Assembly (NCBI GenBank): GCA_947462535.1
Contig: CANHPN010000015.1
Location: 1-44,026 of the forward strand
Origin: Akkermansiaceae bacterium
GTDB taxonomy: Bacteria; Verrucomicrobiota; Verrucomicrobiia; Verrucomicrobiales; Akkermansiaceae
Length of the DNA stretch: 44,026 bases
Reading direction: 5' to 3'
Shown here: one piece after another, positions 1-44,026 of the stretch
Position numbering within the stretch: position 1 is the first letter of the stretch
Layout: each line of letters starts with the position of its first letter
Program-made: the position numbers and the translations under genes
Notes under the pieces: generated by a model
Database searches by the model: none
Told to the model about the DNA's origin: nothing
Seen by the model: the letters and a program-made list of their open reading frames with translations, nothing else

Positions 1-3000
1 CGAGACGCAGTGGAAACCAAAACCGGCGTTTTCGGCTCTGCAGAAGACACCGGCACCGATCCAAATCTCGCGGACAGCGATGGCGACAGCCTGCCGGACG
101 GCATGGAAGTGCGTTTGGGAACCAATCCGACCAGCGCCGCCAGCAAGGTTAAGCGGCCCAACATCATCCTGATCAATTGCGACGATCTGGGTTATGGGGA
201 TATTGGCTGCTTTTGGCAGAATCAACGCACCGGAACCAACAAGTTCGCTACCCCGAATCTGGACGAGATGGCGGCTCAGGGAGCGATGATGACCCATCAC
301 TACGTGGGAGCGCCGATCTGCGCGCCATCGCGCGCCTCGCTGATGCAGGGACGGCATCAGGGGCATTCGGACATCCGCGACCGGATGTTTGATGTGGCTC
401 TGCCAAACAACCACTCGATCGCCAGCATTCTCAAGGCCTCGGGCTACCAGACCGTTCACGTCGGCAAAGCAGGCCTGACGGGGAGTTCAGGTGCAACCGG
501 CAATCCGCTGCCCGCAAATCCTCTGTTTCGCGGATTCAACCGCTTCTTTGGAATCCCCTTCCACACCTGGTGCCACGAACATTATCCTCGCAACGGCACC
601 ACCTCATACGGGTCCTTTATTTACGATGACAATCAAAAGATCACAGCTGCCTACCAGGATCTCTACAGTTCGGACGCATGGACGGGTTTCGCCAAGAAGA
701 CCATCATTGAGGAAACTACTTCCAATCCCAACCGACCTTTCTTTCTTTACGTCGCTTACGACACTCCCCACTTCATCGCCCAAGTTCCACCCACCCGGGA
801 TTATCCCGCAGGCAGAGGGCTTTCCGGTGGCATCCAATGGACCGGCGCACCATCCTACGTCAACACAGCGGTCAATGAAGCGGCCCGAATCGACAACACG
901 GCCAACATGCATCCCTCGGTGGATCCAACGTGGCCGGTCCTGCACCAGAAATACGTGACGATGATCCGTCGGCTCGACGACTCGGTGGCGGACATCCTGC
1001 AAACCTTGCGGGATCTCAACATCGCGGACAACACGCTGGTGATCTTCACCTCGGACAATGGTCCGGATTCCTCGGAACTTGATCCGCAGTTTTTCCAAAG
1101 CTACGCCGGATTCGAGGGCATGAAGCAATACATTTATGAAGGCGGCATCCGGGTTCCCACCATCGTCTGGTGGCCGGGAAAGATCCCCGCCAGCAACCAA
1201 CCGACCAACATCCGGCGCATCGCCAACCCCAGCGCCAACTACGACTGGCTGGCCACCTTCGCCGAAATGGCGCTGGCCCCGGTTCCGAGCTACACCGACG
1301 GGGCGTCTCTCCTGCCCGACCTGACCGGACAGGGCAGCCGCAACGCCAAGGATTATCTCTATTTTGAGTTCTGGACGGGTGGCTACGCAAACAATTGGCC
1401 GGATTGGCCGAACCATCGTAACGAAGCTCTCCACCAAATGCAGGCGATCCGCATCGGTGACTTCATGGGGGTGAGGACCAACATCGCGTTCGCCACGGAT
1501 CCGTTCCGGATTTACAACGTCGTGACGGATCCCAAGCAAGGGATCAATCTGGCGGCAAGCCGGCCGGACTTGCAGGATCGGATGAAGTATCTGTCCATTG
1601 CCGCACGGAGGCCCACTGAAGCTGCAACCGTGCCATCTGCAAACCGCCCTTATGACAACGCGCCGATTCCCGCGCAGTCAGCGAGACCCGTGCGCAACGG
1701 CCTGAAATGGAAAGCCTACGAAGGCTGCTGGCCGTGGCTGCCGGAATTCCGAAATCTGGCACCCGTCGCTTCCGGAAACGCGACGGGTCTCACCACCTCC
1801 GTCCTCACGCGCGGCAACGATGCGGGGGCCACATTCGAAGCTTACATTTCCGTGCCGACGACGGGAGCCTATACCTTCCAACTGGCCGCCAACTCGAACT
1901 GCAACCTGTGGATTGATGAAGCCCACGTGATCGACAACGATTACAATTTCACCACCACCAAATCAGCAACAAAGCTGATTTACCTCACCGCGGGCCTGCA
2001 TCCGATTCGCATCTACTACCGCCACCAGACCGGAACACCGCAGTTGCAACTGAATTGGTCGGGACCGGGGTTCTCGATGCAGCCCGTGCCCGCCACATCC
2101 TATTTCGTGGACGGCCAACCAACCGTGCTGCAGGCGGACACGCTGAGCACAACCCGGGAAACCCCGATTACGGTGAATGTGCTAGCCAACGACACCGCAC
2201 AAAATTCCCTCGCCCTTCAGAGTGTGGGCTCACCCCAAGTGGGAAGCGCCGACATCATCGATGGCAAGGCACGCTACACGCCGGCCCCGGGATATCTCGG
2301 ATTGGATCAATTTTCTTACTCCGTAAACGACGGGATCTCCCTGGTGAGTTCGTCAGTCTCCGCGATTGTACTCTTCGACAATGAAATCTGGCTGCCGCTG
2401 GACGAGGGGACGGGCACCAGCGTCAACGCCTACGGAGTCCCATCTCCCGTGACGGGCGGCCTCTCCGGGGCGGCGGACCCCGCCCAATCGTGGACAACCG
2501 GCAAACTCGGCAAGGCCCTCCGATTCGATGGAGTGGATGACCAGGTGGTTTTCCCCTCGCTTCCACTGCCGGCGGCAGGCTCGCTCCGCACTTTCTCCTG
2601 CTGGATCAAGACCTCCAACACCTCGCTTGACGAGAACCAGACGATCTTCACTTATGGCCCCGCATCGGGCGGGCAGCGTTTCACCGTCAGGCTGGCCGGG
2701 ACCTCCGCAGGATCACTGGTGGCCGCCGTGGAGATATCCACCGGCACCGCCGGGGGGGAGCTTCCCGGCACCGCCGTGGGAACCAAGGCCCTCAACGACG
2801 GGCTTTGGCACCATCTGACACTTGTCAATGCCGTCGCCGACATAGCCCAAACCAAAATCTACGTGGACGGCCAGCCGGACACTGTTTCCAGCAGCAATCC
2901 CGGAATACTCGACACCACATTGGGAGCAAGTGCCTGCCTCGGGGGCTCAGACCAATCCGCCGCGTGCAATTTCAATGGCTCTCTCGACGACGTGAGGATT

Positions 3001-3393
3001 TTCCCACGCGCTCTGAGCGGCAGCGAGGTCCAGGCATTGCGGAGCAACACCATTGCAACTGGAATCATGACCGGCACGCCGCCCAATGACTCAGATGGCG
3101 ATGGAATCCCTGATCCGGCCGAGGAAGTCGCCGGCACCAATCCGAATGATCCCGCATCATTCTTCAAAATTCAAAGTTCCAACTTCACCGGAAGCGGTAT
3201 TTCGCTGCAGTGGGCCGGTATGGCCGGCCGCAGTTACCGCGTAGAGGAAAGCACCAATCTCCAGGATTGGACATTGGTGCCCGGAGTCGCGCCCGTCGTG
3301 GTGACATCGGCCCAGCCTGCCGCCACCGTGACCATCCCCGCGAATGGCGCGAACAAGCGTTTCCTGCGAATCCAGGTGATGCAGACACCGTGA
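1..3393 (+). CDS. Large secreted sulfatase with PA14, cadherin-like, LamG and TSP3 repeats (5' end outside window)
   Basis: The reading frame is open to the first base, so the N-terminus and any signal peptide lie upstream; a GTG at position 10 is internal. Counting residues from that GTG, a calcium-binding TSP3-type repeat (SDGDSLPDG) comes first. A sulfatase domain follows from about 48 to 570, with metal ligands DD at 58-59 and the formylglycine motif CAPSR at Cys104. TSDNGPD and GMKQYIYEGGIRVP supply the second half of the active site. Next come a PA14 module, a cadherin-like module (VNVLANDT), a LamG/concanavalin-like domain, a second TSP3 repeat (SDGDGIPDP) and a beta-rich tail. The usual GKWHLG motif reads GKAGL (152-156), so the common His is absent. 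The likely role is desulfation of polysaccharide at or outside the cell surface. Sulfatase identity is firm; the substrate is unknown. Confidence 0.9.
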   Translation, partial: RDAVETKTGVFGSAEDTGTDPNLADSDGDSLPDGMEVRLGTNPTSAASKVKRPNIILINCDDLGYGDIGCFWQNQRTGTNKFATPNLDEMAAQGAMMTHHYVGAPICAPSRASLMQGRHQGHSDIRDRMFDVALPNNHSIASILKASGYQTVHVGKAGLTGSSGATGNPLPANPLFRGFNRFFGIPFHTWCHEHYPRNGTTSYGSFIYDDNQKITAAYQDLYSSDAWTGFAKKTIIEETTSNPNRPFFLYVAYDTPHFIAQVPPTRDYPAGRGLSGGIQWTGAPSYVNTAVNEAARIDNTANMHPSVDPTWPVLHQKYVTMIRRLDDSVADILQTLRDLNIADNTLVIFTSDNGPDSSELDPQFFQSYAGFEGMKQYIYEGGIRVPTIVWWPGKIPASNQPTNIRRIANPSANYDWLATFAEMALAPVPSYTDGASLLPDLTGQGSRNAKDYLYFEFWTGGYANNWPDWPNHRNEALHQMQAIRIGDFMGVRTNIAFATDPFRIYNVVTDPKQGINLAASRPDLQDRMKYLSIAARRPTEAATVPSANRPYDNAPIPAQSARPVRNGLKWKAYEGCWPWLPEFRNLAPVASGNATGLTTSVLTRGNDAGATFEAYISVPTTGAYTFQLAANSNCNLWIDEAHVIDNDYNFTTTKSATKLIYLTAGLHPIRIYYRHQTGTPQLQLNWSGPGFSMQPVPATSYFVDGQPTVLQADTLSTTRETPITVNVLANDTAQNSLALQSVGSPQVGSADIIDGKARYTPAPGYLGLDQFSYSVNDGISLVSSSVSAIVLFDNEIWLPLDEGTGTSVNAYGVPSPVTGGLSGAADPAQSWTTGKLGKALRFDGVDDQVVFPSLPLPAAGSLRTFSCWIKTSNTSLDENQTIFTYGPASGGQRFTVRLAGTSAGSLVAAVEISTGTAGGELPGTAVGTKALNDGLWHHLTLVNAVADIAQTKIYVDGQPDTVSSSNPGILDTTLGASACLGGSDQSAACNFNGSLDDVRIFPRALSGSEVQALRSNTIATGIMTGTPPNDSDGDGIPDPAEEVAGTNPNDPASFFKIQSSNFTGSGISLQWAGMAGRSYRVEESTNLQDWTLVPGVAPVVVTSAQPAATVTIPANGANKRFLRIQVMQTP

Positions 3394-3402
3394 GCGAACG
3401 GA

Positions 3403-3430
3403 CAGGGCGTGGCGGCCCTGCCGCGCCCTG
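3403..3430 (+). terminator. Hairpin after the sulfatase gene
   Basis: A 10-bp stem (CAGGGCGTGG / CCGCGCCCTG, one G-U pair) encloses an 8-base loop and starts 9 bases after the sulfatase stop. No U-tract follows, so it may be a factor-assisted terminator or a REP-like repeat rather than a classical intrinsic terminator. Confidence 0.4.
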
Positions 3431-3546
3431 ACTCCCTTCTTCCGCCGGAGGCTGATTCTACCTCTTCTCATTCGCATCACAACCGCAACCGCCATGCGGC
3501 GGACAAGTGGGCGGACCGCGGCGGGTCAGCCCTACCGTCTTTCAAC

Positions 3547-4329
3547 ATGAAGTTCTCCATCATCACCCCCAGTTTCAACCAAGGACGTTTTCTGCCGGAC
3601 TGTGTGGAAAGCGTTCTTTCGCAATCAGGCGTGGAGCTTGAGCACATCGTGACGGACGCGGGATCGACCGACGCCACTCTGGAAGTCATCGGATGCTATC
3701 CCGATCTCCAATGGACGAGCGAACCTGACAACGGCATGAGCGACGGGATCAACAAAGGATTCCTGAAGGCCACCGGAGACTGGGTGATGTGGTTGAACTG
3801 CGATGATTACCTACTGCCTGGGGCGTTGGCAAAAGTGGCTGCCTACATTGCCCAGCATCCGGAGGCCTATATCGTGCATGGCGACTGCATCTATGTGGCG
3901 GAGGACAAAAAACCGATCCGTAGAAAATATGACACCCCGGTGGATGAGTGGGATTTGTTGTTTGTGGGCTGCTGCATTCCATCCACCGCGACATTTTATC
4001 GTCGCGAAATCATCGAGTCCGGCCATTTGCTGGATGTGAGTTACCGGAACTGCATGGACTGGGAATATTACCTGCGCCTGACCCGTGTGGGCTATCATTT
4101 TGGATACATCCCGGAAGCCTTGGCCGGCTTCCGCTGGCATGAGGAAAGCACCACCCAGACCCACTGGCAGCGGATGATCGCTGAGGGGCTTCGCGCCCAA
4201 CGCGAGCACATCGCCTCGCGGGGACTGCCAGACCTGCTGAAGAATGCCATTGCGCTCAAGGCGCTGCGCAAGATCTTCCAGGTCCGTCGTGTGTTGAAGC
4301 GCGTGCTTGCCCATGGGCGGATTTCGTAG
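3547..4329 (+). CDS. Family 2 glycosyltransferase
   Basis: A 260-residue GT-A fold glycosyltransferase, probably transferring a sugar from a nucleotide-sugar donor during capsule, exopolysaccharide or O-chain assembly on the cytoplasmic face. The N-terminus starts directly with the nucleotide-binding strand ITPSFNQGRFL, followed by DAGSTDAT and the metal-binding NCDD in WVMWLNCDDY. The ATG at 3547 is chosen because the reading frame upstream of it encodes low-complexity sequence that does not match the family. It is paralogous to the GT2 gene at 14371: the order EPDxGMSDxINKGF then GDWVMWLN is shared. Donor and acceptor cannot be predicted. No signal peptide or membrane segment is seen. Confidence 0.88.
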   Translation: MKFSIITPSFNQGRFLPDCVESVLSQSGVELEHIVTDAGSTDATLEVIGCYPDLQWTSEPDNGMSDGINKGFLKATGDWVMWLNCDDYLLPGALAKVAAYIAQHPEAYIVHGDCIYVAEDKKPIRRKYDTPVDEWDLLFVGCCIPSTATFYRREIIESGHLLDVSYRNCMDWEYYLRLTRVGYHFGYIPEALAGFRWHEESTTQTHWQRMIAEGLRAQREHIASRGLPDLLKNAIALKALRKIFQVRRVLKRVLAHGRIS

Positions 4330-4358
4330 AATGACGATTCGCCTGGCACATGGCCTCA

Positions 4359-4487
4359 GGTGGCGCGCTACCGCCCGGAGTCCAGTCCACGAAAGGAGAA
4401 AAGCGCTCCACTGACGACATCCAGACTCTTCTCCGGCTGTTATTTCTCATCCCTTTGCCATGCTGCGCCAATAGTGCAACGCCATCC
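4359..4487 (+). repeat. About 130-bp MITE/REP-like element, copy 1
   Basis: It begins GGTGGCGCGCTACCGCC and ends TAGTGCAACGCCATCC, whose reverse complement resembles the left end, so the ends are imperfect inverted repeats. A 130-bp relative with the same left end lies at 7160-7289. The interior is only loosely similar. It fills most of the gap between two glycosyltransferase genes. Confidence 0.5.
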
Positions 4488-4498
4488 TATCCCCTTAA

Positions 4499-7075
4499 AT
4501 GCGCATCCCCATCGTCATCTTCGCGCAGGCACCGCCGCCCGAACACGGGCAGAGCCGCATGGTCCTGCTGGCACTGAAAATCCTCCGGGCCCAACCGGAA
4601 ACCTTCGAGGTCTATCACGTCAACGCCCGGTTTTCCGAATCGCTGGAGGATATCGGTGAGAGTTCGCTGCGCAAGGGTGTCCTGATCGCCCGCTACCTCG
4701 CCCAGGCGGTCGGCCTGCGTTTCCGTGTGACGCAGCCATTGCTTTACTACGTCCCCGGCCCGGTGAAGTGGAGCGCGGTGCTTCGGGACTGGGTGCTCCT
4801 TGCCGTGCTGCGACTGTTCTATCCAAGGGTGGTCTTCCACTGGCACGCCATCGGCCAGGGCGAATGGGCGCATGGCTCGGAACGCCTGAGACTGGAAGGC
4901 CCCGGCTGGATGGACCGCTTGGCGCGTAAAATCAGCGCGAAGGTTCTCGATCAGCCATACGCATCCATTGCGGTATCCGCCACCTCGAAAAAGGATTCGG
5001 TGGCGATTTGCTCGCGGCGGGCGCTGACGGTTTGCAATGGAATAGAGGATCCATGCCCGGACTACGAAACGAGCCTGATGCCGGCGCGAGCGGCGGCAAG
5101 CCGGGAGTTCGCCGAATCCGCAAGTCCCTGTTTCCGCATCCTGTTCATCTCCCACGGCACGGTGGAAAAAGGCCTGCTCGATGCGCTCGATGCCCTGTGC
5201 CTTCTCATGAAGGCCACCGATCCGCAATGGCGCTTCGAAGTCACCTTTGCCGGCGGCTTGAGCGAAATCCTCGAAATCCGATTCGAGCGGGACCTCGAAA
5301 ACCTGAAACAGATCGCCGGCCGGCGGCTGGCCGTTCATGTGGAAGGATACGTCAGCGGTCAGGAAAAGCAGCGTTGTTACCGGGAACACGACATCCTGCT
5401 GGCTCCCAGCCGTTGGGAAAGCTTCGGCCTGACCGTGCTGGAGGCCATGGCCTATGGCATGCGGATCGTCGCCGCCGCCTCGGACGGCGTCAAAGGAGTC
5501 CTGCCCGAGGGTTATCCCTATCTCGCCCCTGTGGCGAACCCGTCCCAACTCGCCGGGAAGTTACACGAATGCTGCGCGGCCATCGTCAATCAGCCGACCT
5601 CGCAGGAGCCGGGTGAACTGCGCGAACGGTTTCTCGCGCTCTATCAAATCAAGGATTTCTCGGGAAATCTCGTTCGGGCGCTTTCGGATCTTGGCGGCGA
5701 GTTGGCAAGCTCTTCATCCACATCTATCAAGGCATCACCCCCGGAGGATGACGACAAGAGTGTCGTCACTCCTTATCGAGCCCCCTCCCCCATTGGCGTC
5801 CATTCGCGTCCATTCGCGGTTGAACCGTCTCCCTCTTCACCATCCAACATTCAAAATCCAGAATCCAAAATCCCATCTCCCTCCTCCGTGTCCCTTGGCG
5901 GCCTTTGCGACTTGGCGGTTCAATCCTCTTCCACATCCAAAATCCAAAATTCAAAATCCAAAATCTCCCTCACCGCCTATCTCGCGGACCAGAACCCGGG
6001 CCACGACCGGAGTTTCGGCATCTCGCGGATGTCGCAGGTGGTGCTCGAAGCCCTGCAAGCGGGAGGCCGGGTGGAAATCGAGACAATCGCCTCCAAGACC
6101 TCGCAGCAGGCACCCGCCGGGGTGGCGTCCGCCCGCATCCTGCCCTGGGGGACGCGGCGGAAATGGATGCGGTTTTTAACCGATCACTTGCACCCGCTGG
6201 TTCTCCAGCGCGCCTCGCTGCCGGACGCCTACTATTTCCCGAAAGGCTACCTGCCCTTTTTGATTGGTATTTGCAGCCCATCGGTGGTGACCATTCACGA
6301 CACCATCATCCAGTACGACGCGGACCACTACCCCCGCTGGCGGAAACGCCGCGAATATGCCTATTGGTCGCTGATGCTGAAGCACACACTGCGGCAGGCC
6401 GACCGGATTCTAACCGTCTCGGAGTCCTCCAAGCGGCAGATCCAGAAATTCATGGAACGCCACAGGATTCCCCGCAACGGGATCACCGTCACCTACGAGC
6501 CGTGTCTGTATGAACGAATCCCCCAGCCCGCCGCGCCCCCGAAGGAGAACTCGGTGATCCACCTCGCGTCGTGCGAGCCACACAAACGCACCGCCCACCT
6601 GATCCGCTGGTGGCACGAGGCGGAGTCGCAGGGGCGGAACCTGCCGATGCTGCACCTGATAGGAACCGTGCCGCCGGAAGTAGAGTCGTTGCTGGCAAGC
6701 TCGCACAGCATCGTGAAGAGCCCGTTCCTGGAGGAAGCAGCGCTGCAAGCGGCCTATCGCTCGGCACGCGCGCTGGTCCTGCCGTCAGAAATCGAAGGCT
6801 TCGGCCTGCCGGCGCTGGAGGCCTACTATCTCGGGACGCCGGTGTGTTTCGTGCGTGGGACCTCGGTGGAGGAAATCCTCGGCGTGGCCACGGCCAAGGG
6901 CGGGTTTTCGCTGGAAAGCGCCAGCTCGCTGTGGCGCGCGCTCGACGAGGTGATGGCGATGCCCGCGGAGGAAGTCCGCGAGTGCGGGCTGAAACTGCGA
7001 GATACCTATGCGGCGGAAAAAGTGGCGGCGAGGATGCTCGCGGTTTTTGACGAGGTGAAAAACCGAGAAGGTTGA
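4499..7075 (+). CDS. Fused tandem GT4-type glycosyltransferase
   Basis: An 858-residue protein holding two separate GT-B glycosyltransferases. The first half (about 1-403) carries the GT4 donor-binding signature ESFGLTVLE within PSRWESFGLTVLEAMAYGM. The second half (about 492-858) carries EGFGLPALE within PSEIEGFGLPALEAYYLG and begins with LADQNPGHDRSFGISRM. The joining segment (about 404-491) is low-complexity Ser/Pro/Lys sequence encoded by dispersed intergenic repeats (5795-5966) that lack stops in this frame. The protein may be a true fusion, or two genes whose spacer lost its stops. GTG 5888 or TTG 5912 could start the second half separately. The role is presumably successive sugar additions to a surface glycan. 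Confidence 0.85.
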   Translation: MRIPIVIFAQAPPPEHGQSRMVLLALKILRAQPETFEVYHVNARFSESLEDIGESSLRKGVLIARYLAQAVGLRFRVTQPLLYYVPGPVKWSAVLRDWVLLAVLRLFYPRVVFHWHAIGQGEWAHGSERLRLEGPGWMDRLARKISAKVLDQPYASIAVSATSKKDSVAICSRRALTVCNGIEDPCPDYETSLMPARAAASREFAESASPCFRILFISHGTVEKGLLDALDALCLLMKATDPQWRFEVTFAGGLSEILEIRFERDLENLKQIAGRRLAVHVEGYVSGQEKQRCYREHDILLAPSRWESFGLTVLEAMAYGMRIVAAASDGVKGVLPEGYPYLAPVANPSQLAGKLHECCAAIVNQPTSQEPGELRERFLALYQIKDFSGNLVRALSDLGGELASSSSTSIKASPPEDDDKSVVTPYRAPSPIGVHSRPFAVEPSPSSPSNIQNPESKIPSPSSVSLGGLCDLAVQSSSTSKIQNSKSKISLTAYLADQNPGHDRSFGISRMSQVVLEALQAGGRVEIETIASKTSQQAPAGVASARILPWGTRRKWMRFLTDHLHPLVLQRASLPDAYYFPKGYLPFLIGICSPSVVTIHDTIIQYDADHYPRWRKRREYAYWSLMLKHTLRQADRILTVSESSKRQIQKFMERHRIPRNGITVTYEPCLYERIPQPAAPPKENSVIHLASCEPHKRTAHLIRWWHEAESQGRNLPMLHLIGTVPPEVESLLASSHSIVKSPFLEEAALQAAYRSARALVLPSEIEGFGLPALEAYYLGTPVCFVRGTSVEEILGVATAKGGFSLESASSLWRALDEVMAMPAEEVRECGLKLRDTYAAEKVAARMLAVFDEVKNREG
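5795..5966 (+). repeat. Composite dispersed repeat inside the glycosyltransferase gene
   Basis: Three intergenic-type modules occur in series: the doubled GCGTCCATTC unit near 5796-5820; AT-rich units of the type ATCCAAAATTCAAAATCC (about 5850-5875 and 5935-5966); and a module CCTTGGCGGCCTTTGCGACT (5893-5912) continuing into a TTCAATCCTCTTCCAC-like end. The same heptamer-plus-TTGGCG order recurs in non-coding DNA at 8281-8390, and the TTGGCG module again at 8469-8515. Here it is translated as a linker. Confidence 0.7.
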
Positions 7076-7108
7076 ATTTCCGATGTTGGATTTTGAATGA
7101 TCTGGGAA

Positions 7109-7124
7109 AGGTGCAGCGCCACCT
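7109..7124. repeat. Imperfect palindrome AGGTGCAGCGCCACCT
   Basis: This 16-base near-palindrome matches the terminal sequence of the 130-bp element that starts about 35 bases downstream. It may be a solitary end of the same family. It lies between the fused glycosyltransferase gene and the MNT/HEPN pair. Confidence 0.45.
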
Positions 7125-7159
7125 CTAAGCTCCACTTTCCCACTTCTTTGTCTTTTCCA

Positions 7160-7289
7160 GGTGGCGCGCTACCGCCGGGAGCGCAGGCCAAAGGGTGGCG
7201 AAAAAAGTGCCCGGGCGAAGACTTCGCGGCTTTTCCCGGACTTCCCTTTCTCAGCACTTTGACTGCTGCCCCGGCGGTGCAGCGCCACC
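7160..7289 (+). repeat. About 130-bp MITE/REP-like element, copy 2
   Basis: The left end is GGTGGCGCGCTACCGCC and the right end GGCGGTGCAGCGCCACC; reversed and complemented, the right end matches the left at about 14 of 17 positions. Its right-hand 36 bases (7254-7289, starting GCACTTTGACTGCTGCCCC) recur exactly at 8158-8193. It sits just upstream of the MNT/HEPN toxin-antitoxin pair and encodes no protein of its own. Confidence 0.6.
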
Positions 7290-7366
7290 ACTTGCCACCC
7301 CTTCGCATCTGCCTGCCTTGAGGGCTGGCTTTACTCTCCGGCAGCTCCATGCCAGGATACACACCC

Positions 7367-7654
7367 ATGAGACTGACTCCCCACCAAAAAACCGCCATTC
7401 TGGCTGCGGTCGGCAAGCAGGATCCTGAAGCGCGGATCATTCTGTTTGGTTCACGTGCCGATGATCATGCAAAGGGCGGAGACATCGACCTTTTGATCGT
7501 CTCCGACGTGATCGGGCTGCACCAGGAATGGGAGATTCGCAGGGATATCTTGGACGAGATCGGCTGGCAGAAACTGGACCTCATCGTGCGCCGCAGGAAC
7601 CAACTGGACTCTCCCATCGCCAGCGTTGCCATGGAAACCGGAATCCCGCTATGA
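7367..7654 (+). CDS. Minimal nucleotidyltransferase (MNT), probable antitoxin of MNT/HEPN pair
   Basis: A 95-residue MNT-fold protein. The nucleotidyltransferase motif is clear: GS at 28-29 and DID at 39-41 in FGSRADDHAKGGDIDLLIV. In characterised MntA/HepT systems the MNT protein neutralises the HEPN RNase by adding AMP to a Tyr next to its active site, and the same is inferred here. ATG 7367 is preferred because AGGA (7353-7356) lies about 10 bases upstream; ATG 7349, in the same frame, would add six residues. Its stop overlaps the ATG of the HEPN gene by four bases (ATGA), which implies translational coupling. Confidence 0.82.
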   Translation: MRLTPHQKTAILAAVGKQDPEARIILFGSRADDHAKGGDIDLLIVSDVIGLHQEWEIRRDILDEIGWQKLDLIVRRRNQLDSPIASVAMETGIPL

Positions 7655-8106
7655 ACCCGCAAACCCAGGCGGCCTATCTGGCCGAGAGCCTCGCTGAACT
7701 GGACCGGGCGCTCAGCCATCTCGTGTATTCCGCAAATGCCTGTGCGGATCTTCCGCCCGATGAGCCAACCCCCAACGAAGAGGTCTTGGCACGGATTGAG
7801 GCATTCACCAGTCGTTTCGCCCGGGTCGTCGACCTCATGAGTAAGCGCGTCCTTCGCGCCATGGACCGGTTCGAGATGTACGAGGCGGGAACCTTGCTCG
7901 ATGTCGCAAACCGTGCCGAAAAGCGCGGAGTGATCGAGTCGGTGGACTGGTTGCGAGAGTTGAAGGACACCCGCAATCGGATTTCCCATGATTACGCCGG
8001 AGACCGTCTTCCCGAGATTCTGGCCTATTGCCGTGAGGAACTTCCCAGTCTGCTGGCGACCTGCAAACGCATCAAGGAGTATGGTGACGCCCTGCTTGCC
8101 AGGTAG
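7651..8106 (+). CDS. HEPN-domain protein, probable HepT-like RNase toxin
   Basis: A 151-residue, mostly helical protein. The HEPN ribonuclease motif R-x4-H is present as Arg108-NRIS-His113, and Tyr115 completes the RxxxxHxY form that partner MNT proteins modify in known HepT systems. Its start overlaps the stop of the upstream MNT gene (ATGA). A GGGGC-CTC-GCCCC hairpin (8113-8125) follows directly and may end the transcript. The family is known as RNase toxins; activity here is inferred. The pair lies between dispersed repeats within a glycosyltransferase island, typical of an acquired accessory module. Confidence 0.8.
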   Translation: MNPQTQAAYLAESLAELDRALSHLVYSANACADLPPDEPTPNEEVLARIEAFTSRFARVVDLMSKRVLRAMDRFEMYEAGTLLDVANRAEKRGVIESVDWLRELKDTRNRISHDYAGDRLPEILAYCREELPSLLATCKRIKEYGDALLAR

Positions 8107-8678
8107 AGCCGTGGGGCCTCGCCCCGCCAACTTTGCTCGTCCTGGCAGTCTATCCCGGCACTTTGACTGCTGCCCCGGCGGTGCAGCGCCACCTTTCCGC
8201 CCCTTCGACTTTTAGGCTTTCGCGGTTCAAATCTCTTCTTCTCCCACATTGATCCCCGCGGGCAAGACGCCCAAAATCTGAATCCAGAATCCAGAATCCA
8301 GAATCCAGAATCCAGAGTCCAGAGTCCAGAGTCCCGGCTCTGCGTCCCTTGGCGACCTTTGCGCCTTGGCTGTTCAATCCTCTTTCCACCCGCACCGTCA
8401 CCCGGCGGGAAAGTGGGTTCGGCGAGCCGCCGGTCCCTACCTTTTTTAAACCCGTCGTCCCCGCTCCGCGTCTCTTGGCGACCTTTGCGCCTTGCGGTTC
8501 AAACCTCTTTCCACCCACACCGCCATCCGGCGGATTGACTCGAAGCCGCCCCATGGCCTCTCGCCCTGCGGGCACGTCGCGTTGGCTCCTGTCCAAACTG
8601 CCACAAACCGGCATGGTCGGAACGCAGTGGGGACGAAATCCATTCGACGGGCAGTCATCAGAGTGCGCACATTTATGT
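8107..8678. repeat. Repeat-rich intergenic stretch, no gene
   Basis: I see no gene in these 572 bases. They hold a GC hairpin (8113-8125); the 36-base repeat shared with 7254-7289 (8158-8193); a tandem heptamer array of five AATCCAG and two AGTCCAG units (8281-8329); and two copies of a module reading CTTGGCGACCTTTGCGCCTT, each followed by TTCAA-CCTCTTTCCACC (8344-8390 and 8469-8515). Each module is followed by a short CCGGCGG palindrome-like tail. The stretch separates two toxin-antitoxin pairs. Confidence 0.75.
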
Positions 8679-8927
8679 ATGCGAACGACAATTGAATTAC
8701 CGGATGGCTTGTTTCGCCAAGTCAAGACGTTGACAGTCCAGAAAGGATTGACGCTCAAGGAGTTCTTTACGGCTGCCGTGGAACGGGCGGTGGTGGAGCC
8801 CCCTCCAGAATCCCGGCGCATGCTCCATCCGCCAATCGGGGGAGTGGGGGGCAGGCCGATCCCGGCAAGAAACAATCAAGAGTTAGCGGCCTTGCTGGAG
8901 GCGGATGATCTGGAAAATCTCCAATGA
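8679..8927 (+). CDS. VapB-like antitoxin
   Basis: An 82-residue protein with a ribbon-helix-helix-type N-terminus, MRTTIELPDGLFRQVKTLTV, typical of VapB antitoxins that act as DNA-binding autorepressors and cap a PIN toxin. ATG 8679 begins this conserved start; an out-of-frame ATG at 8675 is ignored. The stop overlaps the next ATG (ATGA, 8924-8927), so it is coupled to the PIN-domain gene. The stretch LHPPIGGVGGRPIPAR (about 49-64) looks like a short insertion between the DNA-binding part and the C-terminal toxin-binding part. Confidence 0.75.
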   Translation: MRTTIELPDGLFRQVKTLTVQKGLTLKEFFTAAVERAVVEPPPESRRMLHPPIGGVGGRPIPARNNQELAALLEADDLENLQ

Positions 8928-9355
8928 TTACCTTGATTGATGTAAGCGTGATGTTCGCGATCGTGGTGGAGCGCCATGTGCACCATCCCGCAGCCTGGCA
9001 ATGGTGGAACAAGCAGGCGGCAAGCAGCGTGGGTCTCTGTCTGCCGGTGAGGCTTGGCTTGCTGCGTTTGCTGACCAACACCAAGGCGATGGAAAACATC
9101 CCGGTAACTCCTGATGAAGCGCTGGCTGCATGGGATGCCATGGAAGCGGATGAGCGGACTTTTATCATCGGGAATCCAACCACCGCCAGCGAGATCTGCT
9201 TCCGAAAGAACGTGGCAGGCCGCATGCCGACGCCGAATCTTTGGACAGACGCCCTGCTGGCAGCCTGGGCCGAGGCCGCAGACTGCCGACTTACTTCCTT
9301 CGATGGAGGTTTCCGTTCGTTTCCAAGTCTGGAATTCGAATGGCTGCATGGTTAA
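8924..9355 (+). CDS. PIN-domain toxin, VapC-like
   Basis: A 143-residue PIN-domain protein, probable Mg-dependent endoribonuclease toxin. The acidic residues Asp6 (TLIDVS), Asp109 (LWTDALLAAWAEA) and Asp127 (RLTSFDGGF) fit the PIN active site. The segment PVRLGLLRLLTNT matches a VapC subgroup that lacks the usual second acidic residue at that place. It is translationally coupled to the VapB-like gene. RNA target unknown. Confidence 0.8.
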   Translation: MITLIDVSVMFAIVVERHVHHPAAWQWWNKQAASSVGLCLPVRLGLLRLLTNTKAMENIPVTPDEALAAWDAMEADERTFIIGNPTTASEICFRKNVAGRMPTPNLWTDALLAAWAEAADCRLTSFDGGFRSFPSLEFEWLHG

Positions 9356-9461
9356 AAAAGCTCTTCCCAAGCGCCGCCGGGGTGGTCTCGCGAAGACGGA
9401 GGCTATTCTTGCTGAAATACCGCGCGGCGCGGCCGCAACACCGCCCCTCCTCTTTCCTCCC

Positions 9462-10232
9462 ATGCTCCGAGCCATCTTACGCAATGCGGGAATCCATCCA
9501 CGGCGGCTCCTTTCCGCCGTGCGGGGCTGGCGGCGCTATGTCCGGGACCGGGCGGCATTTCGCAACGCGACCGATCCCACCGTAATGCCATGGGGCGATG
9601 AGCTGCCCATGCTGACGGAGTGGAACGAGGCGTCGGGCTCGCTCGGGGCGTATTTCCATCAGGATCAGTTGGTGGCGGGCTGGATCTATCAAAATTCACC
9701 GCGCAGGCACGTCGATGTCGGCTCGAGGATCGACGGATTCATCGGTCACCTGGCGGTCTTCCGCGAGGTGGAGGTGCTGGACATCCGCCCCCAGCAGCAG
9801 GCCGTTCGCAACGTCGTCTTTCATCAACTCGATTTGATGGAGCCGCTTCCGGACGCCTGGGTCGAGTGCGCGGATTCCTTGTCGTGCCTGCACACCATCG
9901 AGCACTTCGGACTGGGACGCTACGGGGATTCCATCGATCCCCAAGGCCATCTCAAGGGTCTGGAGCAGTTGAAGCGCATGGTCAAACCGGGAGGCCGGCT
10001 CTATCTATCCACTCCGATCGGGCCGCAGCGGGTCGAGTTCAACGCGCACCGGATCTTCGCCGCGCAAACCGTGGTGGACTGGTTCCGTGAGGGGTGGGAG
10101 ATCGAGCGTTTCGCCTATCTGGACGACTCTGAAAACACGCACGAAGACGTTGATTTGAAAACGGCCGACATCGCCAACCACTTCGGCTGCCAGGCCGGTT
10201 TGGGAATCGTCGCAGCGAGGAAGGTCCGGTAG
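9462..10232 (+). CDS. DUF268 methyltransferase-like protein of the glycan island
   Basis: A 256-residue protein with a Rossmann SAM-methyltransferase-like core. HVDVGSRIDGFIGHL serves as motif I, VEVLDIRP ends the second strand with an acidic residue, and LHTIEHFGLGRYGD and PGGRLYLSTPIG are the strongly conserved DUF268 segments. DUF268 proteins are common in polysaccharide gene clusters, and a role in modifying a sugar or lipid-linked intermediate is inferred. ATG 9462 is chosen because the conserved fold starts soon after, while the open frame upstream overlaps the PIN toxin gene. No membrane segment is seen. Confidence 0.72.
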   Translation: MLRAILRNAGIHPRRLLSAVRGWRRYVRDRAAFRNATDPTVMPWGDELPMLTEWNEASGSLGAYFHQDQLVAGWIYQNSPRRHVDVGSRIDGFIGHLAVFREVEVLDIRPQQQAVRNVVFHQLDLMEPLPDAWVECADSLSCLHTIEHFGLGRYGDSIDPQGHLKGLEQLKRMVKPGGRLYLSTPIGPQRVEFNAHRIFAAQTVVDWFREGWEIERFAYLDDSENTHEDVDLKTADIANHFGCQAGLGIVAARKVR

Positions 10233-10234
10233 GG

Positions 10235-10325
10235 CGGTTGTGCCTGCGGCACCCGGTGTTTCGGTGTTTCGGTGTTTCGGTGTTTCGGTGTTTCGGTGTT
10301 TCGGTAAGACGGTAAGACGGTAAGA
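10235..10325 (+). repeat. Tandem octamer array upstream of the four-helix-bundle gene
   Basis: A lead-in CGGTTGTGCCTGCGGCAC (10235-10252) is followed by six CGGTGTTT units (10254-10301) and three CGGTAAGA units (10302-10325). The array ends two bases before the ATG at 10328, so the last units occupy the ribosome-binding region. Related sequence lies downstream as a direct copy (10725-10760) and inverted copies (10801-10861). Confidence 0.85.
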
Positions 10326-10327
10326 GT

Positions 10328-10702
10328 ATGAACAAAGTCTACAGCGTTAGGGATTTGGATGTATACAAGGCGGCGTTTTCGCTCCAACAGGAGATATTTT
10401 TGATCTCAAAGAGCTTCCCCAAAGAAGAGACGTATTCGCTGACGGACCAGATCCGCAGGTCCTCACGCTCAATTGGAGCCAATCTCTCAGAGGCATGGGC
10501 GAAGCGCAAATATCCAGCCCACTTCCTTTCGAAACTGACGGACTCGGACGGCGAGCTTCAAGAAACGCTCCACTGGCTGGCTTCCGCCGAAGCGTGCGAA
10601 TATATCCATCCGGAACAATTGAATCACCTACAACACAAAGCTGAAATTGTAGGAAAACAACTTGGCAGCATGATCAATCGCTACGAGTCGTTCTGCTTCT
10701 GA
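10328..10702 (+). CDS. Four-helix-bundle protein of the S23 / IVP family
   Basis: A 124-residue, all-helical protein. The segments RDLDVYKAAFSLQQEIF, LTDQIRRSSRSIGANLSEAW and FLSKLTDSDGELQETLHWL match the S23-type four-helix-bundle family, first seen as inserts in 23S rRNA genes and related to the Avd accessory protein of diversity-generating retroelements. No retroelement of that kind is nearby. The ATG directly follows the octamer array. Base composition is less GC-rich than the neighbours, which suggests separate origin. Molecular function unknown; nucleic-acid binding is plausible. Confidence 0.85.
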   Translation: MNKVYSVRDLDVYKAAFSLQQEIFLISKSFPKEETYSLTDQIRRSSRSIGANLSEAWAKRKYPAHFLSKLTDSDGELQETLHWLASAEACEYIHPEQLNHLQHKAEIVGKQLGSMINRYESFCF

Positions 10703-10715
10703 AAGGCCGCGCGCG

Positions 10716-10861
10716 CCGGTGTTTCGGTTGCGCCTGTGGCACTCGGTGTTGCGGTAAGAGCGAATGGGCAGACGCTTCGCACGGGCTTTTTCTCTCTTTT
10801 CTTACCGGTTCACCGAAACACCGAGCCGAAGGCCACCGAAACACCGAGCCGCAGGCAACCG
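10716..10861 (+). repeat. Direct and inverted copies of the octamer-array repeat
   Basis: CCGGTGTTTCGG at 10716 leads into CGGTTGCGCCTGTGGCACTC (10725-10744), then GGTGTTGCGGTAAGAG, a direct copy of the sequence ahead of the four-helix-bundle gene. Positions 10801-10861 carry the reverse complement twice (units CACCGAAACACCGAGCCG). The gene is thus bracketed by related repeats in both orientations. Confidence 0.75.
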
Positions 10862-10902
10862 ACCGCGCAGCGGAACCGCAACACAGAAACACCTCTTCCA
10901 CC

Positions 10903-11751
10903 GTGCTCCGCATCGTCCTCCTCGGCCGGACCGGCAACCACCTTTTCCAGTATGCGCTGGGGCGGGTGCTGGCGGAGAAACACGGCGTGCCGTTAGTCAT
11001 GGACGCGTCGTGGTTCAACGCGGAGGGCTGGGCGGAGGTTTCCCATTTCCTCAGGCTGCCGCTGAAGGCGAAGGTGGTGCGGCGCTGCTCGATCGGCGCG
11101 CGAGCGTTGCGGAAGTTCACGGGCAGACATTACTGGGAATACCGGGGCGTGCCGGTCCTGCGGGAAGCGGGCGACGACCAATCGTTCGACGCCCGGTTTC
11201 TGGATGCTCCTGCGGATTGCATGCTGTTCGGGTACTTCCAGACGCCGCTGTATTTCGAGAGTATCGCCGGTCCACTGCGGGCGGAATTGAACGGGCTGCT
11301 GAAGGACGCGCTGCGGCTTCCGGAGGATCTGCGCGCCAAGCTGATGGAGCCGAACTCGGTGGCGGTCCAGGTCCGGCGGAAGGACTATCTGGATCTGCCT
11401 GTTTTCCAAGTCTGCGACTCCGCCTATTACCGGGAAGCCATGCGGGAGATGCGCTCGCACCTCCCGGACGCGCGGTTTTACATTTTCTCGGATGATCCGG
11501 AGTGGTGCCGCGGCGAGTTCCGCGAAGCCGACCAGGAGGTGGTCGATCTGGGAGAGACCGCCGCCAACCCGCTTTACGACCTGCACCTGATGAGCCTGGC
11601 GAGCCACCACGTCATCGCCAACAGCACCTATTCCTGGTGGGCGGCATGGCTGGGTGACAAGGCGGGCCAGCGGGTGATCATGCCGGACCGCTGGTACGTG
11701 CACGGGATCAAGGCACCGATGGAAGAGAAGCGGTGGAAGAGGAGACTTTGA
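10903..11751 (+). CDS. Family 11 glycosyltransferase (alpha-1,2-fucosyltransferase-like)
   Basis: A 282-residue GT11 enzyme expected to transfer L-fucose from GDP-fucose to a galactose-containing acceptor. Evidence is GRTGNHLFQYALGR (8-21), the GDP-binding motif VQVRRKDY (155-162, Arg158-Arg159 and Asp161; the family's first His is Gln here), FYIFSDDPEWC, and the C-terminal SNSTYSWW-type motif NSTYSWWAAWL. GTG 10903 is the only start that keeps the N-terminal loop; no ATG lies close by. It belongs to the surface-glycan island. Linkage specificity cannot be read from sequence. Confidence 0.87.
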   Translation: MLRIVLLGRTGNHLFQYALGRVLAEKHGVPLVMDASWFNAEGWAEVSHFLRLPLKAKVVRRCSIGARALRKFTGRHYWEYRGVPVLREAGDDQSFDARFLDAPADCMLFGYFQTPLYFESIAGPLRAELNGLLKDALRLPEDLRAKLMEPNSVAVQVRRKDYLDLPVFQVCDSAYYREAMREMRSHLPDARFYIFSDDPEWCRGEFREADQEVVDLGETAANPLYDLHLMSLASHHVIANSTYSWWAAWLGDKAGQRVIMPDRWYVHGIKAPMEEKRWKRRL

Positions 11752-11836
11752 ATTTTGAATTTTGGATTGGAGAGGAAGATAAATGGCGAAAGATAGAGGT
11801 AGGAACGGCGCATTGATTTGCACCGCTCCCCCCTCC

Positions 11837-11869
11837 GAACCGTGCGTGCAGATCTCCCGCACACGGATC
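11837..11869 (-). ncRNA. Group II intron domain V (altered)
   Basis: The 33-base hairpin reads GATCCGTGTGCGGGAGATCT then GCACGCACGGTTC on the minus strand, the usual domain V shape. The 5' strand normally begins GAGCCG and supplies the AGC catalytic triad; here it begins GATCCG, so the triad reads ATC. Splicing activity is therefore doubtful. Confidence 0.75.
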
Positions 11870-11874
11870 TCCAG

Positions 11875-12652
11875 TCAGTGGTTTGCTCCTTGTCGGAGAC
11901 TGGTGGTTTCCGTGACTTTGGCGTCTAGCAGGCAAAAGAGCCCCAGTCCGGTAGAGTAGCGGTTCGCCAGCGATAGTGATCCTGTCCCCGGACCCGACCC
12001 CGGCCACCCCGCCGCTTTTGCAGAATGGAGCGCAGACGCATCCGCAACCATTGATCAATCTCACCCAACTCGCTGGGGTGGACATGCTTGAAGTATCCAA
12101 ACCAGCCTTTCAGCGTCCGGTTAATGTCCGCCACGATGGATTCCATGCTCTTGCCGTTGTTCCGGCGGGTCTTGGGCTTGATGGATTCGCGCAATTTGCG
12201 CAGGCTTTTAGGTCGAACCAACCTGATCAAACGCCCCCGACGGCTTCTTTTGAATCGATAACCAAGGAAGTCAAAATGACTATCGGCCACGCTCATGTTC
12301 ACCATGCGGGTTTTGTCCGGATGCAAGATCAGTCCCACTTGCGCCATCCACTCCCTTAACTTTTCCAGCGCGGCCTCGGCCTCTTCCTGGCTGCGGCACA
12401 AGATGACCATGTCTCCACGCCGCAGGCCCCTGCGTTGGACTTCACCTTTTCACAAGCCAGTTCAAGCGTCCGCGCTGACCAAACCTTGTCGATCAGGCTG
12501 AACCACTTGTTTCCTTCCAACCCTCTTTCAAGGGGCACCAGCATCGGTTCCGTCCATACCCCACGTTCGGCCTTGTGGCGTTGCCACAGGTCCTCTTCCG
12601 CTTGTTTATCCCTTGCGGGAACTGACACGGATGGTTTTTCTTCGCGTTTCAT
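11875..12652 (-). pseudogene. Group II intron reverse transcriptase/maturase, internally deleted
   Basis: The N-terminal part (from ATG 12652, through WFSLIDKVWSARTLELACEK to KSNAGACGV) is joined near 12425-12410 directly to sequence just after the polymerase YADD motif (DMVILCRSQEEAEAALEKL). This removes nearly the whole RT palm and fingers and changes the frame. The thumb and maturase part (LRKLRESIKPKTRRNNGKSM and GWFGYFKHVH) is intact to about 11950. A second frameshift there separates the last residues, which otherwise read LLDAKVTETTSLRQGANH to a stop at 11875. It cannot encode a working enzyme. Confidence 0.85.
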
Positions 12653-13085
12653 GGTCTCGGCCTTTCCACCTTCCTGCCGCCCTTCGCTCCACGGGAGTTA
12701 CCCCGCTTCATCACTACTATAACGGCTCTGACTGCTGCCCGGTTCCGCTCGCGCGGATTCCTGTCCGGGCAGCTCTCAACGCTTCCACATGATACCTTCC
12801 CTGCGTTCTCACTCCAACCATCCACAACAACCCGTTTCTCCCTCGTGGACGAGGGATGTAAGGGGAAACGGTTGCCGCTCATGCGACAGGCTTCGCCATT
12901 CCCTGGAAAGCTCGCCGCTGTTGTAAACCGAATCGGGTTCACTTTCGTTAGGGACCGCAGATCCGCCTTAGGCTACTCTCCACCCCGTTTCACGATGACG
13001 CAGGTGCCTTCGGCTGTTCTCCCGTTGCTCGTCTCGGGATGACTCAGACTTTCACTGGTTGATTTCATGTATGTGCGCTCGCACT

Positions 13086-13150
13086 GGCGGCGATCACCGG
13101 TCGCCGCGAGCTCCCGCACATCTCAAACTCCGCGGCGACCAGTGATCGCC
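13086..13150. repeat. REP-like inverted repeat, family B copy 1
   Basis: GGCGGCGATCACCGGTCGCC (13086-13105, continuing GCG) and CGCGGCGACCAGTGATCGCC (13131-13150) are inverted copies with one mismatch and a 22-base spacer. A second copy lies at 25130-25191. It ends 10 bases before the ATG of the next glycosyltransferase gene and abuts the tentative 5' end of the group II intron. Confidence 0.7.
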
Positions 13151-13160
13151 ACTACAATCC

Positions 13161-14336
13161 ATGCGCATCTTCACATGCACTCCCGTCGCCTTCGGCGGCG
13201 GCGCGGATTTTTTCGCACGGGACAGCGGGTTGTTATGCCGCGGGTTTCAGGCGATCGGCGTCGAATCACGGGCGGTGATGCTAGGAGAGAGGAAACCGGA
13301 GGATGAGGCGGATTTGATCCGGACGGAGTTTTCCCATCTGGAATCGGCGGACTGGTGGCGCGCTCAAAATCTCGACGGCGTGGTGCTTTACGCCTGGGGT
13401 CGGCCGAGGTTCCGCAAGGTCGCCGCAGCGATTCACGAAGCGGGGATTTTCCTGGTGCTGAACCAGGACAACGGCGGGCTGGTGAGTCCGCTGGCGGGCT
13501 TCCGCAACTGGCTTGAGGAGCAGTGGATTCTCGCTGGCCAGGGTCGCGGGCCAGGCGCGTGGCTGCGGTTTTTCAAACTCACGTTGCGCGGCCTGAGCGC
13601 CGGACTGGTCCTGACCGACCCGCTGCGGGCCGCGCACTTGAAACAGGGCGACGTGATCGCCTCTGTGTCGCCCAAGGCGGCGGAGCACTATCGGAAACTG
13701 TGCCGGATCTACGGCGGGGCCGATCTGGCGGACCGGGCGCAGGTGGTTCCGCACGCGGTGGAGTCGCACTTCCGTTTCTCCGGCGCGCCAAAACGCAGGC
13801 AGGTGGCGTGTGTCGGCCGCTGGCAGGACGTCGTGCAGAAACGCCCCTGGCTGCTGATGGAGGTCGTTGAGACGTTGGTAGGTTCCGACGAGGAGGTCTC
13901 GGTCGTCATCGCTGGCACGGCGACAAAGGAATTGATAGAATGGCATCGTGGCTTGGACACCGCGAGGCGCGGCCGGGTCCAAGTCCGGGGCCATGTGGGC
14001 CGCGGCGAGTTGGCGGAAATCCTGGCGGAATCCCAGGTGTTTTACAGCCCGTCCGCCTTCGAGAGTTTCGGAATCGCGGCGGCGGAAGCACTTTGCTCCG
14101 GCTGCTCAGTGGTGGCGGGGCGCTCGGTCTCGATGGCGGCTTTCGAATGGTTTGTTTCCGAGAATTCGGGAATGCTCGCTGAGAAGGATGATTGCAAAGG
14201 CCATGCAACTGCCTTGCTAGATGAGCTTGCGGCCTGGCGGGACGGCCGGCGGGAGGCTGCGGTGATTTCGAGAGCGTGGTGCGACCGATTGCACGCGGAG
14301 CGGGTTGCCAGAAGAATTTTGGATTTTAGGTTTTAG
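13161..14336 (+). CDS. GT4-type glycosyltransferase
   Basis: A 391-residue GT-B glycosyltransferase. The N-terminus (MRIFTCTPVAFGGGADFFAR) has the glycine-rich acceptor-side loop. The donor-side domain carries VGRWQDVVQKRPWLLMEV and the E-x7-E signature in SAFESFGIAAAEALCSGC. The last residues (ILDFRF) are encoded by an AT-rich repeat of the ATTTTGGATTTT type that continues past the stop, so the original C-terminus may have been slightly altered. It is part of the surface-glycan island. Donor sugar unknown. Confidence 0.85.
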   Translation: MRIFTCTPVAFGGGADFFARDSGLLCRGFQAIGVESRAVMLGERKPEDEADLIRTEFSHLESADWWRAQNLDGVVLYAWGRPRFRKVAAAIHEAGIFLVLNQDNGGLVSPLAGFRNWLEEQWILAGQGRGPGAWLRFFKLTLRGLSAGLVLTDPLRAAHLKQGDVIASVSPKAAEHYRKLCRIYGGADLADRAQVVPHAVESHFRFSGAPKRRQVACVGRWQDVVQKRPWLLMEVVETLVGSDEEVSVVIAGTATKELIEWHRGLDTARRGRVQVRGHVGRGELAEILAESQVFYSPSAFESFGIAAAEALCSGCSVVAGRSVSMAAFEWFVSENSGMLAEKDDCKGHATALLDELAAWRDGRREAAVISRAWCDRLHAERVARRILDFRF

Positions 14337-14370
14337 ATTTTGAATTTTGGATTTGGAATCCGATCACCCC

Positions 14371-15186
14371 ATGCACTTCACCATCATCACTCCGAGTTTA
14401 AACTACGGCCGATATCTGGCCGATTGCCTTGGCAGTGTCGCGGAGCAGACCGAAGTTACGTTAGAGCACCTCGTCATCGACGCCGGCTCGACGGATGACA
14501 GCGCGGCAGTGGCGGCGCGGTTCCCCCACGCCGTGTGGACGCAGGAACCCGACCAGGGGATGTCCGACGCGATCAACAAGGGCTTCGCCCGCGCGCAAGG
14601 CGACTGGGTGATGTGGCTCAACGCGGACGACCGGCTCAAGCCCGGAGCGCTGGCGGAAATCCTGGTGCTGTTGGAAAAATCCACGGCGGACGTGGTTTAC
14701 GGCGACTGGGATTTCATCGACGAGGCGGGGAGTTTTCTCCGTCACGTGAAAGCTCCGGGGTGGTCGCTTTTCGTGCACGTGCATCATCATTGTTATGTGG
14801 GATCCACCGCAGCATTCTATCGGCGGGCGACGGTGACCGGGGAAGGGCACAGGCTGCGGGAGGATTTCCGCTACGTGATGGACGGCGAGTTCTACGCGCG
14901 GCTGGACGCGGCGGGGAAGCGCTTCGAGCACGTGCCGGTGACGGTGGCGGATTTCCGGCTGCACGGGGCGAACGCCTCGCAGCGGCATCTGGGGAAGACC
15001 CGCGAGATGGAGGTCATTCTAGCCGCCGAGCGCCAACACGTCGAATCGCGGGCGATCCGCCGGGCTTACGGGATCACGCTGTTCGAGGATCCCTATCTGA
15101 ACGGGCTGGTTGACGGGGTGCTGTGGATCGTCGCGCGGGCCTGGAAGTTGTGTATGAAAGGAACGGGAAAAAAGCCGCAGGCCTGA
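14371..15186 (+). CDS. Family 2 glycosyltransferase (paralogue of the 3547 gene)
   Basis: A 271-residue GT-A enzyme. Motifs are ITPSLNYGRYLADCL, DAGSTDDS, GDWVMWLNADD (metal site) and a C-terminal region with YVMDGEFYARLDAAG. ATG 14371 is used because the fold starts there; the eight codons upstream are encoded by AT-rich repeat DNA. It shares motif order and wording with the GT2 at 3547, so the two probably arose by duplication and may act on the same glycan. Specificity unknown. Confidence 0.87.
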   Translation: MHFTIITPSLNYGRYLADCLGSVAEQTEVTLEHLVIDAGSTDDSAAVAARFPHAVWTQEPDQGMSDAINKGFARAQGDWVMWLNADDRLKPGALAEILVLLEKSTADVVYGDWDFIDEAGSFLRHVKAPGWSLFVHVHHHCYVGSTAAFYRRATVTGEGHRLREDFRYVMDGEFYARLDAAGKRFEHVPVTVADFRLHGANASQRHLGKTREMEVILAAERQHVESRAIRRAYGITLFEDPYLNGLVDGVLWIVARAWKLCMKGTGKKPQA

Positions 15187-15303
15187 AAGCCCGAGTCACC
15201 GCCACGCGCTTCAGTCCAGCTGGAACGACGTTAGATATTCCGCCAGGCGGGAGCGGGTTTCGTCCGGGATGAAGGCGTGTGCGGCATGCTTGTGTGCCTC
15301 CGA

Positions 15304-17418
15304 TCATTTCACCGGCGTGAGGGTGAACTCCTTGATCGTCACGCCGCGACTGCCTTGTGGATGCTCGAAGTGGAGGGTGTTTTTGCCTTTGACAAGGGAG
15401 ACTTTGAGCGGCCCGGTCTGCTGCCACATGCCTTTGGTATAGGGCACCGGTGATTCCACGGACTCCTTGGAATCCTTGGCAGAGAACTTGAAAACCTGTC
15501 CCGTCTGCACCGTCGCCACGCGGGCGGAGAGCGCATAGGTGCCGACCTGCGGAACCTCCACCTCATACGGGGCGGAGAAACCACCGAGGCTGTGCAACTG
15601 CATGCCCCCGGAGAAACTCTTCATGGCGATGGCTTTCCCCGACGCCTTGCCGTAAGCCACTGCCGGAATGGTGATGGATCCGTCCTGTCTGACCTCCGCC
15701 TTCTGGTCCGCCGCCGTGACCACCGCCGACTCCACCTTCTGCTCTTTCTCGTTGGCCTCACCCAACTCCTGGCCGAGCGGCCCCAGCGCGACGGACTGCT
15801 CCGAGAGCATCACCGAGTATAAATGCCCCATGCTGCTCCAGGGGCCACCGATGACTTTCCTGCGCTCGTTGTAGGCGGGCTCGCCGAGAACGCGGCTGAC
15901 CCACTGCGCGCGCAGCACCTTCAGATAGTCCTGCGCATGTCCCCGCGCCTGGGTTTCCAACAGAAACTGCGTGCCGCTGAGAGACACCTCATCCTTGTCC
16001 CACCAGCTTGCGTGGAAGCCGCCACCGAGGTTGACCACCCAGCCCTTCGGCGTCCAGTGACTCAGCGCGGCATGCTTCTTCTGGGTCACGCCCCAGGTGG
16101 GAATGCCGAAACTTCGCAGGATGAAGCGGCCGAAAAACGCACGCCGTCCGCAAATGCCGCCGTTCATGATGATATTCTGATAGTTATGCAGGGTGGTCAG
16201 GTCGTACTTCACGTTTTGTGAACCGTAGGGCACTTCCGTCTTCACCGCCGAGACATAGCGCCAGCCGTAGTCGGGCGCGTGGATGTGGTCGGGGCGATAG
16301 TTGCGGAGCATTTCACGTCCCCATGCCAGGATTTCGTCGGGCGCGTCGCAGCCAACGACCATGCGGTATTCCCAGGTGGTGAAGTTTTTGAACGCGGGAT
16401 CCAACTCGCCGGCGAGGAAGGCTTTCTCATAGTGAAGGTAGCGCTTGACCGGATCGATGGTGTCGGGGCCGTCGGTGAGATCCTTCGGGTTAGACTGCGC
16501 GATCGGGAGCGCGTGTTCGAGGCTGGTGGCCATGGCCAGGCGTTGGAGACTGCCCTCTTTGGCCTTGGCGCTGGCCTTTTGGATGGCGGTGTAAATCTCG
16601 ATGGCCTTTCCATATTTGCCAAACTTGGCACCGCCGGCGACGAGCATTTCCTTCATCAACGGGGCATCGGACAGGAGTCTCTCCGCCAGGGCCGCTTTGT
16701 CCGGGTCCTGTTGGGCGAACTCCGCCAAGCCACCTGGCGTCGCATGATCGAGCACCACGCATTTGACGAGCTTCGCGTCCAGCTTGTCGCTCGCCATGAC
16801 CGGGGCCAGGTCTGCCAGGATCGAGCTGGCCGCGCTCCGCTCTTCGGCGCGCGCCTGAGCCAGAGCCGCCTGGGCTGCCTGGTTCGCCTTGCTCAACTGC
16901 GGTTCTTCGGCTTTGGCTTTTTCGTAGGCTTCCGTCCGCTCCTTAAGTGCTTTGACTCCGTCCTCCTTGTTCGCCTGCCACTTCGCCAGGTCTTTCTGCG
17001 CCGCCTCGCGTTCGGCATCGGTGGTCGCCTTTTGCAGCGCGGCCTGCGCAGCGGCGATGCCCTTTTCGGCGCCGCCGATCCATTTGCCTTTCGCGTGTTC
17101 GATCAAGGCTTTGCCGCCATTGACCTTGCCCAACGCGGACTGCGCTTCATTCGCCTCCGCTTCTGCCTTCTTCGCGTCCTCGCCCGCCTTGTCCAAAACG
17201 GCTTTCTTCTGGCCGCTGACAGCCGGCAGGGCTTTGGTGATTTCCGCCTGCAACCCCTCGAGGGCGGATGCGTATTGCGCCTCGAGTTTCTCCCCGGCGG
17301 CGGCCAACTGCACGGCTGGACTTGCCGGCTTTGGTTTGGCGGACACGGTGCCCGCGCCCATGACGAGTCCAAGCCCCAGGAAAAGAATGCGCGATCGGCT
17401 TACAGCTGGCATCATCAT
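15304..17418 (-). CDS. Secreted coiled-coil protein with transglutaminase-like core
   Basis: A 704-residue exported protein. A signal peptide (about 1-27, hydrophobic ILFLGLGLVMGAGTVSA) is followed by Ala/Lys/Glu-rich helices likely to form coiled coil (about 38-200). The central domain holds NGGICGRRAFFGRFILRSFG with Cys423 and KKHAALSHWTPKGWVVNLGG with His449, the spacing and context of a transglutaminase-like Cys-His site (Asn463 where Asp is usual). A beta-rich C-terminal module (about 575-704) resembles carbohydrate-binding domains. Possible roles are peptide or protein cross-linking or cleavage in the envelope. Catalysis is inferred only. It is divergent from hisA. Confidence 0.65.
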   Translation of the reverse strand: MMMPAVSRSRILFLGLGLVMGAGTVSAKPKPASPAVQLAAAGEKLEAQYASALEGLQAEITKALPAVSGQKKAVLDKAGEDAKKAEAEANEAQSALGKVNGGKALIEHAKGKWIGGAEKGIAAAQAALQKATTDAEREAAQKDLAKWQANKEDGVKALKERTEAYEKAKAEEPQLSKANQAAQAALAQARAEERSAASSILADLAPVMASDKLDAKLVKCVVLDHATPGGLAEFAQQDPDKAALAERLLSDAPLMKEMLVAGGAKFGKYGKAIEIYTAIQKASAKAKEGSLQRLAMATSLEHALPIAQSNPKDLTDGPDTIDPVKRYLHYEKAFLAGELDPAFKNFTTWEYRMVVGCDAPDEILAWGREMLRNYRPDHIHAPDYGWRYVSAVKTEVPYGSQNVKYDLTTLHNYQNIIMNGGICGRRAFFGRFILRSFGIPTWGVTQKKHAALSHWTPKGWVVNLGGGFHASWWDKDEVSLSGTQFLLETQARGHAQDYLKVLRAQWVSRVLGEPAYNERRKVIGGPWSSMGHLYSVMLSEQSVALGPLGQELGEANEKEQKVESAVVTAADQKAEVRQDGSITIPAVAYGKASGKAIAMKSFSGGMQLHSLGGFSAPYEVEVPQVGTYALSARVATVQTGQVFKFSAKDSKESVESPVPYTKGMWQQTGPLKVSLVKGKNTLHFEHPQGSRGVTIKEFTLTPVK

Positions 17419-17631
17419 CCAAACGCGGGATCGGATGGTTTTATTTCATCCATCGACCAAGGAAATTTCTTTTGCGGCTCGGACCGGGATGCGGGAGCGG
17501 GCGTTTGCGAATCGTGAACCCGTTTCCTGGTGGACGCTGATAGACCGCGGACCGAAGTCCTCGACTACTTTTGAAGAATCCCGCTTGCGATGGATGGCTC
17601 GGTGGCGAGAATTCCTGCGGCTTTGATTTCC

Positions 17632-18402
17632 ATGACAAAATTCCGCCCGTGCATCGACCTCCACCAAGGCAAGGTGAAACAAATCGTCGGCGGCAGCCTG
17701 CGCGATGACGGCGCGGGGCCGACGGAGAATTTCGTCTCGGACCGACCGGCGGGCTGGTTCGCGGAGACTTTCCGCGACGACGGCCTAACGGGCGGGCACG
17801 TGATCAAGCTCGGGCCGGGAAACGACGCGGCGGCGCGCGAGGCGCTGGCCGCCTACTCCGGCGGTTTGCAGATCGGCGGCGGAATCCACGAGGGGAACGC
17901 GGCGGAGTGGCTGGACGCCGGGGCGAGCCATGTGATCGTCACTTCAGCGCTATTTGACGCGGCGGGAAAATTTCTGGAAGAAACGTTGCGCTCGCTGGTG
18001 CGGAAAATCGGTCCGGAAAAGCTGGTGATCGACCTTTCCTGCCGCCGGACTGCGGCGGGCTGGACGGTGGCGATGAACCTTTGGCAAACGCTGACCGACC
18101 TGTCGGTGGATCACGCCACTCTCGACCGGCTCGCGCCGTTTTGTGACGAGTTCCTGATCCACGCGGCGGACGTCGAGGGCTTGTGCGGCGGAATCGACGC
18201 GGAATTGGTCGCGCTGCTCGGGAGTTGGGGGAAACGCCCGGTGACCTACGCGGGCGGCGCGGCGACAATGGCGGATCTGTTACTCGTGGAGCAGGCCGGG
18301 CGCGGTTCGGTGGACGTGACGGTGGGCAGCGCGCTGGATCTTTTCGGCGGCAAGGGATTGCGTTACAAGGACTTGGTCGCGTGGAACCGGCGCGGTGCGT
18401 GA
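17632..18402 (+). CDS. hisA: HisA, eukaryote-type (ProFAR isomerase)
   Basis: A 256-residue TIM barrel catalysing the Amadori isomerisation of ProFAR to PRFAR in histidine synthesis. It matches the eukaryotic HIS6-type branch: FRPCIDLHQGKVKQIVGG at the N-terminus, then FVSDRPAGWFAETF, GGGIHEGNAAEWLDAGASHV, IDLSCR and VTYAGGAATMADL, rather than the standard bacterial HisA pattern. ATG 17632 begins the conserved barrel; the preceding open frame has no family match. No other his gene is present. The 213-base gap from the divergent gene at 17418 shows nothing I can name. Confidence 0.85.
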   Translation: MTKFRPCIDLHQGKVKQIVGGSLRDDGAGPTENFVSDRPAGWFAETFRDDGLTGGHVIKLGPGNDAAAREALAAYSGGLQIGGGIHEGNAAEWLDAGASHVIVTSALFDAAGKFLEETLRSLVRKIGPEKLVIDLSCRRTAAGWTVAMNLWQTLTDLSVDHATLDRLAPFCDEFLIHAADVEGLCGGIDAELVALLGSWGKRPVTYAGGAATMADLLLVEQAGRGSVDVTVGSALDLFGGKGLRYKDLVAWNRRGA

Positions 18403-18498
18403 GAGTTTGCAGGAAAGCTGTTGCAGGTTCCGCATGCACTGTCTTAGGCTCGCCGCGTGCCGCACTTGGATATGCAATCTTTCGCCGATGGAGTGGTG

Positions 18499-19506
18499 AT
18501 GAACCGCGATTTCCTGCGATCGGTGTTTCAGTCGATGCTCCGCGCGAGGATTTTGGAAAACAAGCTTTCGAGCCTCTACAAGGCCGGGAAAATCGTCGGC
18601 GGCGTCTATCTTGGGCGCGGCCAGGAAGCGGTCAGCGCCACGCTCGGCACCGCCTTAATCCAGGGCACGGATTTCTTCGCCGCGCTGATCCGCGACCAAG
18701 CGGGACGCACCGCTTTCGGCGAGCCGATGATCGACTGCACGAGGACTTATCTCGGATCGGTCAAGGGTCCGATGCGCGGGCGGGAAGGCAACGTCCACCG
18801 CGGGCGGCCGGAAATGGGCATGCCGGCGATGATTTCCCACCTCGGCGCGCAGGTGCCGGTGATCGCCGGAATGCTGTTTGCAAAACGCCTGCAAGGCACG
18901 CTGGCCGGACGCGTCGGCGCGACCTGCATCGGCGACGGCGCGACTTCGACCGGCGCGTTCCACGAAGGCTTGAACCTAGCAGCTATTGAGCGCCTGCCGA
19001 TGGTAGTCGTCGTGGTAAACAATCAATTCGCCTATTCGACGCCGAACCACCGCCAGTTCGCCTGCGCGGATCTGGTGGAAAAAGCCCGCGGCTACGGCGT
19101 CGGCGGGTTTTCGGTGGATGGCACGGATCTGCTAGCCTGTGCTTCGGTGATCAGCGAGGCCGTCCGGCGCGCGCGCGAGGGTGGCGGGCCGCAAATGGTG
19201 GTCGCGCACTTACTGCGTCTATCCGGTCACGGCGAACATGACGACGGTTCCTACGTGCCGGCGGAAATCCGCAGCGGTCATTACGGCCGCGACTGCGTGG
19301 AGGTGGCAATGCGCCAGCTGGTAGAAAACAACTTCGCCACCGTGGACGAAATCCTCGTCTGGCAGGATGAGTTCGCCACCGAGGTCCAGCGCGCCGTAGC
19401 CCAGGCCCAACAGGAAGCGGTGCCCGATCCCTATCACGAGGACTGGACCGCGCTGTCCACCCGCTTCCCCCTGACCGGGTCAGTTTCCCAGCCATTTATA
19501 CCGTGA
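18499..19506 (+). CDS. 2-oxoacid (pyruvate-type) dehydrogenase E1 alpha subunit
   Basis: A 335-residue thiamine-diphosphate enzyme subunit that decarboxylates a 2-oxoacid and, with E1 beta, acylates the E2 lipoyl group. The TPP motif begins GDGATSTGAFHEGLNLAAIE and ends VVVNN; GRGQEAVSATLG and HLLRLSGHGEHDD are also typical. ATG 18499 is preferred because GGAG (18490-18493) sits 5 bases upstream and the family begins here; ATG 18472 and GTG 18457 are upstream alternatives. The stop overlaps the E1 beta start. The substrate could be pyruvate, acetoin or a branched-chain 2-oxoacid; pyruvate is most likely. Confidence 0.87.
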   Translation: MNRDFLRSVFQSMLRARILENKLSSLYKAGKIVGGVYLGRGQEAVSATLGTALIQGTDFFAALIRDQAGRTAFGEPMIDCTRTYLGSVKGPMRGREGNVHRGRPEMGMPAMISHLGAQVPVIAGMLFAKRLQGTLAGRVGATCIGDGATSTGAFHEGLNLAAIERLPMVVVVVNNQFAYSTPNHRQFACADLVEKARGYGVGGFSVDGTDLLACASVISEAVRRAREGGGPQMVVAHLLRLSGHGEHDDGSYVPAEIRSGHYGRDCVEVAMRQLVENNFATVDEILVWQDEFATEVQRAVAQAQQEAVPDPYHEDWTALSTRFPLTGSVSQPFIP

Positions 19507-20468
19507 GTGTGACCTACATCGACGCTATCCGCGAGGCTCAGGAAAAACTCCTGCGCGAGGACGACCGCGTGTTTCTCTACGGCCAGGACATCGCCGCCTT
19601 CGGCGGCGCGTTCAAAGCGACCAAAGGCCTCGCCGAGCAATTTCCTAACCGCGTGTTCGACGCGCCGATCTCGGAAGACGCGATGATCGGCATGGCGGTC
19701 GGCGCGGCCATCGAAGGCATGCGGCCGATCGTGGAAATGCAGTTCGCGGATTTCTCCTCGGTGGCCTTCAACCAGATCGTCAACCAGGCGGCGACGCATT
19801 TCTATCGGACCGGGATGCCGATCCCGATCACGGTGCGCCTGCCCTCCGGCGGGACTCCGGGCTCGGGCGCTTTCCACAGCCAGAGCATGGAAGGCATCTA
19901 CGCCCAGTATCCCGGCCTCGTGGTGCTCACTCCGGCGACCGTCTCGGATGCCTATCACATGCTGCTCGACGGCGTGGCGCTTGACGATCCGGTCATCTAC
20001 TGCGAGCACAAGTTTCTCTATCGCTGGCTCAAGGCGAAGTCGATCAATGGCGACCACCTGCCCATCGGCCAGGCGCGGATCACCCGCCCCGGCAAGCACG
20101 CGACGGTGGTGGCCTACAGCGCGATGGTCCACGAAGCCGTGCGCGCCGCCGAGCGTCTCCAACAGGACGGCTGGGAAATCGAAGTGGTGGACCTGCGCTC
20201 GGTCAAGCCGCTGGACCTCGACACGATCCTGGCATCCGTCGCTCGCACCGGGCGCTTGCTGGCGGTGGGCGAGGCATTCCCGTGGGGCGGCGTCACCGCA
20301 GAAGTGGTCGCGCGGGTGACGGAAGAAGGATTCCACCTGTTGGACGCTCCGCCGCAGCGCCTGAACGCCCGCGACACGCCGGTTCCCTATCACCCGAAAC
20401 TCTGGGCCGCCCATCGCCCGACGCCGGAATCCATCTGCGAGGCACTCCGCAAACTGCTTTCCTTCTAG
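19503..20468 (+). CDS. 2-oxoacid dehydrogenase E1 beta subunit
   Basis: A 321-residue partner of E1 alpha. The transketolase pyrimidine-binding part contains GQDIAAFGGAFKATKGL, FDAPISEDAMIGMAVGAAIEG and FADFSSVAFNQIVNQAA. The C-terminal transketolase domain contains WEIEVVDLRSVKPLD and AFPWGGVTAEV. It starts with GTG overlapping the E1 alpha stop (GTGA), which implies coupled translation. The E2 gene follows after 41 bases. No E3 (lipoamide dehydrogenase) gene is in the window, so E3 must be supplied from elsewhere. Confidence 0.9.
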   Translation: MSVTYIDAIREAQEKLLREDDRVFLYGQDIAAFGGAFKATKGLAEQFPNRVFDAPISEDAMIGMAVGAAIEGMRPIVEMQFADFSSVAFNQIVNQAATHFYRTGMPIPITVRLPSGGTPGSGAFHSQSMEGIYAQYPGLVVLTPATVSDAYHMLLDGVALDDPVIYCEHKFLYRWLKAKSINGDHLPIGQARITRPGKHATVVAYSAMVHEAVRAAERLQQDGWEIEVVDLRSVKPLDLDTILASVARTGRLLAVGEAFPWGGVTAEVVARVTEEGFHLLDAPPQRLNARDTPVPYHPKLWAAHRPTPESICEALRKLLSF

Positions 20469-20509
20469 TTTCAGCATTTTAGTATTTCAGGTTCTCAGCT
20501 TTTACCCAA

Positions 20510-21748
20510 ATGCCAACCGTTCCCATCTTCATGCCACAACTCGGCGAATCCATCGCAGAGGCCACCGTCGTCCGCCTCGGCGTCCAGGTCGGCGATTCCG
20601 TCCGCACCGACCAGGAAATCATCGAGGTGGAGACTAACAAGGCGGTCATGGGCGTGACCACGCTTTGCGACGGGGTCGTGTCCGAGTTGCGGGCGCGGGA
20701 AGGGATTTCCTACTCGGTCGGCACACTGTTAGGTCTACTCGAAGTCACCGAGGAGGAAGTCGCGCGCACCGGCGTGGAATCGCTGGAATCCATCGAGGCG
20801 AAACGCGCCGCCAGCAGCCAGTCCAACAGCCCCGCGCAAACCGAGGCGAACCTGCATTTCGCGGTCGACGACGACGCCTACGAGGAAGCCCCCGCCGTCG
20901 TTCCCAGCGTGAAAGGCCTGCCCGTCCCGACCGGCGTGATGGGTGCCCACTACATTTCTCCCAGAATGCGCGCGCGGATGGACGACCTCGGAATACGCGA
21001 GGCGGACATTTCCGCCATCGCCGGAACCGGTGCCGGCGGACGCGTCACGGTCGAGGATCTCGAGCGCTTCCTCGACTATCTCGACACCTGGCCGAGCTCC
21101 GCCGCCTCGCCGATGCGCCTGGCGGTGGCCGACGCGATGCGCCGCAGCTGGACCCGTCCGCTGGCGACCGTGGGTCGGCCGATTCTGTTGGACCGCACGT
21201 TCGATCACCGCCGCGACCAGTCGCCCAAACCGGGGCTGACGCTCTATCTGCTCCGCGCCTTCGCCCTCGCCCTGACGGAAAACCCGACCACCGCCGGTTA
21301 CCTGATCGGCGACAAGGTTGTCCATCCGCGCTCGTTCGATATCGGCGTGGCCGTGCAGGTCGAGGACGGCGTGGTCGTCCCCGTGGTCCGGAAAGTGGAC
21401 CAGAAATCCCTGCGAGACCTCGTCGCGGAATACGACGATCTGGTAGATCGCGCCCGCCGCCGCCGCCTCACCGAGCAGGATTGCAGTGGAGGAATCGCCA
21501 CCGTGACCAACTTCGGCACCTTCGGACTCACCACCGGCACACCCATTCCCCTGCCGAACGAGACCCTCATCCTCGGCATCGGCGCCGGCGTGAAAAAGCC
21601 AGTCTGGAGCGCGCAAGTCGAAACGTTCCTGCCCGCCACGGAAGCCGACCTGCTGCTCACCTTCGACCACCGCGTCGTCGATGGTGGGGGTGCCGGAGTC
21701 CTGCTCAACCGGGTTTCCGCGCTGCTCCAGAAACCCGAGGATCTCTAA
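20510..21748 (+). CDS. Dihydrolipoamide acyltransferase (E2)
   Basis: A 412-residue core enzyme that moves the acyl group from lipoate to CoA. Domains in order: one lipoyl domain (about 1-80, lipoyl Lys44 in VETNKAVMGV), a Pro/Ala-poor linker, a peripheral subunit-binding domain (about 145-185, ISPRMRARMDDLGI and GTGAGGRVTVEDL), and a catalytic domain ending with the HxxxDG motif in TFDHRVVDGGG. The lipoyl site reads TNK rather than the usual TDK. E1 alpha, E1 beta and E2 form a tight operon and rex follows 11 bases later. Confidence 0.9.
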   Translation: MPTVPIFMPQLGESIAEATVVRLGVQVGDSVRTDQEIIEVETNKAVMGVTTLCDGVVSELRAREGISYSVGTLLGLLEVTEEEVARTGVESLESIEAKRAASSQSNSPAQTEANLHFAVDDDAYEEAPAVVPSVKGLPVPTGVMGAHYISPRMRARMDDLGIREADISAIAGTGAGGRVTVEDLERFLDYLDTWPSSAASPMRLAVADAMRRSWTRPLATVGRPILLDRTFDHRRDQSPKPGLTLYLLRAFALALTENPTTAGYLIGDKVVHPRSFDIGVAVQVEDGVVVPVVRKVDQKSLRDLVAEYDDLVDRARRRRLTEQDCSGGIATVTNFGTFGLTTGTPIPLPNETLILGIGAGVKKPVWSAQVETFLPATEADLLLTFDHRVVDGGGAGVLLNRVSALLQKPEDL

Positions 21749-21759
21749 CTCCCTCCACC

Positions 21760-22398
21760 TTGGAACCTCCCGACAAAGTCGTCAGGATCGACATCCCGAA
21801 AAAAGCGATCTATCGGCTATCGATCTATCATCGCTGCCTTCAGAAGCTGCACGACAACGGCGTGGAGACCGTGAGCTCCACCACCCTCGCCCGCGCCGCC
21901 GGGGTGAAGCCCGCGCAGCTCCGCAAGGACCTCGCCTACCTCGGACAATTCGGCACGCGCGGCCTCGGCTATCCGGTCGAGACGCTTTCCTCGATCATCC
22001 GTGAGACCCTCGGCCGCGAACACCTCCAGCCGGTCATCCTCGTCGGCGCCGGCAACCTCGGCTCAGCGCTGCTCCGCTACCATGGATTCGAGAAGGAAGG
22101 CTTCGAGGTCATCGCCGCGTTCGATGCCAATCCGGAAGCCGCCTTCGCCCGCGGAGTCACCATCCCCGTCTTCCAGGACTCGGAGTTAGAATCCTTCATC
22201 TCCAAAAAATACGTTAAACTCGCGATCCTCTGCGTGCCCGTCGAGTTCGCCCAGGCCGTCGTCAACCGCCTCGTCGCCGCCGGCATCCAGGGCGTGCTGA
22301 ATTTCTCCCCGCTCATGCTCGAATTCCCTCCCGACGTCACCGTCAACAACGTCGATCTCGCGCTCGAGCTCGAGCACCTCAGCTATTTCATCCGCTGA
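21760..22398 (+). CDS. rex: Redox-sensing transcriptional repressor Rex
   Basis: A 212-residue protein with a winged-helix N-terminus (IPKKAIYRLSIYHRCLQKL, then GVKPAQLRKDLAYLGQFGTRGLGY, the Rex signature) and a Rossmann NAD(H)-binding domain with GAGNLG at 96-101. Rex binds DNA when NADH is low and leaves it when NADH is high, so it controls respiratory and fermentative genes. TTG 21760 is the only reasonable start; no ATG or GTG lies between the E2 stop and the conserved domain. A perfect Rex-type operator lies upstream of nuoG at 34210. It is probably cotranscribed with the NADH-producing dehydrogenase. Confidence 0.92.
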   Translation: MEPPDKVVRIDIPKKAIYRLSIYHRCLQKLHDNGVETVSSTTLARAAGVKPAQLRKDLAYLGQFGTRGLGYPVETLSSIIRETLGREHLQPVILVGAGNLGSALLRYHGFEKEGFEVIAAFDANPEAAFARGVTIPVFQDSELESFISKKYVKLAILCVPVEFAQAVVNRLVAAGIQGVLNFSPLMLEFPPDVTVNNVDLALELEHLSYFIR

Positions 22399-22399
22399 C

Positions 22400-22981
22400 A
22401 TGCCGGAAGCTTCGGAAAATTTCCCTAATGTCCCGCTGGTCTCGGCCGTTGATACCGGGAGTCCGCCCCGCCCGCTCACTTGGGAGAAGTTCATCGAGCA
22501 GGCGATGGCGGATTACGAATCCCCGCTCATCGGCTATGCCTCCTCCATTCTCAACGACATCGACCTCGCCCGCGACGTGGTCCAGGACACGTTCATCCGG
22601 CTCTGCCAGCAGGACATCGCCAAGGTCCGGCACAGCCTCAAGTCCTGGCTCTTCACCGTCTGCCGGAACCGCGCGCTCGACATCCTCCGCAAGAACCAGC
22701 GCACCAAACCGCTTGATGAAGTCCAGTGGCAGAAAGTCGCCGGCCCCGGCCTCCAGCCCGACGAACACGCCGACCAACAGGAACTTTCTGCACAACTAAC
22801 CAGCTATCTCGACCGCCTGAACGCCAACCAGCGCGAAGTCATCATCCTCAAATTCCAACAAGGACTCAGCTATCAGGAAATCCAGGAAATCACCGGACTC
22901 AAGACCGGCAAGATCGGATCTCTCATTCACACAGGCATCAAGCGCCTGCGTGAAATCCTGCCGGACGACGTCCGTTTCTGA
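22400..22981 (+). CDS. ECF-family sigma factor
   Basis: A 193-residue sigma-70 family factor. Region 2 spans YASSILNDIDLARDVVQDTF to KSWLFTVCRNRALDILRKN; region 4 spans NQREVIILKFQQGLSYQEIQ to LIHTGIKRLREIL. Region 3 and region 1.1 are absent, as expected for ECF factors. It starts one base after the rex stop and is followed 14 bases later by an anti-sigma-like membrane protein, so a sigma/anti-sigma pair is likely. Target promoters are unknown. Confidence 0.88.
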   Translation: MPEASENFPNVPLVSAVDTGSPPRPLTWEKFIEQAMADYESPLIGYASSILNDIDLARDVVQDTFIRLCQQDIAKVRHSLKSWLFTVCRNRALDILRKNQRTKPLDEVQWQKVAGPGLQPDEHADQQELSAQLTSYLDRLNANQREVIILKFQQGLSYQEIQEITGLKTGKIGSLIHTGIKRLREILPDDVRF

Positions 22982-22995
22982 AACCAACTTTCCCC

Positions 22996-24198
22996 ATGCA
23001 ACTCCACCCCGAAGATCCCCGTCTCACCGCCTACGTCCTGGGCGAACTCGGGCCGGAAGACGCCGCCGAAGTCGAGCTTGCCGTGGCTGCTGATCCTGCG
23101 CTCCAAGCGAAGGTCACGGAAATGAAAGACATCCGGCGATTTCTAGCGGAAAGACTGGCACAGCCAGCCGACAAGCTTCTGCCGCGCCAGCGCCAGAACA
23201 TCCGCCGTTGCGCCCGCCAGGCGGACGCCGCGTCGAAGCGCATCCCCTTCGCCTCGCTCCAAGCCTGGCTCATCCCCGCCGCAGCGGCCGCAGTGCTCGC
23301 GCTGGCCACCTTCATCCTGATGCGCACGCCCGCGGACAAGCCGCTGCCCAACGCCGACCAGAAAGAGTCAACGCCTGAAATCGCGCAAGTCCCGGCACCC
23401 GTCGCCGCACCGGCACCGGCACCATCCCCATGGTTTCTATCAGGAATGGCCCCCGCTCCCCCGACGCTCGAACTGCCGGTTCCATCCGGAAAATCCAACC
23501 TAGCCGCGATTTCAAAATCCATCCGCGAAGACAGGCAACTTCCGCCACACGACGCCGTCCGGCCTGAGGAGATCCTCAACAACTTCCCCCTCCGCCTGAA
23601 CGGAGTCGCCGCCATCGCGCGCAGTGCCACTAACACCTGGCATCCGGACGACCGTGAAAACGGCCTGACCAGCCAGGTCGCCACCCTTTCCACCGAGATG
23701 ATCGCCTGCCCGTGGAAGCCCTCCGCCACCCTGCTTCTCATCTCCATCCGCGGGAACGAGCATCAGGACTGTGATGTCAAAATCACCTTCCACCCGGAAG
23801 CCTCTAACATCTTCCGCTACCGCCTCCTCGGCTTCAACCCCGTCCAAGGCCAGACACCCGGAGACCTCCCCACCACGCTGCCCGCGAAATCGGTCACCAC
23901 GCTGGCCATCGAAATCGAGTCCTCCATCCCGGCCGGCAACCTCGGATCACTCGAATGGTCCGCCGACGGCAAACCCGCGCCCGGCATTCCCCTCGTCCGC
24001 AAGGGCGATGCGGAACCCTCCGACGACGCCCGCTTCGCCGCGCTCGTCTGCACCTTCGCCCAGTGGCTTGCCGCCGAGAAGGACGGCCCGATCGATGCCG
24101 AAATCGTCGCCGCGCTCGCCCGGGAAACCGCCTCCACCACCCTCGCCGCCGACCGCGCGGATTTCCTCAACCTCATCGACCGCTCGCTGCACCTGTAG
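22996..24198 (+). CDS. Membrane anti-sigma-like protein with YfbK-type domain lacking the VWA core
   Basis: A 400-residue protein. The N-terminus (DPRLTAYVLGELGPEDAAEV) has the form seen in anti-sigma proteins paired with ECF factors. One membrane helix follows (about 91-109), then a Pro/Ala linker. From about 188 it reads like the flanks of YfbK-type VWA proteins: RPEEILNNFPLR, STEMIACPWKPSATLLLISI, then KITFHPEASNIFRYRLLGFN and a DUF3520-like end. In those relatives a VWA domain of roughly 200 residues sits between CPWxP...I.I.G and the xITFxP part; here only about five residues (254-258) join them. Probable role: membrane control of the preceding sigma factor. The deletion reading is inference. 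Confidence 0.65.
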   Translation: MQLHPEDPRLTAYVLGELGPEDAAEVELAVAADPALQAKVTEMKDIRRFLAERLAQPADKLLPRQRQNIRRCARQADAASKRIPFASLQAWLIPAAAAAVLALATFILMRTPADKPLPNADQKESTPEIAQVPAPVAAPAPAPSPWFLSGMAPAPPTLELPVPSGKSNLAAISKSIREDRQLPPHDAVRPEEILNNFPLRLNGVAAIARSATNTWHPDDRENGLTSQVATLSTEMIACPWKPSATLLLISIRGNEHQDCDVKITFHPEASNIFRYRLLGFNPVQGQTPGDLPTTLPAKSVTTLAIEIESSIPAGNLGSLEWSADGKPAPGIPLVRKGDAEPSDDARFAALVCTFAQWLAAEKDGPIDAEIVAALARETASTTLAADRADFLNLIDRSLHL

Positions 24199-24250
24199 CC
24201 CGCTTGATTTGCATTTGCACCGACCGAGCACCCCTCCAACCTAAAGCCCG

Positions 24251-25186
24251 ATGGAAAAACGACTGCCGAAGATCATTCGGTTCGCCAGCCGCATGCTGCG
24301 CGACTTTTTCCTGCGCAACCACGGCCTGCTGCTCACCGCCGCCGTCGCCTATAACATGATGCTCTCGCTGATTCCCCTCTCAGCCGTGCTCATGGTCATC
24401 TTCTCGCACTTCATCGACGAGGCATTGCTGATGGAAACCATCACTGCGGAAATCTCCCTGCTCGCCCCGGGATTCGCCCCCACCCTCATCGAGGTGCTCA
24501 CCGGATTCCTCCAGTCCCGGAATCTGATCGGCGGGGTCGGTGTTATTTCGCTGCTCGTCTTCAGCTCGCTCGCCTTCAGGGTCATGGAAAATGCCATCGC
24601 CATCATTTTCCACCGCCCGCTCCAGCCGCTGAAACGCAAATTCTGGATCTCCGCCCTGATGCCCTATCTCTTCATCCTCATCGTCGCCGCAGGCCTGATA
24701 GGAATCACCGCCGTCAACGCCGTCATCGACGCCCAGGACCAGAAAAACCACAGCTTCCTCGGAATCGACGCGCTGCTCCACCGGCACCTGAACCACATCA
24801 TCTACCTGACAGGCGTGCTCGGACTCGTGCTGCTTTTCACGCTCTTCTACAAGATCATGCCGGTGGTGAAAGTCTCGTTCCGCCGCGCCCTCGCCGGAGG
24901 CCTGACCGCCACCATCCTCTGGGAAATCGTCCGCCACCTCCTGGTCTCCTACTACACGCAAATCTCCATGGTCAACGTCCTTTACGGCTCCATGGCCACC
25001 ATTATCATCGTCCTCCTCACCCTGGAAGCCGTCTCGCTCATCCTGCTGCTAGGGGCCCAGGTCATCGCAGACCTCCAGCGCAGCGCGACCGCCGGCGTCC
25101 CATGGCACGAGGATCCGGACGACCACCGTGGCGGCGATCACCGGTCGCCGCGAAATCCATCAAACCACAACCTCGGCGACCGATGA
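24251..25186 (+). CDS. YihY/BrkB-family inner-membrane protein
   Basis: A 311-residue integral membrane protein with about six hydrophobic segments. The family features NHGLLLTAAVAYNMMLSLIP near the N-terminus and YGSMATIIIVLLTLEAVSLI near the C-terminus are clear. The family was once called RNase BN in error and has no settled function; transport or envelope roles are suggested. The last 18 or so residues (DDHRGGDHRSPRNPSNHN and on) are encoded by the REP-like repeat at 25130-25191, so the native C-terminus was probably replaced. Confidence 0.85.
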   Translation: MEKRLPKIIRFASRMLRDFFLRNHGLLLTAAVAYNMMLSLIPLSAVLMVIFSHFIDEALLMETITAEISLLAPGFAPTLIEVLTGFLQSRNLIGGVGVISLLVFSSLAFRVMENAIAIIFHRPLQPLKRKFWISALMPYLFILIVAAGLIGITAVNAVIDAQDQKNHSFLGIDALLHRHLNHIIYLTGVLGLVLLFTLFYKIMPVVKVSFRRALAGGLTATILWEIVRHLLVSYYTQISMVNVLYGSMATIIIVLLTLEAVSLILLLGAQVIADLQRSATAGVPWHEDPDDHRGGDHRSPRNPSNHNLGDR

Positions 25187-25191
25187 TCGCC
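25130..25191. repeat. REP-like inverted repeat, family B copy 2
   Basis: GGCGGCGATCACCGGTCGCC (25130-25149, continuing GCG) is identical to the left arm at 13086-13108. The right arm TCGGCGACCGATGATCGCC (25173-25191) is the inverted copy with few mismatches. It overlaps the last codons of the YihY gene and ends 11 bases before the DAHP synthase ATG, where an RNA hairpin could affect translation or message stability. Confidence 0.75.
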
Positions 25192-25202
25192 TCCACCCAT
25201 CC

Positions 25203-26288
25203 ATGAAACCTGTTAGCGACATCCATGTCAGTTCGAATCTCGTCCTCCCCACTCCGCTCGACCTGCTCAAACAACTGCCGCCCGGCGACAGTGACACCGA
25301 TTTCATCTTCCAAAGCCGCCGCGAGATCCGCGAGGTCATCTTCGGGAGCGATCCCCGCCTGCTCGTCATCGCCGGCCCGTGCTCCATCCACGACATCGCC
25401 GCCGGCCGCGAATACGCCGAGCGTTTCGCCAAGCTCGCGGACCAGGTGAAAGACCAAATGCTGCTGGTCATGCGCGTCTATTTCGAGAAACCCCGGACCA
25501 CCGTCGGCTGGAAAGGACTGATCATGGACCCGCGCCTCGACTGCAGCAACCGCATTGAGGAAGGGCTCCACATCGCCCGCCAATTCCTGTTGGACATGAT
25601 CCGTCTCGGCATCCCCACCGCCACTGAATTGCTAGACCCGATCACCCCGCAATACATCGCCGACCTCATCAGCTGGTCCGCCATCGGCGCGCGCACCACC
25701 GAATCCCAAACCCACCGCCAGATGGCCAGCGGCCTCTCGATGCCGCTCGGATTCAAGAACGGAACTTTAGGCAATCTCGAACCCGCGATCAACGCGATCA
25801 AAGCCGCCGCCCAGCCGCAGACGTTCCTCGGCGTCGGCATGGACGGCCGCGCCTCCGCCGTCACCACCACCGGAAATCCCGACTGCCACATCATCCTGCG
25901 TGGCGGCGAAAGCGGGCCTAACTACGACGCGCGGAGCGTCGCCGAGACCCGTGAAATGCTCGTCAAACACGGTTTGAAGCCCGCCATCATGATCGACGCG
26001 AGTCACGGGAATTGCAGGAAGGATCACAACCTCATGCCCGCTGTTTTCGAGGACATCATCCGCCAACGTGCTGCTGGAGACACTTCGATCATCGGAGTGA
26101 TGCTAGAAAGCCACCTCGTCGGCGGTGCTCAGAAATTTCCCCAACCGCTCGACCAACTCGCCCACGGCCAAAGCATCACCGACGCCTGCATCGACTGGAA
26201 GACGACCGAAAAGCTGCTCCTGGCGGAAGCCACAACTTTGAGCGCGGTGAATGAAAATCGACCGAACCCGCTGGCGGATCGGGAGTAG
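25203..26288 (+). CDS. aroG: Class I DAHP synthase (3-deoxy-7-phosphoheptulonate synthase)
   Basis: A 361-residue TIM-barrel enzyme that condenses phosphoenolpyruvate with erythrose 4-phosphate, the first step to aromatic amino acids. Motifs of the AroF/G/H type: VIAGPCSIHD, RVYFEKPRTTVGWKGL, SWSAIGARTTESQTHRQMAS, LPFLGF-like LSMPLGFKNGT, ILRGGESGPNYD and IDASHGNCRKDH. ATG 25203 starts the normal N-terminus. Which amino acid inhibits it cannot be told from sequence, so the aroG symbol denotes family only. It ends the plus-strand run that begins at hisA. Confidence 0.9.
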   Translation: MKPVSDIHVSSNLVLPTPLDLLKQLPPGDSDTDFIFQSRREIREVIFGSDPRLLVIAGPCSIHDIAAGREYAERFAKLADQVKDQMLLVMRVYFEKPRTTVGWKGLIMDPRLDCSNRIEEGLHIARQFLLDMIRLGIPTATELLDPITPQYIADLISWSAIGARTTESQTHRQMASGLSMPLGFKNGTLGNLEPAINAIKAAAQPQTFLGVGMDGRASAVTTTGNPDCHIILRGGESGPNYDARSVAETREMLVKHGLKPAIMIDASHGNCRKDHNLMPAVFEDIIRQRAAGDTSIIGVMLESHLVGGAQKFPQPLDQLAHGQSITDACIDWKTTEKLLLAEATTLSAVNENRPNPLADRE

Positions 26289-26663
26289 GACAAAAAGCCA
26301 GGATGTCGACGCGGATTCCAAAGTTCACAACTGACCACTTCGGGCAGGATTTTTTCACGAAAACGATGATCATTGCGTAATTCAAGCGACACCTGCCCGC
26401 CCTGTTGGGAGAGGTCGCCAACAGTGAAAGCATCATCCTGCAAAAGGGCCGTAAGCGCGAAAATGTCGCCATGCTCACCCCATTCAAGGCCGCGCCCGCC
26501 AAAGCCCGCGAACTCGGAAATTCCCGCCGCTGCCCATCAGCTTTGGTTGAAGTTCGAATGGTGACGTGGATCGCGGAAGCCCTAGAGTCGATTTCCCAGT
26601 GCGCAAAGCCCCGCGCGGAGCTTTCGCGATGCATTGGCCAGGCGGACAGGAGTGTCCGCCCCC
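26289..26663. other. Intergenic stretch between convergent genes
   Basis: These 375 bases separate the convergent DAHP synthase and aldo/keto reductase genes. They hold a probable antitoxin remnant (26366-26518) and a GC-rich segment near 26600-26650 containing GCGCGGAGCTTTCGCG-like dyads. I see no clear terminator and no intact gene. Confidence 0.5.
26366..26518 (+). pseudogene. Possible Phd/YefM-type antitoxin remnant
   Basis: From ATG 26366 the frame reads MIIA, a TAA stop (26378-26380), then FKRHLPALLGEVANSESIIL and QKGRKRENVAMLTPF. Apart from the stop, this is the pattern of prevent-host-death antitoxins (short helix, one basic GR turn, then AML/VxP strand). The later part fits family C-termini poorly, and no toxin gene follows. 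The assignment rests on pattern alone. Confidence 0.35.
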
Positions 26664-27782
26664 TTACCATTCAGAACCCAAGCCGTGACGGCGGGCAATT
26701 TCCAACAGGTCCTCGCGCATCGGCCACTCGTCGGGGCGCTCGCTGGTCGCGTGGCGCTTGCTGGCGCCTTTCAAGGTCATACAACCGGTGTTGTCGCCGA
26801 TCCGGCGGATGGATAAGACTTCCTCGGAATCGAAAATCACCTTCGGCAGCTTGGCGAACTCGCGGATCTTGTCCTCGATGAGGCGCGCGCCCTCGCCGGC
26901 TTCCTGGATGAAAGTCGGCACCACGCTTTTCACCGCGGGATGACTGAGGTTCCAGATGCAGGCGAACTCCAGCATGCTCAGGCCGTATTTCTCGGCAAGC
27001 GGGCGCATGCGGTTGGCCTTTTCCATGCCGTGCTGGACCCAGCCTTCCGGCCGATAGGTGCGGTGGTCGCCGGGCTTGAAGCTGTGCTCGGGGCCGCCGA
27101 TGTCATCGTGGAAGACGCCGCCGTAATCGACGACCCGGGTCATCACCTTGACGCCGTGTTTCTCGCAGACCGGCAGAGTGAGTCCGACGGGCCATGGCTC
27201 GAGCGGATTGAGAATGAGCATCGACCAGTCGATGAGCGTGCCGAATTTTTCGAGGCAGTAAATCAAGTCGAGCGAGAAGCCGTTAGCCGGACCCGGCGCG
27301 ATGCCGAGGCGGTCGGTGAGGCCTTCGTTTTTCGCGCCTTCGAGTGCCTGCCAGAGCGGCTCGCTGGTGTAGCCGAGCTCGTCCGGGTTGTGGAGCATGA
27401 GCAGGTCGAACTTGTCCGCACCGCAGCGTTCGAGCTCTTTCGAACACGCCATTTTGATGAAATCCGAGTAACCTTCCGGGCCACGCAACTCGGGCGAGGT
27501 GAAGCGCGGGTAGCCCTGGCTGCCCTGCCGCTGGCCTTCGTAAAAATCATGGCCGATCATACCAACGAGGCTGTAGGTAGAGCGGTCGGTGCCTTTCAAA
27601 GCGCGCCCTAGCAACTCGTCGGCCTTGCCGTTTCCATAGACGTCAGAGGTGACGAAAGTGCGGATGCCGGCTTCGTAAGCGGTCTCGATGCAGCCGATGA
27701 AGCGCTCCTCGGAGAGGGTCTCGCCAAAGTGCATGAAGCGTCCCCCGCTCCAGGTGCCGTATGCTGTGGTGGTAGGTTCCAT
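26664..27782 (-). CDS. Aldo/keto reductase family protein
   Basis: A 372-residue TIM-barrel oxidoreductase, expected to use NADPH on a carbonyl or sugar substrate. Core residues appear as TSDVYGNGKADELLGRAL (Asp and Tyr of the catalytic set) and DLLMLHNPDELG (His); late motifs include NLSHPAVKSVVPTF and IREFAKLP. It follows mtnP on the same strand after 101 bases and may be the last gene of the rhamnose-linked run. The substrate is unknown; a sugar or sugar acid is a guess from context. Confidence 0.8.
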   Translation of the reverse strand: MEPTTTAYGTWSGGRFMHFGETLSEERFIGCIETAYEAGIRTFVTSDVYGNGKADELLGRALKGTDRSTYSLVGMIGHDFYEGQRQGSQGYPRFTSPELRGPEGYSDFIKMACSKELERCGADKFDLLMLHNPDELGYTSEPLWQALEGAKNEGLTDRLGIAPGPANGFSLDLIYCLEKFGTLIDWSMLILNPLEPWPVGLTLPVCEKHGVKVMTRVVDYGGVFHDDIGGPEHSFKPGDHRTYRPEGWVQHGMEKANRMRPLAEKYGLSMLEFACIWNLSHPAVKSVVPTFIQEAGEGARLIEDKIREFAKLPKVIFDSEEVLSIRRIGDNTGCMTLKGASKRHATSERPDEWPMREDLLEIARRHGLGSEW

Positions 27783-27883
27783 GGTGGGTAAATTGAGTGC
27801 TTGTGATTAAGCTCGCCGGGCAATCCGGTCAACACCAAGCGCAGGGCGAATTTGCCAATCTCTCAGCACCATTCCTTTTTCCA

Positions 27884-28762
27884 TCAGCCGAAACGCCCGA
27901 GGATCGGTCCCAGATCCCTCGCCGCCTGCTCCGGCCACAGCGCGCGGGGTGTGAAAATCGCGGTGTCGAGCACGCGGTGGCAAACACTCTCCGGAGTTTC
28001 GGGAATCGCGGCGACGGCGGCGCGGATGATCCGCTTGGCCATGGCGCTGTTGGCGTGGAGGTTCTCGATCACGGTCTCCACCTCGACGGCGACTTCGTCC
28101 GTTTTCCAGCAATCGTAGTCGGTCACGAGGGCGAGCGTCGCGGCGGCGATTTCCGCCTCTCGGCAGAGCCGGGCTTCCGGGCCGTTGGTCATGCCGATAA
28201 TGTCCGCGCCGTTCAGGCGGTGGAAATGCGCCTCCGCGCGGGTCGAAAACGCCGGGCCGTTCATGCACAGATAGGCGCCGCCGTCATGGACTTTCGGCGC
28301 GAGCGGGCGGGCGGCGGCCAGCAGAACTTCCCGCAGCTCCAAGCAATACGGATCGGCGAAACCGATGTGCGCGGCGATGCCGTTTCCGAAAAACGTGTGC
28401 TTGCCCGCCGTGCCAGTGCGGTCGATCAACTGGTCCGGCACGACGATGTCGCGCGGCGCAAGTTCCTCCCGCAGGCTGCCGACGGCAGTGACCGAAATTA
28501 CCCAGCGCACGCCGAGCGAGCGAAGCGCCCAGATGTTGGCGCGGTGGTTGATTTCATGCGGCATCAGGCGGTGCCCGACTCCGTGGCGGGGCAAAAAACA
28601 AACCCGCCGCCCGGCGATGCGACCGCTGACTAACTTGTCCGACGGAGCGCCGAACGGCGTCTTAATCGACCGCTCCGAGATCTCCTCGAAGCCCTCCATT
28701 TCGTAAAGCCCGCTGCCGCCGACGATTCCGATAGCAGGCTCATTCGTTCGTTCAACATTCAT
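27884..28762 (-). CDS. mtnP: S-methyl-5'-thioadenosine phosphorylase
   Basis: A 292-residue PNP/MTAP-family enzyme that splits methylthioadenosine (a by-product of polyamine synthesis) to adenine and methylthioribose 1-phosphate. Evidence: IGIVGGSGLYEMEGFEE, FLPRHGVGHRLMPHEINHRA, MNGPAFSTRAEAHFHR, IIGMTNGPEARLCREAEI and VTDYDCWKTDEV, the last typical of MTA rather than purine nucleoside phosphorylases. Start ATG 28762. Eight bases separate it from the small ORF upstream, so the two are probably cotranscribed. Confidence 0.87.
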   Translation of the reverse strand: MNVERTNEPAIGIVGGSGLYEMEGFEEISERSIKTPFGAPSDKLVSGRIAGRRVCFLPRHGVGHRLMPHEINHRANIWALRSLGVRWVISVTAVGSLREELAPRDIVVPDQLIDRTGTAGKHTFFGNGIAAHIGFADPYCLELREVLLAAARPLAPKVHDGGAYLCMNGPAFSTRAEAHFHRLNGADIIGMTNGPEARLCREAEIAAATLALVTDYDCWKTDEVAVEVETVIENLHANSAMAKRIIRAAVAAIPETPESVCHRVLDTAIFTPRALWPEQAARDLGPILGRFG

Positions 28763-28770
28763 AGGAAAAG

Positions 28771-28977
28771 TCAGCAGGTGATGGCGGCCGGATCCTCGAA
28801 CAGCGAGTCCTCGGTATTGACCATCGCCCGCCCGCTGACGGCATAGCGCTTGATGAAATGATAGTGGTAGATCTGCTTGAGCGAGACGAGCGCGTCGCAA
28901 GTCTTCTCCTTGAAAGTGCGGCAGCGGTTGCGCGCAAGCTCGGGATGAAAGTCGGTGGTGGACTGGCTCGGATTCAC
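28771..28977 (-). CDS. Small protein of unknown function
   Basis: A 68-residue frame starting with GTG 28977 and ending 8 bases before mtnP. Its third codon positions are GC-rich like those of real genes here, and the product has an ordinary composition with a basic helix (LARNRCRTFKEKTCDALVSL). I do not recognise a family. The tight spacing suggests an operon with mtnP, but a chance frame cannot be excluded. Confidence 0.45.
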   Translation of the reverse strand: MNPSQSTTDFHPELARNRCRTFKEKTCDALVSLKQIYHYHFIKRYAVSGRAMVNTEDSLFEDPAAITC

Positions 28978-29052
28978 CGCCGGAATCTAGAATCAATTTG
29001 CCGAATACACGATCCGAAATCGGGATTGATTGAAAATCGCGATGTTGTCCGG

Positions 29053-30364
29053 CTATTTCACCTGCTCGATGCCTTCGGGTAGAGTGACGGTGGACTTGAC
29101 GGAGCCGTCGGCCTGCTTGTCGTGGCGGACTTTGATCGGGCCCTTCGGCGTGGGATAAGTGCCCTCCGCCCAAGCCAGGCGACCGAGATGCGGAGTAATT
29201 TCCACCTTCGCGCAGCCGGGAGCGACGTGCGTCACGCCCAGGACGTTCTTGCTCAGCCAAGCGGTCGGTCCGCCTGCCCAGCCGTGGCAGAAACTGTGGC
29301 GGAAGCCGACATAACAATGCGCGCCGAAGTCGCCGTGGAGATCCTTCTTGTCGGGTGCGACGGGCTCGTCGATGCGACCGGTATTTTCCGTCCAGGCGAG
29401 ATCGAAGTCTTCCCAGAAGGTGGTCGCCCCGAAGTCGAGCATGCCGCCCCAGTATTGGCTGATAAAGTCGATCCCGGTGTCGATGTCGTTTGATTTCGCA
29501 AGGGCGTTCAGAACGTTTGCCGAGACCTCTGCGGGATCGCCCACATCGAGTAGGAACTGATGCCGTTCATCCACGCGGTGACGGGCGTGACGTCACGAGT
29601 CATGTCGAGACTCTTCGGGACAACTTCATTGTGGCCGAAAACGCAGTTGATCACGCTCACCTCCGGGTGCATGTCACCAAGCCAGACGAGACGGTCGCGC
29701 TTGATGCCATCCCATAAGAAGTCCTGCATGTTGAGATGCACGGTATAAGCGCCGGTTTCCCAGATTTTGTTGAGTCGCTCGTCGTAGCACTTGAACGAGC
29801 CAACGTAGGGGATATCGCGCAGAGTAAGGACGGCGCGGACCTGGCTGAGCTCGACGTTGACCTTCGGGTCAGCGTTGTCGATGCGGAGAAACCGGAAACC
29901 GCTCGGGCCGACAGTGGTTTTCCCGAGCCACGGGAGTCTGAGGGTTTGATCGCGCAGGGCATGGTCGTTCTGGGCACCGCGCACGCCAACATCGACCATG
30001 GTTTCCGCGACGGACTCGCCGGTGCGGACGCGGACGGATGGCATGTCCTTGTCCTTGGTCATGGGCGTGAAAAGCTCGACCGAACCTGCGATTTCAACGC
30101 CGAAGTCGATGACGATTCCCGCGCTGGGCCCCATCACGAGCGGCGGCACCGGCTCGATGAGCACGGCTTGGCCACTGTGGGGCTTGAGAAGGTTTTCCGA
30201 ACTCCCAACGTCCTTGCCCGAGGTCCAGACAATGCGCTTCGGCTGGATGATGTATGAGGTCAGGGCGCTTTTTTCGCGAGCGGCTCGAGGCTGGGAGGAA
30301 GCGCGCGGCAAGGTGCCACCGAGCCGAAGACAACAACAGTCATCAAGCTCAAGAATGATTTCAT
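29053..30364 (-). pseudogene. Alpha-L-rhamnosidase (GH78), frameshifted and internally deleted
   Basis: ATG 30364 begins a clear signal peptide (MKSFLSLMTVVVFGSVAPCR). At a run of six A residues (30269-30274, minus strand) the frame breaks; one more A would restore LEPLAKKSALTSYIIQPKRI. The next frame carries GH78 N-terminal parts (IVIDFGVEIAGSVEL, FLWDGIKRDRLVWLGDMHPE, WMNGISSYSMW). Near 29545 it passes by a second frame change into C-terminal parts (DFISQYWGGMLDFGATTFWE, SFCHGWAGGPTAWLS). A middle section of the catalytic (alpha/alpha)6 barrel present in relatives is missing. The enzyme would have released rhamnose outside the cytoplasm for the adjacent transporter and isomerase. Confidence 0.85.
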
Positions 30365-30437
30365 GGAATAACCAATGTGAGTAAAAATAAAAACCCTACG
30401 GTCACCCTCGGAATTCTGGAGTCGTCGATCTGATGGA

Positions 30438-31616
30438 TCAATGACCGCCTCCCGAACCCTTGATGTAGGTGCCCACGCCGATGATGATCGTGGAAAGAAT
30501 CAGAGTCAGAATGCCGACGGCAATCAAGCGGTGGGCCTTCTTACTGGAGCCCTTCCATTCGTGGAAAATCCAGCCCCACATCGTGCTGAAAATGATGATC
30601 GAAGCCATGTGCAATGTCCAAGAGGCGAAGCCGAACTTGCCCATTTGCGTCTCGCCCATGGTGTAGAAGAAGAACTGGAAATACCAGGTGGTGCCTGCCA
30701 GCGCGGAGAAAAGATAGTTCCCGAGCATCGGGATTTTCAAGTCACTCTGCGAGTGCGTAGAAGCGCCAGACGATGATCCGCCGCCATGTTCGCCGCCCGA
30801 AGCGGTCAGACCCGCATGCTCGGCTCGGGCGTGCGAGGCGAGATACTGATAGCCGGTGCGATTCTTGATGTTCAGCATGACACACCAGACGAAGTTGGTG
30901 GCGAAGCCGCCGAGCATGACGACGATCAGTTTCGGCAGACCGCTCCAGATGACCGAAGTGCCGGCGGCGACGGAGGCGTCACCGATCGGATTACCCGCAG
31001 TCAGGCCGAAGCTAAAGCAAGCGCTCATGATGCCGGAGAAGGTCGCCACTAGGATGCCTTTCTTGAAGCTGAACTCGGCGATGGCCTTCTTCTTATCCTC
31101 AGCCGACATTTCCTTTTCCTTGGTCGCTCCCGCAAGAGCGGCGATGAAGATGCCCAGCAAACAAACCCCAACACCTAGTAGTGTCACCTGGCCGGCAGAG
31201 CTAGAAGCAATCTCGGTGATCGATTCCGCCACCGGGATACTGGGGAAGAACAGTTTGAAAATCGGCGGGAGCAAGGTGCCGAAGGCCGCGCAGTAACCGA
31301 GCGCGACGCCCATGCCGAGGGACATCCCGAGGTAACGCATCGCCAGGCCGAAGGTCAGCCCGCCGGTGCCCCAGAGCGCTCCGAATAGAAAAGTCCAACT
31401 GAGGGTGGATACGGACTGACTGCTAATCACGCCGAAAACATCCTTGGTCAAAAATGACGCGAGCAGCAGCGGGCAGATGATCCAGGAGAAGAACCCGCCG
31501 ACCAGCCAGTAGGTTTCCCACGACCACTTTTTAACGCCTTTGTAAGGCACATAGAAACTTCCCGAGGCCAAGCCGCCGAGCCAGTGAAATACAACGCCGA
31601 GTAATGCAGATCCCAT
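30438..31616 (-). CDS. rhaT: L-rhamnose-proton symporter RhaT
   Basis: A 392-residue inner-membrane transporter with about ten hydrophobic helices. RhaT hallmarks are GGLASGSFYVPYKGVKKWSW at the N-terminus, FGALWGTGGLTFGLAMRYLG, MGVALGYCAAFGTLLPP and GIMSACFSFGLTAG. It imports L-rhamnose with H+. The Gly/Ser/His-rich cytoplasmic loop (EHGGGSSSGASTHS) is longer than in the enterobacterial protein. It lies 42 bases downstream of rhaA in the same direction, so an operon is likely. The next gene is the broken rhamnosidase. Confidence 0.92.
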   Translation of the reverse strand: MGSALLGVVFHWLGGLASGSFYVPYKGVKKWSWETYWLVGGFFSWIICPLLLASFLTKDVFGVISSQSVSTLSWTFLFGALWGTGGLTFGLAMRYLGMSLGMGVALGYCAAFGTLLPPIFKLFFPSIPVAESITEIASSSAGQVTLLGVGVCLLGIFIAALAGATKEKEMSAEDKKKAIAEFSFKKGILVATFSGIMSACFSFGLTAGNPIGDASVAAGTSVIWSGLPKLIVVMLGGFATNFVWCVMLNIKNRTGYQYLASHARAEHAGLTASGGEHGGGSSSGASTHSQSDLKIPMLGNYLFSALAGTTWYFQFFFYTMGETQMGKFGFASWTLHMASIIIFSTMWGWIFHEWKGSSKKAHRLIAVGILTLILSTIIIGVGTYIKGSGGGH

Positions 31617-31658
31617 AATAGAGTGTCAGTTGGATTTTTGGATTGAGATGGATTTTGA

Positions 31659-32927
31659 TTAGGCGCGCTTGCTCAGCACTGCGGTCTCGTATTGCTTGAC
31701 ATCGGCGAGCCAGGCGCTGCCGGCCGGGACGTTTTGCGATTCGCAATAAGCATCCCAAACCGCGCCCCATGGCAAGCTCTTGGATTCCTCCATCAGCGCG
31801 AGGCGCGAGGTGTAGTCGCCGGACTTCTCGGCGTCGCGAAGCGCGGCCGGCTCCAGCAAGGCCATCAGCAGCGCCTTGAGCGTGTTGCGCGTGCCGATGG
31901 TCCAAGCCGCGATCCGGTTAATGCTGGCATCGAAGAAGTCCAGGCCGATGTGGGTGCGGGCGAGCAATTTGTTGCGCACGAGCTCGGCGGCGATGGACTG
32001 GAGCGCGTCGTCAAGAGTGACGACGTGGTCGCTGTCCCAGCGCACCCCCCGGCTGACGTGAAGGAGGATTTCCGGCACATACATCAGCGCGGAGGAAAGC
32101 TTGTCGGCGATGCCTTCCGTCGGGTGGAAATGACCGGCGTCAAGGCAAAGTAGCTTCTGGTTCTTGATCGCGTAGCCCATGTAGAACTCGTGCGAGCCGA
32201 CGACGTAGCTCTCGCTGCCGATACCGAACAGCTTGCACTCGACCGCGTCGAGATGGTGTTTCGGATTCAACTTCCTCGCGAATACCTGATCCAGCGAATC
32301 AGCTAGACGCTGGCGCGGCGCGAGGCGGTCCACCGGGGTGTCCTTGTAGCCGTCGGGAATCCAGACGTTGGTCACGGTCGGCGAGCCGAGCGCCTTGCCC
32401 ATCGCCGCGCCGATCTCGCGGGAGGCGATGCAGTGCTCGATCCAGAAATCGCGGATCGCCTTCTTCGGGTGGGAGAGGGTGAAGCCGTCGGCTGCCTTGG
32501 GGTGCGCGAAGCAGGTCGGGTTGAAATCCATGCCCATGCCGTTGGATTTTGCCCAGTCGATCCAGCCTTTGAAATGTTCGGGCTTGATCTCGTTGCGATC
32601 GACCTTTTTGCCGCCGAACTCGCCGTAGAAAGCGTGGAGATTGAGGCGGTGCTTGCCGGGGATGAGCGAGAGCGCCTTGTCGAGGTCCGCGCGGAGTTCA
32701 TCCGGAGTGCGGGCCTTGCCGGGATAGTTGCCGGTCACCGCGATGCCGCCGCTGAGGCCTTCGCCGGAGTTTTCAAAGCCGCCGACATCGTCGCCCTGCC
32801 AGCAGTGGAGGGAAATCGGGATTCCCGCGAGCTTGCCCATGGCGGCATCGGTATCGACGCCGAGACCGGCGTATCGGGCTTGGGCGAGCTTGTAGGACTG
32901 GGCGATAGATTTTGAAGTCTTGGACAT
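31659..32927 (-). CDS. rhaA: L-rhamnose isomerase
   Basis: A 422-residue Mn-dependent TIM-barrel isomerase converting L-rhamnose to L-rhamnulose, close to the usual length of about 420. Motifs: [14 protein letters not shown] at the N-terminus, [46 protein letters not shown] and [19 protein letters not shown], which supply the metal and substrate ligands. ATG 32927 is chosen by homology. It is the first gene of the minus-strand rhamnose run and is divergent from an AraC-type regulator. No rhamnulokinase or rhamnulose-1-phosphate aldolase gene is in the window. Confidence 0.93.
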
Positions 32928-33009
32928 ACTGGATCGGTTCGCGACAGCCTGCGTGGAATTCCGCAGAAAAACCTCCACTGTTTGGCCAAAAACCAGCACG
33001 ATCCCGCCA
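32928..33009. promoter_or_regulatory. Divergent rhaA / araC-type regulator control region
   Basis: This 82-base gap must carry both promoters. It contains an imperfect dyad CTGCGTGGAATTCCGCAG (32949-32966) and a perfect palindrome TTTGGCCAAA (32981-32990). Either could be an operator for the adjacent AraC-type protein; AraC-family sites are often direct rather than inverted repeats, so this is tentative. Confidence 0.4.
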
Positions 33010-33879
33010 GTGAAACGTGTCCTCAAGATCGACGAGTGGTTCCACCCCGACGGCTTCCCCATCAGCGTGGAGCGAAGGGAGCCTCAGGAGCTTTTCGAAC
33101 CCCACTCCCACGAGTTCGCCGAGCTGGTGATCGTGACCGGCGGCAAATGCCTGCACGTGACCGGCAATGATTCCTGGGAACTCACGCCGGGCGACGTGTT
33201 CGTCATCGCCGGTCCGCGCGAGCACGAATACCGGAATCTCGAAAATCTGCGGCTGGTCAACATCCTCTATCAACCCAACCAGTTGAAAATGGGCCTGCTG
33301 GACCTGCCGTCCGTCGCCGGCTACCACGCGCTTTTCACGCTGGGATCTTCGTGGAGAAAACGCCAGCCGACCAAGGGCAGGCTGCACCTCAGCGGCAAGG
33401 AAATGGTCCAGTTGATCGAGCTGGTGAACCGGCTGGAGGTTGAATTGAAAACCCGCGAACCGGGATTCGGCTTCATGGCCACAGCAGCGTTCATGCAGAT
33501 CATCGGCTTGTTATCGCGCTGTTACGGCCGCAGCCCGTCGCCCGACGGTCGCGCCCTGCTGCGCATCGGCGAAGCGCTTTCCCACTTGGAGCGCAACATC
33601 CACCGCGAGGTCGATCTGGAGGAATTGGCCAGCATCGCCCACATGTCCCGGCGGAGCTTCTTACGGGTTTTCCAATCCGCCACCGGCACCTCTCCGCTCG
33701 CCTGGGTCATCGAGCAAAGGATCAACCGCGCGTGCAATCTGCTGCGCCACACCGACCGCCGGATCACGGAGGTCGCCTTCGACGTCGGCTTCAACGACAG
33801 CAACTATTTCACCCGGCAGTTCCGCAAAGTCACCGGGCTTTCCCCGCGGGACTACCGGCTGCGAAACGGCGTAGCGTGA
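33010..33879 (+). CDS. AraC-family regulator, probable rhamnose activator
   Basis: A 289-residue regulator. An N-terminal cupin sensor domain ([20 protein letters not shown] and [17 protein letters not shown]) is followed by two C-terminal helix-turn-helix units ([20 protein letters not shown] and [20 protein letters not shown], then GLSPRDYR). The length and sensor type resemble RhaS/RhaR. GTG 33010 is the start that leaves a normal N-terminus ([14 protein letters not shown]); an upstream TTG would overlap rhaA. It probably senses L-rhamnose and controls the divergent rhaA-rhaT run; the ligand is inferred from context. Confidence 0.85.
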
Positions 33880-33967
33880 GTGCCGCCTGATTTTATGCAA
33901 GCATTCACCGCCGCCGGTTTTCTCCAATCCCTCCTCAGCTCCGTGTTCAGTGGGCTGGCTTGTTTGA

Positions 33968-34147
33968 ACCAGATCGCTGGCGACCGACGAAAAGTTCGAC
34001 ATCCCAGACGATTACGGCTGGCGACAACTGGTGAAATCCATGGATATCGTCGAGGTTGACGGCAAACACCTGGCCATGTTCGCCCCGCGACGCGTCGGCA
34101 CCTTGGCAAGGGGGAATCAGCAGCAGGTTGTGAAAGCCACGTCATGA
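33968..34147 (+). pseudogene. Start-less coding-like fragment of unknown origin
   Basis: A 59-codon open frame without an ATG at its head reads RSLATDEKFDIPDDYGWRQL, then VKSMDIVEVDGKHLAMFAPR and so on to a TGA at 34145. The composition is protein-like, and it may be the C-terminal remnant of a lost gene. I do not recognise the family. Confidence 0.3.
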
Positions 34148-34209
34148 CCTGTCAACAATCCGCTGGTTTGACTCCACGAACGGTATTTCATGGAAATTCC
34201 AAAAAACGC

Positions 34210-34227
34210 TTGTGAAACTTTTCACAA
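34210..34227. promoter_or_regulatory. Rex operator
   Basis: TTGTGAAACTTTTCACAA is a perfect 7-4-7 inverted repeat and matches the Rex consensus TTGTGAA-N4-TTCACAA exactly. It lies 93 bases upstream of the nuoG ATG and 7 bases upstream of a plausible -35 element. A rex gene is present at 21760. Confidence 0.85.
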
Positions 34228-34234
34228 AGCACGC

Positions 34235-34263
34235 TTGCCCGGTCCGCCCCAAATGGACATATT
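34235..34263 (+). promoter_or_regulatory. Candidate sigma-70-type promoter of the nuo operon
   Basis: TTGCCC (34235-34240) and CATATT (34258-34263) are separated by 17 bases and would place the start of transcription near 34270. Each box has two mismatches to consensus. The Rex operator directly upstream supports the location. Confidence 0.45.
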
Positions 34264-34320
34264 CCCGCGCGAACACCGCCGGGCTCTTCTTGTGCAAGCG
34301 TCCGGCGCTCTAATTTAGCC

Positions 34321-36078
34321 ATGAGCGACACACCTTCGGCGACTGCGGAATTGAAACTGCCCAAAGACCAAGCTACCGAAAAAGGCCTAGTCAACGTCCA
34401 GATCGATGGAGTTTGGCACCAATTTCCCAAGGGCACACGGATGATCGAGGCCTGCCGCCAAGCGCAGGTCATCGTCCCCCACTACTGCTACCACCCGAAG
34501 CTCAGCTCGCCCGGAAATTGCCGGATGTGTCTCGTGCAAATGGGCATGCCGCCGCGTCCCACGCCAGGCCAGGAGCCCCAACGCGACGAGAACGGCTACG
34601 AAATCATCGGCTGGATCCCCCGCCCCGTCATCGCCTGCGCGAATACGATCGGCGAAAACATGGGCATCCGCACCACCGGCGAGCTCGTCGAAAAATGCCG
34701 CGAGGGCGTGATGGAATTTCTCCTCATCAACCACCCGCTCGACTGCCCGATCTGCGACCAGGCCGGCGAATGCCGCCTCCAGGAGCAATCCGTCCAACAC
34801 GGCCGCGGCGTCTCGCGGTTCGTGGACATGAAGGTGAAAAAGCCAAAAAACGTCGAGATCGGCCCGCGCATCCGGCTAGACGACGAGCGCTGCATCATGT
34901 GCAGCCGCTGCATCCGCTTCATGGACGAAGTCGCCGGCGACCCGGTGCTCGGCTTCACCCAGCGCGGCGCCCACACCACCCTCACCGTCCACCCGGACCG
35001 CCTGCTCGACTCGAACTACTCTCTCAACACCGCCGACATCTGTCCCGTCGGCGCGCTGACTTCCAACGACTTCCGATTCCAAATGCGCGTCTGGTTCCTC
35101 AAGGAAACCCCGAGCATCGACGTCAATTGCGGCACCGGCACCAACATCACGATCTGGACCCGGGAAAATAAAATCCACCGCATCACCCCGCGCCTGAACG
35201 ACGAGGTGAACTCCGCCTGGATGCCCGACTCGCACCGCCTGAATTTCCACTATATCGACGGCGAGGCCCGCCTCACCGAGCCGCTCGTCAAAAGCGGTAG
35301 CCGCCACCTCCCGGAAACCTGGGCCCAAGCCCTCGCCTCCGCCGCCGCCGAGATCAAAGCCATCCCCGCCGCCCAAACCGCGATCATCGCCTCCGGCCGC
35401 ATGACCAACGAGGAGCTCTTCCTCACCCGCGCCCTCGCCGCGGAAATCGGCACCAGCCAGCTCGCGCTCGTCCCCCGCCTCGCCGAGGCCGACGCTCTGC
35501 TCATCGCCGCCGACCGCAACCCGAACACGACCGGTGCCAAGCTCGTCCTCGGTGTTGAGGAGCCTTATTGGAAACTGAATTCCATTCGCGACGGTGTCCG
35601 CAACGGCTCGATCAAATCGCTCATCGTCCTCGGCGACGACCTCATCACCGACGCCGACTTCACTGCCGAAGACCTCGGAAAACTCGATTTCCTTCTTCAA
35701 ACCAGCGTCCTCGCCAATCCAACCGCCGAGCAAGCGCACATCGTGCTGCCCTCCGCCGCCTTCGCCGAAAAACGCGGCTCCATGGTCAACCTCGCCGGGC
35801 GCCTCCAGCGCCTCAACCGCGCCGTCGAACCGCAAGGCCAGGCGCACGACGATTGGGAAATTCTCCGCGACCTGATCCTCGCCCTCTCCGGCGGGAAAAA
35901 TGAGGTCTATCACATCGAGGACGTCTTCAAAGCGCTCGCGGAGAACGTCTCCGCCTTCAACGGCCTCACACTTTCGAAAATCGGCCATCAAGGCGCGCAA
36001 ATCGCTGACACAGGCTATCAAATCCCGCTTCTCGCCAACGAGCGCGCCCGCAAGGCGGCAGGACTGATCAACGGCTGA
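34321..36078 (+). CDS. nuoG: NADH-quinone oxidoreductase subunit G (short form)
   Basis: A 585-residue Fe-S subunit of the peripheral arm of complex I, passing electrons from NuoEF towards the quinone site. Cluster ligands: [2Fe-2S] Cys56, Cys67, Cys70 and Cys106; the His-ligated [4Fe-4S] His138, Cys142, Cys145 and Cys151; a second [4Fe-4S] Cys191, Cys194, Cys197 and Cys241 (CPVGAL). The C-terminal molybdopterin-oxidoreductase-like part is much shorter than in the roughly 900-residue E. coli protein. It is the first gene of an eight-gene run; nuoA-F are not next to it. Confidence 0.93.
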   Translation: MSDTPSATAELKLPKDQATEKGLVNVQIDGVWHQFPKGTRMIEACRQAQVIVPHYCYHPKLSSPGNCRMCLVQMGMPPRPTPGQEPQRDENGYEIIGWIPRPVIACANTIGENMGIRTTGELVEKCREGVMEFLLINHPLDCPICDQAGECRLQEQSVQHGRGVSRFVDMKVKKPKNVEIGPRIRLDDERCIMCSRCIRFMDEVAGDPVLGFTQRGAHTTLTVHPDRLLDSNYSLNTADICPVGALTSNDFRFQMRVWFLKETPSIDVNCGTGTNITIWTRENKIHRITPRLNDEVNSAWMPDSHRLNFHYIDGEARLTEPLVKSGSRHLPETWAQALASAAAEIKAIPAAQTAIIASGRMTNEELFLTRALAAEIGTSQLALVPRLAEADALLIAADRNPNTTGAKLVLGVEEPYWKLNSIRDGVRNGSIKSLIVLGDDLITDADFTAEDLGKLDFLLQTSVLANPTAEQAHIVLPSAAFAEKRGSMVNLAGRLQRLNRAVEPQGQAHDDWEILRDLILALSGGKNEVYHIEDVFKALAENVSAFNGLTLSKIGHQGAQIADTGYQIPLLANERARKAAGLING

Positions 36079-36106
36079 TTTAACAACTTTCAATTCACCG
36101 CTCCCC

Positions 36107-37363
36107 ATGCCGGAACTCATTTTTCAAATCGCCATCATCGTCGCGAAGATCGTCATCCTGACTTTCATGGTGGTCTTGCCGTTGGTCCCCGTCTCCGTTT
36201 ACTTCGAGCGTCGGTTCTCCGCCGTCATCCAGGACCGGGTCGGACCTAACCGGGTCGGCATTCCGCTGACTTTGTTCGGGTTCAAAAAGGACTTCCACTT
36301 CTTCGGACTGATCCAACCGATCGCCGACGGCTTGAAACTTTTCCTTAAGGAAGACTTCACTCCCGCCCACGTCCGCAAGGCATTCTACTGGATGGCTCCG
36401 GCGCTCACCGTCGTCCCCGCGCTCATCACCGTGTGCGTCGTCCCCTTCGGTTCCCCGATCAGTATCTTCGGCCACACAGAAAAACTCGTCATCGCGGATC
36501 TCGATATCGGGCCGTTGTTTGTATTCTCCGTCGCCTCTCTATCCGTCTATGGCATCACCCTCGCCGGCTGGTCCTCCAACTCGAAGTTCCCCTTCATCGG
36601 CGGCGTCCGCTCCACCGCGCAGATGATCTCCTACGAAATCGCCCTCGGCCTTTCGATCATCCCGGTGATAATGTATTATGGCGATCTCAACCTCAGCACC
36701 ATCGTCCAACAGCAAGCCGACCATGGCTGGCTCCTGCTTCCGCTCTGGGGCCACGACGCGGACCATACCTTCACCAGTAAGCTGCTCTTCTGGTTTCCCG
36801 CCGCCATCGCCTTCCTGATCTTCACCATCTCCATCTTCGCGGAAACAAACCGCATGCCCTTCGACCTTCCCGAGTGTGAAACCGAACTCGTCGGCGGCTA
36901 CCACACCGAATATTCTTCGATGAAATTCGCGATGTTCTTCATGGGCGAATATGCCGCGATGGTCATAGGCTCGGCGCTCATCATCACGCTCTTCCTCGGC
37001 GGCTGGTCGATCGGCTTCGGCCTCGACGCGATGGTCGCCAATCTCCACATCGGCGACTTCTACTTCGGCGGACTCATCCACCTCGGTTGTTTCATGACCA
37101 AGCTGATCGGCTTCATCCTGTTCTTCATCCTCGTCCGCTGGACCGTGCCGCGGTTCCGCTATGACCAGCTCATGAAACTCGGCTGGGTCGTCTTCTTTGA
37201 AGCCGCCCTCATCAACGTCTTCCTCGCCGCGCTCATCGTCGCCGCGCCACAGCTCAAAGGCACGATCATCGGTATTGGCGCCGTCCTGCTCGTCATCGTC
37301 ACCGCTGCGGTGATCTGGGTAGCCAAGGTCTCCGAAGAAACCCCGAAAGTCCTTCGCGCCTAA
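36107..37363 (+). CDS. nuoH: NADH-quinone oxidoreductase subunit H
   Basis: A 418-residue membrane subunit that forms the quinone-binding junction with the peripheral arm. Conserved features are VYFERRFSAVIQDRVGPNRV near the N-terminus, LIQPIADGLKLFLKED, FAETNRMPFDLPECETELVG with the loop acids, and about eight hydrophobic helices. It is longer than the roughly 325 residues usual in proteobacteria, mainly through the insert around DHGWLLLPLWGHDADHTF and the C-terminal helices. It lies 28 bases after nuoG. Confidence 0.95.
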   Translation: MPELIFQIAIIVAKIVILTFMVVLPLVPVSVYFERRFSAVIQDRVGPNRVGIPLTLFGFKKDFHFFGLIQPIADGLKLFLKEDFTPAHVRKAFYWMAPALTVVPALITVCVVPFGSPISIFGHTEKLVIADLDIGPLFVFSVASLSVYGITLAGWSSNSKFPFIGGVRSTAQMISYEIALGLSIIPVIMYYGDLNLSTIVQQQADHGWLLLPLWGHDADHTFTSKLLFWFPAAIAFLIFTISIFAETNRMPFDLPECETELVGGYHTEYSSMKFAMFFMGEYAAMVIGSALIITLFLGGWSIGFGLDAMVANLHIGDFYFGGLIHLGCFMTKLIGFILFFILVRWTVPRFRYDQLMKLGWVVFFEAALINVFLAALIVAAPQLKGTIIGIGAVLLVIVTAAVIWVAKVSEETPKVLRA

Positions 37364-37388
37364 CTCAAACTTCTCACAATTTCCTCTC

Positions 37389-37955
37389 ATGGCCGTCGTC
37401 AAACTCCAGCGCCCGAAGCTCAATTTCGGTGAGAAAATCTACTTCGGAGCACTCATCAAGGGCTTCTTCCTCACCATGACCCACGCGGTGAAAACGCTGC
37501 GTGGCAAATCCGTAGGAGCCGACGAACTCGCGTCATCCGGCCTCGGCGTGACCATGCAGTTCCCCGAACAACGCTGGGACGAGCATCTCCCCGAATACTA
37601 CCGCGGTGCCCCCGCCCTCGTCACCGACGAGCAAGGCCGCGAACGCTGCGTTTCCTGCCAGCTCTGCGAATTCATCTGCCCGCCCAAGGCCATCAAGATC
37701 GTTCCTAGCGAAATTCCGTCCGACGACCCATGGGCCAAGGTCGAGAAGCGCCCGCTGGAATTCGAAATCGACATGATCCGCTGCATCTACTGCGGCATGT
37801 GCGAGGAAGTCTGCCCCGAACAGGCGATCTATCTGCGCAAAGACTACCTCATCACCGGCCTCAAGCGCGCCGACATGGTCCACGACAAGAAGAAGCTCTA
37901 CGAAATCGGCGGCACCCGCGTCGGCCTCGTCAACAAGTGGAACGAACTGAAGTAA
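37389..37955 (+). CDS. nuoI: NADH-quinone oxidoreductase subunit I
   Basis: A 188-residue ferredoxin-like subunit carrying the two [4Fe-4S] clusters N6a and N6b. The ligand sets are Cys87, Cys90, Cys93, Cys97 (CVSCQLCEFICPP) and Cys132, Cys135, Cys138, Cys142 (CIYCGMCEEVCPE). The N-terminal amphipathic part (LIKGFFLTMTHAVKTL) anchors it to the membrane arm. It lies 25 bases after nuoH and 19 before nuoJ. Confidence 0.95.
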   Translation: MAVVKLQRPKLNFGEKIYFGALIKGFFLTMTHAVKTLRGKSVGADELASSGLGVTMQFPEQRWDEHLPEYYRGAPALVTDEQGRERCVSCQLCEFICPPKAIKIVPSEIPSDDPWAKVEKRPLEFEIDMIRCIYCGMCEEVCPEQAIYLRKDYLITGLKRADMVHDKKKLYEIGGTRVGLVNKWNELK

Positions 37956-37974
37956 CTTTCTCTCTAATCATCCA

Positions 37975-38538
37975 ATGCCTTCTTATCTCTTCTGGCTCTT
38001 CTCCACCGTCATGCTCATCGGCGGGGTCTCCGTGATCGCCTTCCGTAATCCGGTTTCCAGCGCGCTCTCGGTCGTCACCTGTTTCGTCGGTCTCGCCGGT
38101 CTGTTCATCGGCCTCAGCGCCTTCTTCGTCGGCGTCATTCAAATCCTCGTCTATACCGGCGCGGTGATGGTATTGTTCCTCTTCATCATCATGCTACTCG
38201 ACCTTAAGGATGAGGAAAAAGCCGCCAAGCCCCTGCTGCCCATCGCGGCCGGCATCGCTCTGGTCGCCGCTTTCACCGTGCAGCTCATCGGCATCCTCTC
38301 CCGCACGCCGAACGTGATCGCGCCGAACCTCGACAAGGAAACCCTCGCCGCGGCGGCCAGTGGATTTCCCGCCACCAGCAAGATCGCCACCACGCTCACC
38401 CAAGGCAAACTCCCCGACGTCCACCTCATCGGCCACACGCTTTTCACCCAATACAATCTCCCGCTCCAGATCCTCGGTGTCCTGTTGCTCGTCGCCACCA
38501 TCGGTGTCGTCATCCTCTCCAAGCGTCAGGCGGACTAA
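37975..38538 (+). CDS. nuoJ: NADH-quinone oxidoreductase subunit J
   Basis: A 187-residue membrane subunit with about five helices. FRNPVSSALSVVTCFVGLAG and the conserved pi-bulge helix with VQILVYTGAVMVLFLFIIML are diagnostic. The loop between helices 4 and 5 (about 105-150) is longer than usual. It helps link quinone reduction to proton pumping. Operon position is normal, between nuoI and nuoK. Confidence 0.93.
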   Translation: MPSYLFWLFSTVMLIGGVSVIAFRNPVSSALSVVTCFVGLAGLFIGLSAFFVGVIQILVYTGAVMVLFLFIIMLLDLKDEEKAAKPLLPIAAGIALVAAFTVQLIGILSRTPNVIAPNLDKETLAAAASGFPATSKIATTLTQGKLPDVHLIGHTLFTQYNLPLQILGVLLLVATIGVVILSKRQAD

Positions 38539-38550
38539 CCATCACTTCTC

Positions 38551-38871
38551 ATGGCCACTCTCAACGACTACCTCCTCGTCTCCGGACTCCTCTTCGCCAT
38601 CGGCCTCGCGGGCGTGGTGCTGCGCCGGAACGTCATCATCGTCTTCATGTGCCTCGAGCTCATGCTCAGCGCGGCGAACCTCACGCTAGTCGCGTTTTCC
38701 CGCTTCAACGTCCCGCCTAACGGCCTTCCCGACTACAACGGCCAGATGCTCGTTTTCTTCGTCATCACCGTCGCTGCCGCGGAAGTCGCCGTCGGCCTCG
38801 CGATCATCGTCGCCCTCTACCGCGCCCGCCAAACCATCCACACGGATGAACTGACCTCGCTGAAAGGCTGA
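38551..38871 (+). CDS. nuoK: NADH-quinone oxidoreductase subunit K
   Basis: A 106-residue subunit with three helices, the MrpC-like part of the pump. The buried glutamates appear in [17 protein letters not shown] and [20 protein letters not shown]. Length is normal for the family. It lies 12 bases after nuoJ. Confidence 0.94.
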
Positions 38872-38921
38872 TTCAGATTTTTAACCACGGATTTCTTCAC
38901 CTTTTCTTTTCCAAAGCAACC

Positions 38922-40742
38922 ATGAATCTCGCTTGGACCCTCCTCTTCCTCCCGCTCGCCGTCGCGGCGGCGAACCAACTCGTCCTGAAAAAAACCGGAC
39001 TCGCACCGATCGTCTCGGTGGGCTCCGCGCTGGCGACCTTCGTGATCGCTCTGATACTGTTAGGTAAAAATGAAACTGCCTATTTCGCCTGGGCGACGAT
39101 CGGGGACTTTTCCATCAACATCGGCATCAAGCTCGACCAGCTTTCCACCGGCATGATGATCGTAGTCACCGGCGTCGGCCTGCTGGTACACGTTTTTTCG
39201 CTCGCCTACATGAAGGACGACGCCGCCAAGGCCCGCTACTTCGCCGGCCTGTCACTTTTCATGTTCTCAATGACCGGCATCGTGCTGGCGGACAACTTCA
39301 TCATGACCTTCATCTTCTGGGAGCTGGTCGGACTCAGTTCCTATCTGCTCATCGGTCACTGGTATCAGAAGGAATCCGCCGCCGATGCGGCGAAAAAAGC
39401 GTTCCTCTGCAACCGCATCGGCGACTTCGGCTTCATGGTCGGAATCCTCATGCTGTGGGGCATCACCGGCCACCTCGCTTTCGACCAAATGAAGGGCGGA
39501 CTCGAAGCCTTTCAAGCCGCCAATCCCGCGATCTTCGGCGGCGTGCTTTCCGCCGCCGTGCTCTGCATCTTCTGCGGTGCTGTTGGAAAATCCGCCCAGC
39601 TTCCGCTCCACGTCTGGCTGCCGGACGCGATGGAAGGCCCGACTCCGGTGTCCGCCCTCATCCACGCCGCCACCATGGTCGCCGCCGGGGTTTACATGCT
39701 CTTCCGCCTGCAATTCACGCTCGGTTTCGAAGTCTTCGAGGGCCTGCAAGCCAGCGCCGTCATCGCCTGGACCGGCGGCATCACCGCCCTGGCCGCCGCT
39801 CTAATGGCCACCCAACAGGACGACATCAAGCGCGTGCTCGCCTACTCGACCCTCTCCCAGCTCGGCTACATGGTCATGGCCGTCGGCCTCGTTTCCGGTG
39901 AGGCCGGCATGTTCCACCTCTTCACCCATGCCTGGTTCAAGGCTCTGCTCTTCCTCGGCTCCGGCGCGGTCATCTTCGCCTGCCACCACGAACAAGACAT
40001 CTGGAAAATGGGCGGACTGCTGAAGAAAATGCCGATCACCGGATTCACCTTCCTCATCGGATTCGCCGCGCTGATCGCAGTTCCATTCACCTCCGGATTC
40101 TTCTCCAAGGAGCAAATCCTTGAAGCGGCCCATCAGAAGGAACCCATCCTCTTCTGGATCGCCGCCGCCGTCGCGGTGTTCACCCCGTTCTACATGACCC
40201 GCCTTTACGTCGTCGCGTTCCTCGGAAAAAACCGTTCCGAAAACGCCTCGCACGCCCATGAAGTCGGCCCGCTGATGTCCGGTCCACTCGTGCTTCTCGC
40301 CACCCTCGGCGCGATCGCCGGTTTCCCGTTCATCGCGGAAAAATTCTCCCCGGCCTATCACCAGCCGGAACATCTCATCCACCTCGGCTTCGTCACCTAC
40401 GTCTCCATCGGCGCGCTTCTCACCGGCGTGATCGCCGGATGCGTGCTCTACGCCGGCAAGGAAAAGGACCCCGTCTCGATCCCGCTGCTGCAAAACCGCT
40501 TCTATATCGACGGCCTCTACGACAATTTCCTCGTCCGTTATTTCCAGGACACCTTCGCCGCGATCATCGCCTTCTTCGACGAGTTCATCATCAGCGGCCT
40601 CATCGTCGGCGGTCTCAGCCGCGCCGCCGAATCCTTCGGCAACCTCTTCCGCAAAGTCCAGTCCGGCAGCCTGCAAGGCTACGCCTTCGCCTTCGGCCTC
40701 GGCGTCATCCTCGTCGTCTATTTCACCGTGTTCGGCCGCTGA
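38922..40742 (+). CDS. nuoL: NADH-quinone oxidoreductase subunit L
   Basis: A 606-residue antiporter-like proton-pumping subunit at the far end of the membrane arm. Landmarks are the helix-5 Glu in FIFWELVGLSSYLLIGHWYQ, GKSAQLPLHVWLPDAMEGPT with the key Lys, and the Lys-containing helix near HAWFKALLFLGSGAVI. The C-terminal lateral helix and anchor (about 500-606) are present (YFQDTFAAIIAFFDEF). Fifty bases separate it from nuoK, with no promoter that I can identify. Confidence 0.95.
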   Translation: MNLAWTLLFLPLAVAAANQLVLKKTGLAPIVSVGSALATFVIALILLGKNETAYFAWATIGDFSINIGIKLDQLSTGMMIVVTGVGLLVHVFSLAYMKDDAAKARYFAGLSLFMFSMTGIVLADNFIMTFIFWELVGLSSYLLIGHWYQKESAADAAKKAFLCNRIGDFGFMVGILMLWGITGHLAFDQMKGGLEAFQAANPAIFGGVLSAAVLCIFCGAVGKSAQLPLHVWLPDAMEGPTPVSALIHAATMVAAGVYMLFRLQFTLGFEVFEGLQASAVIAWTGGITALAAALMATQQDDIKRVLAYSTLSQLGYMVMAVGLVSGEAGMFHLFTHAWFKALLFLGSGAVIFACHHEQDIWKMGGLLKKMPITGFTFLIGFAALIAVPFTSGFFSKEQILEAAHQKEPILFWIAAAVAVFTPFYMTRLYVVAFLGKNRSENASHAHEVGPLMSGPLVLLATLGAIAGFPFIAEKFSPAYHQPEHLIHLGFVTYVSIGALLTGVIAGCVLYAGKEKDPVSIPLLQNRFYIDGLYDNFLVRYFQDTFAAIIAFFDEFIISGLIVGGLSRAAESFGNLFRKVQSGSLQGYAFAFGLGVILVVYFTVFGR

Positions 40743-40775
40743 AATCCTCCCACTGAAAACCAGCAAACTTTTCAA

Positions 40776-42209
40776 ATGCTCGCACTCCTCGTCTTTCTCC
40801 CGATCGCCGCGTTCATCGCGATCCTCTTCGGCTCTCCGGCCCGGCTCACCGCCATCGCCGCCTCCGCGCTCAACCTCGCGCTCGGCATCTACGCCGCGTT
40901 TTCTTGGAAATGCAGCTGCTGGTCGTTTTCCGTGCCCGTCCTCGAAAAGCCAGCACTCAATCTCGCCTTCGGATTCACCGATGGCATGAGCGCCATCATG
41001 GTGCTGCTATCCGTGATCGTCGCCCTCGCCGCCGTGCTTTCCGGTAAGGCTCCGGAAGGCAAGGAAAAACTCTACTATGGCTCGTCGCTCCTCATCTCCA
41101 GCGGCGCGCTCGGCGCCTTCGCCGCGACCGACCTGTTCTTTTTCTTCGCCTTCCACGAACTCGCGCTCATCCCGACCTTCCTGATGATCGGCATCCTCGG
41201 CCGAGGCGACCGCCGCGAGGCCGCTTGGAAAATCACCATCTATCTGGGTCTCGGCTCCATCGTCCTGCTAGCCGGCCTCGTCTGGCTCGCCAACCTCACC
41301 GGCACCTACGACATGGTGAAAATGGTCGCCGCCGCCGGGTCCATTGATCCCGCTTCACAGAAAGGCATCGCCGCGCTGCTTATTGTCGGTTTCGGCACGC
41401 TCGTTTCGCTCTTCCCGTTCCACTCGTGGGCCGCTCCTGCCTACGCCAGCGCGCCCGCTCCGGTCGCCATGCTGCACGCCGGCGTTTTGAAAAAATTCGG
41501 CCTCTACGGGCTGCTCCGCCTCGCCATTCCGCTCGTCCCAGAAGGCCTGCAATTCTGGCTCACTCCCCTGCTCGTTCTGCTGCTCGGCAACATCCTCTGG
41601 GTCGGCTGGGTCACCATCTCCCAAAAGCGCCTCGACCTAATGTTAGGAAATTCCTCGGTGATGCACATGGGCTACATCTTCCTCGCCATCGCCGCGCTCA
41701 TCGCCTTCCCGGAAAACCCGCTCGCCCGCTCCGCCGCCATCGTCCTGATGTTCGCCCACGGCATTTCCATCGCCCTGTTATTCGGCCTCGCCGACCGCAT
41801 CGAGCGCAACACCGGCTCGCTCGACCTCCAGGACCTCGGCGGTCTCGCCAAATCCGCGCCCGGCCTCGCCTTCCTGTTCGGCATCGCCGCCATGGCGTCT
41901 ATCGGACTTCCCGGCCTCGCCAATTTCTCCGGCGAAATCCTCGTCTTCCTCGCCGCCTTCAAGAGCTATAACGGCACCACCGGCCTCGGCCCCGTGCAGA
42001 TCGCCTGCATCCTCTCCATCTGGGGCGTGGTCATCTCCGCCGTTTACATGCTCCGCGCCTATCGGAACATCTTCCAAGGCCCTGCCGTGAAAGCCACCGA
42101 ATCCGCCGCCGACCTCACCCTGGCAGACCGCATCCCGGCGACGCTGCTGGTTCTCGCGCTCTTCGCAGTCGGCTTCTATCCGAACCTTCTACTCAATCTT
42201 CTCAAGTAA
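40776..42209 (+). CDS. nuoM: NADH-quinone oxidoreductase subunit M
   Basis: A 477-residue antiporter-like pump subunit with about 14 helices. FFFFAFHELALIPTFLMIGI holds the helix-5 Glu. GTLVSLFPFHSWAAPAYASA and APVAMLHAGVLKKFGLYGLL hold the channel Lys and neighbours. It lies 33 bases after nuoL. Confidence 0.95.
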   Translation: MLALLVFLPIAAFIAILFGSPARLTAIAASALNLALGIYAAFSWKCSCWSFSVPVLEKPALNLAFGFTDGMSAIMVLLSVIVALAAVLSGKAPEGKEKLYYGSSLLISSGALGAFAATDLFFFFAFHELALIPTFLMIGILGRGDRREAAWKITIYLGLGSIVLLAGLVWLANLTGTYDMVKMVAAAGSIDPASQKGIAALLIVGFGTLVSLFPFHSWAAPAYASAPAPVAMLHAGVLKKFGLYGLLRLAIPLVPEGLQFWLTPLLVLLLGNILWVGWVTISQKRLDLMLGNSSVMHMGYIFLAIAALIAFPENPLARSAAIVLMFAHGISIALLFGLADRIERNTGSLDLQDLGGLAKSAPGLAFLFGIAAMASIGLPGLANFSGEILVFLAAFKSYNGTTGLGPVQIACILSIWGVVISAVYMLRAYRNIFQGPAVKATESAADLTLADRIPATLLVLALFAVGFYPNLLLNLLK

Positions 42210-42254
42210 TCCTCTTTCTTGAATCTGGATTCTGGACTCTGAAATCTTCCGCCC

Positions 42255-43724
42255 ATGCCCGCCTATTATTTAGAAGCCCTCACCGTCACCCTCGGCATCG
42301 TCCTACTGATGGCCGAAACGTTTTGCTCCTGCAAAAGCAAAGCCTGGGTCGGCATCTCCGCCGCCGTTGGCCTGGTGGTCATCTTTGGACTCACCTGCAT
42401 CGCCATCGGCCCTGACGCGAAGCCCGACGCCGCCTGGGCCAAGTGGCCGCTGTGGAACTTCTACAACTTCGACGCCCTCGCAAAATTCTATAAAATCTTC
42501 GCCATCGTCACCACCATCCTCGTCCTGCTGCTCGCCGTCGATTACCGGAAAATCCTCTCCCGCTTCACCGAAACTCCCGACTCCGAAGCCGGCACCGGCG
42601 AATTCTACTGCCTCCCCGTCTTCGCCTGCGCCGGCATGATGTGGCTCGCCTCCGCCAAGGACCTCGCCGGAGCCTTCGTCGCGCTCGAACTCGTCACCGT
42701 CACTTTCTACATCCTCGTCGCCTACATGCGCCGCAACGTCGGCTCGCTCGAGGCCGGGGTGAAATACCTCATCCTCGGCGCACTCAGCACCGGTTTCCTC
42801 GTTTACGGCATCGCCTGGGTTTACGGCTCCACCGGCACCATGAGCCTCGCGGAAATGCCCGAGCGCCTCACCCACATCACCCACTCCACACCGCTGCTTT
42901 TCGGCATCGCCCTCGTCATGGTCGGCCTCGGTTTCAAGATCGGCGCAGTCCCCATGCAAGTCTGGATTCCCGATGTCTATCAAGGCGCGCCCACTCCCGT
43001 CACCGCCTTCCTCTCCGTCGGCTCGAAAGCCGCCGGCTTCATCCTCACCATCCGTTTCCTCGAGCCCTTCCTCGCCAGCGAAATCACCCGCGGCCCGGTC
43101 CTCACGCTGCTGCTCATCCTCGCCTGCGCCACCCTGCTGTTCGGAAATCTCGCCGCCATCCCGCAGACCAACTTCAAACGCCTGCTCGCATACTCCTCCA
43201 TCGCGCACGCCGGATTCCTCCTCCTCGCACTCGCCGCCTGGAAGCCGGAAACCGCCGTTTCCGAAGGTTCCGTCAAGGTCGTCTCCTTCTACCTCGCCAC
43301 TTATCTGCTCATGACGCTCGGCGTCTTCTTCGTGCTCGCCCAAGTCCGCATCCAGCGCGACGGCGAAATGATCAGCGATTTCAACGCCCTCGGAAAAACC
43401 AACCCGCGGCTCGCCCTCGCCCTAACCGTCCTGCTCGCCGCCCTAGCAGGTATCCCGCTCACCGCCGGATTCCTCGGCAAGTTCCTCGTCTTCTCGCTCG
43501 CCGTCGAAGCCAAAGTCTGGTGGGGCGTCGGCATCGCCCTCATCGCCGCAGCCGCCGGATTCTACTACTACTTCAAAGTCATCCGCGCCATGTGGTGGAG
43601 CGACGCGGCAGATGCCAAGGCCATCGTCCTCCCCTGCATCAGCAAGCTCTGTATCGCCATGCTCACCATCGCCACACTCGTGCTCGGCTTCTGGCCGCAG
43701 CCGATCTGGGCACTGTTGAAATAA
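42255..43724 (+). CDS. nuoN: NADH-quinone oxidoreductase subunit N
   Basis: A 489-residue antiporter-like subunit, last gene of the run. FVALELVTVTFYILVAYMRR carries the helix-5 Glu; FKIGAVPMQVWIPDVYQGAP and LLAYSSIAHAGFLLLAL carry the later Lys/His channel elements. The 45-base gap before it contains an AT-rich GAATCTGGATTCTGGACTCT repeat remnant. A strong dyad follows 6 bases after its stop. Confidence 0.95.
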   Translation: MPAYYLEALTVTLGIVLLMAETFCSCKSKAWVGISAAVGLVVIFGLTCIAIGPDAKPDAAWAKWPLWNFYNFDALAKFYKIFAIVTTILVLLLAVDYRKILSRFTETPDSEAGTGEFYCLPVFACAGMMWLASAKDLAGAFVALELVTVTFYILVAYMRRNVGSLEAGVKYLILGALSTGFLVYGIAWVYGSTGTMSLAEMPERLTHITHSTPLLFGIALVMVGLGFKIGAVPMQVWIPDVYQGAPTPVTAFLSVGSKAAGFILTIRFLEPFLASEITRGPVLTLLLILACATLLFGNLAAIPQTNFKRLLAYSSIAHAGFLLLALAAWKPETAVSEGSVKVVSFYLATYLLMTLGVFFVLAQVRIQRDGEMISDFNALGKTNPRLALALTVLLAALAGIPLTAGFLGKFLVFSLAVEAKVWWGVGIALIAAAAGFYYYFKVIRAMWWSDAADAKAIVLPCISKLCIAMLTIATLVLGFWPQPIWALLK

Positions 43725-43730
43725 CGTACC

Positions 43731-43747
43731 CCGGCTGAGTCAGCCGG
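43731..43747 (+). terminator. Dyad directly after nuoN
   Basis: CCGGCTGAGTCAGCCGG is a perfect palindrome around one central base and begins 7 bases after the nuoN stop codon. No T-tract follows, so a weak or Rho-assisted terminator, or an mRNA 3'-end stabiliser, is more likely than a classical intrinsic terminator. Confidence 0.45.
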
Positions 43748-43792
43748 AACACCTTCCTGCGCCGCCATCTTTTCCCAGTCCGACCCAAAAAG

Positions 43793-43858
43793 AAGCGGTC
43801 CGACTGATCATCCTCAAGGAAAACCCATTAACCTTGAAGCATCTCAGTCGAACCGCTT
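43793..43858. repeat. Long nested inverted repeat
   Basis: Outer arms AAGCGGTCCGACTGA (43793-43807) and TCAGTCGAACCGCTT (43844-43858) pair over 15 bases with one mismatch (G-U in RNA). Inner arms TCAAGG (43814-43819) and CCTTGA (43832-43837) pair around a 12-base loop. It could be an RNA structure, a transposon end or a recombination site. Confidence 0.6.
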
Positions 43859-43877
43859 TGTCTTGCGACAATTTTTT
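43858..43877 (+). terminator. Short hairpin with T-tract
   Basis: TTGTC-TTGC-GACAA followed by TTTTTT has the shape of a Rho-independent terminator with a short, weak 5-bp stem. It directly follows the long inverted repeat and may end the nuo transcript. Confidence 0.45.
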
Positions 43878-44026
43878 AACCTACAAAGGAAAATGGAAAG
43901 ATCGCCAGAGGCGGCCAAGTGACTTAATCTCAACGTTATGGACGCTCCGATGATGCTGATTTCCGCTAACCCTGCGGGTGAGACAAAAAACACCCCTGGA
44001 TGCCCACCTGGAACCTGGCCTCTGGA
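43878..44026 (+). other. Window end, no gene assigned
   Basis: AAGGA precedes an ATG at 43894 that opens only nine codons (MERSPEAAK). A second ATG at 43938 opens a frame to the window end (MDAPMMLISANPAGETKN) that I cannot place in a family. A start of the next gene or its leader is possible. Confidence 0.3.

Follow-up and report, generated by a model that had tools for sequence, protein, structure and literature searches.

A Rex-type operator upstream of nuoG and a predicted respiratory Rex regulon in Verrucomicrobiales

The Rex protein of Streptomyces avermitilis acts as a repressor of nuo and atp, also controls ndh2, and binds less well in the presence of NADH, as described in the available part of PMC5355995. 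The targets given there include nuoA1-N1, atpIBEFHAGDC and ndh2 as well as cyd, hppA and rex-hem, an aerobic respiratory regulon in which nuo forms one operon whose operator overlaps the -35 element. In Gram-positive facultative anaerobes such as Staphylococcus aureus, the operator reads TTGTGAAW4TTCACAA and the targets are anaerobically induced genes (PMC2883068, in part). Outside the Gram-positives, Caldithrix abyssi has Rex and a consensus-type site that precedes rex and an [FeFe]-hydrogenase operon (PMC5317091, in part), while Desulfovibrio Rex is said to coregulate energy-conservation genes, the targets named being Rnf and sulfate-reduction genes (PMC4215793, in part, citing Ravcheev 2012). 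The Rex consensus TTGTGAANNNNTTCACAA is printed in both PMC5355995 and PMC5317091. Within the portions of the literature covered by our search, Rex control was described neither in Verrucomicrobia nor for alternative complex III; the Ravcheev 2012 survey lay outside the scope of that search.

We analysed a window of 44,026 nucleotides from an Akkermansiaceae bacterium that carries a putative operator of this type. A Rex operator before nuo was already known in kind, as was Rex control of nuo and atp in Streptomyces (PMC5355995, in part). As in S. avermitilis, the site matches the printed consensus and the predicted targets are those of aerobic respiration. Unlike in S. avermitilis, complex I is split here, several of its fragments have their own operator, the operator mostly sits ahead of the -35 element, and the candidate targets extend to alternative complex III and, in relatives, a polyprenyl synthase. 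The locus resembles S. aureus in its operator, but no anaerobically induced genes of that kind were found at the perfect sites examined. It resembles C. abyssi in pairing Rex with a consensus-type site outside the Gram-positives, and Desulfovibrio in linking Rex to energy conservation, but differs from both in the genes concerned. As far as our search reached, the phylum, the alternative complex III target and operators on several complex I fragments appear to be new, and the polyprenyl synthase target may be new as well.

The putative operator, TTGTGAAACTTTTCACAA, is a perfect 7-4-7 inverted repeat at 34210–34227, assigned to neither strand and identical to the Rex consensus. It ends 93 bases before the ATG of nuoG (34321), in the gap between the end of an AraC/RhaS-type gene (33879) and nuoG. 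A first-pass annotation had reported this repeat and its distance from nuoG, and both sequence and coordinates proved exact. No other perfect 7-4-7 Rex-type repeat occurs in the window, and scanning it with up to three mismatches returned one further site, at 30184, with three. In the whole genome (2.82 Mb in 104 contigs, 95% complete), we found four perfect sites, one with one mismatch and seven with two. A backward control pattern matched three times at up to two mismatches and never at zero. By chance, 0.002 (base composition) to 0.003 (third-order Markov model trained on 157,737 sampled bases of this genome) perfect sites are expected per genome. The seven two-mismatch sites among the 12 places, one of them apparently within a coding frame (C26), were not taken as operators, the backward control giving three at that threshold. 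We consider it very probable that Rex, the NADH-sensing repressor, does dock at the repeat at 34210–34227.

Downstream of the repeat, the plus strand carries nuoG (34321–36078, 585 aa; TIGR01973, E 7.3e-138, 461 bits, just under the cut-off of 470), nuoH (36107–37363; NuoH models, best E 6.5e-108), nuoI (37389–37955; TIGR01971, E 1e-30), nuoJ (37975–38538; PF00499, E 3.3e-34), nuoK (38551–38871; PF00420, E 2.7e-31) and nuoL (38922–40742; PF00361 and PF00662). After nuoL come two more proton-antiporter subunits matched by PF00361 and named by their order, nuoM (40776–42209) and nuoN (42255–43724). A rhamnose cluster adjoins the nuo genes at 29508–33879, with a rhamnosidase-like frame, RhaT, RhaA and an AraC-type regulator.

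The same window encodes Rex at 21760–22398 on the plus strand (TTG start, 212 aa). NCBIfam Rex models scored above cut-off in a search on the longer frame 20665–22398, and the protein combines the N-terminal DNA-binding domain PF06971 (2.5e-19) with a Rossmann-type domain (PF02629, 6.3e-19). No second PF06971 match turned up in the genome. Against solved Rex structures (best PDB chain 3.7e-44), the protein can be aligned from residue 11 through its last residue, and VGAGNLGSALL, which includes the loop VGAGNLG, lies within this alignment; by homology to the Rex family, the protein is predicted to bind NADH. The gene starts 11 bases downstream of the end of pdhC, the last gene of pdhABC (18457–21748, plus strand), which encodes E1 alpha, E1 beta and E2 of a pyruvate-type dehydrogenase; since the models fall below curated cut-offs, the exact substrate is not settled. 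The first-pass annotation was thus right to place rex at 21760 behind a dehydrogenase operon. Its further idea, that this order links the producer of NADH to the consumer, does not generalize, as pdhABC and rex are contiguous in only three of 12 relatives examined (G103, G094 and G100), with pdhC-rex also present in G137. As to control of rex by its own product, we saw no perfect operator in the 12 rex neighbourhoods of relatives, nor near rex in the window. Genes for an ECF sigma factor and an anti-sigma-like protein lie downstream of rex (22400–24198).

The four perfect sites of the genome precede nuoG, nuoD (C19), an alternative complex III-type operon (C31) and the gene for the ATP synthase a subunit (C5), and the single one-mismatch site precedes nuoB-nuoC (C50). 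The C31 operon consists of a multihaem cytochrome gene followed by genes for a large ferredoxin-domain protein and an NrfD-type membrane protein, which we take to be actA-actB-actC of alternative complex III. The five best sites thus all stand at the heads of oxidative phosphorylation operons, which indicates that control extends beyond nuoG-N to much of the respiratory chain. The expectation that further nuo genes would carry sites was borne out for nuoBC and nuoD-E. It failed for nuoF (C21, apart from nuoE), where the best site in the 650 bases examined has four mismatches. A thioredoxin-like gene lies between nuoD and nuoE (L014:7703-8371), as in several relatives, and the frame preceding nuoD has its stop codon inside the Rex operator (L014:6355-6372). 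Elsewhere, a second NuoF-like protein and a NuoG-like protein (1039 aa open frame) are encoded side by side (G000:C7:4236-7585, L025), perhaps a formate dehydrogenase or hydrogenase module.

Sites were annotated in ten relatives besides the window's own genome, all among the 117 site-bearing genomes listed. Of 58 perfect sites in the ten relatives, 57 precede genes for complex I, complex III, ATP synthase, an NDH-2-like protein or polyprenyl synthase: ten each for nuoG, nuoD, actA and atpB, eight for nuoB, five for ndh2-like genes and four for polyprenyl synthase (pps). The nuoD, actA, atpB and nuoB targets were assigned by tblastn with proteins of the window's genome, and Pfam was run on all nine of the NDH-2-like (pyridine nucleotide oxidoreductase) and polyprenyl synthase targets; the name NDH-2 and the role of the polyprenyl synthase in making the quinone side chain are our inference. 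Some sites lie between divergent genes, where the regulated side is a judgement. The one perfect site outside this set (L111 in G117, at 2501) is located 12 bases ahead of a TetR gene and has a DUF5690 gene on its other side. In L092 and L105, a TetR-like gene with nearly the same N-terminus as the L111 TetR diverges from the ndh2-like gene across the operator. In L089, L104 and L119, a divergent open frame starts 48–63 bases from the polyprenyl synthase site on the other strand, and these frames could share its operator. Fermentative genes had also been put forward as possible targets, an idea that found no support among the perfect sites of the window's genome and the ten relatives.

We then asked how general the nuoG site is in the family, using the 53 genomes (own included) with a full NuoG among the 60 searched; G141, G142, G144, G150, G155 and G156 lacked a full-length match to NuoG, and in G153 NuoG is split between contigs. 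In 30 of the 42 rex-bearing genomes (own included), the 600 bases ahead of nuoG contain a perfect site, at a distance of 54–120 bases. Its absence from close relatives, named beforehand as grounds for abandoning the operator, was therefore not what we observed. Among the 12 remaining rex-bearing genomes, ten have nuoD-E-F before nuoG and a perfect site before nuoD, G154 ends at a contig edge there, and G158 lacks a perfect site before its nuoD-led operon. In the ten rex-less family genomes and in G171, no perfect site was found before nuoG or anywhere else. Separately, G144, G150 and G156 each have rex and two perfect sites; as they have no full NuoG match, Rex may control other targets there.

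Across 141 genomes of the order, perfect sites occurred in 117 and PF06971 in 110, and the backward control was empty in all but one, which gave a single match. Adding 36 more genomes of the family (177 in total; both sets were samples drawn evenly from a larger group), we counted 139 genomes with rex and sites, none with rex but no sites, 30 with neither, and eight with sites but no rex. The 30 site-free genomes counted as rex-less include G171, whose single PF06971 match is below cut-off (24.5 bits), and G142 (69% complete), and 23 of them belong to one genus (g2; probably Akkermansia, from NuoG identity and locus names) and so are not independent. The eight discordant genomes are all drafts of 72–95% completeness, in which rex likely lies on a missing contig. 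These eight aside, the operator is present with rex and lost without it. On a NuoD tree (31 rows, without Akkermansia rows) the rex-less state needs four changes, at least three of them forced by well supported branches. A pairs test on an earlier tree gave three pairs (p 0.25); its site and rex states came from the same lists, so it adds no evidence.

Where rex has been lost, the remains of the operator can be seen. G103, G137 and the window share the gene order pdhC-rex-sigma. In the congeneric G077, the sigma gene comes immediately after pdhC, and in its sister G172 pdhC is followed by other DNA. G077 and G172 are both rex-less, and their nuoG operators read GGCGGAAATTTTTCGGAA (G077) and AGGGGAAATTTTTGCGAA (G172), with six mismatches each. 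Beside the destroyed arms, both genomes keep the downstream CACGCTTGC and the CATAGT of the nuoG promoter. The same pattern of decayed operator and kept promoter is seen at atpB in G077 and G172, and the atpB operator has three mismatches in G160 and five in G171, with a spacer of six in both. In L219, a named relative whose NuoG is 83% identical, the nuoG operator is also decayed. Over 11 sequences, the arms had decayed most and the A/T centre least, in a table where the two atpB rows (G160 and G171) are shifted by one base in register and the L219 row has no rex assignment. The nuoD operator remains nearly intact in rex-less G077, with one change, and has two changes in G160; the stop codon inside the nuoD operator of the window's genome may slow the decay of this operator in rex-less relatives.

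The first-pass annotation had placed a plausible promoter beside the repeat. A sigma-70 consensus scanner called no promoter upstream of nuoG, so the assignment rests on conservation in relatives: by inspection, a putative -35 element (TTGCCC, 34235–34240, plus strand) begins 7 bases past the operator and is followed after a spacer of 17 by a putative -10 element (CATATT, 34258–34263). Among the 30 nuoG promoters, 24 have TTG at offset 7 from the operator, and CATAGT or CATATT stands 17 bases past the -35 hexamer in 23 and nearby in 29. TTG is also found at offset 7 at atpB (10 of 11) and ndh2 (5 of 5), and at offset 5 at nuoD (9 of 11) and nuoB (6 of 9). Overall, the arrangement of operator, 5 to 7 bases and TTG recurs in 60 of 66 rows of five unrelated promoter classes, in an alignment that does not contain the L111 site; rows within a class are related, and independence holds between classes. 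At actA (11 rows) and pps (4 rows), no TTG was seen within 30 bases past the operator, and by inspection the operator itself may cover the -35 element at actA or the -10 element at pps.

The palindrome could in principle serve another regulator. The Crp core is TGTGA-N6-TCACA. The palindrome contains this core letter for letter, and a Crp helix-turn-helix is present in some site-bearing relatives (55 bits in G103, 54.8 bits in G100), as would suit a Crp/Fnr-type site. Yet PF13545, the one model by which we assessed Crp, in 12 genomes, had no match at E 0.001 in the window's own genome, which is 95% complete, or in G094 and G129, and these carry four, five and five perfect sites; the same model matched all 14 control genomes. 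Conversely, rex-less G077 has a partial PF13545 match just over cut-off (29.6 bits) yet no perfect site, and throughout the order the sites follow rex. Mainly on the absent PF13545 match in the window's genome and the co-occurrence of sites with rex, we rejected a Crp/Fnr site, which we consider very unlikely. A palindrome without function, arisen by chance, is more remote still: nothing that we found speaks for it, and where chance predicts 0.003 sites per genome, 30 of 42 rex-bearing members of the family carry a perfect one ahead of nuoG. The site counts, this conservation and the Markov expectation led us to dismiss it.

A further alternative accepts Rex as the binding protein and turns its effect around, so that Rex would activate nuoG instead of repressing it. 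The geometry lends this some weight, since the operator ends 5–7 bases before TTG, and hence upstream of the -35 element, in the 60 promoter rows counted above, and a site wholly upstream of -35 is less typical of a repressor than the -35 overlap in S. avermitilis (PMC5355995, in part). Against it, the S. avermitilis protein represses nuo and atp (same source), and the actA and pps operators of the same regulon may cover -35 or -10, the usual places for a repressor. We consider activation unlikely, though somewhat less so than a Crp/Fnr site.

We therefore favour, with a probability of roughly 0.87, the reading that 34210–34227 serves the Rex encoded at 21760 as an operator; this Rex would lower nuoG-N expression when NADH is scarce and release it when NADH rises, the same switch acting at the other operators. 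At a low ratio of NADH to NAD+, a Rex dimer would bind the repeat just upstream of the -35 element and nuoG-N transcription would be lowered; when NADH rises, Rex would bind it and let go, allowing complex I to be made. Acting likewise at nuoBC, nuoD-E, alternative complex III and ATP synthase, this switch would adjust much of the energy-conserving chain together. In the most speculative step, bound Rex would repress by denying polymerase, perhaps through its alpha C-terminal domain, access to the A/T-rich stretch above -35. The observations behind this reading are the site, the one Rex of the genome, the regulon-wide placement of operators, their loss together with rex and the conserved operator-promoter geometry; that Rex binds the operators, that it represses instead of activating and that it responds to NADH is what the Rex family would lead one to expect. 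Counting against it are the nearly intact nuoD operator of G077, the missing nuoD site of G158, nuoF without a site, the TetR site in G117 and the eight discordant drafts. The earlier proposal of a Rex operator controlling nuoG-N draws strong support from the co-occurrence with rex, the decay where rex was lost and the conserved placement, and proved too narrow, as other oxidative phosphorylation operons are included. The site is best described as one putative operator among several in a Rex regulon that takes in much of oxidative phosphorylation.

To gauge the wider spread, we considered 51 of 80 nuoG loci, the other 29 being titled as other phyla or groups. In eight, nuoG or its nuoD-led operon is preceded by a perfect site, and in three more (L239, L244 and L247, titled as one Verrucomicrobia subdivision 3, one Limisphaerales and one Verrucomicrobia only) a one-mismatch site heads a nuoBCDEFG set. 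The other 40 showed no site with zero or one mismatch in the 0.3 to 5 kb upstream. The one-mismatch operators on nuoBCDEFG sets suggest that an operator on the undivided operon is older than the split. We offer a broader scenario tentatively, with the odds leaning somewhat against it as a whole: Rex might be a single NADH switch for nearly all oxidative phosphorylation in Verrucomicrobiales (the complex I fragments, alternative complex III and ATP synthase, joined in relatives by NDH-2 and the synthesis of the quinone tail), and as an ancestral nuo operon with one operator broke up, several of its fragments might have gained operators of their own. The A/T core might double as a promoter-strengthening element masked by Rex, so that after several losses of Rex the arms decayed while the core and promoter stayed.

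To our knowledge, regulation in this phylum has been little studied. Our reading predicts which signal would set the respiratory chain there and provides a specific list of target promoters. Because rex has been lost repeatedly in nature, leaving decayed operators beside intact promoters, the prediction can be tested by comparing pairs of relatives. It would also illustrate how control can remain unified after an operon has been split into dispersed pieces.
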